DNA of 64,000 nt, taken from a virus. The stretch lies in the IMG/VR virus record IMGVR_UViG_3300050123_000043, positions 33,829 to 97,828 of that record. The stretch is one strand, 5' to 3'. Both the position numbers and the translations under genes were made by a program. Shown piece by piece: positions 1 through 64,000 of this stretch. Under the pieces are notes generated by a model. It saw nothing but the letters and a program-made list of their open reading frames with translations. It did not search any database and had not been told where the DNA came from. Numbering within the stretch: position 1 is the stretch's first letter; each line of letters opens with the position of its first letter.

Positions 1-1712
1 AAAGTAAAGTTTCTAAACCTATTAAAGGTAAGAAAATTACAAGTTGGAGTGGTCGTGCTGCTCAACGTGGTCAAACTCAGATATTAACCGTTGGTTATGA
101 TGGTTTTGATACGTTTAAGACGATTCGTTCTCATTGTAATGAACATAAAACCGTGTTTTTGAAATTGTCTGGTGGACCAATTGACCAGGGATTCCATACT
201 GAAGGTCGTGGCCTGGTACGTGAATATTCTATCTTCAGTGGTTGCTGTGATGATTGCGGAACTGATTGTGATGATGTATCTGCTGAACGTATGGCTGAAG
301 ATTTAGTTCGCCAAATTAATACTGACCCTATTTTATCTTTGGGTTCAGCTACAAATCATCCCTATTCTCAAAAGAGCTTTACTAATAGATTAGTAAGAGC
401 TAAAAAGATAACTGCCTCTGCTCCTCCAACTCCAATTTCAACATGTACTGGATATTTATTGCCAGTTTGTGATAATGGTGATGATACTTCTCTCGGTGCA
501 GTCCAGGCTCAATATCCTGGTGTACACATTAAAAGGCTAAGTAGACTTGGTTCTACCTCTACATATGGACAGGTAATTCCATCTACATCTCCGGCTCCGG
601 CTGCTTTTAATGATTCTGGTATTCCTATCATTACTGATTGTCCTACATGTCCTTCTGGATATACTGAAGTAAACGGACAATATGTTACTGAAGTTACTCG
701 TGTGGATGCTGGTAATTCTGCTGCTTTGATTGCAGTAACTAACGCTTATGGTGCCACAGGTACAACTGCTGTTGTTTCTCGTATAATTTATCAATTCGGT
801 ACTTCTACTTATATTTTGGTTACTCCTTTTGAGATAACTTCTCCAATCGGAAGTGATAGTATATTAGAACTTGGTCTTACTCGTAATAGTTGCGTGTTGA
901 CTACTCCGATTACTATTCCTTGGAATGTTGGTGCCACCTTCAATGTATTTGGTAGAACATATTCTATAACTTTAGAAGATAATGTTTGCGGAGTAAGTCG
1001 TTTGGCTGAACTGCAAACTGCTTATCCTGATCTCGTGATCATAGATAATGGCCCTGGTACTGGTGGTGGTGTATGCGTACACAATTTCTCTACCGTTGTA
1101 TCTTCTAACTGTGTAGAACCTGGATGTCCAGCAGATGCTCCAATTTTTATTGCTCCGGATGCTTATCTGGGAATTTCTTGGAAAAGAGCATTTGATGCTG
1201 ATACCGCTACAGTAGTTGGTGTTGTTGTCGAAGCTGCATATGTTGACTTAATCGCCAGCGAGTGTGCATTCATTTTCTGGAGATATGATGCTGAACCTGT
1301 GTTCATTGAAATTTCTCAACATAGCCAGAATTATAATGACAATCCAACAACTTGTCATGATGAATGGCCTACAACTGAAATTCAGCCTGTTAAGTTACCA
1401 ATAGGTGTTGGTAGCCAGGTTCGTGAAGAAGAAGCTTACTTCAAAGGATACGAAAGAAAGTACTGGGATATTAATCCTATCGTTCGTCAATATCAGGATT
1501 CTCTGTTACAGGCCGATCCGTTGAGATATTACGATCAGTACACAATTGGATTTGAATTTGATTACCACGAATTCTGGTTCTCTGAAAAGTTTACTGACAG
1601 CTATCGTGTTGAAGTATATTTCCCAGAAGGAACCGGTGGTGAATTCCAGAACGCAATTAATTCATACGTTGCGAGTGTTGGAATTGACCTGGACCCTGTG
1701 GTTATTGTATAA
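1..1712 (+). CDS. Virion structural protein, probable major capsid protein (5' end outside window)
   Basis: The reading frame is open from base 3, so the gene starts upstream and only the last 569 or so residues are seen; the internal GTG at 153 is not its start. The residues are what a shell protein shows: beta-rich, many Cys pairs in the first 60 visible residues (GCCDDC), and an ordered C-terminal region rich in Tyr, Phe and Trp. It is followed by a strong terminator and then head-fibre genes, which is where the major capsid gene sits in crAss-like phages. No catalytic motif is visible. The capsid call rests mainly on position and length; another large head protein is possible. Stop is TAA. 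Confidence 0.5.
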   Translation, partial: SKVSKPIKGKKITSWSGRAAQRGQTQILTVGYDGFDTFKTIRSHCNEHKTVFLKLSGGPIDQGFHTEGRGLVREYSIFSGCCDDCGTDCDDVSAERMAEDLVRQINTDPILSLGSATNHPYSQKSFTNRLVRAKKITASAPPTPISTCTGYLLPVCDNGDDTSLGAVQAQYPGVHIKRLSRLGSTSTYGQVIPSTSPAPAAFNDSGIPIITDCPTCPSGYTEVNGQYVTEVTRVDAGNSAALIAVTNAYGATGTTAVVSRIIYQFGTSTYILVTPFEITSPIGSDSILELGLTRNSCVLTTPITIPWNVGATFNVFGRTYSITLEDNVCGVSRLAELQTAYPDLVIIDNGPGTGGGVCVHNFSTVVSSNCVEPGCPADAPIFIAPDAYLGISWKRAFDADTATVVGVVVEAAYVDLIASECAFIFWRYDAEPVFIEISQHSQNYNDNPTTCHDEWPTTEIQPVKLPIGVGSQVREEEAYFKGYERKYWDINPIVRQYQDSLLQADPLRYYDQYTIGFEFDYHEFWFSEKFTDSYRVEVYFPEGTGGEFQNAINSYVASVGIDLDPVVIV

Positions 1713-1734
1713 TAATTTTATGATTTAGTTTTTG

Positions 1735-1782
1735 AGGCACTGTGGAAGTGGTATTTAACCTGACCACAGTGCCTTTATTTTT
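1735..1782 (+). terminator. Rho-independent terminator after the capsid gene
   Basis: An 11-bp stem (AGGCACTGTGG at 1735-1745 pairing with 1764-1774) is followed by a T-rich run ending at about 1782. It lies just after the stop of the capsid gene and would let that gene be expressed at a higher level than the fibre genes downstream. Confidence 0.85.
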
Positions 1783-1834
1783 AATATTATTTATTCATAT
1801 TAAATTTTATCAGTTTTTTAAAACTGTTCTAGTT

Positions 1835-2539
1835 ATGCCAAAGATTTTAGATTTTCCATCTCAGTTGCATTTTCATACAGATTCAAGAAAATCTGTATTT
1901 TTAAGAGAACTTAAAAAGATTTTTATTTTTCTTGGAGTTCCTTTTTCTGATCCGTGTTGTGATAACAATCCCACACCTCCGTCATATCCGGTTTGTACAG
2001 ATGGTACTACAATACTAGGAAACGGTCTTGCTGGAAACTGTCTTCGTGTTGGTACTCCACCTCCTTCTTTTGGTGGACCATTTACTAATTTTTATGGTTT
2101 GACAGCAGGAACCGGTAATGGTGGTCCAACTGATTATGCTGCAACAGTTGCAGTTAAAACTTCAGTTGGAACAGGTAGAGTTCCGTTTCCAAGAAGCGGT
2201 CCAACTACAGGTGCTGCAACTAATATTGATGGTTCAAGTTTTAATTTACCTAATATAGGAATATATGAAGTTACTTTTGATGTACAAACTACTGAACCGG
2301 GTCAGTTAGAACTTGAGCTTAATGGTGCTGATTTACCAGCAACTGCTACAGGTAATCAGAACCCAACTTCTGGTGGACATCTATTCAGTGCTACATTTAT
2401 TATTACAACTACTGTAATCAATTCAGTATTGGCTGTAATTAATCCTGAAGGTAACTCACCAGCGTTGACAATTGTTCCTGCTGATGGATCAAGCACTCAC
2501 GCAAATGCTCAGAATTTGATCATTAAACAGATTGGATAA
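1835..2539 (+). CDS. Head fibre / decoration protein with BclA-type TNF-like C-terminal domain
   Basis: 234 residues from the ATG at 1835. An upstream in-frame GTG at 1742 would place translation inside the terminator hairpin, so the ATG is preferred. The C-terminal 135 residues match the BclA C-terminal (C1q/TNF-like jelly-roll) domain as I remember it: VPFPRSG, then SSFNLPNIGIYEV, then TEPGQLELELNG, ending NAQNLIIKQIG. This domain trimerises on Bacillus exosporium filaments and on some phage fibres. The N-terminal 60 residues are probably the capsid anchor. A paralogous domain is found in the gene at 3667-4701. Role inferred: trimeric surface fibre that binds glycans or mucus. Confidence 0.7.
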   Translation: MPKILDFPSQLHFHTDSRKSVFLRELKKIFIFLGVPFSDPCCDNNPTPPSYPVCTDGTTILGNGLAGNCLRVGTPPPSFGGPFTNFYGLTAGTGNGGPTDYAATVAVKTSVGTGRVPFPRSGPTTGAATNIDGSSFNLPNIGIYEVTFDVQTTEPGQLELELNGADLPATATGNQNPTSGGHLFSATFIITTTVINSVLAVINPEGNSPALTIVPADGSSTHANAQNLIIKQIG

Positions 2540-2559
2540 TAATATTTTTAAGCAGAAGA

Positions 2560-2603
2560 TGTATGGTTTGAGAATCCGTTTAACTTCTTCTCCAAACTAT
2601 ACA
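2560..2603 (+). promoter_or_regulatory. Long RNA hairpin between two head-fibre genes
   Basis: Arms 2560-2574 and 2588-2603 pair over about 15 bp with one G-U pair and one bulged C, around a 13-base loop. No T-run follows, so it does not look like an intrinsic terminator. It may be an RNA processing or stability element, or may lower translation of the gene starting at 2621. Confidence 0.55.
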
Positions 2604-2620
2604 AAGCAAAAATAATTAAT

Positions 2621-3205
2621 ATGCCATTAGGATTATATCGTAATAATTTAGATTTTGAGATATTAGAAACTGGAAATCCATCAACATTAGTTTTTGTAGA
2701 TTCTTCACAATATATCGAACCTCCTGATAAACCTCTGCTTGAGGTTTTTATCCCAGGGTATTCTAAATACCTACTCGTTAATATAATACCTAATCAGGTA
2801 AATACATTCAATTCTAGCACACTTAGATTATCAGAATCTTTAAGTATAAGTCATTTAACTATTCTTCCAGATGGAGTTTGGAATTTTAAATATAAGATTT
2901 GTCCTTATGCCTATGTCTTTATTGAAAAGAGCACAATGAGAACAACTCTTATAAATAAAAAATTAGATAGAGCATATAATGAAATTGATCTTGAAAGATG
3001 TACTGATAAAACAAGTACATTTATTTTAGATCAATTAACAAGAGTTCAAATTTTAATTAGAGGATCAAAAGCAGTTGTGGAAAAGGATCAAAAAAGAGCG
3101 TCTGAATATTATAACCTGGCTGATAGATTATTGGATCAGGTATTAGATAAATTTTGTAAAAATTGTAGTCAATGGGGTGCTCAACTTGCGGGAAACAGGG
3201 AGTAA
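2621..3205 (+). CDS. Hypothetical head-region protein
   Basis: 194 residues, not recognised. The N-terminal half is beta-rich (residues 1-100); the C-terminal half is helical and charged, with a Lys/Arg-rich helix around residues 145-170 and a final pair of Cys (CKNC). It overlaps the next gene by 34 bases, so the two are probably translationally coupled. Its position among head-fibre genes suggests a virion assembly or decoration role; nothing in the sequence shows an enzyme. Confidence 0.6.
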   Translation: MPLGLYRNNLDFEILETGNPSTLVFVDSSQYIEPPDKPLLEVFIPGYSKYLLVNIIPNQVNTFNSSTLRLSESLSISHLTILPDGVWNFKYKICPYAYVFIEKSTMRTTLINKKLDRAYNEIDLERCTDKTSTFILDQLTRVQILIRGSKAVVEKDQKRASEYYNLADRLLDQVLDKFCKNCSQWGAQLAGNRE

Positions 3206-3501
3206 GTCCTCAACCTTATCAGTTTAAATATGTCCCTAATAATCGGATACAGATAGAGCCTCAAGTTGATGAAAATTGTGAATACACAACAAGTCAACTT
3301 AATATATGGCTTTCTAAGTTAATTTGTTGTAAGGATACAGGTCTTTATGTAACATTAAAGATCAAGGCTTCAAATTTAAACAAATATTTGGGTATTGTAG
3401 GGTCGGCAATAAATTATAAATCCCATCCTTGTTGGTTTAAAAAAGAATTAGATAATATTGCGAATATAATAATTATTATTGAAAATAGTGGGAAATGTTA
3501 G
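3172..3501 (+). CDS. Small hypothetical protein with N-terminal CxxC
   Basis: 109 residues, starting MGCSTCGKQ inside the end of the previous gene. It has a CxxC near the N terminus and a CC pair in the middle, like several proteins in this head cluster. Not recognised. It ends in TAG and overlaps the next small gene by 7 bases, which supports its being real and part of a tightly packed chain. Confidence 0.55.
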   Translation: MGCSTCGKQGVSPQPYQFKYVPNNRIQIEPQVDENCEYTTSQLNIWLSKLICCKDTGLYVTLKIKASNLNKYLGIVGSAINYKSHPCWFKKELDNIANIIIIIENSGKC

Positions 3502-3680
3502 ATTTGAATCAAAAATTTATTTCATTAGCGGAAAGTGTGAGGGCAGAAGCTCTTTATGATATGGCTTTTATTATTAGCGCGAATGAATTTCATTCATTAG
3601 ACTTTTTTAAAGAACTATCTGATCAACGTAATTTAAACTTTAACATCTATACAAATCATATACAGAATGCTCCTTTGTGA
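3495..3680 (+). CDS. Small hypothetical protein
   Basis: 61 residues, helical by composition and without recognisable motif. Its ATG overlaps the end of the preceding gene, and its end overlaps the start of the following fibre gene by 14 bases. It is the only plus-strand gene listed here that ends in TGA, and a TAA follows directly in frame. The packing argues that it is translated; the function is unknown. Confidence 0.5.
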   Translation: MLDLNQKFISLAESVRAEALYDMAFIISANEFHSLDFFKELSDQRNLNFNIYTNHIQNAPL

Positions 3681-4701
3681 TAAATCGAAATATAATTGTG
3701 GATTAATAATTACTTCATCTTGTGTTCCTTATACGGGACATGATTTGACCGTATTAAGAGATCCTTCCTTATTACCTTGTAATGCAAACATTAATGAGGT
3801 TATAGGAGTTTTTGATTTTGTTTTAAAAGAGGTTATAGATGGTAATGATCTTACAAATTTAAATGCAAGATGTTTAGCTTTTACTCCTTCTATTGTAAAA
3901 ATAAATCAACTTCATCAAATTGAAATTGATCAGATTTGTGCTAATAGCGCGTCCTTAGCTTCGTTACAAACGCAATTTAATGACTTAAATATTGGTACAG
4001 AACCTATACAAATAAATTTGTTGTGTTTGACTCCAGCCGCTGCTGCTTGTTTGACACCGCCTAATACTTATCCATTAATTGCTGTATTAAATACATTTGT
4101 TAATGAAATTTGTACATTAATAACAGACGTTGCAAACATTTCAATACCTCAAATTTGTACAGACGGTGTTACAATACTGGGAAATGGTACACTAGGTAAC
4201 TGTCTTCGTACAGGAACCGTTCCTCCTTCTTCTCTGCCGTTTGCTGATTTCTTTGGATTAACAGCAGGAACGGGGAATGTTGGACCGACTGATTATCCGT
4301 CAACTATTCCGGTTAAAACGTCTGTTGGCACTGGTAGGGTTCCATTTCCAAGAAATGGAGCAACGATTGCTGGTGCGGCTACAAGAATTGATTCGTCAAG
4401 TTTTACGTTACCTAATGTTGGAACTTACGAAATTATATTCTCAGTTCATACAACAGAACCGGGTCAGTTGCAAGTTGAATTGAATGGTGTTGATATATCA
4501 GAATCGGTTACTCCGAACATGAATCCGACTGCGGGGGGACATCCTATCTTTGGTTATATTATTGTTACGACTACTTTACCAAATGAAATAGTGGCAATAG
4601 TTAATGCTGACGGTAATTCAACAGCATTGACAATTACTCCTCCTAATGGGGCAAACACTCATGCGAACGCACAAAGATTAATAATTAAACAAATTGCCTA
4701 A
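3667..4701 (+). CDS. Head fibre protein with BclA-type TNF-like C-terminal domain
   Basis: 344 residues. Residues 1-160 hold a Cys-containing base domain (TSSCVPYTGHDLT) and a helical stretch. Residues 165-344 repeat the C-terminal architecture of the gene at 1835-2539: CTDGxTILGNG, FFGLTAGTGN, VPFPRNG, SSFTLPNVGTYEI, TEPGQLQVELNG, and a final AQRLIIKQIA. This is the BclA-C/TNF-like fold, which forms trimers. The two genes look like a duplication of one display domain attached to two different anchors. Probable fibre on the capsid surface. Confidence 0.7.
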   Translation: MLLCDKSKYNCGLIITSSCVPYTGHDLTVLRDPSLLPCNANINEVIGVFDFVLKEVIDGNDLTNLNARCLAFTPSIVKINQLHQIEIDQICANSASLASLQTQFNDLNIGTEPIQINLLCLTPAAAACLTPPNTYPLIAVLNTFVNEICTLITDVANISIPQICTDGVTILGNGTLGNCLRTGTVPPSSLPFADFFGLTAGTGNVGPTDYPSTIPVKTSVGTGRVPFPRNGATIAGAATRIDSSSFTLPNVGTYEIIFSVHTTEPGQLQVELNGVDISESVTPNMNPTAGGHPIFGYIIVTTTLPNEIVAIVNADGNSTALTITPPNGANTHANAQRLIIKQIA

Positions 4702-4716
4702 TTAAAGTTATATACT

Positions 4717-5487
4717 ATGTGGAACAATAATAATGGATTTTTACATTGCGACTCTTGTGGTGGAAGAGGCTGTGATCGTTGCCGTGGAAGTTATCCCTTT
4801 CCTGCTGAACCGTGTAGTCCACGTTTTTTATCATGTGGTAATGATGGATGTCCAATTTTATTAGATACTTCTTGTTCTATTTATCATAAAAATAAGAATC
4901 AAATTTCAGGTTTAATTAATTTGAATTTACCAAACGGATCTACTCTTCAATTAATACTTGAAACTATTGATGCTCAGTTAGGAAGCCTAAATGTTAATAA
5001 TTGGAATATTCCTTTCTTAAGATCTGTTCCCTATACTATAAATAATTTGCCACAATTTGCTGGTGCCGTGGATAGTGAATTTTCATTAATCGCTGGACAG
5101 ATCGCTACTTTACAAGCTGATGTAAATATACCAAATACTTCTACAGATACTTCTACTGTTCATTTTGTTTTAACGGGAACACTAAGTAGAAATATAAGTG
5201 CAGATGTAAAAGTATCGGCTGTAGCAGGTAATCAATTATCTATTCAACCGGATGGATTGTTCTCCCAGGCTCAAAATCTATCAATAGACTACATAGCCAA
5301 GACCTTGACCATTACAGACGGCAATACAGTAGACTTTTCATCTATTGTTAATGGTAATGCTGGCTTCTTAGGAAACTTTACGGGATCTGATCCAACGGCT
5401 ACTGACGGACAATATTGGTATAGAACAGATACTACTCAATTGAAAATAAAAGTAGGTGGAGTTGTGAAAATAATAACCATAAGCTAA
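4717..5487 (+). CDS. Head fibre-like protein with Cys-rich N terminus
   Basis: 256 residues. The first 60 contain CxxC pairs (CDSCGGRGCDRC) that could bind zinc or form a cross-linked anchor. Residues 50-85 carry a segment (CSIYH, then NLxLPNGST and an ExIDAxLG helix) shared with the gene at 5501, so the two have a common anchor. The C-terminal end (TDGQYWYRTDTTQLKI) resembles short beta caps at fibre tips. Likely another capsid fibre or decoration protein. Confidence 0.6.
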   Translation: MWNNNNGFLHCDSCGGRGCDRCRGSYPFPAEPCSPRFLSCGNDGCPILLDTSCSIYHKNKNQISGLINLNLPNGSTLQLILETIDAQLGSLNVNNWNIPFLRSVPYTINNLPQFAGAVDSEFSLIAGQIATLQADVNIPNTSTDTSTVHFVLTGTLSRNISADVKVSAVAGNQLSIQPDGLFSQAQNLSIDYIAKTLTITDGNTVDFSSIVNGNAGFLGNFTGSDPTATDGQYWYRTDTTQLKIKVGGVVKIITIS

Positions 5488-5500
5488 ATTAATTAAAGAT

Positions 5501-6880
5501 ATGTGCTCAATTTGTGGACGGCCTGATTATGTAAGATGTGATTGTCAAAGCGCACAGCCTTTTTGTGACCAGTGTGCTGAGGATAGTGTATGTCTTGATA
5601 AATTAGATTCAGCATGTCTTATATATCATTTTGGTAATCCTGCTTTACCTACTCGTCTTATTAATTTAGATTTACCTAACGGATCATCTGCTCAAACAAT
5701 ATTTGAAGCTATAGATGCAGCACTCGGTAGATCTGGAAGTGGCCCATTATCATCAACCGATACTAATGCGATTCATCTATTATTAGACGGCCCAGGTAAT
5801 CGTCATATAACTGCTACTTTAATTCTTTCTGCACAATCAGGAAATACCGCTGTAATAAACAGTGATGGTTTATTTGTTCCTCTCCCAAATAATTTATATA
5901 AGGTTCAAGTTGATGGAAGTCACATTCCATATTATCTTGAAGATGCTCTTATTGGAGGAACTGATGGAATTGTATCTCTTAGTTTTGAACCATCAAACGG
6001 AATATTGTTTGGATTACCGTCAATAAATATGACGGCTGTTGTAGATGCTATAACAGGAAATCAGGCATTGATAGATTCTTTGTCGGGTTCTATACTAAAT
6101 GATCTATTAAATAATCCTTCATATTTCTCTCAATTACTGGGTGCAATTGAAACTGGTATATTAAATGATCCTAATTTCATTACTGCTCTTACTCAGGCTA
6201 TCTTGAATAACCCGGCAGCTAAAGCACTGCTTTGTAGCGAACTTGAAGCTTGTCTTAATCCAACAGGAAGCACTTGTAATGCCCCTATAATTACTGATGC
6301 AACAACAATGATTTCAAGTACCGGAGGTACTGTTGTATTGACTATTACTTACACAGATGCTTCTCCATTACCTGATGACGGATACTTAGTATTCTATAGA
6401 AAGTTTGGAAGCTTGGGTGCATATACATCTGCTGGACCATTCCCTAATAGTTCAAGCCCGATTATAATACCTGGACTTTCTCCTTCCGATTATGAAGGTT
6501 ATGTGGAATCTGATTGTGATGGATCATTCAGTAGTGGTGCAACATTTGTAACAAATGATTATTATAATGTTGATATAACAAATGATCTTCCAAATCTGGT
6601 TATAACAAACGTCACTGGAATAGGAGGCTTCACATTTAGTGGACCGGTTCCAGTAGGTGGAAGAGATACAGGAGTTCATACAGCATTTACAGCAATTATT
6701 CAGGTTACTACAACAGGAATTGCGGCAATAACTGGAAATCTGGCACTCGTTAGAAACGGTATAGTTATAGATTGTATAAATATACCTTCATCTACTACTC
6801 CAGGAGTATTAACCTTTACTTCACAAACCTTTGTTGGTACCGATCTTATACAGATTGAGCTTAATACAGGAACTTGTTAA
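5501..6880 (+). CDS. Head fibre-like protein with Cys-rich anchor and fibronectin-like domain
   Basis: 459 residues. The N terminus (MCSICGRPDYVRCDC) and the following CLIYH...LINLDLPNGSS...IDAALG segment match the gene at 4717. Residues 200-255 are a helical stretch with repeated NDP/NNP motifs. Residues 260-355 (APIITDATTM... to YVESDCDG) look like a fibronectin type III fold, and the remainder is beta-rich. It is the last gene of the head-fibre set and is followed by a terminator. Function inferred: surface fibre or adhesin on the head. Confidence 0.6.
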   Translation: MCSICGRPDYVRCDCQSAQPFCDQCAEDSVCLDKLDSACLIYHFGNPALPTRLINLDLPNGSSAQTIFEAIDAALGRSGSGPLSSTDTNAIHLLLDGPGNRHITATLILSAQSGNTAVINSDGLFVPLPNNLYKVQVDGSHIPYYLEDALIGGTDGIVSLSFEPSNGILFGLPSINMTAVVDAITGNQALIDSLSGSILNDLLNNPSYFSQLLGAIETGILNDPNFITALTQAILNNPAAKALLCSELEACLNPTGSTCNAPIITDATTMISSTGGTVVLTITYTDASPLPDDGYLVFYRKFGSLGAYTSAGPFPNSSSPIIIPGLSPSDYEGYVESDCDGSFSSGATFVTNDYYNVDITNDLPNLVITNVTGIGGFTFSGPVPVGGRDTGVHTAFTAIIQVTTTGIAAITGNLALVRNGIVIDCINIPSSTTPGVLTFTSQTFVGTDLIQIELNTGTC

Positions 6881-6930
6881 TAAATTAAAAGGACTGAGTT
6901 TTGTTGGTTTTTTCTCAGCACTCTTTATAT

Positions 6931-6956
6931 CCCCCGTTTCTACGGGGGTTTTTTTT
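6931..6956 (+). terminator. Rho-independent terminator closing the head-fibre operon
   Basis: CCCCCGT at 6931-6937 pairs with ACGGGGG at 6942-6948, with a 4-base loop and a run of eight T. It separates the head-fibre operon from the following cassette. Confidence 0.92.
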
Positions 6957-6976
6957 ATAACACTTTTTTGTTATAA
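6955..6976 (+). promoter_or_regulatory. 22-bp palindrome, possible operator (copy 1)
   Basis: TTATAACA, six bases, TGTTATAA. The two 8-base arms are perfect. It ends five bases before the -33 element of the promoter at 6981. Further copies occur at 8403, 8474, 22536, 22577 and 22599. Confidence 0.7.
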
Positions 6977-6980
6977 TTTC

Positions 6981-7010
6981 TTTGTTTTACCGATAATTGT
7001 ATTATCTTTG
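6981..7010 (+). promoter_or_regulatory. Bacteroidota-type promoter for the HTH-phosphoesterase gene
   Basis: TTTG at 6981-6984, 18-base spacer, TATCTTTG at 7003-7010. This matches the -33/-7 consensus TTTG/TAnnTTTG of the Bacteroidota primary sigma factor. Transcription would begin at about 7016, leaving a leader of roughly 12 bases before the ATG at 7028. Confidence 0.8.
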
Positions 7011-7027
7011 TACAAAATGTGTTCATT

Positions 7028-8371
7028 ATGGGTAATAAGGAAACTTTACGTCAACAAGTTAATGAGTTTATTAAACAAAATCCTATAAAGTACAGAGAAA
7101 GAGGATGTTATAATGAATGTGCTGAGAAGTTTGGATTGACTGCTGAACAGGTTAGGAGAATATATAGAACTTTGAGGAAAAGAGCGTCTGTTAATTATTA
7201 TCATGTGGAAATTCCAGAAAGTACTTTAACAACAGCTTCAAATAGTTTTAAAGAAAACGTTAAAACCGGAGAAGCTGATCTTATAACTGTCACTAATAAG
7301 CGTATCAAGACCCTGGGTGATCTTATAGCAATTTGCGAGATAGATCTTGAAATCTGGGACATAATTACATGGGAATGTAACAAATGGGAGGTCGGTGCCA
7401 AGAACGCAGCTAAAGAAATCGTTGTATCGCCCCTTTTCCAGGTCAAGGCGAAGTTATCTCGTAGGAAGATAGATACTGACCTTCGTTTACAGAAAGAGGC
7501 CCTCCTTGAGGAGCTAAAGGGCTTTAAACCCAATTACGATCTGGATGTCATTAATCGTATACATACCGGGATTCTGAGACCGGATAATCAAAGGCTCCTG
7601 GAGATCTGTATTTTTGATCCTCACTTTGGTAAGCTGTCCTGGAGAGAAGAAGCCGGGGAGGATTATGACATCAAGATCGCAGAAAAGAGGGTTAAGGACG
7701 CAATTAAAGATTTACTGAGCGAAGTTAACCTATCTACAGTTGAAAGAATCCTGTTACCCCTTGGTAATGATCTCATTAACGTAGACAGCAGCAATAATAT
7801 GACTTTCGCTGGTACCCCACAGAGCACCGATGTAAGGTATCCTAAAATAATCAAGGTCGTTCGTAGAGTCCTGACCCAGATCATTTTAGATCTTTCCCTA
7901 ATCGCTCCTGTGGATGTGGTAATTGTACCAGGGAACCACGATACGATCTCCTCCTTCATGATGGGAGAGATCCTGGACGCTACATTTTCCAGTAACCCGC
8001 GTGTAAACGTGGATAACGGTCCAAAATTAAGAAAATACTACAGATACGGTCTAAATTCTTTTCAATTTTCTCACGGAAATGAAGAGAGGCATGAGGCTCT
8101 TGGATTAATCTTTGCTACAGAAGAAAAGAACCTTTGGGCGGCAACAAAGTTCAGATTCTCGCAACTCGGTCATTATCATAAGAATAAGAAGATCAATTAT
8201 GTTAGCGTGGATGAACACCAGGGATTCCAGATTCAGATTTTGCCCAGTTTATCGGGAGTAGATGCATGGCACTACAAGAAGGGATACAAATCTCTTCATC
8301 AGGCCAAGGCATTACTTTACGATAAAGATAAGGGGCCAGTCGGTGAATTTACCACAACCTCAACCCTTTAG
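7028..8371 (+). CDS. Helix-turn-helix protein fused to calcineurin-like metallophosphoesterase
   Basis: 447 residues from the ATG at 7028 (a GTG at 7019 is also in frame). Residues 25-50 form a helix-turn-helix (YNECAEKFGLTAEQVRRIY). Residues 190-400 carry the full binuclear metal signature: D197-x-H199, G246-N-D248, G302-N-H-D305, S348-H-G350 and G381-H-Y-H384. Such enzymes hydrolyse phosphodiesters, often nucleic acid. The gene has its own promoter and its own terminators on both sides, is visibly richer in G+C from about 7280 on, and breaks the structural operon, so it behaves like an acquired cassette (moron). Substrate unknown; a nuclease or DNA-end processing role is plausible. Confidence 0.8.
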   Translation: MGNKETLRQQVNEFIKQNPIKYRERGCYNECAEKFGLTAEQVRRIYRTLRKRASVNYYHVEIPESTLTTASNSFKENVKTGEADLITVTNKRIKTLGDLIAICEIDLEIWDIITWECNKWEVGAKNAAKEIVVSPLFQVKAKLSRRKIDTDLRLQKEALLEELKGFKPNYDLDVINRIHTGILRPDNQRLLEICIFDPHFGKLSWREEAGEDYDIKIAEKRVKDAIKDLLSEVNLSTVERILLPLGNDLINVDSSNNMTFAGTPQSTDVRYPKIIKVVRRVLTQIILDLSLIAPVDVVIVPGNHDTISSFMMGEILDATFSSNPRVNVDNGPKLRKYYRYGLNSFQFSHGNEERHEALGLIFATEEKNLWAATKFRFSQLGHYHKNKKINYVSVDEHQGFQIQILPSLSGVDAWHYKKGYKSLHQAKALLYDKDKGPVGEFTTTSTL

Positions 8372-8375
8372 ATAT

Positions 8376-8398
8376 AACCCCCTTTTAGGGGGTTTTTT
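8376..8398 (+). terminator. Rho-independent terminator after the phosphoesterase
   Basis: CCCCC at 8378-8382 pairs with GGGGG at 8388-8392 around TTTTA, followed by six T. It insulates the cassette from the ring-protein operon. Confidence 0.88.
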
Positions 8399-8402
8399 AT
8401 TT

Positions 8403-8495
8403 TTATAACAAAATTTTGTGATAATTTTCCTAAATAAGAAAATATTCCATAATTTTGATCATTCTGATCAAATTTATCACAAAATTTTGTTATAA
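8403..8495 (+). promoter_or_regulatory. Leader with two exactly inverted 22-bp palindromic motifs (copies 2 and 3)
   Basis: The 22-mers at 8403-8424 (TTATAACA...TGTGATAA) and 8474-8495 (TTATCACA...TGTTATAA) are exact reverse complements of each other. Between them, 8453-8474 holds another dyad (TTTTGATCA, TTC, TGATCAAAT). The whole 100-base gap before the ATG at 8504 is thus made of inverted repeats. No clear TTTG/TAnnTTTG promoter is seen here, so this may be a phage-specific promoter or an operator region for the tail operon. Confidence 0.65.
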
Positions 8496-8503
8496 TTTTT
8501 ATT

Positions 8504-9196
8504 ATGCCTACCGTTTCTCAAGTAATATCCGATGTAAGACAAGAATTAAATGCCGTAAGTCTGGATGGTTATATACCGGCTAAGTTCATACATTCCAAGC
8601 TGTTAGACGCTGCTAAACTATTTATTAAAAGAGAAGCCGATGATCGTAGGCTTTATTTATACCCAAATGTTTGGGTAACAATTGACGATCTTGAATTGGC
8701 CGAAACCGAACTCATAGGATGTGCCGATATTGCAGTTCCCTACTGCACCAAGATAATGAAGTCCACAGTTAGGCTTCCTGAGATCTATACTACCCGGTAT
8801 GGTTATCTTTTAAATATTAGTTCAGTAGACTATACAAGGAACTATATTCAGACTACTCCCAAACAATACAATTCCATAAAAAATAGAAAATATCAAGATC
8901 CTAATCTTAGATATTTTTGGATTTATAATAATCACCTGGTCATTCCGGAGGCAATGGTTAAGTCTGTTACTCTGAGGGCAATGTTCTGCGATAAGGCTCA
9001 AGGTCTTAGAATTGAAGGTTGTAAGGACCCAGGTTGTATTAAGACACTGGAACAGGAATTTACGGTACCCGGTCATCTTCTTGATAATGTTAAAGATTAT
9101 ACCGTACAAAAAATTGCAGGTGTTAAATTAAAAATACCTAAAGACGAATACCCTAATTTAAACGAAGGTAGAAAACAAGGGGACGAAACCAAATAA
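8504..9196 (+). CDS. Ring / head-tail connector protein (crAss-like)
   Basis: 230 residues. It opens with a helical segment (SQVISDVRQELNAVSLDGYI, then KFIHSKLLDAAKLFIKREADDRRL) and continues with a beta-rich part containing two Cys near residue 185. This layout, and its place just before an IHF-like gene and a second connector, fit the ring proteins below the portal in crAss-like phages. It is the first gene of the tail operon, right after the palindromic leader, and abuts the next gene by 2 bases. The family is recalled from gene order rather than from a catalytic motif. Confidence 0.65.
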   Translation: MPTVSQVISDVRQELNAVSLDGYIPAKFIHSKLLDAAKLFIKREADDRRLYLYPNVWVTIDDLELAETELIGCADIAVPYCTKIMKSTVRLPEIYTTRYGYLLNISSVDYTRNYIQTTPKQYNSIKNRKYQDPNLRYFWIYNNHLVIPEAMVKSVTLRAMFCDKAQGLRIEGCKDPGCIKTLEQEFTVPGHLLDNVKDYTVQKIAGVKLKIPKDEYPNLNEGRKQGDETK

Positions 9197-9198
9197 TA

Positions 9199-9723
9199 AT
9201 GCCAGCCAAAGGATCAGTTCTAAAATACGGGAATAGAGATTACGTGGTTAATAAAGATTTCTATAATAAACTTATAGAAAAAAACGATATTGGCCTTTCC
9301 TATTCAGAGGTATCAAACGTTATAAAAGAACATACAAAAAACATAGCCGAAGTGGTCGAAGATGAGCTTGATGGTTTTAAATTACCAAAGGGTCTTGGCT
9401 ATATCTGTGTAGTCAAATACAAATCTACAAAGCTATCAATAAACTTTAGAAAGACAAAAGAGATTGGTAAAAAAGTATATTTTACTAATCTTGATACAAT
9501 GGGTTTTTGCGTATCTGTAAAGTTATTTAGAGTAGGGAGACCAGGTAATAATTCTTTTTATGATCTCTTTATGTTTAAGCCTTGTAAAAAGATAATGCAA
9601 TCTGTTGTAAGAAAATTTAAATTGGGAAAAGTTTATTCAGATTATACTATTTCCGATTTTATGGAAAAAAGCCGATTAGAAAATTTATATTCTAAAAGGT
9701 ATAGAAAAGATTTAAAGAAATAA
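9199..9723 (+). CDS. IHF/HU-fold protein of the tail module
   Basis: 174 residues. Residues 30-75 have the HU/IHF pattern of two helices followed by a turn and strand: SEVSNVIKEHTKNIAEVVED, then LPKGLGYICVVKYK in place of the usual GFGxFxV. crAss-like phages carry an 'IHF subunit' gene exactly here, between two ring proteins, and the fold is used as a structural ring or plug rather than for DNA bending. The C-terminal part is basic and extends beyond a typical 95-residue HU. Structural role inferred from position. Confidence 0.6.
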   Translation: MPAKGSVLKYGNRDYVVNKDFYNKLIEKNDIGLSYSEVSNVIKEHTKNIAEVVEDELDGFKLPKGLGYICVVKYKSTKLSINFRKTKEIGKKVYFTNLDTMGFCVSVKLFRVGRPGNNSFYDLFMFKPCKKIMQSVVRKFKLGKVYSDYTISDFMEKSRLENLYSKRYRKDLKK

Positions 9724-9724
9724 T

Positions 9725-10675
9725 ATGGGAGTTATTAATCCAGAAAATACGCTTCAGTTTAGATCCACTGCACAACTTTTCAGTAGGGTTAAAGATAAGC
9801 TGAAGTCATTTGATTCTCAAAACATGATTGATGAAGGAACCTTCTTTGATCATGTTGCTTATATATTGGGTCAATTGGGTGCTGCTGTTTATAAGGAATG
9901 TGAAGCTGTTATTGAGGTTAGAGATCACAGAGCGGCATTACCTTGTAATTTTAAATTGTGGTATGCAGCATACAAATGTCATCGTGGTCATGAGGGACAA
10001 GGTGCTCCAGATATAAATGAACAAAACAATTTTGGTCAACCTTTTATATTTATACAACAGATAGAAGAATCTGTTATTTGTCCTGAAAATTGTTGTATAA
10101 GCTGCGATAGAGGTAATGAAAAATCAAGAATAGTTGTAAGAAACTTTGTAAACGGACATAGATTTGAAAATCATTTTCATGAACCTATGCCTCTTATTCT
10201 TAGTCCAAACGTAAAAGATAAATGTGCTCCTGAGTGTATGAAAGTTGTTCATGCTGGATGGAATGAGGTTACAATAGCTGATGGATTTATAAGAACGAAG
10301 TTTGACAAAGATTGTATTTATATGCAATACTTCGGTATACCGATTGATAAGGATTATCTTCCTATGATCCCAGATGAAGAAAGTATTGAAAAAGCAATCG
10401 AATATTATATTTACAAAATGCTTTTTGAAGAGTGGTATTTAAATTCAGCCGTTCAGAATATTGTTCAACAACTACAATACGCTTCTGCTGAATATGATAA
10501 ATATCTTACCCAGGCAAGATATTGGTGTAGACTTCCATCATTCCAGAAATGTTTACAGATGGTTAGAATTCAGAGACAGAATAACAAATTTTATCAATTC
10601 AATGTTGATAAAACAGTAGTAGGTTCAAATTATTTTGGATGGGGTGGTGAGCATGGAGGTTATCGTAGATTTTAA
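9725..10675 (+). CDS. Ring / tail connector protein (crAss-like)
   Basis: 316 residues. A helical N terminus (residues 10-80) is followed by a Cys-rich beta part (CPENCCISCDRG near residue 120) and a C-terminal helical part rich in Tyr and Trp (residues 215-285). It ends in a Gly-rich tail (GWGGEHGGYRRF). It lies between the IHF-like gene and the muzzle gene. In crAss-like phages this slot holds another of the stacked ring proteins of the short tail. No enzyme motif. Confidence 0.6.
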   Translation: MGVINPENTLQFRSTAQLFSRVKDKLKSFDSQNMIDEGTFFDHVAYILGQLGAAVYKECEAVIEVRDHRAALPCNFKLWYAAYKCHRGHEGQGAPDINEQNNFGQPFIFIQQIEESVICPENCCISCDRGNEKSRIVVRNFVNGHRFENHFHEPMPLILSPNVKDKCAPECMKVVHAGWNEVTIADGFIRTKFDKDCIYMQYFGIPIDKDYLPMIPDEESIEKAIEYYIYKMLFEEWYLNSAVQNIVQQLQYASAEYDKYLTQARYWCRLPSFQKCLQMVRIQRQNNKFYQFNVDKTVVGSNYFGWGGEHGGYRRF

Positions 10676-10686
10676 AATAACAATTA

Positions 10687-13600
10687 GTGGCAAATCGTTC
10701 TAAAAGTATATCACAGACAATAAAGGGTATGATCTGGGACCTGCATCCAATGCACTTCTCAGACGGCATGTATGCTTTTGCTCAGAATGCTGTTGTAGAG
10801 GGTATTGATGGTAATGGTTTTCCGGTTTTGCAGAACGAACCAAGTAATACGCTTGGTGTCAATTTTCCTTCCGGCTCTACTGTAGTAGGGTTTACTGTTG
10901 TTCCCGAACAAAGTCGTATTATTTGGATGTTAGCCTTTCCTGAAACAGGAATGTCTGAAATAGGAGAAACCCTAAATCCTGATATTTGTCGTCAGTTTGC
11001 TAAGAACGCCCTGGGAAGCTGTGATGATTGCTCTTTGAATTTATTGGAAACAACTCCTTTGGAAAGCGGTCCACAAACCCCTTGTGCTAATTATACTACA
11101 ATACAACCAGACGCATGTCTTAATTTTACTACTGCATTTCCTGTAACATCCAGTACATATAGGTTAACAGACTGTACTTTACAATTGGTGTTTACTGATG
11201 CTAATAATGCAAGAAGATATTTGGAATTTAATTACGTAAATGATGATCCTACGCAAGGATTGGTTATAAGAAACATTTTTTATCAAATAATTGGTTTTGC
11301 AAACCCTCCTTGTGATAATCCTATATATGGTCCTAATTTAGATTGTAATGCTTTAAACATACAGCCTAATTTTGAAACACCTTGTATTCAGTTTGACGGT
11401 TTAACGGGGGGAGGATCTAACCTGGCCGGGGTATATCAGTTCTTTATTGCAATGTCTGATATTAACGGAGTTACCCTTTCTTCTTATTTATCGGCTACAA
11501 ACCCAATACCTATTTTTACTAAGGCGGTTACTGTTGCTACAAATTATCCTACAGACCGGTCAATAAAGTTGACGATTGAGAATTTGGACCCAACTGGAGC
11601 ATTTCAATATTATACTCTTGCTGTTGCAAAAACTATTGATGGAGTAACTTCATTCTTTTTAGTGGGGAACTTCCCTGTTACTCAAACACTATATACCTAC
11701 ACAGGAAACAACCCATCTGAAATACCTTTAACAGCAGAGGTTATTTTTGCTTTATACCCATATTATGAAACTGCTGGAACAGTAGGGCAATCAAATGGTA
11801 TATTGTTTTTTGGAAATGTTAAAGAATATCCTAGACCAAATCTTCAAAGGGTTGCAAATGAAATTATCCTTCAATGGCAAACAATTGCCATACCTGAAGA
11901 AGTTTATTATGACCCAAACAACGTTGTAGAGTTTAGGAGTGCCATGAGAGATGAGGTTTACCCTTATGGTATTCAATTTATCTGGGCGTGGGGTGATGAA
12001 TCAAACGCATATCATATACCGGGTCGTGTAGCAATAGCTTCTGATTTGGAAATAATAACTAATGATGACGTTGTATCCCCAGATAATTGTTCAGGAACCC
12101 CTTTAGATCAAAGATGGCAGGTATATAATACGGCTACTATTTTAGGTGGAGATCTTTCTATTTATAATGGTTGTATAGAATCTTGTTATCAATATGGAGA
12201 TTTCTCTTATTGGGAATCAACCGAAACTTATCCAAACCTTCCTTTAATTTGGGGAGAACTTTGTGGTTTCCCTATTCGTCATCATAAATTTCCTGATTCA
12301 TTAGTTACCCATATTCATAATCGTCAGAACGGGACTGTTGATGCATCTGGGGCAACTTTTCATCAGAATAATATTGTATATCCTATTGGGGTTAAGGTAG
12401 ATCATGATAGTGTTAGAGCGGCAATAGCAAACGCGGTTACCCTGGGGTTAATAACGGCTACTGATGCTGCAAATATAGTCGGTTACAGAATTTTGAGGGG
12501 GAACAGGGTTGGTAATAAATCGGTAATTGCAAAAGGTTTACTATATGATGTTAACCAATATCAAAGAGTTGATATGGGGAATGGTAATAATTCTGTTGTT
12601 GACCTGGAACCTATTTTCTTTGCTAATTATCCATATAATGATTTAAGGTCAAATCCTTTTTTGACAAATAACTTTGAGAACTATGCGTTAAATAATATAC
12701 CAGAGGGTCCTGATTTACCTTTTACCTTTTCTAATAGATACACCTTCCATTCCCCTGACACTCATTTTAATCAACCTGGGCTTGGTACAGAGTTAAAATT
12801 GGAGACTGTAGAATACGGACAGTCACAAGGATTTTATAATAAATGTCAAAAACAACCTAAAGAAAAATTATTATCTGAGTTTTCTTATGGTCTTGCTTTT
12901 ACTGGCGGTACCGCTCTTGCGATAGCGAAATTGGCTCCTCCAAGAACCTCTTCATATACGGTAAAAGGAACTATTGAAACAACAGGTACTATACCAGAGA
13001 TGCAGTTTGCAGATGGTACTTCTTCTACCACCCTTCCATCAACTCCGGCAGATTATGATTTAATGGCAAAACATTTACCTCTTGCTGATAATACAATTTT
13101 GGATAGAGGGTTTGGTACTAAAACATATGATCCGTTAATTGCCGATGAGTATACTATTGTAAATACACCTTCTGCTGTGTTTCAAAATCTTAGCCCAACT
13201 GCGGCAGATGCTATTGGACAGGGTTCAGATAACCCTGATATGGCTGCTCTTGGGGTATTTGCTTCTGCACTGGGTATTATAGGTTTATTAGGAGGATTAG
13301 TATTTATACTTAGTCAGATATTATCTGAAATGACTGTGATACTTGATCTTATAGATGCTCTTGTTCCTTATAAAGATTGGGCGATTCAATATAATTCGAT
13401 TGGAAAATATAATGAATATACAACAGTCGCAAACGATAATGGAGTTAAAAGAAGAGTTATTTCAGCTTGGGATTATTTAGATGATACAAATCAATTTGTA
13501 AATGAACCAGTAGATCCAATAACAGGATTATTTGATGCTATTAAATTTAATAACCTATATAGAGAAGACTCTGTTTATTTAAAATACGCAGGAGACGCTT

Positions 13601-15756
13601 TTCCAGATGCGGGAACATCTTCTGGAATTGTAGATACAAGTAGGACGAGATTATCTGATTTCCCTTTTAATTGTACACTAAATGTTCCAAAGTATGAACC
13701 AATTTCTTCTTATTATGCGTCTATTAAAAATTATATTCCCGATCAATATGGGACGATTTATAATATTCAATATTTAAGAACAGGTTCTTGTGCGTTCGAT
13801 ATGAATGTTCCGAATAGTTTATGTCGCGGAGTGTATGGTGGGGATACTTTTATAAGTAGATTTGCGCTTAAAATAAAAGTTCCTTATTTTTTATCAACTG
13901 CTTTTGAGCTTCCTGATGGAACAGATTTTGATTATTCTCAGATAACAAATCTTGCTTATCCAAGATATTATTTTAATAATACACCAACCGTAGGATCTGG
14001 TATAGCTGGTTTATCTATTGCTACTTTTACAAGTATTATTTCCAGTATAGCGTCTATTTATGAAGCATTAGGAGGCCCAAGTAGTATAAGAGATTGTGCA
14101 AGTTCGAATTTATTTGAACAGATTGGATATATTTATCTATATCATTATGGTATTCCATTCTTTTTTGCTGAATCCGATTATGATGTTGATTATAGATATG
14201 CGATAGATAATTTAGCAGGGGACTTTTACCCTCATCAGGGAGATCTTGATTTTTGGTTACAGGAAATAAACGTTCCTATAACTGAACCAAATCAGTATCA
14301 TTATAATAATACTTATTCTAAACAGAATACAGAAACTTCAATTGCCATAGACGCTCCTAACTTTATGCCTGGTAGAGCGTGTACTGTGAATTTTCCAAAT
14401 AGAATTATTTCATCGGATAATCAAAATTGGTTTACATTTCCGGCAAATGATTTCTTTGATAATCCTTTAACCGATGGTACTATTATTTCCATAGACGGTA
14501 TAGAAAACCAAACAGTGCTTGTTCGTAGTTTAAATAAAACAAGTATTTTTAAATCAATTTTAAGAACAGTAGTAGATGGGCAGACGGTCCAGATTGGAAA
14601 CGGGGGAGTATTCGCCAACCCTCCACAAGACTTTGGTACAACAACGCTAGGTTATATTGGAACTCAAAACAGAGGAATCTTACATACTGAATATGGTCAT
14701 ATTTGGGCAGATGCAAAAAGAGGCCAGGTATTTAATATGGCAACTGGAGCATCAGGGGTAGATGAAATTTCTAAAGATGGAATGAAAAACTGGTTTAAAG
14801 AGAATTTACCGTTTCGTTTGCTTAGAGACTTCGCTAACATGCCTGAAACCGATATAGATAATAACTTTGTAGGAGTCGGATTAATTTATTCTTTTGATAA
14901 AAGAAATAATAAATTCGCAATGACAAAGCGTGATTGGAGTGTTACTAATCCAAATGTATTCTATGATTCTACCTTAAAACAATTTTATATTTTATCAGGT
15001 AATACCCACATACCGGTAGCGTTAGGAGATCCAAAATTCTTTAAGGACTGTTCGTGGACGGTCTCTTATAACTTCTTTACTAAGTCTTGGGTATCGTTCC
15101 ATTCATATAAACCAGATTACTATATTGACTTTATTGACTTCTTTAGTTCAGGTATAAACACACCTACCGGTAGCAGTTATTGGATACATGATTTATTTAA
15201 TGGAAGTTACCAGGTGTTTTATGGAAAACTGTTTCCTTTTATTGTGGAACCTGTGGCTAAGTTTGAAGAACAACTGAAAATGCTTGGTAGCCAAGAGTTT
15301 GATACAGAAGTGAGACGTTATTCAAATGAATTTGATTATACACTTAAAAAGGACATTCCTGGATTCAATAAAGCTATTGTATATAATGATTTTTATAATA
15401 GTGGTTTAAACCACTTAGTAAAGGTAGATAAAAACGACTTTAGTAAATCAGGATCATATCCGATAAAAGGATTTAATCACTGGGATATTGAAGTTGCTGC
15501 CGCAAATTATAAATGGAGATTTAACCAGTTTTATGCTTTAAATAAAGATAACACCGAAATTCCATTCTGGCTATATGCTGGCAATAATGAAGAAAAGACA
15601 TTAAATCATTTAGCGTTTAACTATCTTAAAAACGATTATGATCTTTCCCGGTTAAGAGGACAGTGGTTTAAGACAAGACTTATAAATGATTCATTGAGTA
15701 ATTATAAGATCATTTTTAAATTTAATAAAAACGATCAAACCTTACAATTTAGATAA
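10687..15756 (+). CDS. Large tail tube / muzzle protein (crAss-like)
   Basis: 1689 residues, starting at GTG 10687. The N terminus (SISQTIKGMIWDLHPMHFSD, then YAFAQNAVVEG and NEPSNTLGV) fits the opening of the very large tail protein that follows the ring proteins in crAss-like phages and forms the lower tail or 'muzzle'. The middle is beta-rich with many paired Cys. A hydrophobic stretch near residues 852-880 (LGIIGLLGGLVFILSQIL) could be a buried plug or interact with the host membrane. The last 300 residues are aromatic-rich. Confidence 0.7.
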   Translation: MANRSKSISQTIKGMIWDLHPMHFSDGMYAFAQNAVVEGIDGNGFPVLQNEPSNTLGVNFPSGSTVVGFTVVPEQSRIIWMLAFPETGMSEIGETLNPDICRQFAKNALGSCDDCSLNLLETTPLESGPQTPCANYTTIQPDACLNFTTAFPVTSSTYRLTDCTLQLVFTDANNARRYLEFNYVNDDPTQGLVIRNIFYQIIGFANPPCDNPIYGPNLDCNALNIQPNFETPCIQFDGLTGGGSNLAGVYQFFIAMSDINGVTLSSYLSATNPIPIFTKAVTVATNYPTDRSIKLTIENLDPTGAFQYYTLAVAKTIDGVTSFFLVGNFPVTQTLYTYTGNNPSEIPLTAEVIFALYPYYETAGTVGQSNGILFFGNVKEYPRPNLQRVANEIILQWQTIAIPEEVYYDPNNVVEFRSAMRDEVYPYGIQFIWAWGDESNAYHIPGRVAIASDLEIITNDDVVSPDNCSGTPLDQRWQVYNTATILGGDLSIYNGCIESCYQYGDFSYWESTETYPNLPLIWGELCGFPIRHHKFPDSLVTHIHNRQNGTVDASGATFHQNNIVYPIGVKVDHDSVRAAIANAVTLGLITATDAANIVGYRILRGNRVGNKSVIAKGLLYDVNQYQRVDMGNGNNSVVDLEPIFFANYPYNDLRSNPFLTNNFENYALNNIPEGPDLPFTFSNRYTFHSPDTHFNQPGLGTELKLETVEYGQSQGFYNKCQKQPKEKLLSEFSYGLAFTGGTALAIAKLAPPRTSSYTVKGTIETTGTIPEMQFADGTSSTTLPSTPADYDLMAKHLPLADNTILDRGFGTKTYDPLIADEYTIVNTPSAVFQNLSPTAADAIGQGSDNPDMAALGVFASALGIIGLLGGLVFILSQILSEMTVILDLIDALVPYKDWAIQYNSIGKYNEYTTVANDNGVKRRVISAWDYLDDTNQFVNEPVDPITGLFDAIKFNNLYREDSVYLKYAGDAFPDAGTSSGIVDTSRTRLSDFPFNCTLNVPKYEPISSYYASIKNYIPDQYGTIYNIQYLRTGSCAFDMNVPNSLCRGVYGGDTFISRFALKIKVPYFLSTAFELPDGTDFDYSQITNLAYPRYYFNNTPTVGSGIAGLSIATFTSIISSIASIYEALGGPSSIRDCASSNLFEQIGYIYLYHYGIPFFFAESDYDVDYRYAIDNLAGDFYPHQGDLDFWLQEINVPITEPNQYHYNNTYSKQNTETSIAIDAPNFMPGRACTVNFPNRIISSDNQNWFTFPANDFFDNPLTDGTIISIDGIENQTVLVRSLNKTSIFKSILRTVVDGQTVQIGNGGVFANPPQDFGTTTLGYIGTQNRGILHTEYGHIWADAKRGQVFNMATGASGVDEISKDGMKNWFKENLPFRLLRDFANMPETDIDNNFVGVGLIYSFDKRNNKFAMTKRDWSVTNPNVFYDSTLKQFYILSGNTHIPVALGDPKFFKDCSWTVSYNFFTKSWVSFHSYKPDYYIDFIDFFSSGINTPTGSSYWIHDLFNGSYQVFYGKLFPFIVEPVAKFEEQLKMLGSQEFDTEVRRYSNEFDYTLKKDIPGFNKAIVYNDFYNSGLNHLVKVDKNDFSKSGSYPIKGFNHWDIEVAAANYKWRFNQFYALNKDNTEIPFWLYAGNNEEKTLNHLAFNYLKNDYDLSRLRGQWFKTRLINDSLSNYKIIFKFNKNDQTLQFR

Positions 15757-15757
15757 G

Positions 15758-16837
15758 ATGCCAGATACTAGCGGAACAAATTATAGTTTTTTAAATGATT
15801 ATATTTCTAAAATAATTGGAGACTCTGATAAAGTTGACAACAATGTTTCAGAAGAGGATGATGATCATTTTTATGATGTTCCTGATGAGGATGACACCTC
15901 TGATGAGAATAATGATATTCAGTATAGTATGAATTCTAATGAGGATGACAATTCTGATGAAGGCGCAAGATTAGCTAATGATTATCTTCATGAAACTGGT
16001 GATCCGGATACTACCGATAGTGACTATGACACTGAAGATGATACTGATCAGGATTCTATTTATGGGCAAGGCGATACGGGAAGTTATTCTGATAGTGCTC
16101 CTTCAAACCCTGACTATTCATACGTTAGTAGAAATGAAGATCCTGAAAACAGCGATTTAGGCTCTAAGATAGCGTCTAAAGAAAGTCAAGGGAAATATGC
16201 AGCGTTTAATTCAGCCGGTGGTGGGGCAGGGGCCGTTGGTAAGTATCAGTTTAGATGGAATATTTGGAAAGATTCTATCCAAAAGGTAACCGGAGTAAAA
16301 AGTAAAGATGAGTTTTTAAATAACCCTAAAGCCCAGGAAAAATATTACGGTTGGTATGAAAAGAATTATTTAATACCTGTTGCAAGGAAGTTACAACCTT
16401 ATAATAAGAAAGGATTATCTGAAGACCAGATGGCTGAATTAGTTCATTTTAGAGGTGAAGACGGTGCCAAGAAGTATTTACAAGGAACTGCTTCAGATAA
16501 GCCAGAGAGGTATAATATGTCAACCTCCAAGTACATAGCTACTAAGCAACATGGTGGTGGGGGTGGAGGAGGAATGGGGGGAGGAGGCGGTGGACACGCA
16601 GGAGGTGGGGGAGGAATGGGCGTAGCAATGAGTGCTTCGGCTCAACATACTGGTTTAAACAATCCATCCTTTGATCATATGCTGTTTCCAATGCATGGTG
16701 AAAATGAATTTAGGGGATTGGATGATGGATCAGAAGTATACTTGGAGGATGAGTATGGGAAGAAGAAAAAGCTGAAAGGAAAGCATCATAAAACAACGAT
16801 GAGAGGTCACGTATTTGAAACTCGTTTAAATAGATAA
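15758..16837 (+). CDS. Virion-associated lytic transglycosylase-like protein
   Basis: 359 residues. Residues 1-130 are strongly acidic and low in complexity (Asp/Glu/Ser). Residues 132-230 look like a transglycosylase/lysozyme-like fold: KIASKESQGKY places the likely catalytic Glu at 142, followed by AVGKYQFRW and a downstream helical part. Residues 265-290 are a Gly-rich linker, and the C terminus is basic. The expected role is local digestion of peptidoglycan during DNA entry, as the gene sits among virion genes and away from the late lysozyme at 48162. Confidence 0.65.
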   Translation: MPDTSGTNYSFLNDYISKIIGDSDKVDNNVSEEDDDHFYDVPDEDDTSDENNDIQYSMNSNEDDNSDEGARLANDYLHETGDPDTTDSDYDTEDDTDQDSIYGQGDTGSYSDSAPSNPDYSYVSRNEDPENSDLGSKIASKESQGKYAAFNSAGGGAGAVGKYQFRWNIWKDSIQKVTGVKSKDEFLNNPKAQEKYYGWYEKNYLIPVARKLQPYNKKGLSEDQMAELVHFRGEDGAKKYLQGTASDKPERYNMSTSKYIATKQHGGGGGGGMGGGGGGHAGGGGGMGVAMSASAQHTGLNNPSFDHMLFPMHGENEFRGLDDGSEVYLEDEYGKKKKLKGKHHKTTMRGHVFETRLNR

Positions 16838-16839
16838 TT

Positions 16840-18321
16840 ATGGCAAAGAAATGGAAACGTCAAACAGGCGGTAATAAAAGAGATGTACATTTTATAAAAA
16901 TGAGCATATCTCAGGCACAACAGGGGGGTTTTGTACCTAAAGAAGATCCTAATAATCCAGGGTTTGATCTGCAAGGTAATCCTATTACCCGTTCTTCTCA
17001 AGATTATCCAGAATTAGAACAAAATCCAGATGCCAATATAGATGTTACAGGTAATCTTGCAGCACAACAAAGACAACAAAGACAACAGCAGGGGAATGCT
17101 CCTAATCAGCCTCCTAAAAAAATAGCTTTTCTTGATAGTCCTCAAGGTAAGACCCTTAATCAAGGTATTAGAGGAATTACTGATGTGTCTAATTCTATTC
17201 AAAATAACAAATTACAACATCAGGAAAAACTTCAGTTAAATGAAAGCATGACTCCTAGATTCATGCCTAATCCTAACTCCCAGGGGGCTAATAACGCTCC
17301 TGCCTATACGAAGTATGGTGGGGAAATGAAGATGGGAGGTCCGATTTCACACGGTTCACCAATAGGGGTTGTTGATTCTAATTCAGGCGGTCCTGGACTA
17401 GATGAATCAATGTACGAAGGTATTAATCATGATAGTTTTTATGGACAGGATATGATTTATAGTGGAGAAATGCCAAGATACCGGGCAGGTGGTACTGTTT
17501 CTGCTGATAAAGCTAAAGAAATCCTTCGTGACGGTACAGCCCAGGGACATCCTTTGACTGATAAACAGAAAAGATATTTTGGATGGATTGCGGGTGGTTC
17601 TAAACAAGCAGGTGGATATTACGCTCAAAACGGAACTCAGGCACCGCCTCCAGCAAATGTCCCAGGAGGACAAGACGTTGTTGATCCTTCTAAACTTACT
17701 GATGAATATTATATTCAAAATCAACTACTTCAACAGGATAAAGAGATGCTTAATAATAAATTAAAAGCAAAAAATCCTCAAGGATACGCTAAATATTTTT
17801 CAGGAATGCAAGCCTCTGAAAAAGCGGGTCATAGTCGTGAAGATTATGTTCAAGGTTCTGATTACAATGATTATTTATCCCCTGAAGAGGTAAAAAGCGC
17901 ATTTCCTAATCCTAATGATTATAATAAATATATTAATAGTTTAAAGTCTGTAAATAGTTTCAATGTACAACAGGGACAAAAACCCCTGTATGGTAATATT
18001 GAAGGTGAACAACAAGATCCCACTAAGATTAATTATGGAAGAAGGGCTGCAAGTGTTCAAACCTCTCATCAATATGCTCAAAAGATTGGAAATTATAATA
18101 GAGATTATAAATATAATCCTCAAACACAAGGGGTTGATATTAGCGAAAGCGGTGATCTTTCTAAAAGACCTTCACAGTTTAAACCTATACAGCAACCTCA
18201 GCAACAGCAACAAGTTGCATCAAGACAAACCGGAGGATACTCTGTTGGAGATGAAGTTGAATTAAGTGCTCAGGAAATTAAGGAGTTGAAGAAACAAGGA
18301 TACAAAATAGAAAACATATAA
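16840..18321 (+). CDS. Virion internal (cargo-type) protein, Gln-rich
   Basis: 493 residues, low in complexity, with Gln-rich runs (residues 75-90 and 455-470), Gly-rich patches (GGEMKMGGPISHG, YRAGGTV) and QTGG motifs near both ends. The C terminus (YSVGDEVELSAQEIKELKKQ) is a small folded module I associate with cargo proteins of crAss-like phages. It follows the transglycosylase-like gene by 2 bases. Probably packed inside the capsid or tail and ejected with DNA; no enzymatic motif is seen. Confidence 0.55.
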   Translation: MAKKWKRQTGGNKRDVHFIKMSISQAQQGGFVPKEDPNNPGFDLQGNPITRSSQDYPELEQNPDANIDVTGNLAAQQRQQRQQQGNAPNQPPKKIAFLDSPQGKTLNQGIRGITDVSNSIQNNKLQHQEKLQLNESMTPRFMPNPNSQGANNAPAYTKYGGEMKMGGPISHGSPIGVVDSNSGGPGLDESMYEGINHDSFYGQDMIYSGEMPRYRAGGTVSADKAKEILRDGTAQGHPLTDKQKRYFGWIAGGSKQAGGYYAQNGTQAPPPANVPGGQDVVDPSKLTDEYYIQNQLLQQDKEMLNNKLKAKNPQGYAKYFSGMQASEKAGHSREDYVQGSDYNDYLSPEEVKSAFPNPNDYNKYINSLKSVNSFNVQQGQKPLYGNIEGEQQDPTKINYGRRAASVQTSHQYAQKIGNYNRDYKYNPQTQGVDISESGDLSKRPSQFKPIQQPQQQQQVASRQTGGYSVGDEVELSAQEIKELKKQGYKIENI

Positions 18322-18325
18322 CATA

Positions 18326-18730
18326 ATGAAAAAACAAAAAACCATAATAGAAATTGTTCCTTTAAATAAACAACGTTATGAAACTTTGGGGGATTATTTT
18401 TATGATAAACAAGGTGTTAGACATTTTAAAATAACAGATACTGGCAATGAATTCTATAATGATCTAATTCTTGTGCATGAATTAATCGAAGAAATTCTTA
18501 CAAGAGCAAAAGGTATAAGCGAGAAGACAATTTTAAGACATGACTTGGAATTTGAGAAACTTTTGAAAGACGGAAAAGTTGGTCCAGATGAAGAACCAGG
18601 AGAACATAAAAATTCTCCTTATAGACAAGAACATTTATTAGCAGAAATTGTTGAGAAGTTAATGTTGAATCATTTGAATAGAGAAACATTTAAAGAGTAT
18701 AACAGCAAACTTTATAAAATATTTGAATAA
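18326..18730 (+). CDS. Small conserved phage protein with HELIEE motif
   Basis: 134 residues. The pattern RYETLGDYFYD, a HELIEE helix with H51, E52, E55 and E56, a later DEEPGE and a PYRQEHLLAEIVE helix fits a family of small phage proteins I have seen without assigned function. The His/Glu spacing could bind a metal. The stop codon TAA shares a base with the ATG of the ATP-grasp gene (TAATG), so the two are translationally coupled and probably act together. Confidence 0.6.
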   Translation: MKKQKTIIEIVPLNKQRYETLGDYFYDKQGVRHFKITDTGNEFYNDLILVHELIEEILTRAKGISEKTILRHDLEFEKLLKDGKVGPDEEPGEHKNSPYRQEHLLAEIVEKLMLNHLNRETFKEYNSKLYKIFE

Positions 18731-20019
18731 TGGGAACAGTTGAAATGATACCAGAGGGACTTAAAATTGACTTAAAAGAAAAAGTTGCTTTGGTTTATGA
18801 CAATGGCTTGTTTGTGGAAATTGCTAAAACCCTTTCAAAGTCTTTTAAGAAAGTTTATTATTATATGCCCTGGAAGAACGGTTTCCCAAAATCAAATCAA
18901 TATATAGTTGGTCAAGGTATTGAAGGGATAGAAAGAATTCATGACTTTTGGGATTATGTTGATAAAGCAGATATTTTTATTTTTCCTGATATTTACGATG
19001 GGGATCTTCAATTGGAGTTAGTAAGACAAGGTAAGAATGTATGGGGTGGTAGAAAGGGAGAAGACATGGAGCTTTATAGAGATCGTATGAAACGTTATAT
19101 GAAAAGTGTTGGACTTTATGTAACTCCCTGGGTTTCTATAAAAGGTCTTACTAATTTAAGAGAATATTTAAAAGACAACCCTGATGTTTGGATAAAACAA
19201 AATGTAACGAGAGGGGATTTTGAAACAGCCCAGTCTAAATCATATGAAGAATTCGAACCTGTTCTTGATGAATGGGAACACATGTTGGGAAAGGTAAAGG
19301 AGAATAAAGTATTTATTGTAGAAAAGAATTTAGAAGCTGTGGAAACAGGTCTTGACTGTTATACAATAGATGGGCAATATCCGAGTCAGACGTTATGTGG
19401 TATAGAAGTAAAAGATTTAGGTTATGTTGGCAAAGTTATGCCGTATGATGAAATCTCTGATAAGATTACGGATTTTAATGATAAAATTATTGGTGCATTT
19501 AAAGCTTATAATTACAGAGGGTTTTTTAGTACTGAAATAAGAGTTAGCGAAAACAAACCCCCTTATATGGTTGACTTTTGTGCTCGTGCGGGTTCTCCTC
19601 CAAGTGAACTTTATCAGCTTATGTATAAAAATCTTGCTGAAATTATTTGGTACGGTGCTCAAGGTTTTATGATTGATCCTATTGTTAAACACGCTTATGG
19701 CGTTGAGGCTCTTATTCATTCTTCCTGGGCAGATAAGAACTGGCAGAAAATTACTTTTCCACCGGAATATAGAAACAATATTAAATTAAGAAATGCTTGC
19801 GTTATTGATGGATGTTATTATGCGGTTCCGCAATCTGTGGGTCTTCCTGAGATTGGTGCCGTTGTTGGGGAAGGGGATACTATGGAAGAGGCTATTGAGC
19901 AGGTTAAGAAAATTGCTCAGACTATTTCTGGTCATTACGTAGAAATAAAAATTGAATCAATAGATAAAGCACTTGAACAGTTTAATGAATTAAAAAAGTT
20001 TGATATTAAAATTATATAA
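18730..20019 (+). CDS. ATP-grasp family ligase
   Basis: 429 residues. The layout follows the ATP-grasp fold, closest to phosphoribosylglycinamide synthetase-like forms. There is an N-terminal pre-ATP domain (residues 8-95), then GGRKGEDMELYRDRMKRYMK, the lysine-containing strand WIKQNVTRGDFET, a VEKNLEAVETGLDCY strand and a metal-site strand YMVDFCARAGSPPSEL near residue 285. ATP-grasp enzymes join a carboxylate to an amine through an acyl phosphate. The substrate is not evident. The gene sits within the virion operon, coupled to a small HELIEE protein, which suggests modification of a virion or cell-envelope component. Confidence 0.72.
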   Translation: MGTVEMIPEGLKIDLKEKVALVYDNGLFVEIAKTLSKSFKKVYYYMPWKNGFPKSNQYIVGQGIEGIERIHDFWDYVDKADIFIFPDIYDGDLQLELVRQGKNVWGGRKGEDMELYRDRMKRYMKSVGLYVTPWVSIKGLTNLREYLKDNPDVWIKQNVTRGDFETAQSKSYEEFEPVLDEWEHMLGKVKENKVFIVEKNLEAVETGLDCYTIDGQYPSQTLCGIEVKDLGYVGKVMPYDEISDKITDFNDKIIGAFKAYNYRGFFSTEIRVSENKPPYMVDFCARAGSPPSELYQLMYKNLAEIIWYGAQGFMIDPIVKHAYGVEALIHSSWADKNWQKITFPPEYRNNIKLRNACVIDGCYYAVPQSVGLPEIGAVVGEGDTMEEAIEQVKKIAQTISGHYVEIKIESIDKALEQFNELKKFDIKII

Positions 20020-20034
20020 TATGCAATAAATTTG
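19999..20034 (+). promoter_or_regulatory. Weak candidate promoter before the HNH gene
   Basis: TAAATTTG at 20027-20034 matches the -7 consensus, but the nearest TTTG (19999-20002) is 24 bases upstream, longer than the usual 18-21. Half-sites related to the palindrome family (TTGTTATA, TGTGACAA) follow at 20032-20048. Confidence 0.35.
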
Positions 20035-20060
20035 TTATATTGTGACAAACTTTAAATATT

Positions 20061-20561
20061 ATGGGTAAAACTAAAAATACAACAGTTAAATGTAAAGAAT
20101 GTAATAAAAAGTTTAGAAAACATTCTTGGACTAATCAAAGATTTTGTTCTCAACGTTGTTATTTTAAATATATTAAAAAGAAAAAAAGAGTTGTTACTAA
20201 TTGTGAAGTTTGTAATAAAGAATTAAGTCTTCATCGTTCTTTGATTAAGAGAAATAATTTGAATTATTGTAGCAGAGAATGTTATGACAATAGAAGAAAA
20301 GAAAATCTTAAAAGATTAAAAAGAGGAACAAAATATTATGATGATTTATTATCACTTTCTAAATGTAAATGTGGGGAGAATAAAAAATATTTATTACAAA
20401 TACATCATGTAAATGGTAACCATAATGATAATTCTCCTATAAATTTAGAAATAGTTTGTGGGAATTGTCATATAAAAAAACATTTAAAGAAAAATAAAAA
20501 TAATGAGTGGTGTTATCATCCTAAATCATTAACTCCTTTAAAAGAGTTAAAAAATGTATAA
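20061..20561 (+). CDS. HNH homing endonuclease with tandem zinc fingers
   Basis: 166 residues. Residues 10-75 contain two Cys4-like fingers (CKECNKKF...CSQRC and CEVCNKEL...CSREC), usual DNA-contact modules of free-standing phage HNH enzymes. The catalytic region is near residues 112-142: LQIHHVNGNHNDN, then a CGNCH pair. The gene sits between virion genes, uses very A-rich codons and carries its own small leader. These are signs of a selfish gene inserted into the operon. Most likely a homing endonuclease that cleaves related phages lacking the insert. Confidence 0.85.
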   Translation: MGKTKNTTVKCKECNKKFRKHSWTNQRFCSQRCYFKYIKKKKRVVTNCEVCNKELSLHRSLIKRNNLNYCSRECYDNRRKENLKRLKRGTKYYDDLLSLSKCKCGENKKYLLQIHHVNGNHNDNSPINLEIVCGNCHIKKHLKKNKNNEWCYHPKSLTPLKELKNV

Positions 20562-20563
20562 TC

Positions 20564-22534
20564 ATGAAAGTAAGAATTGCGGGGATTCCTAAAATTGTAA
20601 ATGCTACAAAAAAAGTTAGAATAACAAAGGTTCCCAAAGCTAAAACAGGGAATTGGATAAAAGGCGCGGTTAACCCCGCCCACCGTGGATATTGCACACC
20701 TATGACTAAGGCGACTTGCACTCCCGCAAGAAAAGCATTTGCTAAAAGAGCTAAAGCGCACAAACTTCAATCAGGTGGTGATACTCCTATTACACACGGT
20801 CTTCCAGAAGATCAGCATCATTTAGCTAATATCGAAGCTGAAGGTGGGGAAGTTTATCAGAATCAGCAAGGTGGATTTAGGAAGATAGCAGATAGTGCTC
20901 CAGATCATGAACAAGGGGGTGTAATGATTCCTGATGCTGAACGTGTTTTAGAAGATACAAGTACTTCAAGGAAAGATAAATATTCTAAGAAATTAAAAAT
21001 GTCTCCGACTGAGGTTGACACAATTTTTGGATTTAAACCAAAGAGACCGTTATCTCATGCTGAAGCTTTTGATTCTGTAAATGAACATTACGATAAAGAA
21101 GTTGATAAATATAATGGTAAATTAAAAAACACCAATGATGAAGAAACTTTGGATAAACTTAGTGCAAACACGGTAAGATTGAATATGCTCAATAGAGATA
21201 TTGTTCCTGGAAAACAGGATGTGTTTAATACTCTATTTGAACATCAAGAAGCTATAAAAGCAGTTCATCAAATTCCAGATGATGGTAAACAAAAATATGG
21301 TGGGTTTAAACCAAGAATCAAAGTTCAAACAGGCGGTGACGCAACCGATAATCCTGATCTTGGGCTTTATAGAGGTCCTAAGAATCCTGCTAATAGATTT
21401 ACTCCGACCGGAAAAACTTCTGAAGCGAAGTTAACTGATAAGCAAATTGTAGATTCCTACAAAGCAGCCGGTGTTGATTTTGGTACTGCAAGAGGATCAG
21501 ATTTACAGGACAAGATATATAATTATCTTATAGAAAATCAGCCCGAAGTTCTCAAGGCATCCCTGAAGGAATACGGTGCAAACAAAAAAGCTTTACAGGC
21601 CGGTAAGGGTAAGATTAAGGCTTTTAGTGATCCTGATAATGCTACAAAAGAAGATTTAAAAGCTGCATTACCGTATCTTAAGGATTCTATGCTTGGGGCC
21701 AGAATTCCTATACCTACTACAGAATCATCTCAAACTCCGGGTCCGGGTGGTAACGCTGCTCCTCCGGCAGCGGATCGTCCGTTTGTTCCAAAAACAGGAA
21801 CTCCTGATGCTACTGGGAACCCTCAATCTGTTAAAGAACCTGAAAATAAGTTCCATGAAGGAACTCATTGGTATGATATTGCTCCGGCTGCTGCTGAACT
21901 TGCAGATTCGCTTAGAAGGGACCCTGAGCTTTTTAACCCAGTTCAGTATCATCAATTAAAGTATAAGCTACTGAATCCATCTGCTGCTCTGTACGCTAAC
22001 CAGGCTGACTATGAGGCGGGTTTACATTCCCTAGAGGGTCAAAACCTTGGTTCGGGGGTAAATGCCGCTAATGTGTCTAATTTGACCGCACAGAAGTATA
22101 AGGCAAATAACCAAGTTTTAGGACAGTATGAAAATCAGAATACAGAGATCCAAAATAAGGAAACTGAGTACAATACCCAGGTAAGAGACAAGCAATCAAT
22201 GTCCGATGCCGCAACAAGGGCTAATTTTTACAGTAATGTATTGAAATCCAGAGATAATCAGAGAATACAGAAGCTTCAGGCTATCCAAGATCTTAGCCGT
22301 GTACAGCAATTAAAGGCTCGTCAGAACACTAGTGGGAATTTAGTATCCAAGTTAAGCCCTGCTTTCGATCAGAGCGGTGAATACAATGGTTATCAATACG
22401 TTCCAGTAATTGACCCTGAGACAGGGGAAACCCAATCATACATGAAGAAACCAGGTAAGTCCAAAACTACGACTACGACTAGTTATAAGATTGGAAACCG
22501 TAATATAAGAAGCGCAACTACAGATTCTCAGTAA
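20564..22534 (+). CDS. Virion internal (cargo-type) protein
   Basis: 656 residues. It has a basic N terminus with a NPAHRGYCTPMTKATCTPARK motif split over residues 37-57, then QSGGD. A following module (NIEAEGGEVYQ ... HEQGGVMIPD) recurs in internal proteins of crAss-like and related phages. Residues 180-260 are helical, 390-410 Pro-rich, and 500-620 a long helical, Gln/Asn-rich stretch that probably forms coiled coils. It is separated from the ATP-grasp gene only by the inserted HNH gene. Probably ejected with the genome. Confidence 0.6.
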   Translation: MKVRIAGIPKIVNATKKVRITKVPKAKTGNWIKGAVNPAHRGYCTPMTKATCTPARKAFAKRAKAHKLQSGGDTPITHGLPEDQHHLANIEAEGGEVYQNQQGGFRKIADSAPDHEQGGVMIPDAERVLEDTSTSRKDKYSKKLKMSPTEVDTIFGFKPKRPLSHAEAFDSVNEHYDKEVDKYNGKLKNTNDEETLDKLSANTVRLNMLNRDIVPGKQDVFNTLFEHQEAIKAVHQIPDDGKQKYGGFKPRIKVQTGGDATDNPDLGLYRGPKNPANRFTPTGKTSEAKLTDKQIVDSYKAAGVDFGTARGSDLQDKIYNYLIENQPEVLKASLKEYGANKKALQAGKGKIKAFSDPDNATKEDLKAALPYLKDSMLGARIPIPTTESSQTPGPGGNAAPPAADRPFVPKTGTPDATGNPQSVKEPENKFHEGTHWYDIAPAAAELADSLRRDPELFNPVQYHQLKYKLLNPSAALYANQADYEAGLHSLEGQNLGSGVNAANVSNLTAQKYKANNQVLGQYENQNTEIQNKETEYNTQVRDKQSMSDAATRANFYSNVLKSRDNQRIQKLQAIQDLSRVQQLKARQNTSGNLVSKLSPAFDQSGEYNGYQYVPVIDPETGETQSYMKKPGKSKTTTTTSYKIGNRNIRSATTDSQ

Positions 22535-22535
22535 T

Positions 22536-22620
22536 TTATAACAAAATTTTGTTATAAATTTCGGATTTACAGGAAATTATAATAAATTTGTGTGATAAAT
22601 CTCACAGAATTTTGTTATAA
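22536..22620 (+). promoter_or_regulatory. Three 22-bp palindromic motifs in tandem (copies 4-6)
   Basis: Copy 4 at 22536-22557 is a perfect palindrome (TTATAACA, AAATTT core, TGTTATAA). Copy 5 at 22577-22598 (TTATAATA, six bases, TGTGATAA) contains a TAAATTTG that fits a -7 box. Copy 6 at 22599-22620 has a degenerate left arm (ATCTCACA) and perfect right arm, and ends one base before the ATG of the GIY-YIG gene. Copies 5 and 6 are directly adjacent, as expected for cooperative protein binding. Confidence 0.65.
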
Positions 22621-22621
22621 A

Positions 22622-23347
22622 ATGATAGGTATTTATAAAATAACGTCTCCGAGTGGAAAAGTCTATATTGGACAGAGTTGGACTATTGAACTTAGGTTGT
22701 CTAAATATAAGCAGACTAAATGGGACAAACAACGGAAATTATACTGTTCTTTTAAAAAATATGGTCTTGAAAATCATAAATTTGAAGTTGTTCATGAATT
22801 ACCGGTAGATGTGGAACAAGAAGTGCTTGATAGGTATGAGCAATTGTATATGGATCTTTATAGGGATTGTGGAATCGAATTATTGAATTTGAGGGAGGGT
22901 GGAAGTAGAGGAAAACTTAGTGAAGAAAGTAAAAAATTAATGTCTGATTCTCGAAAGGGTACAAATTTAGGACATACTTTTAATAATGGCAGAAAGCATT
23001 CTTATGAAACTAAACAAAAACATAGTGAAATTTCCAAAATAATTAATTCTACTATTGAATATAAGGAAAACATGAGAAAGTCTATTATAAATAGCGAAGC
23101 TCATAAAAAATATAGAGAACGATTAAAAGAAGAAGGAAGATTAGGAATACATAAAACATACGATAGGAATGGATATACTAAACCTGTTTTACAATTTAGT
23201 AAAAATGGAAATTTTATAAAAGAATGGACTTCTGCATCTGAATTTCAAAAACATAATAATATTATAGGAAAAGGTAATATAGGAAGTTGTTGTAAAGGAA
23301 AATTGAAAACAGCTTATGGTTTTACCTGGAAATTTAAAAATAATTAA
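22622..23347 (+). CDS. GIY-YIG homing endonuclease
   Basis: 241 residues from the ATG at 22622; the frame is open further upstream, but the domain begins at MIGIYKI. Residues 3-85 are a complete GIY-YIG nuclease domain (GIYKITSPSGKVYIGQSW, then the Glu-containing EQLYMDLYRDCGIELLNLREGG). The middle is basic and helical, and residues 180-240 resemble the NUMOD1 DNA-binding module (VLQFSKNGNFIKEW ... GFTWKFK). A close relative lies at 51390-52073 on the other strand. It separates two cargo genes, as an inserted homing gene would. Confidence 0.9.
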   Translation: MIGIYKITSPSGKVYIGQSWTIELRLSKYKQTKWDKQRKLYCSFKKYGLENHKFEVVHELPVDVEQEVLDRYEQLYMDLYRDCGIELLNLREGGSRGKLSEESKKLMSDSRKGTNLGHTFNNGRKHSYETKQKHSEISKIINSTIEYKENMRKSIINSEAHKKYRERLKEEGRLGIHKTYDRNGYTKPVLQFSKNGNFIKEWTSASEFQKHNNIIGKGNIGSCCKGKLKTAYGFTWKFKNN

Positions 23348-23349
23348 TA

Positions 23350-26049
23350 ATGGCTATTTCAAGTGCGAGTACGAGACAATTTATTGCCGCTGATCCGGTT
23401 ATGGAAACCGACTTACAATTATTGGCCAAGGTCAATACTTACCAGCAAGATAAATTCGACCAGGGTGAAAAATCACTTCAGGATGAGGTGAATAATTGGA
23501 GTATGCTTGGGAACGTAGCAAAAGATCAGGATAAGCAATATATAAATCAGAAATTGAATTCTGTTGTTGGTAAAATAAGGAATATGGGAGGGGTAAACCT
23601 TGCAGATCCTAACAATGTCAATACTCTAAAAAGCCTGGGATATAATATGTATGGTGATGACAATGTTATGAAGCCGGTTATAACAAGTAGAGCAAGACAA
23701 CAACTTATTCAAAATATACAGACAAACACAACGGGTAAAAATGCTAAGGATTACGATTCCGTTTATGGTGAATATTTATTGCATCAATATGATGACTGGT
23801 TAAATGATGGTAAGCAGGGAACTGGTTTTAATGGACCCACTTCTCTTCCTCAAGGTTCTTTTGATGGTTATACTAAAAAAATAAATGATTATGTTTCTAA
23901 ATTGAAACCTGATGCGAATGATGCTCCTTTAGATAGTAAGGATGCAGATTTAAATTATTATCAAGTTGGAGATAAATTTATAAAGAAAGAACGTATTAAT
24001 GCAGCTATTGACGCTAATACAAGTTCTCAAGATAGAGATATTCTTTCAGCACATGCTTGGAAAAGTACACTAGGTAGATCTGATGCTGATCTTATTCATT
24101 TACAAGCTAGTGATTATGATAGTAAGATAAAAGACATGCAGGATAATGTAAACACTCTTCAATATGACAAGTCTTTAACAGGAGATTTTAAGCAGAAACA
24201 ATTATTTGGATCTCAAATAGAACAATATAACAACGCTATAAAGGCCACTAATGATAAAAAAGCAGGTCTTTTATCCCAGGGTCCTAACCTAGATAAAGAT
24301 AGTAGACAACAACTTGCTGATAATTTATTTTATAATTCTTTTAAGGATCAATTTTCTGCTTCAGCCGCTTATGATCAGAAAAAAGTTGAACTAAAATCAA
24401 ATACTGCTAAGATTGAAAATCTAAGGATTGCTAAGGAAGACTTTTGGCATGGTAAGAATTATGATCTTCAAATAAAGAAAGATAAGGACGAATTAGCTAT
24501 AAAACAAGGTGATTTAGATATAAAAAAGAGAGCAGAAGATTTTAAGGAAGACACAGCATTTATGAAATATTATGGAATATCTAATGGTTCATATGGTCCT
24601 CTTAATGGTCCTGCTCAAAAAGCACCCCTTAGTCTTGTTACTGATTTAGGAAAAGAAGGTACTGTTAAATTAGACAATAATACAATTACTCAGGCAGATG
24701 CAAATTATACTTCTGCATCTAAGAATTTTTATGAACAAGGGTATAATTATTTAATGGGTAAAGATCCTACTATCTATGGAAATTATTTAACTCAGGATGC
24801 TGATGGGAACTGGGTTCCTAAAGATGACAAATCTGCTAATATTGTTAATAAAGGGTTACAATCTTTTATTCAAATGTATGGTAATATTGCAAACATGTCA
24901 ATAAAAGAAAGAGCCGGTTTAAAATTTGATGATGATAGTCAGCAACTTTTTCAAAAATCAAAAGATTTAGAAGAAGCAGGTCTTTATAAAGGCCAGATTA
25001 AAGATATTACAGCAGATGTGTTTAGACAAGCTGGTAAAGATGATCCGAATACTAAAAATATAAATATATCCTTTGGTAAAGGAAGTAAATTTGGTGATCA
25101 TGTTACTTTAAGTTATTCTAAATTAAAAGAGATGATTGATAAAAAAGATCCTCTTTTAGATGAATGGAGAAAGAATGCTAATGTTGATATACCTTCTTTC
25201 CCTGGTGGATCAATGACTCCGGGATCTTTTAATGCACCTACACAATATAACGGTGTAGCGACTGCTATTAATACAGTAAGTGATTATTATGCTGATCCTG
25301 CTATTGATAAGGCATGGACTGACGTAAGTAAAAGAGTTAACCCATATGGAAGAGTAGTTTCTTTACCGCACTTAAAGAATGGAAAACTTCCTGATGAACA
25401 ACAAAAGATTTTATCAGACGCTATTACAGATACTAGAATTAAAGCAGATGTAACTATTGATGATGTTGATATAGCTAAGGCATGGGCAGTATATGATCCT
25501 AAAACATTAGAAGCTAAATATATGGCCCAGGTAAGATATAAGAAAGCGTCTAAAGGAAAAGATACTAAACTAGATAAGGGAGATAAATATACTATAGTAG
25601 ATCTTACAAAGGATGTAAACTCACAATATGAAAATGGAGGAGGGTGGATTAGTAATCTTTATTCTCCTGATAATGCTGCTGTTGTTTATGGGCTTGCTTT
25701 GCAAAATCAAGGCAAAACACCATTTGATCCTAAGACAAATTATGAAGGAGCACTTCAGACACATGGAGAACTTACTCATAAATATCAAATAGTAGCGGTT
25801 AAAGATCCAAAAACAAAGGGAACGACCGGATATAAAGTGTTCGTAGCAATTCCTCTTGGTAAAGATGATTCAGGAAATCCTAAATTTCAAACTATACCTG
25901 TTCCTAATTTCCATAGTGATCCTTCTGGTGCAACAACAACTTTCCCTGCTAGTTTTGATGGTGTAAGAGTGTATATGGAAGGTGCATTTCAAGATACAGC
26001 GTCAACCAAAGACTTTTATCAAAGAATGGGAATTCCTTGGAATGAATAA
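23350..26049 (+). CDS. Large virion internal (cargo-type) protein
   Basis: 899 residues, soluble, rich in Asp, Lys, Asn and Gln, with long helical stretches (residues 240-300 and 340-395, the latter an almost uninterrupted charged coiled coil). The C-terminal third is more globular and beta-rich. No catalytic signature is visible. It precedes the two giant proteins by a 10-base gap and probably belongs with them as an internal or ejected protein. The N terminus (ISSASTRQFIAADPVMETDL) has no signal peptide. Confidence 0.6.
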   Translation: MAISSASTRQFIAADPVMETDLQLLAKVNTYQQDKFDQGEKSLQDEVNNWSMLGNVAKDQDKQYINQKLNSVVGKIRNMGGVNLADPNNVNTLKSLGYNMYGDDNVMKPVITSRARQQLIQNIQTNTTGKNAKDYDSVYGEYLLHQYDDWLNDGKQGTGFNGPTSLPQGSFDGYTKKINDYVSKLKPDANDAPLDSKDADLNYYQVGDKFIKKERINAAIDANTSSQDRDILSAHAWKSTLGRSDADLIHLQASDYDSKIKDMQDNVNTLQYDKSLTGDFKQKQLFGSQIEQYNNAIKATNDKKAGLLSQGPNLDKDSRQQLADNLFYNSFKDQFSASAAYDQKKVELKSNTAKIENLRIAKEDFWHGKNYDLQIKKDKDELAIKQGDLDIKKRAEDFKEDTAFMKYYGISNGSYGPLNGPAQKAPLSLVTDLGKEGTVKLDNNTITQADANYTSASKNFYEQGYNYLMGKDPTIYGNYLTQDADGNWVPKDDKSANIVNKGLQSFIQMYGNIANMSIKERAGLKFDDDSQQLFQKSKDLEEAGLYKGQIKDITADVFRQAGKDDPNTKNINISFGKGSKFGDHVTLSYSKLKEMIDKKDPLLDEWRKNANVDIPSFPGGSMTPGSFNAPTQYNGVATAINTVSDYYADPAIDKAWTDVSKRVNPYGRVVSLPHLKNGKLPDEQQKILSDAITDTRIKADVTIDDVDIAKAWAVYDPKTLEAKYMAQVRYKKASKGKDTKLDKGDKYTIVDLTKDVNSQYENGGGWISNLYSPDNAAVVYGLALQNQGKTPFDPKTNYEGALQTHGELTHKYQIVAVKDPKTKGTTGYKVFVAIPLGKDDSGNPKFQTIPVPNFHSDPSGATTTFPASFDGVRVYMEGAFQDTASTKDFYQRMGIPWNE

Positions 26050-26059
26050 AAATTATTAA

Positions 26060-29000
26060 ATGCCTGATTTCAATAAATATGCGGCAGACGTTCCGAACGT
26101 AAGACCGGAACAAGTTATCGGATTGTCACAAATCGTACAACCTAAATACGATTATGTAAATACATTTCCTCCAACTGCCGATCTTAATAGCGGTGCTTCT
26201 CCAGAAGCCGCACAACAGAATACAAAAGGATTTTGGGAAAAGGATTCAAAAAAATTGAATCAACTGTTTGGAGGTGTTCCAACCTCCCCTGGTGCGGTTA
26301 CGCCATATAATGAAGCAAAGAGATATAATAGTGATACACTTGGTTTTTTACCTGATCGTGATAATGAAGATTTATATGCTGAGAAGCAGGGATTCTTTAA
26401 TAGTGTTGGTTCTGGTCTTGGAAGACTAGTGGGGCTTACAGTTACCAAAACGGGAACTGGCTTAGGTTATCTTGCTGGTCTTGTAGGTGTTGGAAATGAT
26501 TCTGAAAAATATGGCAGTGGGTTTGGAGCATGGATTGCAGGAGCCGGGGATAATGGTATTTCAAAATGGTTTCAAAGTATTGAAGATGATAAGATAAAAA
26601 CTGATTGGTTGCCAATTTATCAAAAAGCTTCTGAAAAAGATCATGGTCTTTTTCGTTCTCTGGGAGATTTAGATACTTGGACAGATAAACTTGTTGATGG
26701 GGCAGCATTTATGGTGGGTGCATTTGTTCCAGGTATGGCAATTTCTAAATTGAAACTGGGAGCTAATGTTATTGAAGGATTAAGTGCTCTACAAGGCATA
26801 GGACGTACTGAAGAAGCTGCTGCTTTAGCCACAGAAGGTGTAAGTGGTACTGTTGCATCTAAGGCTCTGGAAACCGAAGGACTTGGTGCTACTATTGAGA
26901 CTCCAGAAACTGCTGGAACCATTCGTCCGGAAAAGGGTGCCACATTCAAGATGAATGGTGGTGTTCCGACTGGTGCCGATGCTCTTCAACATATTCCAAG
27001 AGCCTTAAAATGGATTAATAATGCAAAACTTGCTCGTAGTATAGATGTTGGAGCAACTAGTATTATAAATACAGCGTCTCAAGCAATGTATTCAGCAAAT
27101 GATTCTAAGAATAATGCTTATCAGTCTCTTATAAATCAAAAAGATCAAAACGGAAATAATAAATATTCCGTTGAACAAGCAAATCAAATCTCTGCAAAGG
27201 TTGCAAGGGATAATTATTTAATGAATCTTGGTGCTTTGTCTTTGATGAATTTATGGGAAGCTAATTTTATGTTTAAAAAACCAAATCTTTCTAATACATT
27301 TGGTAAACAAGAATTTGGTATTAATGGACTTTTTGGAGATGCTACTCTTGCAAAACAGACTTTTGGTGAAAGAGCGTATAGTGTGATAAAAGGGCCAGCC
27401 AAAGGCGTTCTTACTACTGGTGTTTGGCTTGGTAACATGCAACTTGCAATTGACAGACTTAATAATAATCCAGATAATTTTAATTTAGATTTTGGTGATA
27501 AATTGAAAGCAGTTGGTAGACAATATGTAACACAATTGGGGAATGCTATTGTTGGAGATGATCCCGAAGCAGCTAAATCTATAGGTATTGGTGGTCTTCT
27601 TGGGGGAATTGCTGGTAAACTTTTGGGTCATAATGAAAATAAAGAAGTTAAAAAAAACCTTTCAGAACTAAATAAACAAGTTAGTGCTTTTAGAGAAATT
27701 GGAAACATATATAAGACAGACGATGCTGGTAAATTAATTCTTGAAGACGGAAACCCTGCTTTAGATCAGGATAAGGTAAAGTCATGGGTTGCCTCTTTTA
27801 ATAAGATTTTAAGCTTAAACCAGGTTGGAAAAAGTTTTGAAAAGCGCGGAGTTAATGAAATGGCTAAATTATACGGAGATGAAGTTTTTTCAAGATTTGC
27901 GAAAGCTCATTTTGATTCTGGTATGGGGGATCTTCTTTATCAGAAATTAAGAGATGTATCTGGTATAAGCAAGGAAGATTTAGCTTTACTTGGTTTTGAT
28001 CCGGACAGCAAAAATAAAGAAACAACTGAACTTCTAAATAATTATACAAAGAAAGCTCAAAATTTAGAAGAATTATATAATAATATTCATGGAAATTATG
28101 TATCTACGGATATACCTAATACAAAAGCAGGACAAAAAAAGCAGTTTGATATAACTGATAAAATGTTTTATCTTTCTGCTCGTAGTCAAACTCTTTCTGA
28201 AATTATTAAAAATTCAAAGGATACCTATGAACGTGTAAAAGCGAATGCTGATACTTTTAATCAGTCATTTAATTCATTGACCGATGGAGTTGTTGATCAA
28301 TATAATGAACTCTTCGAGAACACTTACTCTGCTGGTAAACAACCGCCTATTCATCCCGATTTATATGAAGCTGAAGCAGATTATACTAAAATAAATCAAA
28401 CAAGGGATGAATCAAAAGATAAACTTGATGATTTTGTTAAAAATAATAAGGAGGTTTTAGAAAAGCTTAAAAAAGATTCTCGTGGTCGTTATATGTACGA
28501 GATTGCAAATAAGAATCTTTTACCTTCTGCTAAAGAAATGGAACGTCAGCAGATTGTTCAGGCTGAAACAACTCTTGCCAGAAATGCTACTATGAATGTT
28601 CTTAGTAGACTTGCTGATCCTAAATTTGGAGTTAAATATTATGATCAGGTTTATTCTAAGGAACTCGAACGTCATGCTCAGGAATCAGGAACATATGATG
28701 ACATAACTAAAGAGGATGACGTTGCTACAAAACAAACAAAGGAATTTTATGCTGATCCCAAAAAGGATTTGACTAAATTAAGTTCTACGGTTACTCCCGA
28801 AGAAGTAAATGATGCATATGCTCAAGCGGTTGATGAAAATAAAATTGATAATAAAGAACAAATAGCAGACTATATCGCAGAAAAGATTTCAAAAGGACAG
28901 AAGCTTACTGATCAGGAAGAAGTTATTCGTAAATCATTAGGTCAAGAGGTTGAAGACAACCTTCAAAAAAGAGCTAAAAAATCTGATTTAAATGAGTTGG

Positions 29001-31243
29001 GTAGCCAAATGGATGACTTGATTAGACAGCGTGATGCTTTGGAAGGTAAAGAAGATCGCAGTGCTGATGAAGAAACAGATCTTGAAAATTTAAATAATCA
29101 AATTGAGGCATTACAGGATCAACGGGATGCTAAGTTTGATGAAATGGATGTTCAGGATAAAGTTGCAAGTAGTCCGAATATAAAACCGGAAGATCGTGAA
29201 AAATATAACGATGTTCTGAATAAAATAAATCGTGAAAAGAAAAGAGTCGTAAAATTTGATGATCGTTATCAGGTGGATGGTCAGGACTATAGAAAGGTTA
29301 CCGATCTTATTGGGGATACTATTTCTGATGAACAACGTCAGGACCCCAGAACCCAGGCCGCTGTAAGTATAGGTAATACTATTGATAGTGTTACAAAGGC
29401 ATATTTTGCCAATGGTTTAACCCAGGAATTTAAAGATTCTGTTTCTGATAAAATGACTCCAGAGACATTTACTGGTATAGTTAAATCACTGGATAAACTT
29501 AAAGCCGATCTTGAAAGAAAAGGAATCAACATTGTATCAAGTAACGTTTTTGTTACCGATCCTACTTTAAAGGTTGCTGGTGAAATTGATTTACTTGGTG
29601 TTGACAAAAACGGTAATTTCAAGATATATGAAATCCAGGCCAGAAGAGGGGACGTTTACAGACAATATGGTAAGAGGGGATTGGGGGTAAAACTTCGTGA
29701 TATTGATGGAAAGAGGCTTAGTATGTACCGCAATATGTTTGCTAATCAGTACGGGTCTATCCCTGATGAGATTGCGGTTAAATTTCCATTCGAAGTAAAA
29801 TATGACAAGACAAACCCTAACGGGTTTATCGAAAATGCCAAGATCAGAGAAGAGATTCGTTTTAATCCTCTTAAGAATGTTGAGATTAAAATGAAAAACG
29901 CGGAACCTTTGAGAATTGGTTCTAAATACAGCAGTGTAGACATGAACCGGATCTTTCTGGATACATTCTTACCTACAAAGGAAAGCGGTGATAAACTTAA
30001 GTTCCTTTTTAGAAACATATCATTAAAAGAGTTGACAAACGGAATGAAGTTGACTGTAAGAGAAGCCCTGCCCGAATTTAAAGCAAAATATGAGCTTCAG
30101 CGTAAGGCCCTGGCAAAAGAACCCGTTGACTTTAACATTAGAAAATTCAGAGATTACAAAAACAAAGACGAACAGGGTAATCCAAGAGAATTCCCTAATC
30201 TTTATAGCCTGGTAGGTAATGTGGAGATGGGGTTAACTTATGACGGTACTCCGGCAGGTTATATGTCTCCAGTAGAGACTATGGCCTACAAGGATATTGA
30301 CGGTAACTTTAAAATACTTGATGAAAACACAGATATTGATACATATTCTGAAGTTACAGGCAACGATAAGGAGAGCTACAACGAATTTAGGAGGATAGCA
30401 GCGGCCTATAAGAAATTACATACAGAATTGACCAATAGAATGAGGGAGTCTCCTAATCACGAGATAACGCTGTCAAACGATGAATTAAGAAAGTTGGTTG
30501 ATTTGAAACCTTCTGTTGGAGAACTTGACCTGGTTAAAGGCAAAGATCAGAGACCTGATTTGAAGGACATTGCTTTCTCTGGTGTTAAAATCGGAGGAAA
30601 GTCTATACCGACTGTTGCAAATATTGACAACAATGACGCTGTTAAGATTTTGATGGATAAGGGTAGAAAGAGTTCTGGTCTTCTTAAGAAATATCAGGAA
30701 GTTGATAGATGGGCCAATGCTCATATAAATGATTTGAAAGCAGCAATGTTTGATAAAAACGGAACTAAGGTTACAAGTAATGTTGCAATAGTAGAGTCCC
30801 CTTCCGGAGATTATAAAATTGTTTCATTAAAGGCTAAAGGAGATTTTAATCCTGATAATCATGAAGATTTTGTTGATGGTTTGGGAAGTAAATTTACAGC
30901 AGCAACAACTAAGAATGTTTTCAAGAATGAAAACATAATGGTAGTTCCTAAACAAACCGATGAGGTAATAAATCTGGATTTAAAAGAACATCAGATTGTT
31001 TCTAAAGTTTATGAAACTGACGATATTGATACCCTGGAAAAATATGGATTAAACCCATCCAAGATAACTCCAGAAACAACAGACACAAAGATTGATCAGT
31101 TTTTAACTGCCTTATCTGATAAGGATAGACAAACCCTTGATGATTTTAGTCTAAATACTAAGGAATCAATAAGAACGGATTTTGAACAGGGGGATTGGTC
31201 TTCAATAGACGATTACATTGATAATATAAAAAATTGTAAATAA
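26060..31243 (+). CDS. Giant virion protein with PD-(D/E)XK nuclease-like domain
   Basis: 1727 residues. Residues 105-250 include hydrophobic, Gly-rich segments (GLGRLVGLTV, GLGYLAGLVG, AAFMVGAFVPGMAI) that could insert in membranes during DNA ejection. Residues 540-1080 are mainly charged helices. Residues 1085-1260 carry a likely PD-(D/E)XK nuclease fold: G1174-E1175-I-D1177 followed 13 residues on by E1191-I-Q1193, where Gln replaces the usual Lys. Codons from about 29300 to 30700 are richer in G+C. The gene ends with its last base shared with the next ATG. Probably injected with the DNA; nuclease activity needs testing given the Lys to Gln change. Confidence 0.65.
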   Translation: MPDFNKYAADVPNVRPEQVIGLSQIVQPKYDYVNTFPPTADLNSGASPEAAQQNTKGFWEKDSKKLNQLFGGVPTSPGAVTPYNEAKRYNSDTLGFLPDRDNEDLYAEKQGFFNSVGSGLGRLVGLTVTKTGTGLGYLAGLVGVGNDSEKYGSGFGAWIAGAGDNGISKWFQSIEDDKIKTDWLPIYQKASEKDHGLFRSLGDLDTWTDKLVDGAAFMVGAFVPGMAISKLKLGANVIEGLSALQGIGRTEEAAALATEGVSGTVASKALETEGLGATIETPETAGTIRPEKGATFKMNGGVPTGADALQHIPRALKWINNAKLARSIDVGATSIINTASQAMYSANDSKNNAYQSLINQKDQNGNNKYSVEQANQISAKVARDNYLMNLGALSLMNLWEANFMFKKPNLSNTFGKQEFGINGLFGDATLAKQTFGERAYSVIKGPAKGVLTTGVWLGNMQLAIDRLNNNPDNFNLDFGDKLKAVGRQYVTQLGNAIVGDDPEAAKSIGIGGLLGGIAGKLLGHNENKEVKKNLSELNKQVSAFREIGNIYKTDDAGKLILEDGNPALDQDKVKSWVASFNKILSLNQVGKSFEKRGVNEMAKLYGDEVFSRFAKAHFDSGMGDLLYQKLRDVSGISKEDLALLGFDPDSKNKETTELLNNYTKKAQNLEELYNNIHGNYVSTDIPNTKAGQKKQFDITDKMFYLSARSQTLSEIIKNSKDTYERVKANADTFNQSFNSLTDGVVDQYNELFENTYSAGKQPPIHPDLYEAEADYTKINQTRDESKDKLDDFVKNNKEVLEKLKKDSRGRYMYEIANKNLLPSAKEMERQQIVQAETTLARNATMNVLSRLADPKFGVKYYDQVYSKELERHAQESGTYDDITKEDDVATKQTKEFYADPKKDLTKLSSTVTPEEVNDAYAQAVDENKIDNKEQIADYIAEKISKGQKLTDQEEVIRKSLGQEVEDNLQKRAKKSDLNELGSQMDDLIRQRDALEGKEDRSADEETDLENLNNQIEALQDQRDAKFDEMDVQDKVASSPNIKPEDREKYNDVLNKINREKKRVVKFDDRYQVDGQDYRKVTDLIGDTISDEQRQDPRTQAAVSIGNTIDSVTKAYFANGLTQEFKDSVSDKMTPETFTGIVKSLDKLKADLERKGINIVSSNVFVTDPTLKVAGEIDLLGVDKNGNFKIYEIQARRGDVYRQYGKRGLGVKLRDIDGKRLSMYRNMFANQYGSIPDEIAVKFPFEVKYDKTNPNGFIENAKIREEIRFNPLKNVEIKMKNAEPLRIGSKYSSVDMNRIFLDTFLPTKESGDKLKFLFRNISLKELTNGMKLTVREALPEFKAKYELQRKALAKEPVDFNIRKFRDYKNKDEQGNPREFPNLYSLVGNVEMGLTYDGTPAGYMSPVETMAYKDIDGNFKILDENTDIDTYSEVTGNDKESYNEFRRIAAAYKKLHTELTNRMRESPNHEITLSNDELRKLVDLKPSVGELDLVKGKDQRPDLKDIAFSGVKIGGKSIPTVANIDNNDAVKILMDKGRKSSGLLKKYQEVDRWANAHINDLKAAMFDKNGTKVTSNVAIVESPSGDYKIVSLKAKGDFNPDNHEDFVDGLGSKFTAATTKNVFKNENIMVVPKQTDEVINLDLKEHQIVSKVYETDDIDTLEKYGLNPSKITPETTDTKIDQFLTALSDKDRQTLDDFSLNTKESIRTDFEQGDWSSIDDYIDNIKNCK

Positions 31244-34200
31244 TGGCAGTAGCTTGTCCAAATAAGAACATGTCCGAATGGAAGGAATTAGCACAACGCT
31301 TTGGTGATAATATTGCCGAAAGTCTTTATTATAGAAATGAAGGAGAGATTCCTTCTGTCCAAGAGGCCCAGGCAATGCTGCGTGGAAGTAAGGTTGGTCA
31401 GTTTAAGGGGCTTGTTAGACATTTACAAAACACTGTTTCCACTGATCCTATTGATTTAGTAAGCAATATGTCACGTATTGTTCAGAAGGTCGGATCGGAT
31501 CTTTATGTCGTTAAAGGAAGCAAATTGAGTGAAAAGCCTACTGTTGGTGCTGAAATGGAAATTCATACACCAAATATTAAGTTCTTAAAGTCAATTAATG
31601 AATCCGTTGGCCCACTGTTTAATCTTATAAAGGTTAACGAAAGTAGTAGCTCTGCCTCTTTGGGGAATGATGTTATTACTGATTTAAGAAATGGAGAATT
31701 CGACTCCCTTCAGGGCCTTACTTATAAAAATGATGCAACTGACGATCTTAAAAGAGATCAAATATTAAAAGATCTTTCTGAACAGGCTTTAAACAGTAAT
31801 GAGGAAAGAAGAGGACTCGAATCTTCTATTGGTAAACCTATCGTTGATAAAATTATCAAATATAATGAATCTTTAAAACCTGCTGAAGAAAAGACTGACG
31901 CTAAAAAAGTAGAGGATGCTATAAAAGCGAGTCCTGTTGTATTCAATAATTTAACTGAGGACGATAAAGGGAATTATGTATTCTTTCATTATTCTAATGC
32001 TGATTTAACTAAATCAGGTATTAATCCAGAGAACTTTGGAAAGAACACTAATGTAACCGGAAGAGAAGAAGCTTCAAGAAGCGTTCCTGCAAGCCTTTAT
32101 TATACAGACTCTAAAGTAGCAGAGCCTGGGCTTGGTACATATAAGCATGTAGTAAGGGTGCCAAAAAGCGAAGTGTATCCTTTTAACTCTGATCCATTGA
32201 ATCTATATACTGAAGCTGAAAAGCGGTTCAAAGAACAGTATCCAGATAGATCATTTAACCCTAATGAACAAATTGGTTGGATAGGTAAAGTGGCTGCTGA
32301 GAAGGGATATAAAATGATTGTTGCGGAATGGGGAGGGTTAAAGAAGAAAGCATTAAGAGCAGAAAGCATCAATACATTAAAACCGGAGCTTATTGAAAAA
32401 CCTTTAGGGGGTACATATGGTGCTAACGCTATTGAACCAATAGGTAATGAAAAGTTTATCACAAATAGAAAAAGATATAAATCTGAAATAACCGATAAAA
32501 GCGCAACAACTGACGCAACCGTTTTAAACGATTATGCCCCTGGAACATATAAGGTTGAAATCAATCAGGATGTTCTGAATAATATTGCATCAAAGAACGC
32601 TGATCTTAAAAATAAAGAGAATGTATCTGATCAGAAAGAGACATTGGCTACTAATAATGATATTTTAAATAATAAGGCTCCTAAATACAGTAAAGCGTAT
32701 GGAGATGCACAAGTTGCTTCCGTAAACTATAACCTTATAAATAATTTGCAGAAGAAGTTCAATATTCCTTATGAAATAATAAATGATAATACTTCAGATT
32801 ACAGGGGTAAGTTTGAAAATGGAAAAGTGACTATTAATGCAGCAAAATTAAATGAATATACTGCCTTGCATGAATACCTTCATCCGTTTACAGCAGCAAT
32901 GCAAAAAGATAATCCGGATCTCTACAATAATCTTATTCAGGACTTACAAAGCACAGAAGCTGGTAAGAAAGTAATTGAAGAAATAAAAACCAAATATCCA
33001 GAACTCGGTTCAAAAGATCAGTTAGACGAAGCTCTTGTAAGTCATCTTAGTCAAATTACTCAACAGGATCAAATAAAAGCTAAACCCTGGTATAACAGAT
33101 TAATGGATTGGTTTAGAGATCTGTTTGGTAGAAATAATGTAAGCATATCAGGTCTGGACATGAACATGACCCTGGACGATATTGCTAATAAGATTATTGA
33201 TCCTACTTATAGTGCGGATTTAAAGCATTACGCTGCTTCTAATGATATGGCTGCAAAATATCAAAAAGATAATGATACCCCAGAACATTCTGAGAATTTT
33301 AATCGTATTCTTGATAAAATCAAAAACAATCTGACCCTTGATATAAATATTCCTGCAAAGAATAAAGAACAGGAAACACGTAAATATTTCTCTGGTCGCC
33401 AGTTGGCAGACATCCAGGCGAATAAAAATGTTTATAGGGCTGTTAATGATTACGTAACAAGTGCTATTATAAATGCAAAGAAGATCAATGAAAAATTTGA
33501 TGAGTTTAAAACTCTTTATGATGGAGCTGGTGGTAATTTGTCAGAGGACCAGAGAATTAAAGGGGCTGGTGTATTGGCTGAAATGGAACAGCATGTCGCT
33601 ATTTACAATCAAAGTAGTTTTATTATAGATGCTATCAAACAAGAAAACGCTGAGGAATATGATGATAATTTCAAACTATTAAAAAATCGTTTGGATGGGG
33701 ATACTTCAATTATTAATAATTATCATGAGTATGGTTTAAAGCTTATGAGTGATTGGTTATATCCAACAATGAAAAAGGCTATTGATAATGATATTAAGTC
33801 TGGTAACATTCAAAAGATGCCTGGTTATGCTGAATATCTAGCTGTAAAAGCAAAAAGCCCAAATATAGAAGAAGGTGACGCTATTGAACAAGGAGTAAAG
33901 ACCTGGTTGAAAGGGCAGATGGAACATGCTACTAGTGATATTGGATTTTTCAATTCATATATGACTGGAGTTTTAAATTCTAAGGACGCTATCAGTCAAC
34001 TTACTGCTCTTTCCCTAAAAGAAGAGTTTGCAAAAAACAATTCAAGATTATTTAAAGTTAAAACCTCAATACAAAATGCAATTACGAAAGTTACTGGTAA
34101 AAAGATTTTTACAACTAATGAACAGCATAAAGAACTCTATAAAGGATTTGTCCATCAAGTAGACAACTGGGAAAAGACAGGCTATGATGAAGACGGTAAT

Positions 34201-36465
34201 GCTAAGTTCGATTATGTTAAGAGAACAGCGTTTCATGAACCATACCGTTATGATCAGTTTTATAAAGCAAAGAGAGAGATGTTTGAAAAACTTGGATTTC
34301 GTCCAAATAAAAATGATGAATCCGCATATGCATCATGGCAAGCAAAAAAGGATGCATGGTTTGATGAACACAGTGTTCGTATAGCAAATGATAAGGGAGA
34401 AACCATTCGGACGGTTCCTTCAGATCGTTATATAAATCCGGAATATGCTAAAGCGTCTTCTGATCCTTTATTTAAAGAGCTTACTAAGCATTACAACGAT
34501 GCAAACGGTAAGCTTGGTAAGTACCAGTTAAAATATGGTATTGTTCCTCAGCAGGAAGTTGAGGGTGGATTATTATCCGGTCTAAGTGCAAAGAAAGGGT
34601 TGAAGGAGAATGTTCAGGGATTAAAGGAAAACTTAAAAACGTCTTTAGGATCTCGTTTAGGAGATTATTATGCTCAAGATATAGACGGTAAAGAATATAA
34701 AACTATTCCTATTCGCTGGACTCATCTTGTGGATGAAGACCGTCTGAATTATAATTTAGGTAAGACGGTTGGTGATTTTTGGGAATCTTCTTCTAAATAT
34801 GAATCAGCTAAGAATGTAGAACCATTGGTTCGTACTCTTAAAAACTTTATAGAAGGAAATTCCCTTTTAAAAATAGGAGAACGTGATGCTCCTGAGATTG
34901 ATGCTAAAGGTGGAAAAAGAATTAGTAATTATGTAAAAAATCTTACTAAGACAAAAGATCAACCAAATATTAATAGACAACTCGTAGACTTCTTAAATGA
35001 TACTATTTACGGGGAAACAGAAAAGAAGTCAAACATTAAATCTCCTTTTTTGAATTTGAAATATTTAGTTTACAAGAAAGGTGACACTTCTGTAAACGGT
35101 AAAGCGCATCGTGAATATGTTTATTCTCTTGAAGATCTTAAAAAGAAAACCGGTTCAGAAAGTATTGAAAATGATCATTTCACAAAAGGAACTGAAAAGG
35201 ATGTGAACGGTTATGGTGTTACTCTTGTTCGTAATGACAAAATTTTATCAGTAAATAAATTAGGAAGAAAATTAAATGGATTATCAGCGACTATTAACCT
35301 GGGAGTAAACGTTATTGCGGGAGCGTCCCACTTACTTCGTGGAGTTGCCTCTAATTTTATTGAAGCCACAGGAGGTAAATATTTTAGTCATCCTGATTGG
35401 GCTTCGGCTTATAAAGAATATTTCAAGAACCTTACTAATTTCAGCTTCATGGAAGATACTAGAGGCGGTAAGGGTTCGAAGATAACTCAACTGTTGACTC
35501 ATTATGGTACATTCCAGGGAGAATTCCTAGATCAGTTTGGTAAGCATATTGGGGAAGGAGTTGTAAACAAGCTTTTTAAAAGATCATCTCTGTTCTTTTC
35601 AATACACGGGGCTGAACACATGATTCAGACAACCCAGATGATCGCAGCCATGAAGCATTTGAAGCTTGCCGATGGAAAGACTTCTTTGTTTGATGCCTGG
35701 GAAAAGGGTGAAGACGGATATATAAAGATTAAAGATGGTCTTAAATGGGATGATACAAAGGACAACGAATTTAAAAACCTGGTTCAATCCATTAATAAAG
35801 ACCGTGGTAACTATTCAGACTTTGATAAGGCTGCTCTTAGCCGCTTGTGGTGGGGTAAGATGATAATGATGTTCCGTAGGCACATTTTTAATGGTATTAA
35901 GGCGCGTTGGGGTGCTTCTTATGTAGATTATGAAAGAGGTGGGGCCACTCAAGGCTATTACAGGTCCTTTATAACCAGCTTGGCAAGTGAATTCAATGAG
36001 TTCAGGCTTAATGGAAAGTTCCGTAAACTGAGTCCAGATGAAGCGTACTATGCTAAAAAAACACTTGCTGATATAGGAATGTTTGCAATGCTTGCCGGGG
36101 TCCTGGTGCCAGCCTTTAAAGATAAAGAAGAGCATCCTACAGGGGCAGATGATTACCTGGCTCTGTTCGCCAGAAGACTTCAGATGGATGTCAGCTTCTT
36201 CTATAACCCTTTGGAATGGAAGAAGGTAATTCAGAATCCGGTAGTTACTGGAAGTACTATTGATAAGTTTGCTGACTTCTTTCATCAAGCGGCAACGGCT
36301 CCTTCAGAAGAATATCAAAAGGACGGATCATCTTATTCTGCCGGTGATAGTAAACTAGCTCATAAAGCTTCTCAATTAATACCGGGATATAGAATAGCTT
36401 TAAACTTGCAAAACCCTCAAGATCTATTAAAATTTTATGATCTTCAGAAGCCGATTGGAAAGTAA
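31243..36465 (+). CDS. Giant polyvalent virion protein with ART-like and zincin-like domains
   Basis: 1740 residues. Residues 245-385 look like an ADP-ribosyltransferase domain of the H-Y-E type found in phage polyvalent proteins: FFHYSN (H249), SLYYTDS and a Glu-rich C-terminal strand. Residues 500-640 hold a zinc metallopeptidase signature, H543-E-Y-L-H547, with a likely third ligand E596 in DEAL. The central part is helical. The last 400 residues include conserved hydrophobic helices (LSATINLGVNVIAGASHLL, ADIGMFAMLAGVLVPAF). It is translationally coupled to the preceding giant gene. Such modules are thought to enter the cell with the DNA and act on host targets. Confidence 0.65.
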   Translation: MAVACPNKNMSEWKELAQRFGDNIAESLYYRNEGEIPSVQEAQAMLRGSKVGQFKGLVRHLQNTVSTDPIDLVSNMSRIVQKVGSDLYVVKGSKLSEKPTVGAEMEIHTPNIKFLKSINESVGPLFNLIKVNESSSSASLGNDVITDLRNGEFDSLQGLTYKNDATDDLKRDQILKDLSEQALNSNEERRGLESSIGKPIVDKIIKYNESLKPAEEKTDAKKVEDAIKASPVVFNNLTEDDKGNYVFFHYSNADLTKSGINPENFGKNTNVTGREEASRSVPASLYYTDSKVAEPGLGTYKHVVRVPKSEVYPFNSDPLNLYTEAEKRFKEQYPDRSFNPNEQIGWIGKVAAEKGYKMIVAEWGGLKKKALRAESINTLKPELIEKPLGGTYGANAIEPIGNEKFITNRKRYKSEITDKSATTDATVLNDYAPGTYKVEINQDVLNNIASKNADLKNKENVSDQKETLATNNDILNNKAPKYSKAYGDAQVASVNYNLINNLQKKFNIPYEIINDNTSDYRGKFENGKVTINAAKLNEYTALHEYLHPFTAAMQKDNPDLYNNLIQDLQSTEAGKKVIEEIKTKYPELGSKDQLDEALVSHLSQITQQDQIKAKPWYNRLMDWFRDLFGRNNVSISGLDMNMTLDDIANKIIDPTYSADLKHYAASNDMAAKYQKDNDTPEHSENFNRILDKIKNNLTLDINIPAKNKEQETRKYFSGRQLADIQANKNVYRAVNDYVTSAIINAKKINEKFDEFKTLYDGAGGNLSEDQRIKGAGVLAEMEQHVAIYNQSSFIIDAIKQENAEEYDDNFKLLKNRLDGDTSIINNYHEYGLKLMSDWLYPTMKKAIDNDIKSGNIQKMPGYAEYLAVKAKSPNIEEGDAIEQGVKTWLKGQMEHATSDIGFFNSYMTGVLNSKDAISQLTALSLKEEFAKNNSRLFKVKTSIQNAITKVTGKKIFTTNEQHKELYKGFVHQVDNWEKTGYDEDGNAKFDYVKRTAFHEPYRYDQFYKAKREMFEKLGFRPNKNDESAYASWQAKKDAWFDEHSVRIANDKGETIRTVPSDRYINPEYAKASSDPLFKELTKHYNDANGKLGKYQLKYGIVPQQEVEGGLLSGLSAKKGLKENVQGLKENLKTSLGSRLGDYYAQDIDGKEYKTIPIRWTHLVDEDRLNYNLGKTVGDFWESSSKYESAKNVEPLVRTLKNFIEGNSLLKIGERDAPEIDAKGGKRISNYVKNLTKTKDQPNINRQLVDFLNDTIYGETEKKSNIKSPFLNLKYLVYKKGDTSVNGKAHREYVYSLEDLKKKTGSESIENDHFTKGTEKDVNGYGVTLVRNDKILSVNKLGRKLNGLSATINLGVNVIAGASHLLRGVASNFIEATGGKYFSHPDWASAYKEYFKNLTNFSFMEDTRGGKGSKITQLLTHYGTFQGEFLDQFGKHIGEGVVNKLFKRSSLFFSIHGAEHMIQTTQMIAAMKHLKLADGKTSLFDAWEKGEDGYIKIKDGLKWDDTKDNEFKNLVQSINKDRGNYSDFDKAALSRLWWGKMIMMFRRHIFNGIKARWGASYVDYERGGATQGYYRSFITSLASEFNEFRLNGKFRKLSPDEAYYAKKTLADIGMFAMLAGVLVPAFKDKEEHPTGADDYLALFARRLQMDVSFFYNPLEWKKVIQNPVVTGSTIDKFADFFHQAATAPSEEYQKDGSSYSAGDSKLAHKASQLIPGYRIALNLQNPQDLLKFYDLQKPIGK

Positions 36466-36521
36466 TAATGCGAGTATGCGTTGAAATTTAGGGTTGATAG
36501 CGGCATTTTTTATTTGTTTAT

Positions 36522-36579
36522 TATATTTGTGGTTATATAATGACTTTTCCATAGAAAAGTGGGCCTTTTACCAAAAAGG
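36522..36579 (+). promoter_or_regulatory. Leader of the second late operon: -7 box and two tandem hairpins
   Basis: The 151-base gap before 36617 holds TATATTTG at 36522-36529 (a good -7 box, without a well-spaced TTTG). Two perfect small hairpins follow: 36543-36560 (ACTTTTC, CATA, GAAAAGT) and 36564-36579 (CCTTTT, ACCA, AAAAGG). Neither hairpin is followed by a T-run, so they would lie in the 5' leader of the fibre/lysis transcript. Confidence 0.5.
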
Positions 36580-36616
36580 TGGAGTTATTTCATAACTGAA
36601 TTTAAAATATTATTAT

Positions 36617-36928
36617 ATGAATTGGGGAGACTTTCGTGACCCGTTTAATCACGCTATCACTTTATTAAAGCAGATCGCTAATCACACTAATCAATCAGGT
36701 TGTTGTACTGCTGTAACTTCTTCTGGGATAAATACTTCTATTCCAGCGGGGTTTGCTTCTATTGCTATTACTGCTGAATCAGGCGGGGTTAATATTACTC
36801 TTTCTGATGGAACTGTATTTCCTTTATCTGTTCTTGGTGAAGTTTTTGTTGATGCCGCTGGAGCAAATAAGTCCTTACCGGCTTATACAATTTCCGGTGG
36901 TACTTGGAAATGGCATGGTATTAAATAA
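36617..36928 (+). CDS. Small fibre-associated protein
   Basis: 103 residues. A short helical N terminus (FNHAITLLKQIANHTNQSG) precedes a beta-rich remainder ending in SGGTWKWHGIK. This is the shape of a small base or tip piece of a tail fibre. It is the first gene of the second late operon and lies 15 bases before a longer fibre gene. Not assigned to a named family. Confidence 0.55.
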   Translation: MNWGDFRDPFNHAITLLKQIANHTNQSGCCTAVTSSGINTSIPAGFASIAITAESGGVNITLSDGTVFPLSVLGEVFVDAAGANKSLPAYTISGGTWKWHGIK

Positions 36929-36943
36929 TTGAAATTTTAAATA

Positions 36944-38164
36944 ATGCGTCTTTTATCCTTAAGTAAATATCCTGGTACAGGTGATGGGGGAGCCGGTGTA
37001 ACATCTTTTAATACTAGAACAGGTATTGTAACCCTTCTTGGTAGTGATGTTATAACTGCACTCGGTTATACTCCTTTATCTGGAGCTAATGATGGTTTAT
37101 CATTATCTGGAACAATTGTTCAATTAGGTCAAACTGTTGGAGCGGCGGGTGGTCCTGCAAAGTTATTAGATAATAGAGAAATACCTTTTAATGGATTTTC
37201 TTTGCTATTTAACGGTATTGGTGCTGTAACTGGAGCACATTTAATATTAGAATATGATCCAGCCGCAGCAGGTCTTTTCGAACCTTATATATCATTTTTA
37301 GCTTCAAATGGAACTACAAATTCAACCCTTCGAATTGATTCAACAGGGAGTATTTATTTTGGGTTAAATAATGGTCCTTTTTGTACAGGAAGAGATAATT
37401 TTAGTCTTGGTTCTAATGCAATGGCAAACGCAACTACAGCAAGAGATTCTATTGCTATTGGTCCTCAAACATTATTTAATGCAGGAACATCTCAAAAGAA
37501 TATTGCCATTGGTTCAGATTCTCTTGATACTTCAGGTTCTTCTATTGGAAGTTTTAATACGGTAATTGGGAGCATAAGTTTAGATAACGGATCTTCCGTT
37601 GGAAATGCTAATATTGTAATAGGAAGCGCAAATAATAATTCTGGTGGAGGAGCTATTGCAGATGATAATATAATTATAGGAAATAGTAATAATCTTGAAA
37701 ATGGCGTTACTAATACTATAGTAATTGGAGATAATAATGTTTCTGTACCTGTAAGTAATATTATTCTTCTTGGTGTAGCAACTCAAAACACAATTATTGG
37801 AAACGACCAAGCTGTTATTCCAGTAGACAACGGTAGCAGAGTACAAGTATTTGGTGATATTCAGAATACTGGTTCTAAACTGGCAATAAGAACAATAGTA
37901 GCTAATGATAATATTTTAACTCTTGATAATACGATTGTTGTAGATACAACATCCGGAAATATTTCATTGGGTGCAATTCCTGCCAACTTAAAAAATGGGG
38001 TTTTCACCATAAAAAAGAAAACAATTGATGCAAATACTGTTACTGTAACAATGTCAACGGGTAATATATATTCTTCTGCTGGACCTGCTACAAGTTTTGT
38101 TTTTTCAAATCCAGGAGAATCAATAACCCTTCATTTTGATGGAACTAACGCATTTATAATATAA
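36944..38164 (+). CDS. Trimeric tail fibre with YadA-head-like repeats
   Basis: 406 residues. Residues 18-48 contain the fibre motif SFNTRTGIVTLLGSDVITAL followed by GYTP, common in phage tail fibres and also found in the gene at 40799. Residues 145-285 are a run of short repeats of the YadA-head type (DSIAIG, KNIAIGSDSL, NTVIGS, NIVIGS, NIIIGNSNN, NTIVIGDNN), a left-handed beta-roll that trimerises. A C-terminal beta cap follows. Likely a receptor-binding or side fibre. Confidence 0.75.
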   Translation: MRLLSLSKYPGTGDGGAGVTSFNTRTGIVTLLGSDVITALGYTPLSGANDGLSLSGTIVQLGQTVGAAGGPAKLLDNREIPFNGFSLLFNGIGAVTGAHLILEYDPAAAGLFEPYISFLASNGTTNSTLRIDSTGSIYFGLNNGPFCTGRDNFSLGSNAMANATTARDSIAIGPQTLFNAGTSQKNIAIGSDSLDTSGSSIGSFNTVIGSISLDNGSSVGNANIVIGSANNNSGGGAIADDNIIIGNSNNLENGVTNTIVIGDNNVSVPVSNIILLGVATQNTIIGNDQAVIPVDNGSRVQVFGDIQNTGSKLAIRTIVANDNILTLDNTIVVDTTSGNISLGAIPANLKNGVFTIKKKTIDANTVTVTMSTGNIYSSAGPATSFVFSNPGESITLHFDGTNAFII

Positions 38165-38175
38165 TTTGATTTAAG

Positions 38176-38442
38176 ATGGCATATAATACAGAGAGTGGAT
38201 CAAGCGGAATATTTGCATCGGGACAGGTCACACTTGCGGCTGGAACAAAAGCTATTGCTATACCTGGTTTAACTACTTCAAGTAAAGGATATGTTAGTCT
38301 TGTCACACCAATTGCCGCAGCAGCAACTGTTATGTATCAAGCAGATTGTACAGCCGGTATCCTTACTATACAAGCAAATATAGCAGCCGGTACTATTCAG
38401 GCTTCAGATACATCAATTGTTAATTATATTGTTATACTTTAA
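38176..38442 (+). CDS. Small beta-rich virion protein
   Basis: 88 residues, Ala/Thr/Ile-rich, probably beta throughout, with no signal peptide. The opening (MAYNTESGSSGIFASGQVTL) resembles that of the adhesin at 45313 (MAYNTDPIASSGQTGL), suggesting a shared attachment peptide. Its stop overlaps the start of the next gene. Likely a fibre cap or decoration piece. Confidence 0.55.
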   Translation: MAYNTESGSSGIFASGQVTLAAGTKAIAIPGLTTSSKGYVSLVTPIAAAATVMYQADCTAGILTIQANIAAGTIQASDTSIVNYIVIL

Positions 38443-38756
38443 TGAAAAAACTATTTAGATATATTGAACCACTTTGGCTTGGTAAGAATAAAAAAGTATC
38501 TATAAGAAGCACTTTAGCGATTGCTTTTTCTATAAACTTTATGATTAATCTTTCACATGCTGTTGATAAATGGCAAGCCGGAAGATCCTTATCGGACCTG
38601 GCTATGGTGCTTGGAATAGAAGCCGGATTAATAGCCGGATTACTTGCTCTTCGTACATATCAAAATGTTCAATACGAAAATATGGGGGGAGGGGGATATA
38701 TTCCTCCGGTCGAACAGGTTGTACCTGGTAGTGTAAATAATTGTGGAACCAGTTAA
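38442..38756 (+). CDS. Small membrane protein, holin candidate
   Basis: 104 residues. Two hydrophobic segments are seen at about residues 22-38 (TLAIAFSINFMINLSHA) and 53-68 (LAMVLGIEAGLIAGLLA), separated by a short charged loop, with a Gly/Pro-rich tail. It is the first of five consecutive membrane-protein genes downstream of fibre genes. Size and topology fit a holin, but the neighbours fit equally well. Confidence 0.55.
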   Translation: MKKLFRYIEPLWLGKNKKVSIRSTLAIAFSINFMINLSHAVDKWQAGRSLSDLAMVLGIEAGLIAGLLALRTYQNVQYENMGGGGYIPPVEQVVPGSVNNCGTS

Positions 38757-38763
38757 TTATAAT

Positions 38764-38970
38764 ATGAAACAACTATTTTTAAATAATAATAACGCAATGA
38801 AAGGTCATCTTTTTTTAGCATCTAGTTGGCTGTTAAGTCTAGTTTCTCTAGGTCTAGTTTCTCTAATTTCTTTAAATAAGAGCATTGCTGTTATTTTAAG
38901 CTCAATTGCATCAATATTTGCGATTGTAAATTATGTGCAACAAATTCGTAAACGTAATAAAAATTCATAA
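38764..38970 (+). CDS. Small two-helix membrane protein, holin candidate
   Basis: 68 residues from the ATG at 38764 (an in-frame GTG at 38743 overlaps the previous gene). It has a polar N terminus, two hydrophobic helices (HLFLASSWLLSLVSLGLVS and IAVILSSIASIFAIVNYV) and a basic tail QIRKRNKNS. This two-helix hairpin with a positively charged end is a common class II holin shape. Confidence 0.55.
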   Translation: MKQLFLNNNNAMKGHLFLASSWLLSLVSLGLVSLISLNKSIAVILSSIASIFAIVNYVQQIRKRNKNS

Positions 38971-38972
38971 TC

Positions 38973-39266
38973 ATGTCTTTATTTCAATCAAACGCTCATC
39001 CAAATGCTAACAATAGTGTTTGGCTTGCTTTAGGAACTATTTTTCTTTTTGTAGCAGGTATCTTTTTACCAGCGTTATTTAATCATGCGGCTTATGGTGT
39101 TTTCTTTGTTATTTCTGAAGTGGTCCTTGGTGTCGCAACTTATTTTTCATCTAAGGTGGGTTTTCAAAATACATTTGAAACAAACGATAATTGGAAAACA
39201 GGTGTACAAGCACTCTCGGCTGCTGGAAACCTTATTGTACCTGCTTTATTTGTAGCATTAACTTAA
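38973..39266 (+). CDS. Small membrane protein
   Basis: 97 residues with hydrophobic segments near residues 18-36 (LALGTIFLFVAGIFLPALF), 42-58 (GVFFVISEVVLGVATYF) and a weaker one at the C terminus (LSAAGNLIVPALFVAL). It lies 2 bases after the preceding gene in a run of membrane-protein genes. Function unknown; part of the probable lysis block. Confidence 0.55.
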   Translation: MSLFQSNAHPNANNSVWLALGTIFLFVAGIFLPALFNHAAYGVFFVISEVVLGVATYFSSKVGFQNTFETNDNWKTGVQALSAAGNLIVPALFVALT

Positions 39267-39272
39267 AATACA

Positions 39273-39692
39273 ATGTTAATATTTTTAGTCATACAAGTAT
39301 ATTTATTACTTTGTGGGTTTTTTCTGGCAAAAAAAGACGCAGAAAGTTATTTGATGAAGGATAACATCTCCACCCCTACTGTCTTGAAAATCATAAAGAG
39401 GTGGCATACTGATGGAGTTGTATTGGCAGTACTGGTCAATGTTCCTTTATTGTATAACTTTTCTCACCTGTGGTGGGAGATCGCAGTCGTTAATATACTT
39501 CTTAGACTTGCTGAATTTGACTTAGTGTTTAATAGTTATGCTAACTTAAGTACAACATTCTTGGGTAGTACCGCACTTACTGATAAGATATTCTCAAAGA
39601 TATTTGGGGTAAACGGCGCAATAGATAAATCAATAACATTTTTTAGTTTATTAATTCTTTTTAATATAGCAAAAGTAATATTTCATTTTTAA
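39273..39692 (+). CDS. Small membrane protein
   Basis: 139 residues. A hydrophobic N terminus (residues 1-18), a segment near 48-75 (VVLAVLVNVPLLYNF, then WWEIAVVNILL) and a C-terminal helix (SITFFSLLILFNIAKVIF) give three likely membrane spans. The region from about 39320 to 39500 has somewhat higher G+C than its neighbours. Not recognised. Possibly a lysis regulator or antiholin-like protein. Confidence 0.5.
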   Translation: MLIFLVIQVYLLLCGFFLAKKDAESYLMKDNISTPTVLKIIKRWHTDGVVLAVLVNVPLLYNFSHLWWEIAVVNILLRLAEFDLVFNSYANLSTTFLGSTALTDKIFSKIFGVNGAIDKSITFFSLLILFNIAKVIFHF

Positions 39693-39703
39693 AAAACAAC
39701 AAC

Positions 39704-40528
39704 ATGTGGATCTTAATTAAAGCCTTTCTATCAAAACATTTATCGGCTGTGATAGTGGCTATTCTTGCCGTTATTGTATTTTTTGTTCTTGATTTTGAGA
39801 TCAATGCGAAAGCAAAAGAAATTCAAAATCTTAAAATATCAAATCAAAATCTATTAGCGGAAAATGATAGCATAACCGTAACCAAAAATAAGGAAGGACA
39901 AGTTCAGTATGATAAGTATGCTTTGGTCGCTAAACAATACAGTGATTTAAAGTCTATCAATTCTGACCTGGAACAGAAAATAAAAGATCAAACTGGAAAC
40001 GTTATAGGTGCTGTTTCTTCAGGGACCAAGTTAGTGGATTCCGGGGTCTTTAAACCCACCGTTGTTAAAGATAGTATTACAAAGCAAGCTGGTGTAGTAA
40101 CATACATTCAAAAAGATGTTAATTTCTCTTTAGATACAACTTATTCAAAAGGCAATTCTCATAAACTTGTAACAAAGATTCATATTCAGGGTGTTCCGGA
40201 TAGTTTACAGATAACAGGAGTCCTTGCTAGGGATGAGATAGCCTTTACTGCTTTGACCGGGGTTAAGATAGATAAGGAAGGGAATTATGTAATTTTTGTT
40301 GTACCTGATTATCCAGGCGCAGTGATTACTCAGTTAAACGGAGCCATTATTGACAAACATATTTTTCAAAAACCTGATAAAAAAAGAATATTTACTCTCG
40401 GTGGTTCTTTTGGGTATATACCTATTCTTTATAATTGGTCAACAAAACAAACAATCTTATTTGGTCCAAACCTTGGAGCAAGTTTGGGGGTAAATGTTAA
40501 TTTAACGGAGTTACTTAGAAAAAAGTAA
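39704..40528 (+). CDS. Membrane-anchored coiled-coil protein, spanin candidate
   Basis: 274 residues. A single transmembrane helix at about residues 12-30 (LSAVIVAILAVIVFFVLDF) is followed by a charged coiled coil (residues 32-100) and a beta-rich C-terminal half. The latter ends in glycine-rich strands (LGGSFGYIPIL, GPNLGASLGVNVNL) like those of outer-membrane beta proteins. An inner-membrane anchor plus a periplasmic rod plus a beta end is what a protein linking inner and outer membranes at lysis needs. No lipobox or separate outer spanin is evident. Confidence 0.5.
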   Translation: MWILIKAFLSKHLSAVIVAILAVIVFFVLDFEINAKAKEIQNLKISNQNLLAENDSITVTKNKEGQVQYDKYALVAKQYSDLKSINSDLEQKIKDQTGNVIGAVSSGTKLVDSGVFKPTVVKDSITKQAGVVTYIQKDVNFSLDTTYSKGNSHKLVTKIHIQGVPDSLQITGVLARDEIAFTALTGVKIDKEGNYVIFVVPDYPGAVITQLNGAIIDKHIFQKPDKKRIFTLGGSFGYIPILYNWSTKQTILFGPNLGASLGVNVNLTELLRKK

Positions 40529-40529
40529 G

Positions 40530-40796
40530 ATGGGTAATGATATATGTGATCTTATTAATAGAGTAAACGAGTTACAAGAGCAGTTTTATAAATGTGGGGC
40601 TGTTTATAGATCACCTGTATCTGGTTTACAATTTATAGTACGTCCTGATCAACACAAAATCCTCTTAATAAGAGGATATTTGCTTTTAGACAAGGACGGC
40701 AATTCTGTGTATATTCATTTACGTATATTTCCTAATCAAATGGTTGAAATTGATTCTAACGTTGACATGACAGGATTAACTTTATATTTATTTTAA
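40530..40796 (+). CDS. Small hypothetical protein before the long fibre
   Basis: 88 residues, soluble and mostly beta (SPVSGLQFIVRPDQHKILLIRGYLLL ... IHLRIFPNQM, seen in pieces). It lies 1 base after the spanin candidate and 2 bases before the long fibre gene. It could be a fibre chaperone or small tail piece; no motif decides. Confidence 0.5.
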   Translation: MGNDICDLINRVNELQEQFYKCGAVYRSPVSGLQFIVRPDQHKILLIRGYLLLDKDGNSVYIHLRIFPNQMVEIDSNVDMTGLTLYLF

Positions 40797-40798
40797 AA

Positions 40799-43700
40799 AT
40801 GGCATCAAATAGAATTCTTGTTGATTTGGATGGTGGTTTAATAAACAATCTAATTAACTGGAGACATAACCCTTTAACTAGCGCAGCTAGAATATCTCTT
40901 GGAGCATCATTAACCGCTGCTAACATAGGACTTTTTGTATTTGATATAAATCTTCTTCAAGGATTTTATTGGTCAGGAAGCGCATGGGTACCATCAGGGG
41001 GAGGTGGGGGTGGTGCGGTTTGGGGAAGTATTACAGGTATACTTTCTAATCAAACTGATTTACAAAATGATTTAAATCTTAAAGCTAATATATCTTCACT
41101 AGCACCGGTTGCTTTTTCTGGTCATTACTCTGACCTTACTGGACAACCTACATTGCTTTCTCAATTTACTAATGATCCAGGATATATAACTTCTGCTTCT
41201 CTTCCAACATTTAATAATGGATTAACAGAGACTTCAAATGTTGTTCAATTAGGTGGTTCTCTTATTCAAGATACATTTATTAATTTATCAACATTTGGTC
41301 TTGCTTTACAATCAGCAGCGGGAACTCAATTTGCAATATCAGATGCAGGAATTACTGAACAGACAGCATATGATATTTATGGAAATAACTCATCATTAGA
41401 GGTAATATCTTCTGGAATATTTGGTACTGTACAAGGCCCATCTGGAACGACCTTAATATATATTAAACCAGAGGGAATACTTATTACTTCTAATTATTTT
41501 GCATTACAGGCACAATTAGAAATACAGGATGGAACTCAAGGGAACGTTGGAGACGTATTTACTTCTATAAATAATCAGGGTCTTGGTGCCTGGGTTACTC
41601 CTCCGTCTGGAGCAACAGGAGTATTAAGTGCAAATGATGGATTAAGTGTATCAGGCAGTGTTGCTAAATTAGGGCAAGCCGTTGGAGCAATAGGAAATCC
41701 TGCTGCGCTTACAGAAAATAGACAGTTACCAATGGGCGGTTTTAGTACGAATTTTGATAGTGGAAACTTTACTATTACAAATCCAAATCCATATTTCTTA
41801 GATGTTACTGTGCCATCAGGGGGAGGGGTATATTATTTTAAGAGAGTTAATTTTAATACAAATGTAACATCACATCAGTTTTATGATTGGTACCTTTCTA
41901 CAGATAACGGAGATGGAACATTTGATCACGTTCAAGCACAAGGATTCCGTGGTAATGGTAATACTATACCTAACTGGTTTGAATCTTTAGAATATCAATA
42001 CCTGAGTGCTGGTTATGAAAGACATATTCAATTCCAGGCTTATAATTCTGAATTGCGTTTGTCTTCTTATACTTATGCATTTTCTGGAATTGACTTCGCG
42101 CATGATTCATGTCTATTTTTCCATTCACTTACTTCATGGGCAATTAGGAGTATGGGAACTCAACATGAGGGGTTATTTTATTCAGGTGGAACACCAACAG
42201 CCCCTGGTCAATTCGGATTTGGTAATGATGATTTAGCGGGTGGAACTTTAACTGGTTATATTGAAAAATGCGATTCAGTAAATCACAAAGTATCTTTACA
42301 AAATAATGGAAATGATCCATCTGGGACTTCTTATGAATTTCAAGGTTTTCCAAAAATATATTTTGATACCATAGGTTCTCATTCAATTTATGTTGATGGT
42401 TCCGATTGGTCTTTACATGCTGATAAGGTGTGGGTTGCAAATCCATCATCCAATACATTTTCTATTGATAATGCGTCTACTTTAGATTTACAAATTAATT
42501 TCCAGCCTTCTAGGAATACGTATCATATGATCGTATCTACGGCAACGGCTGAGTGGGGAGATTATATTCCTTCACCTAACGGATACTCAAGAACATTTTA
42601 CTGGGGGACAACTCAGATGCTTTCATTGAGCAAATCGGTTGCTTTATTTAGTACACCGGTCCAGATTGAAGACGGAAGTCAGGGGACTATAGGAAATGTT
42701 TTTACTTCTATAGATATTAATGGAACCGGACGGTGGGAACCGGTATCAATTGGTGGAATTGCGGCTGGAGGAGATTTATCAGGAACCTTTCCAAATCCAA
42801 CAGTCCTTAATAGTGCAGTAATAGGCAAAGTTCTTACTGGATATGTTTCAGGAGCAGGAGTTGTTTCCCCAACTGATACAATATTATCAGCTATTGAAAA
42901 ATTGAATGGTAATATTGGTGCTTTGGTTACCGGTGTATCATCATTTAATAGTCGTACCGGTGCTATTACTTTATTAAGTTCAGATGTAACAGGAGCTTTA
43001 GGATTTACACCACAACCGGCAGGAAATTATATTACTGCCTTAACTGGAGACGTTACAGCCGCCGGTCCAGGTTCATCAGTAGCAACTCTTGCGACTGTTA
43101 ATGCAAATGTTGGATCGTTTGGTGACGCTACCCACGTAGCAGCGTTTACTGTAAATGCAAAAGGATTAATTACAGCAGCTTCGAGCGTTGCAATAACCTT
43201 CCCAGTGACTTCAGTATTTGGAAGAACGGGGGCGGTGGTTGCTACAACCGGAGATTATACTATTGCTCAAATTACAAATGGGTTGTCTAATGTTCTTGCA
43301 TCGGGAGATTTGTTTGTAGGAAACGGAAGCAATATTGCTACAGGTGTACCTGCATCAGGTGATTTAACTCTAAGTAATACAGGAGCCTTTACAATAGGAT
43401 CTAACGTTGTTACGTATGCTAAAATGCAGCAAGCTTCTGCACATACTTTGCTTGGTAATCCGACAGGGGCAACAGCTAACATTTCTGAAATAACTCTTGG
43501 TTCAGGTTTGTCATTTAGTGGAACAACTCTTACTGCTACAGGAACAGGTGGAACAGTAACTTCTTTTTCAGCGGGTACTCTTTCTCCTTTATTTACTACA
43601 TCAGTTGCTAACCCAACCACTACCCCTGCATTAACCTTTAGTTTATCTAATGCAGGTGCGTTTACTATTTTCGGAAATGATACAGCGGGTTCAGCGGCAC

Positions 43701-45298
43701 CAACATTCTTTACTCCGACTCTAACAGACGGACTTTTTGCGAACGAAGGAACAACAACTACTGTACTTCATGGAAACGCTGCGGGTAATCTTTCTTTTGC
43801 TGCTGTTGCAAATGCAGATCTTGCAAATAGTTCAATTACGTTTTCTGCACCAGGAACATCGGGACTTGCTCCTAACTGGTTGACTTCACCAGTATCATTA
43901 GGAGGCACAGCAACATTAGAGATTCCTTTAGCTTCAACAGCAAGCGTTACAGCAGGATTAATAAGTAATACAAACTTTAATACTTTTAATAATAAACAAC
44001 CAGCGGGTAACTATATAACAGCTTTAACTGGAGATGGAACAGCGGCTGGTCCTGGTAGCGTTGCGTTTACACTTGCAACTGTCAATGCAAACGTTGGGAC
44101 CTTTGGTGATTCAACCCATGTAGGACAATTCACTGTAAATGCTAAGGGATTAATAACAGCCGCTTCCGCTGTGGCTATTGCTTTTCCAGTAACTTTTGTT
44201 TTCGGTAGAACCGGAGCAGTCGTTGCAACAACAGGTGATTATACGATAGCGCAAATTACAAATGGATTATCAAACGTTCTTGCGGCAACAGATATTTTTG
44301 TAGGAAGTGCTGGTGGTCTTGCTGTAGCTGTTCCTTTAACTGGGGATGCTTCTATAACAAGTGCTGGTGTATTAACCCTGGGAGCAAACGTTGTTACTTA
44401 TGCAAAATTCCAACAAGTAGCAGCAGCAAGTTTAGTAGGAAATCCAACTGGATCATTGGCTAATGCAGAAGGAATTACTCTGGGAACAGGATTATCTTTT
44501 ACAGGAACCGTATTAAATGTGACAGGCATTCCAACATCTGTATCTAATATAGATGGTTCATTAACTATATCTCCTACAACAGGAGCCGTGATAGCTTCAT
44601 TAAATGTAGCACACGCTAATACCTGGACAGGAATTCAGTCATTCACTGCTGGCACTTTAGTTTCACTTGCAAATACCGCTCTTGCTCCGGCTCATACCTT
44701 TACCCTGTCAGGTGCTGTATTAATGACTTCTCCTGTAGCAGGGGATATGGAAGTAGATTCAACGGGTCTTCTTTATTATACTAACCTTTCCACCTCTCGT
44801 GCTAAAGTGGATGTTGAACATTTTATATGTTTAACGGCTGCGTATACCCTTACTTCTCAGACTGGTGCTCAAAAGATGTTTAATGCTACTACTAATGGAG
44901 CATTAACTGTTGCTGCATCTACAACTTATTTCTTTGAGTGTGATTTTAATATAAGCAACATGTCTGCTACATCGGGTAGTTTTGGTTTTGCTTTTGGGGG
45001 AACTGCTACAATTACTTCTCAAGGTTGGAAAGCAGTTGCAACTAAAAGCACTTTAACTGCTGCGACTAATCCTACAATGACTTATAATACCATAGCAAAT
45101 ATTACATTAACATCAGCTAATACAACAACAACCGGTGCAGCGTTGATTAGAGGTATAATAAGAATAAACGCTGGTGGTACACTTATACCACAAATTTCTT
45201 TAGGTGTTGCAAACGCAGCTATTATGGGTGTCAACTCATATTTTAGAATCTGGCCTGTAGGATCAAATGTGGTAACAAATCTTGGAGCTTGGAGTTAA
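40799..45298 (+). CDS. Long tail fibre / receptor-binding protein
   Basis: 1499 residues, low in charge, rich in Gly/Thr/Ser/Ala. Residues 1-90 form an anchor with a Gly-rich linker (SGGGGGGAVWGSITG). Repeated phage fibre modules follow: NGLTETSNVVQLGG, NDGLSVSGSVAKLGQ, SFNSRTGAITLLSSDVTGAL followed by GFTP, and VFGRTGAVVATTGDYT seen twice. A large internal duplication spans 43013-43540 and 43997-44526. The C-terminal 165 residues (from about MFNATTNGALTVAASTTYFF) form a beta domain recurring at fibre tips, probably receptor-binding. Confidence 0.8.
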   Translation: MASNRILVDLDGGLINNLINWRHNPLTSAARISLGASLTAANIGLFVFDINLLQGFYWSGSAWVPSGGGGGGAVWGSITGILSNQTDLQNDLNLKANISSLAPVAFSGHYSDLTGQPTLLSQFTNDPGYITSASLPTFNNGLTETSNVVQLGGSLIQDTFINLSTFGLALQSAAGTQFAISDAGITEQTAYDIYGNNSSLEVISSGIFGTVQGPSGTTLIYIKPEGILITSNYFALQAQLEIQDGTQGNVGDVFTSINNQGLGAWVTPPSGATGVLSANDGLSVSGSVAKLGQAVGAIGNPAALTENRQLPMGGFSTNFDSGNFTITNPNPYFLDVTVPSGGGVYYFKRVNFNTNVTSHQFYDWYLSTDNGDGTFDHVQAQGFRGNGNTIPNWFESLEYQYLSAGYERHIQFQAYNSELRLSSYTYAFSGIDFAHDSCLFFHSLTSWAIRSMGTQHEGLFYSGGTPTAPGQFGFGNDDLAGGTLTGYIEKCDSVNHKVSLQNNGNDPSGTSYEFQGFPKIYFDTIGSHSIYVDGSDWSLHADKVWVANPSSNTFSIDNASTLDLQINFQPSRNTYHMIVSTATAEWGDYIPSPNGYSRTFYWGTTQMLSLSKSVALFSTPVQIEDGSQGTIGNVFTSIDINGTGRWEPVSIGGIAAGGDLSGTFPNPTVLNSAVIGKVLTGYVSGAGVVSPTDTILSAIEKLNGNIGALVTGVSSFNSRTGAITLLSSDVTGALGFTPQPAGNYITALTGDVTAAGPGSSVATLATVNANVGSFGDATHVAAFTVNAKGLITAASSVAITFPVTSVFGRTGAVVATTGDYTIAQITNGLSNVLASGDLFVGNGSNIATGVPASGDLTLSNTGAFTIGSNVVTYAKMQQASAHTLLGNPTGATANISEITLGSGLSFSGTTLTATGTGGTVTSFSAGTLSPLFTTSVANPTTTPALTFSLSNAGAFTIFGNDTAGSAAPTFFTPTLTDGLFANEGTTTTVLHGNAAGNLSFAAVANADLANSSITFSAPGTSGLAPNWLTSPVSLGGTATLEIPLASTASVTAGLISNTNFNTFNNKQPAGNYITALTGDGTAAGPGSVAFTLATVNANVGTFGDSTHVGQFTVNAKGLITAASAVAIAFPVTFVFGRTGAVVATTGDYTIAQITNGLSNVLAATDIFVGSAGGLAVAVPLTGDASITSAGVLTLGANVVTYAKFQQVAAASLVGNPTGSLANAEGITLGTGLSFTGTVLNVTGIPTSVSNIDGSLTISPTTGAVIASLNVAHANTWTGIQSFTAGTLVSLANTALAPAHTFTLSGAVLMTSPVAGDMEVDSTGLLYYTNLSTSRAKVDVEHFICLTAAYTLTSQTGAQKMFNATTNGALTVAASTTYFFECDFNISNMSATSGSFGFAFGGTATITSQGWKAVATKSTLTAATNPTMTYNTIANITLTSANTTTTGAALIRGIIRINAGGTLIPQISLGVANAAIMGVNSYFRIWPVGSNVVTNLGAWS
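43013..44526 (+). repeat. Internal duplication in the long fibre gene
   Basis: Two units of about 528 bp (43013-43540 and 43997-44526), about 456 bases apart, encode the same module: QPAGNYITALTGD, NANVG-FGD-THV, FTVNAKGLITAAS, VFGRTGAVVATTGDYT, then VVTYAKxQQ and ITLGxGLSF. Protein identity is high while third codon positions have drifted, so the duplication is not recent. It lengthens the shaft. Confidence 0.8.
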
Positions 45299-45312
45299 TA
45301 AAAAAATAATTT

Positions 45313-46260
45313 ATGGCCTATAATACTGATCCTATCGCTTCTTCTGGTCAAACCGGTTTATTAGCCGCTACTGATTTTAATACATTCAGTAATAAGGCTA
45401 GAACTATTAATGTACAAATATTTAATACAGCGGGTATATTTACTTGGACTAAACCAGCCGGAGCACAAATAGTTCATGTTAAAATGATTGGTGGAGGTGG
45501 AGGTGGGCTTGCTGGTAGTATTGCGACAAGTGGTACAGCTATTGGAGGAACAGGTGGTGGTAGTGGAGGACTTTCTGAAAGTATATTTCCTGCCGTATTG
45601 TTAGGAGCAACGGAAACTGTTATAGTAGGGGCGGGTGGAACCGGTGGAACTGGTATTAATACAGTGGGTAATCCTACAGTATTAGGAACTAACGGTGGAG
45701 CATCTTCTTTCGGTTCATGGTTATTTGCAAGTCTTGGAAGTGCCGGAACATCAGCCGGAACAGTGGGTTTAGCTGGTGGTGGTTATCCTGCAATTTCAGG
45801 AGCAGCTACAAATAATGGTAGTAATGGTGGAGCAGCAGGAGGAGCTGTAGTTGGTACCTTTATGGCTCCTTCAGGGGGTGGTGCAGGGGGTAATATTACA
45901 GCAGGTGGACAAACTCCTGGTGAGAATGGCGGGACAGTTGGTGCTGCTAATCTTGCAAATAGAAATTCACCAGCAGGATATGCTGGTCTTATAGAAGGTG
46001 GACTTGGTGCAACCTCATTAGTATCACCAAATGGTGGAAATGGAAATACATTAGGTGTAAATTCAATTGTTGGTGGTTCTGGTGGTGGGGGAGGAATGTT
46101 TGCACAAGCAGCAGATAATTCTAACGCTGGTAATGGCGGTAATGGTGGATTCCCAGGTGGTGGGGGTGGAGGAGGAGGTGCTAATAGACAAGCTGGTTTC
46201 TTCTCAGGAAATGGTGGTAATGGAGCAAGCGGTATAGTAGTTGTAACAACATACTTTTAA
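45313..46260 (+). CDS. Glycine-rich adhesin
   Basis: 315 residues. A short N-terminal attachment part (MAYNTDPIASSGQTG) and a strand FTWTKPAGAQIVHVKMIGG lead into a long glycine-rich domain with many GGxGG runs. It ends in GGGGGGANRQAG and a final beta strand GIVVVTTYF. Gly-rich, polyglycine-helix domains of this type occur in phage receptor-binding adhesins such as those of T2/S16-like phages. Host-range determinant by inference. Confidence 0.7.
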   Translation: MAYNTDPIASSGQTGLLAATDFNTFSNKARTINVQIFNTAGIFTWTKPAGAQIVHVKMIGGGGGGLAGSIATSGTAIGGTGGGSGGLSESIFPAVLLGATETVIVGAGGTGGTGINTVGNPTVLGTNGGASSFGSWLFASLGSAGTSAGTVGLAGGGYPAISGAATNNGSNGGAAGGAVVGTFMAPSGGGAGGNITAGGQTPGENGGTVGAANLANRNSPAGYAGLIEGGLGATSLVSPNGGNGNTLGVNSIVGGSGGGGGMFAQAADNSNAGNGGNGGFPGGGGGGGGANRQAGFFSGNGGNGASGIVVVTTYF

Positions 46261-46269
46261 AAATAATAT

Positions 46270-47625
46270 ATGGCAATTTATTCGATTGGTTTAGGTAGTG
46301 GAATTTTAAGTTTACCGGTAGGATTAAAACCCGGTGATATTGTAAATATTAATGCAGGAACTTATCCTGGTATTAATGTTTCTGGTCTTACAGGAGTAAC
46401 ATTTCTTCCTGTTGGGGGAACTGTAACATTTACTTCAAGTATTATCCTTGGTAAGACAGAAAATATTATTTTTGATGGAAGCGGTCTTGCTGGAGTTAAA
46501 TATGGTTTCATTTATGGTGGAACAGGAACAGTATTTAATCATGGTGGTGGAAATAACGTAAATGACCTCTTTAAAGCATTTAGTATTGCAAAAACAGTAT
46601 CCAATATATTTGACGGATCAGGTAACGCAATTACTTACACAGGAACTCCACAAACCGCTCTTTACTACGGACTGACTGTAGATACCTTTGCTTTTGGAGG
46701 CCCAACTTTACTTTATAATGGTACATGGGAATCTCCACTTACTTATCATAACGTAAATATTGATTCACTGTTCAGTAATATAATTGTTACTAATGACGGA
46801 ACAGGATCAGGTACAAAAGTATTTGGTAATTCTATTTATGCATTAAGAGCATATAATTGGACTGTTACAGGACCAACTCTTACGAATAATGGAGATCTTG
46901 GTATATTTGAAATTTTATCTGGTAACTCTTGGTTAGCGAATATATATAGAAGTGGGGGATGGGGATATATTCAACGTTTATTCCAAGTTGTTCTTGGAGG
47001 ACTTCTTTTTACTAATCAGGATTCTTATATATATAATGTTATTGACGTAAACACTGTTCACTACGGAACTGTAGATGTTCGTATTGATACATCGTTACTT
47101 AATTCAAAAGCTACTATTCCTTTAACAGGAGGAAATTTCTTTTTCTTAAATAATGATTCAGGAGATAAAACAGATGACGGTACGTATGTCACTAACGCTG
47201 TTGTTCTTGGAGCTATGGTTGATGACCAGGGAAAAATGTATACAGCGACTATACAAAATAACTTTGCCTGGAACGCTATGGCAACCACACAATCAGGTGG
47301 ATCAAGCTTACTAAAAAATAATAGTAACGGACAGGCTCTTATAGTTGAATCTAATAATATTGATTTGATTCCAGGAGTTCCTTTACCATCCGGATATTTA
47401 ATTGATAAAATTAATTTTGTTCCTTCTGTAGGTTCTCTATTAATTGGAAAAGGAACGAGCGAAAGTATAGTAATTGTAGATATTTATGGAAAGCCAAGAA
47501 CCAACCCTCCGGATATTGGAGCCGTTCAAAGCGTTCCTCTTAAACAACGTACAGTTGTTTCATTTGTAGGATCTTCAGGTAAAACAACATTTACTTATGA
47601 TGATGGAAGTACATCTCAAATTTAA
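46270..47625 (+). CDS. Right-handed beta-helix protein (tailspike-like adhesin)
   Basis: 451 residues. The opening LKPGDIVNINAGTYPGINVSG, the repeated short strands (GVTFLPVGG, NIIFDGSG) and the terminal DIGAVQS motif fit parallel beta-helix proteins of the pectate-lyase type, in which PDIGAYE-like ends are typical. There is no clear catalytic Asp/Glu cluster. It may bind or degrade surface polysaccharide. It follows the Gly-rich adhesin by 9 bases. Confidence 0.7.
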   Translation: MAIYSIGLGSGILSLPVGLKPGDIVNINAGTYPGINVSGLTGVTFLPVGGTVTFTSSIILGKTENIIFDGSGLAGVKYGFIYGGTGTVFNHGGGNNVNDLFKAFSIAKTVSNIFDGSGNAITYTGTPQTALYYGLTVDTFAFGGPTLLYNGTWESPLTYHNVNIDSLFSNIIVTNDGTGSGTKVFGNSIYALRAYNWTVTGPTLTNNGDLGIFEILSGNSWLANIYRSGGWGYIQRLFQVVLGGLLFTNQDSYIYNVIDVNTVHYGTVDVRIDTSLLNSKATIPLTGGNFFFLNNDSGDKTDDGTYVTNAVVLGAMVDDQGKMYTATIQNNFAWNAMATTQSGGSSLLKNNSNGQALIVESNNIDLIPGVPLPSGYLIDKINFVPSVGSLLIGKGTSESIVIVDIYGKPRTNPPDIGAVQSVPLKQRTVVSFVGSSGKTTFTYDDGSTSQI

Positions 47626-47628
47626 TAT

Positions 47629-48156
47629 ATGGGTTATCAAATATCAAGTAATGATAAAGTGGTTATTTGTATAAAATGTAAACAAGAAAAACCACAGACT
47701 GAAGATTATTTTTGTAGAAACAGTGATCGTTTATCTGGCTTTCTTGAAGTTTGTAAAATTTGTGATAATGAAAGACAAAGAATTAGACGGGCTAATTGGT
47801 CTAAAGAAACTAGGAAAGATAGATTAAAAAAGAAATCCGAATATGCTTCTACGAAAGGAAAACCTGGTCAAATTAAAATGTGTTATACTCAAATTGATCA
47901 AAGGAAAGGACTTCTAAATGATTTAACGAAATCATTTATTAAAAACGCTTTAGAACAAACTTGTGCGTACTGTGGATTTGAATCAACCGGCCTTGATAGA
48001 TTGGATAATTCAAAGGGACATTTACAAAGCAATTGTATACCGTGTTGTAAAGAATGTAATATAGCTAGATTAAATCATTTTTCATATTCTGAAATGTTAA
48101 TAATTGGAAAAGCTATAAGAGAAGTTAAATTATCAAGAATAATAAATAATAATTAA
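47629..48156 (+). CDS. HNH endonuclease
   Basis: 175 residues. An N-terminal Cys pair region (CIKCKQEKP ... CKICDNERQ) is a zinc-ribbon-like DNA contact module. The nuclease region near residues 112-155 reads TCAYCGFESTGLDRLDNSKG, then CIPCCKECNIARLNH, the DR-N-G...C..CN form of HNH enzymes. It is inserted 3 bases after the beta-helix gene and 5 bases before the lysozyme gene, so it disrupts neither frame. Probable homing endonuclease. Confidence 0.82.
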   Translation: MGYQISSNDKVVICIKCKQEKPQTEDYFCRNSDRLSGFLEVCKICDNERQRIRRANWSKETRKDRLKKKSEYASTKGKPGQIKMCYTQIDQRKGLLNDLTKSFIKNALEQTCAYCGFESTGLDRLDNSKGHLQSNCIPCCKECNIARLNHFSYSEMLIIGKAIREVKLSRIINNN

Positions 48157-48161
48157 ATAAA

Positions 48162-48614
48162 ATGTATACCATATCTTCAAATGGAGTTTTAATTACTGAA
48201 CAATTCGAAGGATTCATACCACACCCATATCAAAAACCTGGTGATATTCCAACGATTGGGTACGGTACGACCTTTTATCCTGGTGGAAGAAAGGTTACTA
48301 TGCAAGATCCATCCATTACAAGGCAACAAGGTCTTTCATACCTTTTAAATTATATGAATGTCCTAGTATCTCCTATTTTAAATAATCATGTAACGTTTCC
48401 TTTGAATCAAAACCAGGTAGACTCTCTTGCTGATTTTATTTATAATGAGGGGAGTGGAGGCTTTATAGGATCTCATCTTTTAGTTGCGATTAATTCAAAT
48501 GCTGGTCAAGGTGCCATTTCTGCTGAGTTTAGAAAATGGGTTTATTTTAATCATCAGGTGGACCAGGTTTTGGTCCAGAGAAGAGAAGGAGAAATAAAAT
48601 TGTTTTTTAGCTAA
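48162..48614 (+). CDS. Endolysin, T4-type lysozyme (GH24-like)
   Basis: 150 residues. The N terminus carries the GH24 pattern: catalytic E16 in EGF, then TIGYGTT with T31. In the T4 lysozyme triad (E11-D20-T26) the middle acid is six residues before the Thr; here that position is K25 (YQKPGDIPT), while D28 lies three residues before T31. A later helical part (NQVDSLADFIYNEGSGGF) fits the C-terminal lobe. No signal peptide, so release needs a holin, consistent with the membrane genes at 38442-39692. It is the last late gene and is followed by a strong terminator. Confidence 0.82.
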   Translation: MYTISSNGVLITEQFEGFIPHPYQKPGDIPTIGYGTTFYPGGRKVTMQDPSITRQQGLSYLLNYMNVLVSPILNNHVTFPLNQNQVDSLADFIYNEGSGGFIGSHLLVAINSNAGQGAISAEFRKWVYFNHQVDQVLVQRREGEIKLFFS

Positions 48615-48619
48615 TAAAA

Positions 48620-48642
48620 AAGCCGGATATTTAATCCGGCTT
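48620..48642. terminator. Bidirectional terminator between converging operons
   Basis: AAGCCGGAT at 48620-48628 pairs with ATCCGGCTT at 48634-48642 around a 5-base loop, with A-rich sequence on the left and T-rich on the right. It serves the late plus-strand operon and the minus-strand operon that ends at 48648. Confidence 0.88.
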
Positions 48643-48647
48643 AATTA

Positions 48648-48872
48648 TTAATTGTCAATTACATCTTGAGGAATTTCTTTTGTTCCTTCCTGTTTTTCAG
48701 GAGCATTTACGCTTTCTTTAACTTTAGAACCTTCAGCTTGAGCTTCCTTATCTCTAAGTGCTCTAACCTGTTGAAAAAATACTACAATCCCAAAACCGTG
48801 TTTTGTTGGCACTTCCTGGATTAGTTTGTCTAGCTGTTGTAATTCAGCGTCTTTGATTAATAAATCTGGCAT
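48648..48872 (-). CDS. Small hypothetical protein
   Basis: 74 residues. A short helical part (LLIKDAELQQLDKLIQEVP) is followed by a basic and then an acidic, low-complexity tail. It is the last gene of the recA operon. Not recognised. Confidence 0.5.
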   Translation of the reverse strand: MPDLLIKDAELQQLDKLIQEVPTKHGFGIVVFFQQVRALRDKEAQAEGSKVKESVNAPEKQEGTKEIPQDVIDN

Positions 48873-48881
48873 TTGTGTGTG

Positions 48882-48899
48882 TTTTTAAACGTTTAAAAA
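48882..48899. promoter_or_regulatory. Perfect 18-bp palindrome after recA
   Basis: TTTTTAAAC followed by GTTTAAAAA, a complete dyad without spacer, in the 32-base gap between recA and the last gene. It may be a protein-binding site or a weak terminator; the T/A runs at its ends fit the latter on either strand. Confidence 0.5.
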
Positions 48900-48904
48900 A
48901 GAGT

Positions 48905-49912
48905 TTATAATTTGAGTTTTTCCTTGACCTTTTCTAAGATCTCAGTACGTAACTCCGGGTTATCATTTAATAGAGTACAGACAGCATCCCTTCCCTGCCC
49001 AATTTTATCTTCACCATAAGCATACCAGGAACCGCTCTTCTTGATGATTCCTAGCCCCGTGGCTATGTCCACTAGTTCAGCACTTGAATCTATACCCTGG
49101 CCGAATATGAGGTCAAATTCAGCCACCTTAAAGGGTGGAGCGACCTTGTTCTTAACTACCTTCACCTTAACCCTGTTCCCAATGGCTTCGTCACCGTCTT
49201 TCAGGACCCCGATCTTACGCACATCAAGACGTATGGAAGCGTAGAATTTAAGGGCATTTCCCCCAGAAGTGGTTTCCGGGGACCCGAACATCACACCTAT
49301 CTTCTCTCTTAACTGATTGATGAAGATGACAATAGCGTTAGATTTAGAGGTTTTGGCTGTAAGTTTACGCATGGTCTGACCCATAAGCCGGGCCTGTAAT
49401 CCCATTTTCTGGTCCCCTATTTCTCCTTCTAGTTCAGCTTTAGGTACTAAAGCGGCCACAGAATCTACAACTATAATATCCACGGCACCGGATTCCACAA
49501 GCCGGTCAGTGATTTCCAGGGCCTGTTCTCCGTAGTCGGGTTGATTGATGATAAGCTCGTCTGTGTTTATACCCATTCTCAAGGCATAAGATTCATCAAA
49601 AGCGTGTTCTACGTCAATAATTGCAGCGATTCCACCAAGTTTCTGTACCTGGGCAATCACATGCATAGCCAGGGTGGTCTTCCCACCGCTTTCTGGGCCG
49701 TATATCTCAACGATCCTACCTTTGGGTAGTCCTCCGACTCCAAGGGCTATATCAAGCCCTAATGAGCCTGTAGACACTACTTCTATATTCTTGTTGGGAC
49801 TATCTCCCAACATCATGACCGTACCGGTCCCAAAATCCTTGTCAATCTTGTCCATTGTAACTTTAAGCTTTTTAAGCTTTTCTACGTCTCTGGTTTCTTT
49901 TTTCTTTGCCAT
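48905..49912 (-). CDS. recA: RecA recombinase
   Basis: 335 residues, nearly full length for a bacterial RecA. Walker [10 protein letters not shown] is at residues 72-80, the catalytic Glu lies in the IIDVEHAFD strand, Walker B is [10 protein letters not shown], loop 1 is [16 protein letters not shown] and loop 2 follows [14 protein letters not shown]. The acidic C-terminal tail of E. coli RecA is missing. It forms filaments on single-stranded DNA for strand exchange. In a phage it probably works with the exonucleases nearby in replication or repair. The gene is clearly richer in G+C than its neighbours, suggesting transfer from a cellular source. It abuts the upstream gene end to end. Confidence 0.97.
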
Positions 49913-50182
49913 TTATCGTATTATGTGGTTTATTATAGCTAAAGCAGCACTGTCTCTGAGTTCTGGTGTAACCTCTAAATCCTTATCAAAGAATTCGATT
50001 AAACGAGTCTGAAAGTCAGGGGATAAACCCTGCGGGGGCTGTTTAATTTGTCCGATAGTCTTAAAGTTCAATTCAAATCCTCCCTCCTCACAATACTTGA
50101 TTTCGCAATCAATTTCGTCTCTAGTTGCGGCTAAGATAGTACCATCCGTTAGTTCGATCACAAATATAATATCTTTTTTCAT
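49913..50182 (-). CDS. Small hypothetical protein
   Basis: 89 residues from the ATG at 50182 (an in-frame start at 50212 would overlap the upstream gene). It is acidic and mixed alpha/beta: a strand (DIIFVIELTDGTILAATRD), a Cys-containing middle and a helical end (RDSAALAIINHIIR). Its stop touches the recA start, so the two are co-expressed. Not recognised. Confidence 0.55.
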   Translation of the reverse strand: MKKDIIFVIELTDGTILAATRDEIDCEIKYCEEGGFELNFKTIGQIKQPPQGLSPDFQTRLIEFFDKDLEVTPELRDSAALAIINHIIR

Positions 50183-50202
50183 ATTATCCAAATTTAAGGA
50201 AT

Positions 50203-50385
50203 TTAATACCAACAGTCTTCATGACATTGACCTACCGTTCCATGACCGCACAGACAAGGTTCGTCTTTATGATCATTTACGTGCTTTTCATATCTCTTTT
50301 TTTGAAACGCAAGGTTTTTTGGACTCATCTGCTCTTCAAAGTTTATGGGTTCTCTTTTTTCTATTTCTGGATCAAAGTCTTTCAT
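50203..50385 (-). CDS. Small Cys-rich protein
   Basis: 60 residues, very hydrophilic, ending in a possible zinc-binding cluster CLCGHGTVGQCHEDCWY (C-x-C-x6-C-x3-C). It lies 1 base after the glycosyltransferase gene. Small zinc proteins of this kind are common among phage early genes; function unknown. Confidence 0.5.
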   Translation of the reverse strand: MKDFDPEIEKREPINFEEQMSPKNLAFQKKRYEKHVNDHKDEPCLCGHGTVGQCHEDCWY

Positions 50386-50386
50386 G

Positions 50387-51415
50387 TTATTTCATTAAAT
50401 GTTCAAAAAGTTGTTTTCTATATTCATTGATTTTAAGTAAATTATAATGTTCACGACAATATTCACCCAGGGCCTGTCCTTTCTCCTTAAGAAAGACCGG
50501 ATCAATAGCGAACTTTTTAATATTGTCAAACCAGGTTGCAGCATTCGATCCATACATAACTAAATCCCTATTAGGGAAGTCAGAGTAAGGAGAAGTATCT
50601 GAAGCGATACAGGGATTATACTTAGCCGCACTCTCAAGGATCTTTAAATTGGACTTGTACGCATTAAACATATTCTGTTCCAGAGGGATCAGAGTAACGT
50701 CACAATGAGAATAATGATCCTCATAGGAGTCCAGGGGGAGGGTCCCGCGAGATTCATAACCGGGTATCCTTCCGTTTAAAGAGAAAGAGTTCTCCATCTT
50801 ATTCCAGAATACAAGGGACTCTTTGTTTCTGTAATCCACTCCTGCCAGTATGAACTTAGATTTATTAAATTTGGGATTGTTTATAATCTTTTCAAATGGT
50901 CTTTTTAAAACTTGAATATCGTGAAAGTGTGATGATCCTCCTGCATAAAGAAAACGGGTGAATTCACTCTGTACCTTTGTAGAGTTGAATTGTTCATGAT
51001 CGTAGGGGAGGGCATTAGGAATTACATGGACATTCTTGTTTAAAGCCTTTACTTTATCAGCCAGTAGAGCGGTTGTAACAATAACGGCATCTGACGCAAC
51101 AATGCAATCTTTTATCTTTTGGGCGGTTTTATTAGCTTCCCAGGACTTAGCCAGGATGTGATGAGGGTATAGATCCCAATAATCATCAAGATCCGTAACT
51201 ATTTTAAAACCGTGTTGTTTTTGCAAGGGTTTAAATACTTCAATATCCATCCCTGGGGTCCTGTTAAACAAAAGGATTTTTGTCTCTGGAGAAAGATCCC
51301 CAAAAGTTTTACCTTTCCATTGATTAATATCAATGCCCATATACTTCAAAGGCATGACCAATCGGTGCCAATCGCATCCTGACGACATCTTAATTATTGC
51401 AGTTAATCCTTTCAT
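50387..51415 (-). CDS. Glycosyltransferase, GT-B fold
   Basis: 342 residues from the ATG at 51415. An upstream in-frame start (51475) would overlap the GIY-YIG gene by 85 bases; from 51415 the overlap is 26. The N-terminal half holds SGCDWHRLVMPLKYM and VTDLDDYWDLYP, then VIVTTALLADKVKALN and VHVIPNAL. The C-terminal half holds FLYAGGSSHFHDI and YKSNLKILESAAKYNPCIAS, in which the Glu of the family 4-like nucleotide-sugar site is seen. It probably moves a sugar onto phage DNA bases, a protein or host lipopolysaccharide; the sequence does not say which. Confidence 0.8.
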   Translation of the reverse strand: MKGLTAIIKMSSGCDWHRLVMPLKYMGIDINQWKGKTFGDLSPETKILLFNRTPGMDIEVFKPLQKQHGFKIVTDLDDYWDLYPHHILAKSWEANKTAQKIKDCIVASDAVIVTTALLADKVKALNKNVHVIPNALPYDHEQFNSTKVQSEFTRFLYAGGSSHFHDIQVLKRPFEKIINNPKFNKSKFILAGVDYRNKESLVFWNKMENSFSLNGRIPGYESRGTLPLDSYEDHYSHCDVTLIPLEQNMFNAYKSNLKILESAAKYNPCIASDTSPYSDFPNRDLVMYGSNAATWFDNIKKFAIDPVFLKEKGQALGEYCREHYNLLKINEYRKQLFEHLMK

Positions 51416-52073
51416 TGTTTGTCTTTTTGTATTTCCAAATAAACCCACCAGTTTGTTTTCTTTTTCCTTGAGCAACCATTGTTATTTTTCCATTTGAAAT
51501 ATTTAACTCTTTGGTTGCATTAGAAATACAACTCCATTCTTTTATAAAAATTCCTTGTTTATCATATTGTAATACTGTTTTTGCACGTAATCCCTTACGA
51601 GATTTACTCATTTGTTGAAGAGATTTTTTTGAAAAACAGTTTTTTAATCCTTTATTCCAAGTAATATGTCCTGTCCGTTCGCTGCTGGATTTTCCTATTT
51701 TTTTCTTAGATTCTTTTGTATGTTTGGGTTTTCCTAAATGAGCTTTTGCTATTTTATCTTTTGATTCTTGAGTATGTTTTGCCCCATACCCACCCTCTCT
51801 CAAATTCAACAACTCAATACCACAATCACGATAAAGATCCATATAAAACTGTTCATACCGATCTAAAACATCTTGACTTACATCAGAGGGTAATTCGTGA
51901 CAAATTTCAAACTTATGATTTTTAACTCCATATTTATCAAAGGAATTTTCTAGTTTTGCTTGTTTGTGTTTTCTACCATGTTGTTTATAATGAGTCCATC
52001 TGCTTTTAATATCCCAACTCTGCCCAATATATACTTTCCCAGAAGGACTTGTTATTTTATAAATTCCAATCAT
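51390..52073 (-). CDS. GIY-YIG homing endonuclease
   Basis: 227 residues. The GIY-YIG domain (residues 3-90) is nearly the same as that at 22622-23347: GIYKITSPSGKVYIGQSW, then the DRYEQFYMDLYRDCGIEL helix and LNLREGG. The middle has NUMOD-like basic helices (SKDKIAKAHLGKPKHTKES), and residues 165-220 a NUMOD1-like end (VLQYDKQGIFIKEW ... GGFIWKYK). Its ATG overlaps the intended stop of the MazG-like gene (ATGA) and its end overlaps the glycosyltransferase start, so it sits snugly between two genes. Confidence 0.9.
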   Translation of the reverse strand: MIGIYKITSPSGKVYIGQSWDIKSRWTHYKQHGRKHKQAKLENSFDKYGVKNHKFEICHELPSDVSQDVLDRYEQFYMDLYRDCGIELLNLREGGYGAKHTQESKDKIAKAHLGKPKHTKESKKKIGKSSSERTGHITWNKGLKNCFSKKSLQQMSKSRKGLRAKTVLQYDKQGIFIKEWSCISNATKELNISNGKITMVAQGKRKQTGGFIWKYKKTNNERINCNN

Positions 52074-52486
52074 TTTATTTCTATTTCTCTATGATCTCCG
52101 TTTCCTTTAATCATATTTTTTTCTCTACGCAAAGTAATTTTTTTAATATTATTTCGGGCAGTATCTTCCATAGTAATACCTAAGTCAGTACAAAGGGAAG
52201 CAATATATCAAAGTACATCACCGATTTCACCAGTAAGATCTTCAACATTAAGATTTGGAGTATCACCACGCATCCACTTTTTAATTTTACCGGCCATCTC
52301 TCCCGCTTCATTAAGAACTCCGATTGTTGGATATATGATTGCATACTTCTCAGGGAATGCTTTATTTTTAGCTGCTTCTAACTGATATTCATTAAGAGTT
52401 AAATCTCGTGTAGTAAATGTATAACCGTTATTTGGTGTTTCAAAATCCTTAATAGGTTGATCATTTATGTGTCCTGGAGTGTTCAT
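52070..52486 (-). pseudogene. MazG-like nucleotide pyrophosphohydrolase, interrupted by in-frame TGA
   Basis: The first 92 codons (ATG 52486) encode LTLNEYQLEAAKNKA, then GVLNEAGEMAGKIKKWMRG and EDLTGEIGDVL, the all-alpha NTP-pyrophosphohydrolase signature with its EAGE and EIGD metal-binding motifs. A TGA at 52208-52210 then replaces the Trp codon expected in GDVLWY. The same frame continues for 45 intact codons (YIASLCTDLGITMEDTARN ... GNGDHREIEIK) to a TGA at 52070-52072 that overlaps the next ATG. So a 138-residue enzyme that hydrolyses NTP to NMP has been cut by one base change. The remainder shows no decay, so the mutation is recent, or is a read-through site or a sequencing error. Confidence 0.85.
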
Positions 52487-53025
52487 TGTTGATGTTTTAA
52501 TTTATAAACTTTTTGTAATACTTTAATTTGATATAAGCAATCTTCATATGGGTCGTGTGTTGTTCCCCTATTAGATGAGGGTTCATAAACATGTTCATTA
52601 TGCATGATATATGTTCTCATGTCTCTTTCATTCTTAGTTGTCCAAGGAGCAGAATATCCAACTGCTTTAAATGCTCCTTCTAAAATACCACAATCAAAAC
52701 GGTTTCCATTTCCCCATAATGTTGGATTTGGGAAATTTATTAGCCAAACAGTAAATTCTTCTAATATTCTTTTTAAATCATCTCCTGAGTGATCAAGAGC
52801 AAGAAATTTATTAATTGTTTCTTCATCCTGTCTCATCCACCACTTCATTGTTTCTGGATCAATTTTTAGTCCGTATTTAAGAGATGATTTTATTGAAATT
52901 GATTGATAAAAATAATCAAGATTTACAAAGTCTGTTTCTAATTGAAAATTTACAGCACAAAATGAGGTAACAATATAACCGGGTGATGTTCCCAAGGTTT
53001 CAATATCAAGCATTATGTCATTCAT
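52483..53025 (-). CDS. 3'-5' exonuclease, DEDDh type
   Basis: 180 residues. MLDIETLGTSPGY gives the first DxE motif; NPTLWGNGNRFDCGILEGAF gives the second Asp region, and HDPYEDCLYQ the final H...D. This matches the Rv2179c-like/ExoX branch of RNase T-type exonucleases, known in many phages. It degrades DNA or RNA from 3' ends. Its TGA stop overlaps the ATG of the MazG-like gene, and its start overlaps the stop of the gene above, so the three are coupled. Confidence 0.85.
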   Translation of the reverse strand: MNDIMLDIETLGTSPGYIVTSFCAVNFQLETDFVNLDYFYQSISIKSSLKYGLKIDPETMKWWMRQDEETINKFLALDHSGDDLKRILEEFTVWLINFPNPTLWGNGNRFDCGILEGAFKAVGYSAPWTTKNERDMRTYIMHNEHVYEPSSNRGTTHDPYEDCLYQIKVLQKVYKLKHQQ

Positions 53026-53375
53026 GGTTTACTATAATTTGATTTGTTAATCATGTGATGGTCCTTTTTATGGTTTATCCAAAGAGTTATTACCTTAGCA
53101 GTAGCTTTTTTAAAGTTAGGTTTTAAAACTAGTACTATATCATAACTTTTGTTGTGTTGTATTCTAACAACACACATTAAAATCTTTTTACCACTCTCTG
53201 TGGTCTTTACTTCTACAAACTTCTTTTTGGTTAACATCATCTTGTTTATGGATGGGGGTCTTTTGTTAACCCTTTCCTTAAAACGCCTTAAAGCGTGTTT
53301 TGAGTACTTTAGAAACAAGAACTTTCTTGGGATAACCATTTGTTCGGGGAACCCGACTTGTTTATGAAATATCAT
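53022..53375 (-). CDS. Small basic protein, first gene of the recA operon
   Basis: 117 residues, strongly basic. The segment YSKHALRRFKERVNKRPPS, followed by strands (KILMCVVRIQHNKSYDIVLVL and KVITLWINHKK), resembles small RelE/DUF4258-like folds in which a His and Arg-rich helix precedes a sheet, but I cannot assign it firmly. A second start at 53339 (MVIPRKF) is possible. The promoter -7 box ends 5 bases before the ATG at 53375, so the message would be leaderless from the first ATG. Confidence 0.6.
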   Translation of the reverse strand: MIFHKQVGFPEQMVIPRKFLFLKYSKHALRRFKERVNKRPPSINKMMLTKKKFVEVKTTESGKKILMCVVRIQHNKSYDIVLVLKPNFKKATAKVITLWINHKKDHHMINKSNYSKP

Positions 53376-53379
53376 ATTG

Positions 53380-53387
53380 CAAATTTA
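53380..53387 (-). promoter_or_regulatory. Candidate promoter (-7 box) for the recA operon
   Basis: On the minus strand TAAATTTG, a perfect TAnnTTTG, lies 5 bases before the ATG at 53375. The -33 element is weak (TTTT about 17 bases upstream). Confidence 0.55.
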
Positions 53388-53447
53388 ATATAAATTTTGG
53401 TAATAAAAAATGTTCTATTTGTTAAATATATGTGAACTACCAGGGCA

Positions 53448-53479
53448 TTTGGAAGTTTCAAATAATATGGTTATATTTG
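53448..53479 (+). promoter_or_regulatory. Bacteroidota-type promoter for the lone plus-strand early gene
   Basis: TTTG at 53448-53451, 20-base spacer, TATATTTG at 53472-53479. This is a full match to the host primary sigma consensus. Transcription would start about 53486, 11 bases before the ATG at 53497. Confidence 0.85.
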
Positions 53480-53496
53480 TAAAAAATTAATAACAC

Positions 53497-53988
53497 ATGG
53501 CAGATCGTAAAAATCACAAGGAAAAAGCAGCCGCTTTCTCCGAAGCACAAAAAAAGAAAAATGTTCAGGCATCACAGCCTAAAACTCATCTTATTCCTGA
53601 CGTAGAATGGCAATCTACTGATAATCTGGACCTTCGCGGGGATGTCGCTGAAGCTATTCAGAACAACCTGGTAGTAGCCTTTGAAGCTCTACAGAAAGCA
53701 GGACAGGCTTTCCAGGTACTTTTGAATCTTAATATCAAAGCTGGTAAAGCAAAGCTTAAATACACCTGGAATAATGGTGAAGCTCCAACTGATGCTGAAC
53801 TTAAAGACTATCAAGAGCAAATGACCCAATTGCAAGCTCTTAAAGCCGAACAATTGAAAAAAGCTCAGGATGGTATTGCAGCAGAAGCAAAGAAGAATCA
53901 AACCTCCAAAACCAATCTGGTCACAACAGATGGTCAGCCTTTGACAGAAGAAAATCTCTCTAAATCAAAGAGTGGATTAATAGTGTAA
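53497..53988 (+). CDS. Hypothetical early protein, monocistronic
   Basis: 163 residues, hydrophilic. The N terminus is basic (ADRKNHKEKAAAFSEAQKKK), the middle is helical and amphipathic (AIQNNLVVAFEALQKAGQAF), and residues 100-130 are a Gln/Lys-rich coiled coil. No family is recognised. It is the only plus-strand gene in the early half, has a textbook promoter and its own terminator, and lies between two minus-strand operons. That isolation suggests strong, immediate transcription by host polymerase. A role in host takeover or DNA binding is a guess. Confidence 0.7.
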   Translation: MADRKNHKEKAAAFSEAQKKKNVQASQPKTHLIPDVEWQSTDNLDLRGDVAEAIQNNLVVAFEALQKAGQAFQVLLNLNIKAGKAKLKYTWNNGEAPTDAELKDYQEQMTQLQALKAEQLKKAQDGIAAEAKKNQTSKTNLVTTDGQPLTEENLSKSKSGLIV

Positions 53989-54013
53989 CCTATCTCTTGG
54001 TACATACAAACAG

Positions 54014-54041
54014 AAAACGCGGCTTTTCAGTCGCGTTTTTT
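54014..54041. terminator. Bidirectional terminator
   Basis: AAAACGCG at 54014-54021 pairs with CGCGTTTT at 54032-54039 around a 10-base loop, with T and A runs outside. It ends both the plus-strand gene and the converging minus-strand operon. Confidence 0.85.
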
Positions 54042-54189
54042 AATTTGACCCCATGTATGGTTTTTTATGTTTTTGTATTATTGGTGTTGATGCTTTTGCT
54101 TCCAACGAATTTACCATAACAATTCCCCTTGATCCCCAATTTTTGGACCATTGTTTTTTGGGAGGATCTTTCTTTTTCTTATGGGACAT
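54040..54189 (-). CDS. Small basic protein
   Basis: 49 residues from the ATG at 54189, which overlaps the stop of the upstream gene by 11 bases; the frame is open further but then lies inside that gene. It is very basic at the start (SHKKKKDPPKKQWSKNW). Overlap with the upstream stop and a terminator directly after the stop support it, but it is short and unrecognised. Confidence 0.4.
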   Translation of the reverse strand: MSHKKKKDPPKKQWSKNWGSRGIVMVNSLEAKASTPIIQKHKKPYMGSN

Positions 54190-54778
54190 AAAGTATTGTT
54201 CCGTTATCTTTCTGAATGTCTTCTTCAAATATTTTCCGGGCTTCCTGGACGTTGAACGGAGCGCATATAATATGAAATCCTTTCTTAGTAGGCACAACCC
54301 CAAATATTCCATCATCCCCTCTCTTAGCTTGTTTATGTAATTCTTTAATAGAAGCAATAATTTGGTCAACATAATATGGAGCGGTTATATCAACATCCAC
54401 AACCCACTTTTTAAATATTTCTGAATTACATGTTCCAGCAGCCGCCCAAAAAGCCTTTTTAACAGCCTTATAGTTATGACTTATAATATAATCAACCGTA
54501 AGTTTTAAAGCCTGTAAACCGACTCTCTCAAGGTCCCGGACGTTAAGATTAATATATGCCCTGGCATTATTCCTTACACAGATTGCCATAATATGAGCCA
54601 TCTTCTTCTCTAGGTCAGACTTATTATAAATACACATTTGATCAATAACTTCCATATCCTTATCCATAGTTGGATTATCCTTTCGCCTTTTTAGTATTTG
54701 GAGAAGGTAGAATGGATTTTCTATATGTGTCTTGACAGAAATAAACGGGGCCAGTAATTCAAAATTATTTATAGACAT
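54179..54778 (-). CDS. Conserved phage protein with primase-like DxD and GFH motifs
   Basis: 199 residues. The N-terminal two thirds is helical (YLLQILKRRKDN, NARAYINLNVRDLERVGLQA). Residues 124-131 read KKWVVDVDI, and residues 163-173 PTKKGFHIICA. In archaeo-eukaryotic primases a strand with DxD and a later s/G-x-H strand form the catalytic core, so D128, D130 and H169 could be an AEP-like site. The protein is smaller than usual and no zinc motif is seen. The same motif pair may have another meaning; the call is tentative. Confidence 0.45.
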   Translation of the reverse strand: MSINNFELLAPFISVKTHIENPFYLLQILKRRKDNPTMDKDMEVIDQMCIYNKSDLEKKMAHIMAICVRNNARAYINLNVRDLERVGLQALKLTVDYIISHNYKAVKKAFWAAAGTCNSEIFKKWVVDVDITAPYYVDQIIASIKELHKQAKRGDDGIFGVVPTKKGFHIICAPFNVQEARKIFEEDIQKDNGTILYVP

Positions 54779-54780
54779 TT

Positions 54781-55053
54781 TTATTTATTAATAAACATTA
54801 AGTAATCGTAATTTTTATTCTCAGCCCACCGTATTAACCTTACTAATATATTAGATTCTATAGTTGGTGTAGTAAAAGTAAACAAAGCATCCGTTCTTAC
54901 CAAATAATAATTGTTTCTTTTTATTCCTATTTTATAGGAAGGAGAAGTAAGTCTATCCAGAAACGACAAGCCCAAGTGTCCTTTGAACTCTGAAATATTT
55001 AATTGAGCAAAGCGGAGGGGGAGATTTTCAGGATCATTTACAATTATAGCCAT
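54781..55053 (-). CDS. Small hypothetical protein
   Basis: 90 residues, mixed alpha/beta, without Cys or known motif (ISEFKGHLGLSFLDRL, then SNILVRLIRWAENK). It sits between the metallophosphoesterase, whose stop touches its start, and the primase-like gene. Not recognised. Confidence 0.5.
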   Translation of the reverse strand: MAIIVNDPENLPLRFAQLNISEFKGHLGLSFLDRLTSPSYKIGIKRNNYYLVRTDALFTFTTPTIESNILVRLIRWAENKNYDYLMFINK

Positions 55054-55736
55054 TAGTTTGTATTTTCATTGTGATGATCTACTCCACCCAGGTTAATTCT
55101 ATTTTTCATTATTGCTGCAATCTCATCAAAGTGATATGGACGGAATTCTGGATGAGTATCTACACCAACATCCATACATTTGAATTTTGCATATTCAAAG
55201 GTTCCATAATTTGGTAAACAATAATCAGGTAACGTTCCATGACTATGTCCGTATAAGTTCCAATTTCCATACTGTCCCTTACCCCACACCCTCTGGGCGA
55301 AATGAGACAAGCACATTGATTGTCCATTTATTTTTTTGTTTCTTATATACTGATTTACAGAAGAAAAAAAAGATTGAATATTATTCATATATACGGCATG
55401 ATGTAATTCATCTATATTTGCTTCCATTCCAACTATGACTTTTTTATCATTTTCTATATGATGATCATGATTTCCCAGGACCAGATGAATTGTTTTACAA
55501 TTAATCCGTTTACGAAAATTCCAAATCTGATCAATCCCCCCAAAACTCCAATCCCCAAGGTGATAAAGAATATCATTTTCCTTTACAGTCTTATTGATAT
55601 TTTCAACCAGGCGAACGTCATGTTCTTCCAGAGTATCAAGATCCCTACACCTAGATAGATCTGTCCATTCAGAAGTTCCACGCACAATGTTTTTGTGGTG
55701 GAAGTGAGTGTCACTTGTAAAAAAAATACTTGCCAT
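55053..55736 (-). CDS. Calcineurin-like metallophosphoesterase, possible RNA-end phosphatase
   Basis: 227 residues from the ATG at 55736; an upstream in-frame ATG (55760) adds only IKSIKI-like residues. The full binuclear metal signature is present: D9-x-H11 in SDTHFHH, HLGDWSFGG, LGNHDHH, LSHFAQRVW, and YGHSHG followed by DVGVD. These enzymes remove phosphate or cleave phosphodiesters. Its start overlaps the end of the P-loop kinase gene by 26 bases, and an RNA ligase lies beyond. In bacterial Pnkp the 2',3'-phosphatase that heals RNA ends is of this same superfamily. That role is inferred. Confidence 0.85.
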   Translation of the reverse strand: MASIFFTSDTHFHHKNIVRGTSEWTDLSRCRDLDTLEEHDVRLVENINKTVKENDILYHLGDWSFGGIDQIWNFRKRINCKTIHLVLGNHDHHIENDKKVIVGMEANIDELHHAVYMNNIQSFFSSVNQYIRNKKINGQSMCLSHFAQRVWGKGQYGNWNLYGHSHGTLPDYCLPNYGTFEYAKFKCMDVGVDTHPEFRPYHFDEIAAIMKNRINLGGVDHHNENTN

Positions 55737-56175
55737 AATTATTTTGATTGATTTTATCAAATCTTTTTTTCATGTCCTTAATAATTCCGTGAGGAACGTG
55801 TCTGCCGGTTAGTATCCTTCTCTTAACCTCCCTTACTCTACAAAGCCATAAAGGAGTATTGAAAAATATTATTTTAAGTATAAAATCAGCTTCAGGAAAC
55901 TGTTTTACGTATCCATCCAGGTGGGCCGCATCAACATTTGTTTTATCAATAATAATATTATGTTTAAGATGTATTGATGCTCCTAATAAATGATCCCAAC
56001 ATTTAGTGACTTTTTTCTCGTCATTGCTATTCTGTTTATACTCTTTACCAAACATCTTCTCCCTTATTTCATCTCTTGAAAGTATAGTAAAGAATCGTTT
56101 ATCAGGGAACCTTTTAATAAAGGTTGTTTTACCACTACCTGGAGGTCCACATAAAATTAAAACTACTTTTTTCAT
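55711..56175 (-). CDS. P-loop polynucleotide kinase-like protein
   Basis: 154 residues. Walker A GPPGSGKTT is at residues 10-18. LSRDEIREKMFG follows, then IIIDKTNVD (the Asp strand and Thr-Asn pair typical of the T4 Pnk/AAA_33 kinases), and a lid with Arg residues (RRILTGRHVP). The size equals the 5'-kinase domain of T4 Pnk or bacterial Pnkp alone. It would phosphorylate 5'-OH ends of RNA or DNA. It overlaps the metallophosphoesterase and follows the RNA ligase gene, forming an end-healing set. Confidence 0.82.
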   Translation of the reverse strand: MKKVVLILCGPPGSGKTTFIKRFPDKRFFTILSRDEIREKMFGKEYKQNSNDEKKVTKCWDHLLGASIHLKHNIIIDKTNVDAAHLDGYVKQFPEADFILKIIFFNTPLWLCRVREVKRRILTGRHVPHGIIKDMKKRFDKINQNNYGKYFFYK

Positions 56176-56273
56176 AATGTTATTTTTCAGATAATATATA
56201 CATAATAGTACAAAATATTATACTTAAATTTATAACCCAACTAACAATAACATATGTTTTATAACTCATAAAA

Positions 56274-57656
56274 TTAATTTTGTGTTTCTACATCAATTAC
56301 TTCTGCATCTGCCTGTTTAGATTCGTGGATCAAAAAAAGTGGCGACTTAAGCTTGTATACTCTGGGATTTGGATAATCCTCAATCCGAATAACAATACCC
56401 TCTTCTATCACGTTAGAATCAAGCCAGGATGGTCTGTCAAGATAAGTCTTAATAAAATATTTTTCAAATTTATCTTTCCAAGGTTCTGGATCTCCAAGGA
56501 AATCTTCTATTGCACAGCCTACTTGATGCACTGCAAAATTTGATACTTTTCCTTCATAATCTGTAATTACAGGATCAACTCCAATCTCCGTACATCTTTT
56601 ACGGACCTGTCTCCATGATAAATCCACTTCAACCCCCTGGGAGTTTATATGAGTGATTCTGTATACATAAACTTTAGGAATATTTAATCCATAAGAATAT
56701 CCTTTTTGAATATCTACTCCAGCGGCTAGAGGTATATATGTATTACCTGTACACCTGATTTGATATTTATCTTTTCCGATAATTTCAAAATATACAATCT
56801 CTCCTTTATGTAATTTATTTTGGAAGTTAACTTTTCCAACCATTGTCCAAAGATCATCTTCGTAAAAATGATTCTTATTCTTCAGTTCATTAAAGTTTAC
56901 AGATTTTACAACGTGACGGCTTCCTATCACATAACTATATTCTTCATCCACAACTTTCACTCCCAGTTTTTTAGCAAGTTTTTCATGCCATTTGAGTTTG
57001 CGTTTAGTAAGTGTATGACCTATACGGGCAGAAGTACCGTGAAGTTTAATAGTGATGCTCATTTCATCCAGAAGATTGATTTTATCCAGGTTCTTAAGTA
57101 ACTGAGAAGTATCAATATGTTCAGGGAACATACGGGAATCAATGATCTCATCCAATACCTTATTTGATTTCATTGTACCAGGTCCAGAAGATTTGACAGG
57201 AACAATATATTTTTTACAAATAAAAATTCCGTCAATTTCATTAAACTCCTGTCCAGCTTTAAGACCATATACTATTTTATTAACACCTCCTGAAGCACCT
57301 GGAATAACATTTGCTAGAGAACCAATAGGCATTACAACTCCTGTAGATTTATTGCCTTTAAATTTTATTGCTTTGACTCTTCCATTATCCTCAAAATATC
57401 CTTTTGATTTCTGATCTTCATTTAGATTAGAATTCCGATAAAGATTATTACCCTTAAGGTAAGCTTCACTAAGTTGAGTTTCTGACGGAAAGAATATATA
57501 AAGATCCCCCAGAGGATACTTCTTTGGAATTATACACGTATTACCAAACACCGAAGTCCCAACTACATTATCTAAGCCAGGGAGGGAGAATGTAGTTGTT
57601 ACCTTAACTACTGTACCAGTGTAGTTTTTTGAGTCTTCATAAATTTTTAGTGACAT
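56274..57656 (-). CDS. RNA ligase with N-terminal OB-like domain
   Basis: 460 residues. Nucleotidyltransferase motifs are complete: motif I K204-L-H-G-T-S, SRHVVKS near 246-252, EIIG at 291-294, EGIVIR at 419-424 and KLKSP at 435-439. The first 150 residues are beta-rich (TGTVVKVTTTFSLPGLDNVV, LYIFFPSE) and look like the N-terminal OB module of the Deinococcus/Naegleria (Rnl5-type) ligases, which seal 3'-OH/5'-phosphate nicks. It uses ATP to join RNA ends, for example tRNAs cut by host anticodon nucleases. A 98-base gap separates it from the kinase gene downstream. Confidence 0.85.
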   Translation of the reverse strand: MSLKIYEDSKNYTGTVVKVTTTFSLPGLDNVVGTSVFGNTCIIPKKYPLGDLYIFFPSETQLSEAYLKGNNLYRNSNLNEDQKSKGYFEDNGRVKAIKFKGNKSTGVVMPIGSLANVIPGASGGVNKIVYGLKAGQEFNEIDGIFICKKYIVPVKSSGPGTMKSNKVLDEIIDSRMFPEHIDTSQLLKNLDKINLLDEMSITIKLHGTSARIGHTLTKRKLKWHEKLAKKLGVKVVDEEYSYVIGSRHVVKSVNFNELKNKNHFYEDDLWTMVGKVNFQNKLHKGEIVYFEIIGKDKYQIRCTGNTYIPLAAGVDIQKGYSYGLNIPKVYVYRITHINSQGVEVDLSWRQVRKRCTEIGVDPVITDYEGKVSNFAVHQVGCAIEDFLGDPEPWKDKFEKYFIKTYLDRPSWLDSNVIEEGIVIRIEDYPNPRVYKLKSPLFLIHESKQADAEVIDVETQN

Positions 57657-57674
57657 TTTGTTTATTTTAGTTTT

Positions 57675-58022
57675 TTAATTAGGTCCGTGTAGTGGACACT
57701 TTAGATCAATCCATTGTATCTCAGGAAAAGCATCATCATTATCGCTTTTAGGACAGGTGCATTTAGGCCATAAATAAGATCTATGTCTAATTGCATTAGG
57801 TTCAAATCCCCATAACATTTGAAGTTCAAATTCAACCTGGGTTAATTGATTGAATAGAATTTTCATAAACGTTCTATTCTTTGTTTTAACTAAAAGAGTA
57901 AAAAGATCATATCGCTCCTTATGTAATGCAACAATCTGACTTACCGTATCAAAATCAAGTTTTCGTTCTCTAATAAGATCTGCATTAACTCCCAATCTAT
58001 GACCACGATGAGTGAACCACAT
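57675..58022 (-). CDS. Small protein with C-terminal zinc-binding motif
   Basis: 115 residues. The N-terminal part (WFTHRGHRLGVNADLIRERK) is followed by helices and a C-terminal CTCPKSDND ... DLKCPLHG, a likely C-x-C...C-x2-H zinc site. I have the impression of a recurrent family in Bacteroidota phages but cannot name it. It lies between the ligase and the nucleotide-hydrolase fusion, 2 bases after the latter. Confidence 0.55.
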   Translation of the reverse strand: MWFTHRGHRLGVNADLIRERKLDFDTVSQIVALHKERYDLFTLLVKTKNRTFMKILFNQLTQVEFELQMLWGFEPNAIRHRSYLWPKCTCPKSDNDDAFPEIQWIDLKCPLHGPN

Positions 58023-58024
58023 AA

Positions 58025-58888
58025 TTAAAATTTTAATTCTTTTAGAGATTTGATCCTTTTAAAACCAACATCGTAACGCTGGTTGTGTGGACCATCCATT
58101 AGAAAACAACATATACCAGCCCGGTTTAACTCCTCAAAATTATCATAACGGTCATCCACAAAAATATCTATACCAGCTTCTTTTATGGCATCCACTTTTG
58201 ATTTTCCTACCGGGATCGTAATAACAGGTCTCTGAGGGAAGCCATGAATTCTAATCCACTCCATTGTTATTTCAGTTGGTATTGGTCTTGAAGTCACATA
58301 TGCATGAGGTTCAAAATGAATATCTTTAGGGTCTATTCGTGGTTTGAGTCCCAGGTAAAAGTCATTTAAAATTCCGTCTCTTTTCATTTGTTCAAAACGT
58401 TCCGGGATCTTATAATCAAAGAACCAGGCGGTTGGGGTATCAATACTCCAATATTTACACCAGTCACCAATCCAATCACAAAGTACCTCATCTATATCAA
58501 GTCCAATTTTGGGTTTAGGAATAACATTTATAAGGCGGTCATCTCCTTGAGGAAACCACTTATAGTAGGATACCAAGGCAAGACAGTTCCAGGCAGCATG
58601 AGCCATGTGATATAGACCAGTATGACTAAGACAAGTTCCGGCCTGGCAATCCTTACACTCTGGATCAAAGTCAAAATCTTCACCCCTCTCAAACGCATTT
58701 ATATGCCTTTTAAGAGACGCAACACATTTAGACCACTTCATACCATGAAGCCAGTTATGAGGGGGTTCTGGGTATTTGAAATTCCCTTTGGTGAACACTT
58801 TAGCCAGTTCGTTTATAGCGAACGGCTCCAGAAGATCATGGCGAGTTTTATTATCATTAAGACGACTACCTGTTCCCAATTTACTCAT
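58025..58888 (-). CDS. Fusion of dATP/dGTP pyrophosphohydrolase-like domain with HAD 5'-nucleotidase
   Basis: 287 residues. Residues 10-110 match the phage family called dATP/dGTP diphosphohydrolase (DUF5664-like): KTRHDLLEPFAINELAKVF, GNFKY, NWLHGMKW, LKRHINAFERGEDFD and YHMAHAAWNCLAL. Residues 125-285 form a HAD phosphatase of the 5'(3')-deoxyribonucleotidase kind: GLDIDEVLCDW with D131 and D133, VTSRPI, GKSKVDAIKEAG and FVDDRYDNFEEL. Together they could take a dNTP to dNMP and then to the nucleoside. Insert Cys residues (CKDCQAGTCLSH) may bind zinc. Its ATG overlaps the TGA of the upstream gene. Confidence 0.8.
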   Translation of the reverse strand: MSKLGTGSRLNDNKTRHDLLEPFAINELAKVFTKGNFKYPEPPHNWLHGMKWSKCVASLKRHINAFERGEDFDFDPECKDCQAGTCLSHTGLYHMAHAAWNCLALVSYYKWFPQGDDRLINVIPKPKIGLDIDEVLCDWIGDWCKYWSIDTPTAWFFDYKIPERFEQMKRDGILNDFYLGLKPRIDPKDIHFEPHAYVTSRPIPTEITMEWIRIHGFPQRPVITIPVGKSKVDAIKEAGIDIFVDDRYDNFEELNRAGICCFLMDGPHNQRYDVGFKRIKSLKELKF

Positions 58889-59151
58889 AACTTATAATTT
58901 TTTATTATTTTCTCCATTCTCTTATTTTGTTCTACAAGATCAGAATGAGATTTTATTTTTTTAAACTCTTCTGCTGTATAATCGTGATGCATTCCAAATC
59001 CAAACATCATATTATCAAAATATTTTTTTATTTCCTGACTGATCTTTAAGTCCATATATTCCCTGTTCCTGCGCTTAGTACTGTTCAAAGATATGTATAT
59101 TAAATAACAATTACCAATAAAAGCCAGGGTTAAAAATATAAAAGCTTTCAT
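58885..59151 (-). CDS. Small membrane-anchored protein
   Basis: 88 residues. A hydrophobic N-terminal helix (AFIFLTLAFIGNCYLIYISL) is followed by a charged helical cytoplasmic or periplasmic part. Not recognised. It ends in TGA overlapping the next ATG. Confidence 0.5.
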   Translation of the reverse strand: MKAFIFLTLAFIGNCYLIYISLNSTKRRNREYMDLKISQEIKKYFDNMMFGFGMHHDYTAEEFKKIKSHSDLVEQNKRMEKIIKNYKL

Positions 59152-59160
59152 AAAATGAAA

Positions 59161-60006
59161 TTAAAAAGGTAAATCGTCCGGTTCATTAGAAGGTTTCCAA
59201 TTATAGGACTTAGGCTGTTCTTTTAGGTTTCTTGGGGGGAGGGGGGTGATTCTTAAGCTTTCTTTGGGTTTAAGAGCGTGTTTTGTCTGTTCTGCCCGGA
59301 TAAGGTCCTTTACCTGGGTGGGGAAGTTCTCCTTCAAGATCCAGCCAGCATAATTAGCATCATCAATAACCCTTATCCCCTTTGCCTTTCCAAAATTAAA
59401 TATCAAAAATCCTTTGTCATCTCGTTTTAATTTATTATAGAGATCAACCATTTCCTTGGTATCTGAAAGATCGTACAGGTCTACATCCTTCCATTCAAGC
59501 CGGTCCTCTACGATCTTATCCTGACAGTTAAATATAAGTTCTGTAGCTTCAACATCATTCATTGCATCATGAGCACCCTCCAGGATCTTTCCAGAATACC
59601 TTTTATAAGTGTTTGCCAGGTTGTTTGAATTAAGTTTCTTTTCTATATTAAGCACATCCAAAAACTTACCCGACAAATCCACTTCAACCTTAGCCCTGGC
59701 AAACTCAGCCATAAGCAAAGGAACATCAAAGCGCATGATGTTATATCCGATTATAATTTTGTTTTCAAAAAGCTTTTTTAACTTCTTTGCATCTTCAGAA
59801 AACAAGGGAGAGTCTTTAACATCATCGTCACTAATCCCATGAGCTTCAAATACAGAGTCGGAGATGGGGATTTCGGGGTTGTAGAGTTTGGATTTGTTTA
59901 CCAGGATAGAACCGTCTTCCTTAACTACTTTTATAGCAAGCTGTACAATCCGGTCCGTTTCAGTATTTAAACCTGTAGATTCTATATCGAAGAAAAGCTT
60001 ATCCAT
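59161..60006 (-). CDS. DnaQ-like 3'-5' exonuclease with SSB-like C-terminal tip
   Basis: 281 residues from the ATG at 60006 (upstream in-frame ATGs exist at 60012 and 60024). Residues 1-170 are a DEDDh exonuclease: FFDIESTG with D7 and E9, EAHGISDDDV, IIGYNIMRFDVPLL, and EGAHDAMNDVEAT with the final H and D. Residues 195-235 form a small DUF3820-like basic module (FNFGKAKGIRV ... YAGWILKENF). The C terminus NEPDDLPF looks like the acidic tip of bacterial SSB (DDDIPF), the peptide that recruits repair enzymes. Probable proofreading or repair exonuclease. Confidence 0.85.
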   Translation of the reverse strand: MDKLFFDIESTGLNTETDRIVQLAIKVVKEDGSILVNKSKLYNPEIPISDSVFEAHGISDDDVKDSPLFSEDAKKLKKLFENKIIIGYNIMRFDVPLLMAEFARAKVEVDLSGKFLDVLNIEKKLNSNNLANTYKRYSGKILEGAHDAMNDVEATELIFNCQDKIVEDRLEWKDVDLYDLSDTKEMVDLYNKLKRDDKGFLIFNFGKAKGIRVIDDANYAGWILKENFPTQVKDLIRAEQTKHALKPKESLRITPLPPRNLKEQPKSYNWKPSNEPDDLPF

Positions 60007-60027
60007 TATCATTATTTTTACCATCCA

Positions 60028-60060
60028 TTAAAAAATGAGGGTTTAACGTGATTCACCCTC
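60028..60060 (-). terminator. Rho-independent terminator on the minus strand
   Basis: On the minus strand GAGGGT (60060-60055) pairs with ACCCTC (60042-60037) around a 12-base loop and is followed by a T-rich run to 60028. It follows the gene at 60073-60336 and would partly uncouple the exonuclease and RNA-repair genes from those upstream. Confidence 0.75.
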
Positions 60061-60072
60061 GAACGTTAGAAG

Positions 60073-60336
60073 TTAAACGAAGTTCCCGTAGAATGAAAGC
60101 AAATTGACAGTAAGGTTTCTTTGTTTTTGTTCCCCATTAACCACACTCCCATGACCACTTGCTTCAAGTTTCAGAAGTGGGGGATTTTCACCAAAGTTTT
60201 CTTTTACTAATCCGACAAGATGAGGCAAAGCCGAATCGTATTCTACTTTTGATTGACCACTAAGTTTTCCAGAATAATCTTCCAGAGCTTTAGCGATATT
60301 TTCCGGCTTGCCGATAAACTGAATTGACCATGACAT
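60073..60336 (-). CDS. Small conserved phage protein
   Basis: 87 residues. The opening SWSIQFIGKPENIAKALEDY, then SGKLSGQSKVEYDSALPHL and a LKLEASGHGS strand, fits a small protein I associate with many phages of Bacteroidota and Pseudomonadota, of unknown function. Alpha/beta, no Cys. It is followed by a terminator. Confidence 0.6.
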   Translation of the reverse strand: MSWSIQFIGKPENIAKALEDYSGKLSGQSKVEYDSALPHLVGLVKENFGENPPLLKLEASGHGSVVNGEQKQRNLTVNLLSFYGNFV

Positions 60337-60341
60337 ATACT

Positions 60342-60629
60342 TTAATTTTTATTGGTTACTGAATCATATTTGTTCAGAGCGGCGCGGGCGTTATCACAAA
60401 TTATTGGTAAATGAAGCGTCATTTGATTAAACTCATTCCAATCAACCAACTCCCTCAACGCCTTTGCCATTTCCTCTACTCCGTAGGCTTCCATTGTGTA
60501 GGCATGTCCCGCAAAGAATACAGTGCGATAGTTTTGTTGTTGTGCAGCATATTGACGACCTGTTGGAAGTTCTTTTAATTTTTCTTCAATTGGATATAAC
60601 TTAATTGCCGCTTCCAGTATCTTTGTCAT
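60342..60629 (-). CDS. Small hypothetical protein
   Basis: 95 residues, mainly helical (AAIKLYPIEEKLKELPTGRQ, YGVEEMAKALRELVDWNEF). No motif recognised. Its ATG overlaps the TGA of the upstream gene, so it is translated from the same message. Confidence 0.5.
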   Translation of the reverse strand: MTKILEAAIKLYPIEEKLKELPTGRQYAAQQQNYRTVFFAGHAYTMEAYGVEEMAKALRELVDWNEFNQMTLHLPIICDNARAALNKYDSVTNKN

Positions 60630-60811
60630 GGGTTATTATTTTCTATTTCAGTTAATCTATTACACATTGTTTCCCACTCCCCTCCGGTCTCTTCATCCCT
60701 TACAGTACAAAAGTATCTTCCCTTTCTTACAAGGGTAACCTTACCCCCGTTATTGAATTCGTTATCAATAATATATTCCTTTCCGTCCTTTAGATCTATT
60801 TCTTGTAGCAT
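60626..60811 (-). CDS. Small hypothetical protein
   Basis: 61 residues, beta-rich and acidic/basic mixed (DGKEYIIDNEFNNGGKVTLV, GRYFCTVRDEETGGEWE), resembling a small SH3-like barrel. It overlaps the upstream gene by 47 bases and the downstream gene by 4. Not recognised. Confidence 0.5.
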   Translation of the reverse strand: MLQEIDLKDGKEYIIDNEFNNGGKVTLVRKGRYFCTVRDEETGGEWETMCNRLTEIENNNP

Positions 60812-60995
60812 AATCTATTCCTTTATTAATTGCTTCCATTTTACTTTCAAGTGAATCGGTTTTATATCGAATATGTTTAATGATAAAACTTTTATAAATG
60901 ACCTGTACAGTTGACGTTTTATTATGTCCTTTTCCTGCTTTACCGCCAGTTTGTTTTGCAAGTTTTACTGTATATTCTCCAATTATTCTTACCAT
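60765..60995 (-). CDS. Small basic protein
   Basis: 76 residues, strongly basic (KLAKQTGGKAGKGHNKTSTV, then NRSKGRKGIYY at the end). It overlaps its neighbours at both ends (7 and 47 bases). The composition suggests nucleic-acid binding; no family recognised. Confidence 0.45.
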   Translation of the reverse strand: MVRIIGEYTVKLAKQTGGKAGKGHNKTSTVQVIYKSFIIKHIRYKTDSLESKMEAINKGIDYATRNRSKGRKGIYY

Positions 60996-61336
60996 TGTTC
61001 TTCAGTTTGTAAAGCTTTAAATTTATCTACTTCGTGGTACTTTTTAATATTGTCTTTTAAAGTCATTTTTTGAATGTTCCAAATATGATACCCATCTTGA
61101 TTATGTATGCGGTCTACTGAATCCCCTCTCCCTGGTACAAAATTATTTTCTTCACACCATAATCTAAATACATGAAGAGGTATTGTAAAATCTTTTGGAC
61201 GTTGTTTAGCTCTATCCTTTAGATTATGCCACACATATTTAATCGGGTCCAAAAATCTTCTTTTCCTGGAACGACAAGTTGCACAATGGGCATTGTCCTT
61301 ACATTTTTCTGTACAATGAGAGGTATGGTATTGCAT
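60989..61336 (-). CDS. HNH-type endonuclease
   Basis: 115 residues. An N-terminal Cys/His part (HTSHCTEKCKDNAHCATC) may bind zinc. The remainder has the HNH-like form without Cys: VWHNLKDRAKQRPKDFTIPL, FRLWCEENN, then DSVDRIHNQDGYHIWN and NIKKYHE. The SVDRI-N-GY-NI pattern recurs in small phage HNH nucleases. It could be a homing enzyme or a resident phage nuclease. Confidence 0.7.
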   Translation of the reverse strand: MQYHTSHCTEKCKDNAHCATCRSRKRRFLDPIKYVWHNLKDRAKQRPKDFTIPLHVFRLWCEENNFVPGRGDSVDRIHNQDGYHIWNIQKMTLKDNIKKYHEVDKFKALQTEEQW

Positions 61337-61340
61337 GTAA

Positions 61341-62441
61341 TCATCTTTTAGAGAATACTTCTACAGCTATAAAGCCGTTTAAATAGTGACTGCGGGGCCT
61401 TTCCCATTGATTGGTATCAATATGCCAAGCAATTTCTTCCAGGGTCTGTTCCCATCCCGTTATCCTTGTTCCTTCCATGCCGGATCTCTTTATCTGAAGG
61501 TCTGAGCCTTTGTAACCATACAGATAAGGAATCTTTTCCTGATCGTCAATAACAACGTTAAGAGGATTCATTATACTATAATCACTATATTGTCCTTTTT
61601 TATATGTCTTGATCCAGGCATGTAAAAGGAAATCGTAGATACTATGTTGCAGGGGATAATCAAATCTCCTAATTGCATCGGGGAAAAGGAAAGTATTGTT
61701 TGTATATTTTAAATCCACTTCCCGGATCTCCTTGCGTTTGTGGTTGATATGTATAATATCAAGCATTCCTTTCATTGGTAATACCTCAAGATTATCAAAC
61801 CCGCTTAATTCAAATTCAGCAAAAATCTGTTGCTGAAAGAGAACTTCACAATCCTTCTTAGCAACAAAGAACCCTCTGCTGATAGCATCAGTCTTTAATA
61901 TTTGTGAAAGTTCTTTTGCCAGGGCGAGTTGATCGTTATCTATTACGATCTTACTCCCTACCTTAGTAAGGAAATCAAAGAATTCTGATCCATTCTTTAT
62001 CACATCATTATATGCGCGTTCCAAATTGGATACCCAAAACTCATGTTCTGTACAAAACTTTTTTACAATATCTTTATTTTCAGTAAGATCGTACTTTTTA
62101 AGTGGAATTTGTTTTGGTTCAAACAACGCAGCTACAACTGCTTTATTCAATTCTGTAGCATTCTTATTAAGCTCAGTAATATGATCAAAAACCGACCTTG
62201 TTATAAGAACAATCTTATCTGAAGGTTTTGCTACCTCAGAAAGGATAAACCTCTTTTCAAAGAGTTCTGGATTAAATATCAAGGTATCAAGCAAGCTACC
62301 AAACTCCATCCCTTCGGATGTGGTTTTTGGGCGAATGTTTAGTATCCATTTATTATACCAGGCTTTGGGGCTTAGTATTCGCCAATCTTTAATAGAGGAT
62401 TGCGAAATTGCGAATTTATTTTTGTATTCTGAGGGTTGCAT
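61341..62441 (-). CDS. PD-(D/E)XK exonuclease, RecE-like
   Basis: 366 residues. The N terminus (AISQSSIKDWRILSPKAWYN, then GMEFGSLLDTLIFNPELF) is the opening of the phage PD-(D/E)XK_12/RecE C-terminal family. The catalytic region lies near residues 220-245: MKGMLDIIHIN with the first Asp, then IREVDLKYT giving D-L-K. A Gln-containing helix (YPLQHSIYDFLLHAW) follows, as in RecB-like nucleases. It would resect one strand of a DNA end to load the phage RecA. Its start overlaps the end of the upstream gene by 26 bases. Confidence 0.82.
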   Translation of the reverse strand: MQPSEYKNKFAISQSSIKDWRILSPKAWYNKWILNIRPKTTSEGMEFGSLLDTLIFNPELFEKRFILSEVAKPSDKIVLITRSVFDHITELNKNATELNKAVVAALFEPKQIPLKKYDLTENKDIVKKFCTEHEFWVSNLERAYNDVIKNGSEFFDFLTKVGSKIVIDNDQLALAKELSQILKTDAISRGFFVAKKDCEVLFQQQIFAEFELSGFDNLEVLPMKGMLDIIHINHKRKEIREVDLKYTNNTFLFPDAIRRFDYPLQHSIYDFLLHAWIKTYKKGQYSDYSIMNPLNVVIDDQEKIPYLYGYKGSDLQIKRSGMEGTRITGWEQTLEEIAWHIDTNQWERPRSHYLNGFIAVEVFSKR

Positions 62442-62868
62442 CTTCTTTTAATTTTGTACACAATTGATTATAATAATTTTCAAGGTCATTGTTTCTGTCT
62501 TTACGTCCGTGAACTTGATTACTCCAAAAATAGTCTGAAAGTACAGCGGCAGTTGCAGATGCTAAACTATCAATAGGACATCTTACGCATGTATAACTGC
62601 CAAAAATTCTGTTTATGTCGCTTTGTAAGTTTTCTGATGTTAAAAATCCTTCAGCAACCCATTTATTCCAAATATAATAATTTCCTTCCCAATCCCCTGC
62701 TAATGCAAAGCGACAACAATAGTCTACAGGATTGCTACCATCTGCCCAGGTCATTATATTTTCTCCTAGAGGATCAATTCTGAAGAAAACAGGTACTCCG
62801 GGACCAACTTGAATCCATCCTGCTTTTAGAGCAGCGTTTAACATGTGATCAATAACTATCATATTCAC
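62416..62868 (-). CDS. Hypothetical protein
   Basis: 150 residues, mixed fold, with three Cys in the middle (CCRFALAGDW, YTCVRCPID) and many Trp/Tyr. No motif recognised. It overlaps both neighbouring genes (26 and 20 bases), which supports its being translated. Confidence 0.5.
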   Translation of the reverse strand: MNMIVIDHMLNAALKAGWIQVGPGVPVFFRIDPLGENIMTWADGSNPVDYCCRFALAGDWEGNYYIWNKWVAEGFLTSENLQSDINRIFGSYTCVRCPIDSLASATAAVLSDYFWSNQVHGRKDRNNDLENYYNQLCTKLKEDATLRIQK

Positions 62869-63067
62869 TGTTTAAAGGAACGTAATAATTTTTATACCAG
62901 TAATTATAATCCTCTTTACACCTTTCATATTCTCTACGAATATTGTCTTCCACTCTTTGTCTTTCTTCTGGCGTTTGAGGATATGTAAACATTCTACTCC
63001 AATTCTTTTCCGATATAGCGTTGGATAATTTTTGAACAAAATCTGGACTAACTTCTATTTGTCCCAT
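62849..63067 (-). CDS. Small hypothetical protein
   Basis: 72 residues, charged and helical with many Tyr (EDNIRREYERCKEDYNYWYK). It starts 2 bases after the upstream gene and overlaps the downstream gene by 20 bases. Not recognised. Confidence 0.5.
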   Translation of the reverse strand: MGQIEVSPDFVQKLSNAISEKNWSRMFTYPQTPEERQRVEDNIRREYERCKEDYNYWYKNYYVPLNSEYDSY

Positions 63068-63069
63068 GA

Positions 63070-63663
63070 TTATGATTTTAAAAATTCATTTAATGATTTA
63101 GGAATGTATTTTGTTTTCCATTGTCCGGTTCTTGGATTCTTTTTATATTTGAAATCAGGAATTGCTTCTTGGGGCATAAAAGTTCCTTCAAACAGGTCTT
63201 CAGGAATAATCAAATCTACAAATATATTTTTAATAGACCAAATTACTTTTTGTATAACACTAAAACGTGCTGTTTTTCCATGTTGATCAAAGGTCGGTTT
63301 AATTTCAGCATATGTAACTCTTCGAAACTCATATTCGTATGATCCAAAGAACCAGCTTTTCGGATTAATATTACCTTCTATTAAAGAGACAAATTTATTC
63401 CATCCATTGTCCGTCCATTTTATTATGAAGTCGGGAGTATAAGTTAGATCGTTTAAAAGAGTAAAGTTTTTGACTTCTTTTTTTTCTTTTGTCTTTAATT
63501 GTGTGGTCCGTGTATAAAGAAATTTTACTGGATCAAGAATTTGCATCGGAGTATTAATTTTATACCATTCCTGAATGAATTCAGCTTGTTTAAGTTCTTC
63601 TAACCACATAGCAAACCATACCTCTTCTCGACTATCGAATATAATATTTTTATAAGTTTCCAT
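63070..63663 (-). CDS. PD-(D/E)XK nuclease-like protein
   Basis: 197 residues from the ATG at 63663, chosen because an upstream start (63720) would lie in the HNH gene. It opens with NIIFDSREEVWFAMWLEELK, then LTYTPDFIIKW and TYAEIKPTFD, giving the E, PD and E-x-K of the DUF1064/T7 endonuclease I-like fold. A later GFK-like core (FSVIQKVIWSIKNIFVDLII) fits too. Such proteins act as Holliday-junction or branched-DNA nucleases. It would fit the RecA and RecE-like genes of the same region. Confidence 0.65.
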   Translation of the reverse strand: METYKNIIFDSREEVWFAMWLEELKQAEFIQEWYKINTPMQILDPVKFLYTRTTQLKTKEKKEVKNFTLLNDLTYTPDFIIKWTDNGWNKFVSLIEGNINPKSWFFGSYEYEFRRVTYAEIKPTFDQHGKTARFSVIQKVIWSIKNIFVDLIIPEDLFEGTFMPQEAIPDFKYKKNPRTGQWKTKYIPKSLNEFLKS

Positions 63664-63668
63664 ATATT

Positions 63669-64000
63669 TTAATATTTCCAAATAAAACCCCCTGCTGTGT
63701 TTCTTTTTCCTTTTGCACAATAACTAATATTAACACCGTGTATTTTTGTTTTTTTGGCCGCTTCTGTTATTGATTTATATATTTTTATTAATTTTCCTGA
63801 GATACTGTATTGTTTTATTTTTATAGGTGGACCATATTGTATTTTAAGGACATTCATTGCATGTTTTTTATTTTCTGAATCAGTTACCCATTCCAAATTC
63901 CAATCATTATTATTCAATTTATTTCCATCTTTATGATTAACGTAAGGTTTATTTTCTGGGTTTGGGATAAAAGTCAAAGCAACTAAACGATTAATTCTTT
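63669..64000 (-). CDS. HNH homing endonuclease with NUMOD1 tail (5' end outside window)
   Basis: The frame is open to the window edge: RINRLVALTFIPNPENKPYV leads into NHKDGNKLNNNDWNLEWVT, the HNH core of I-HmuI-like enzymes. The C-terminal 55 residues (IKQYSISGKLIKIYKSITEA ... GKRNTAGGFIWKY) are a NUMOD1 DNA-binding module, also seen at the ends of the two GIY-YIG proteins in this window. It ends 6 bases before the start of the PD-(D/E)XK gene. Homing endonuclease. Confidence 0.88.
   Translation of the reverse strand, partial: RINRLVALTFIPNPENKPYVNHKDGNKLNNNDWNLEWVTDSENKKHAMNVLKIQYGPPIKIKQYSISGKLIKIYKSITEAAKKTKIHGVNISYCAKGKRNTAGGFIWKY

Follow-up and report, generated by a model that had tools for sequence, protein, structure and literature searches.

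A 22-bp palindrome recurs at seven leaders of a distant crAss-like phage, and at each of them the promoter-proximal copy stands at a fixed spacing from a Bacteroidota-type -7 box, a geometry that suggests a phage-made switch turning genes on via the host polymerase. The palindromes are real, far beyond chance, and are very probably operators. A dimeric phage protein bound at them probably activates late promoters for the host RNA polymerase. The DNA itself shows the sites, the geometry, the conservation in one close relative and the restriction to one lineage; binding by a protein, its phage origin and its activating role are what we infer from the sequence.

The stretch analysed here (the window) comprises 64,000 nt, positions 33829-97828 of the 97,828-base virus record IMGVR_UViG_3300050123_000043 (G000). 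Judged by its TerL, portal and major capsid protein, which are related to those of crAss-like phages (phrog_6681, phrog_6547 and phrog_11589), the source is a distant crAss-like phage, and tblastn with the portal matches crAss001, phi17:2 and csAssE-Sib (126 records in all). The seven leaders with a palindrome are all in the + strand half of the record, where they serve two tRNA clusters, the terL side, portal/capsid, an SbcD-like exonuclease, a virion operon and an operon with homologues of putative crAss001 RNA-polymerase subunits. These genes are presumably late in G000, to judge from gene function and from studied relatives. About 20 tRNA genes lie at record 11826-20226, ahead of the window, and some of the clusters are headed by palindromes. 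The minus-strand genes at window 48872-63720 are almost gapless, and host-type -33/-7 promoters are practically absent from their leaders, which would be expected of genes transcribed by another polymerase.

In the available text of earlier work on crAss-like phages, transcription of late genes by the host polymerase is considered probable and the late promoter signal is not named (PMC8375218, PMC10136315, PMC11054128, PMC7886860). For the handover from the injected polymerase to the host polymerase at late genes, the palindromes would provide a concrete cis signal, with seven promoters and a fixed geometry. With them come a few candidate proteins and a prediction that could be tested with a reporter in Bacteroidota.

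Copies of the palindrome across the record

The preliminary description reported six copies in the window, all of which are found, with the following numbers of arm mismatches: 6955 (0), 8403 (1), 8474 (1), 22536 (0), 22577 (2) and 22599 (3). As described, the 8403 and 8474 copies are exact reverse complements, and the 22577 and 22599 copies are adjacent, the former holding a -7 box (Table 1). The six spacer bases, given as usually AAATTT, have this sequence in only some copies. The three leaders to which the family was assigned are real, but the family is bigger: when the search was extended to the rest of the record, nine further sites were found, bringing the total to about 15 copies at seven leaders. 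Restriction to gaps between genes holds for 11 clearly intergenic sites, but window 22577 and record 26063 slightly overlap an ORF edge and 22599 is nominally coding, as the 22622 gene has a GTG start further upstream from which the reading frame runs through the site.

With up to three mismatches allowed, the window contains 10 matches, compared with 1.78 expected (sd 1.49, maximum 7; 100 dinucleotide shuffles). The remaining four matches (6546, 11264, 37050 and 46241) have 2-3 mismatches, lie wholly or nearly wholly inside ORFs, and appear to be chance occurrences. At the same threshold, the 11 clearly intergenic sites of the whole record compare with 0.36 expected from intergenic composition (maximum 4 in 300 simulations). 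Copies at random positions within genes had been named as the observation that would tell against such a family; the matches within genes are weak (2-3 mismatches) and near the chance level.

Two looser arrangements were also seen. A weak copy (3 mismatches) at record 20845-20866 overlaps a -7 box, TACATTTG, ahead of a conserved gene at record 20875. A small ORF is immediately preceded, at record 9755-9790, by a pair of half-sites arranged the other way round (TTTTGTTATAA-TT-TTATAACAAA), of which only one is retained in the close relative G001.

Table 1. Palindrome copies, promoter elements and neighbouring genes. Window positions count from the first base of the window; record positions are those of the first base of each copy.
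Feature	Window position	Record position	Strand	Remarks
Palindrome copies of one leader		11386, 11408, 11438		
Palindrome copy of one leader		19348		
Palindrome copies of one leader		20304, 20320, 20344		
Palindrome copies of one leader		26063, 26085		
Intrinsic terminator-like hairpin	about 6931-6952			directly before the 6955 palindrome
Palindrome TTATAACACTTTTTTGTTATAA	6955-6976	40783	+	centred 37.5 bp before -7 box (about -49.5)
-33-like TTTG	6981-6984		+	spacer 18, short
-7 box TATCTTTG	7003-7010		+	predicted start about 7015
SbcD/Mre11-like DNA-repair exonuclease gene	7028-8371		+	phrog_704, E 1.5e-63
Palindrome TTATAACAAAATTTTGTGATAA	8403-8424	42231	+	centred 36.5 bp before -7 box (about -48.5)
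-7 box TAATTTTG of the 8504 operon	8450-8457		+	no TTTG at the -33 place; predicted start about 8462
Downstream copy TTATCACAAAATTTTGTTATAA	8474-8495	42302	+	centred about +23.5; ends 8 bp before ATG at 8504
Virion structural protein gene, first in operon	8504-9196		+	phrog_9863, E 2.9e-15
Perfect palindrome TTATAACAAAATTTTGTTATAA	22536-22557	56364	+	centred 36.5 bp before -7 box
Weaker copy overlapping -7 box	22577-22598	56405	+	
-7 box TAAATTTG	22583-22590		+	predicted start about 22595
Downstream copy ATCTCACAGAATTTTGTTATAA	22599-22620	56427	+	abuts 22577-22598; one base before ATG at 22622
GIY-YIG/NUMOD3 homing endonuclease	22622-23347		+	between the 22536 leader and the 23350 gene; not here in G001
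Three large ORFs served by the 22536 leader	23350-36465		+	
ORFs resembling crAss001 gp47 and gp49 (putative RNA-polymerase subunits)	26060-31243 and 31243-36465		+	tblastn E 2.8e-15 and 1.2e-15

Promoter geometry and its conservation

In 7/7 leaders a gap of 25 or 26 bases separates the promoter-proximal copy from a TAnnTTTG, the Bacteroidota -7 box, and the centre of the copy lies 36.5 or 37.5 bp from the first T of that box. The box is exact in six of the seven leaders, and reads TTACTTTG in the record 20344 leader. With the -7 box taken as -12 to -5, the span it has in flavobacteria (PMC9723704), the centres of the proximal sites fall at -48.5 or -49.5, and the sites border on the -33 region. 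Across the whole record, the pattern TTGTNATAA-N22-28-TANNTTTG has six forward, zero reverse and zero control matches. As the density of TA..TTTG is 0.0022 per intergenic + strand base, chance agreement of six leaders to within a 2-bp interval has a probability of the order of 1e-11 or less. Extra copies upstream are often 22 bp apart, that is, two helical turns. The 8504 operon, for which the preliminary description saw no host promoter, has a host-type -7 box at the same spacing.

A -33 TTTG at a spacer of 19-21 is present in three of the seven leaders (record 11486, 19395 and 26132), and two palindrome promoters have a perfect -33 box. The window 7003 box has a TTTG at spacer 18, and window 8450, window 22583 and record 20392 have none. 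At record 12351, 18010 and 18790, for example, promoters without a palindrome have a perfect ATTTGG at spacer 20, but this palindrome-free set was found by requiring TTTG, and a weaker -33 at palindrome promoters than at the others is thus only suggestive.

All seven leaders are found in a close relative, IMGVR_UViG_3300037140_000076 (G001; portal 97%), with the same gap of 25 or 26 bases to the -7 box (7/7). In the 22536 leader, which has diverged, 15 of the 25 spacer bases are identical between the two phages, as are 19/22 bases of the proximal site and 7/8 of the -7 box, and the spacing is unchanged; the G001 counterpart of the 22536 site, TTGTAACAAAATTTAGTGATAA, is in the same place, and that of the 22599 site is TTATAATTAAATTTTGTTATAA. 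In the 6955-type leader of G001 the half facing the -33 region, TTTTTGTTATAA, is kept and the far half has diverged. The 8403 leader differs by a 1-bp insertion 3' of the -7 box, which takes the downstream copy from 71 to 72 bp and leaves the upstream distance unaltered. A third contig, L023, represents almost the same phage. Endonuclease insertions adjoin palindromes at different leaders in the two phages: GIY-YIG in G000, and in G001 an ORF at 105000-105450 that resembles an HNH/NUMOD endonuclease by eye and lies right beside a palindrome leader.

The related phages, which the preliminary description had proposed to search, thus have the motif and its promoter spacing in the case of G001, but no such palindrome at about 45% portal identity (L033, L034, L035, L036, L041 and Lbo-JY46) or about 30% (L037-L040), where plain -33/-7 promoters are found. 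In phi17:2, csAssE-Sib, Lbo-JY46 and ten further records there are only scattered weak matches, and no comparable family lies ahead of crAss001 promoters (genome scanned up to its last 2.7 kb). When viral contigs were searched with the half-site plus -7 pattern, the full palindrome was found only in the G000 lineage among the 81 loci checked, of the matches listed. Within the collections searched, the motif is thus lineage-specific. The record of Leptolyngbya phage Lbo-JY46 (PP438436.1) calls it a cyanophage. It is crAss-like (portal 45%), with many promoters of Bacteroidota type, and its stated host is therefore doubtful.

In phages with about 30% portal identity (L037-L040 and L042), a different element, TTTAAC, is seen just before the -33 TTTG of + strand portal-side promoters, at 4/4 in L037, L038, L040 and L042 and at 3/4 in L039; on the minus strand of L037-L040 and L042 it is at one of two or three promoters. 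It is possibly another lineage's own late-promoter element. One speculative and rather unlikely generalization would be that lineages of crAss-like phages each rewire late transcription via an upstream element of their own abutting the host -33 box (here a palindrome with a HipB-derived activator, elsewhere TTTAAC), with a fast-changing phage activator setting the switch from virion to host polymerase.

Half-sites and candidate binding proteins

The half facing the polymerase is TTTTGTKATAA in 7/7 proximal sites and is the least variable half. Position 5 of the half-site is A or C, and mixed arms occur in 8/15 sites, compared with 7.2 expected under independence. Thus, the arms vary independently, which is the behaviour expected of half-sites read by a dimer and not of a hairpin stem. 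The earlier suggestion that the copies are operators of a phage regulator is supported by these independent half-sites, together with the location at promoters, the fixed distance to the -7 box and the retention in a relative.

The regulator suggested at the same time, an HTH protein encoded at 7028-8371, is rejected: the product is the SbcD-like exonuclease of Table 1, with HTH_28 at only E 0.11. The only convincing HTH regulator among the predicted proteins run against Pfam is a 103-residue HTH_3 protein encoded outside the window (record 1588-1899, minus strand). It matches PF01381 with E 2.9e-10 (40.5 bits, above the cut-off of 23), the HipB-type family TIGR03070 with E 3.4e-16 (58.9 bits, below the curated cut-off of 71.65), and HipB(Lp) 8ezt with E 1e-4. 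Its AlphaFold model (pLDDT 57.5) is too low in confidence for a fold search, and no toxin partner was recognised beside its gene. Residues 1-64 have three differences between G000 and G001, and the tail has diverged. Three relatives without the motif (Lbo-JY46, phi17:2 and csAssE-Sib) have no homologue, so that its co-occurrence with the motif rests on two very close phages with both and three without. Homologues of the 7028 exonuclease and of the record 20875 protein are present in motif-free Lbo-JY46. The HipB-like protein is the best candidate, and may well be what reads the palindrome, though the chances fall a little short of even.

A conserved protein without a recognised domain could be the regulator instead, for example that encoded at record 20875-21222. 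This protein has an AlphaFold model, made without an alignment, with pLDDT 42, no PDB match and no meaningful family match, and it does not really match crAss001 gp13. No Ogr or Mor/C homologue was found among the proteins run against Pfam and PHROGs.

Mode of action and comparison with known systems

Activation would proceed through a phage-encoded dimeric protein that binds the promoter-proximal operator, just upstream of the -33 region, at the seven leaders. The bound dimer would most likely contact the host RNA polymerase holoenzyme and turn on the late promoters, with this contact replacing or supplementing the -33 box of a Bacteroidota sigma-A-type promoter. Extra upstream copies may help binding, and the copies that cover or follow the start site of certain structural promoters (22577, 22599 and 8474) may curb expression once the protein is abundant. 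A constant distance to the -7 box, combined with a position beyond the core promoter, is the geometry of an activator, and the lack of TTTG at spacer 19-21 in four of the seven leaders is modest evidence in the same direction. According to the available text on crAss001 and phi14:2, early genes are transcribed by the virion polymerase and late genes probably by the host polymerase (PMC8375218, PMC10136315), which fits the host-type promoters here. Against activation, three copies are at repressor-type positions, namely 8474, 22599 and 22577, the last on the -7 box, and the two promoters with a perfect -33 box might not need it.

The same operators could instead be bound by a repressor, for example the HipB-like HTH_3 protein, that silences the promoters until late infection. 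Proteins of the HipB/Xre family are mostly repressors, and the candidate is encoded on the minus-strand half, whose expression is presumably earlier. However, the sole site common to the seven leaders lies beyond the core promoter, and its spacing from the -7 box is constant to 1 bp, whereas spacing on the downstream side has shifted. A repressor has no need of such a constraint. Repression is a possible but doubtful alternative to activation.

It is improbable that the sites belong to a host transcription factor borrowed by the phage. The promoters are host-type and the phage origin of the binder is only inferred, but in 257 Gb of bacterial and archaeal genomes the exact 22-mer has one match, unrelated and in a non-Bacteroidota MAG, and none with the spaced -7 box, although exact matching would miss a degenerate regulon. 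Less probable again is that the copies on the start-codon side (8474 and 22599), lying as they do between the predicted start and the ATG, act as RNA hairpins in the mRNA leader and not as DNA operators: the arms of 22599 are poorly paired and do not fold as single-stranded DNA (DNA energies only), and the same motif is untranscribed where it lies upstream of promoters.

The least probable reading, that of N4-like hairpin promoters for a virion RNA polymerase, starts from the polymerase that crAss-like phages carry, in the available text of PMC10136315, and from the ability of perfect copies to fold (-4.6 kcal/mol), but is rejected on geometry, arm independence and folding: a host-type -7 box is at a fixed distance in every leader, mixed arms disrupt the stem, no fold forms in several copies (0 to -4.6 kcal/mol, single strand), the sites are confined to the structural/tRNA half, at tRNA, terL-side, portal, structural and exonuclease leaders, while the virion polymerase serves early genes in the available accounts of studied relatives, and the palindrome is absent from relatives that share the giant-ORF block.

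With activation at operators as the preferred reading, the family can be set beside known systems. The hairpin promoters of N4 virion RNA polymerase are likewise inverted repeats in phage leaders; unlike them, the sites here have no fixed loop or stem conservation, accompany host -7 boxes and are on the late rather than the early side. HipB dimers bind short palindromes in tandem, and the candidate regulator has the same HTH_3 domain as the HipB/Y4mF-type antitoxin repressors; here, however, the candidate gene is without a recognised toxin partner and the geometry looks activating. Bacteroidota sigma-A promoters (TTTG -33, TAnnTTTG -7) share the -7 box, exact in 6/7 leaders, and partly the -33 box, but here the latter is often missing and the palindrome abuts its position (PMC7366714, PMC9723704).

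The closest working analogues would be Mu C and P2 Ogr, with which the family has in common a shared dyad fixed upstream of several late promoters of one phage. The P2 Ogr site is centred near -55. P2 Ogr and P4 delta likewise combine a short dyad at each late operon with a phage activator of the host polymerase, although their dyad is different (TGT-N12-ACA) and Ogr is a small zinc-finger protein (PMC3931495). The promoters of the Mu late activator C are E. coli sigma-70 promoters, and the sites here differ in being often tandem and also near starts; nevertheless, at Plys, PI, PP and Pmom one phage dimer likewise serves several late promoters from a site upstream of a non-consensus -35, with the host polymerase (PMC4461284).
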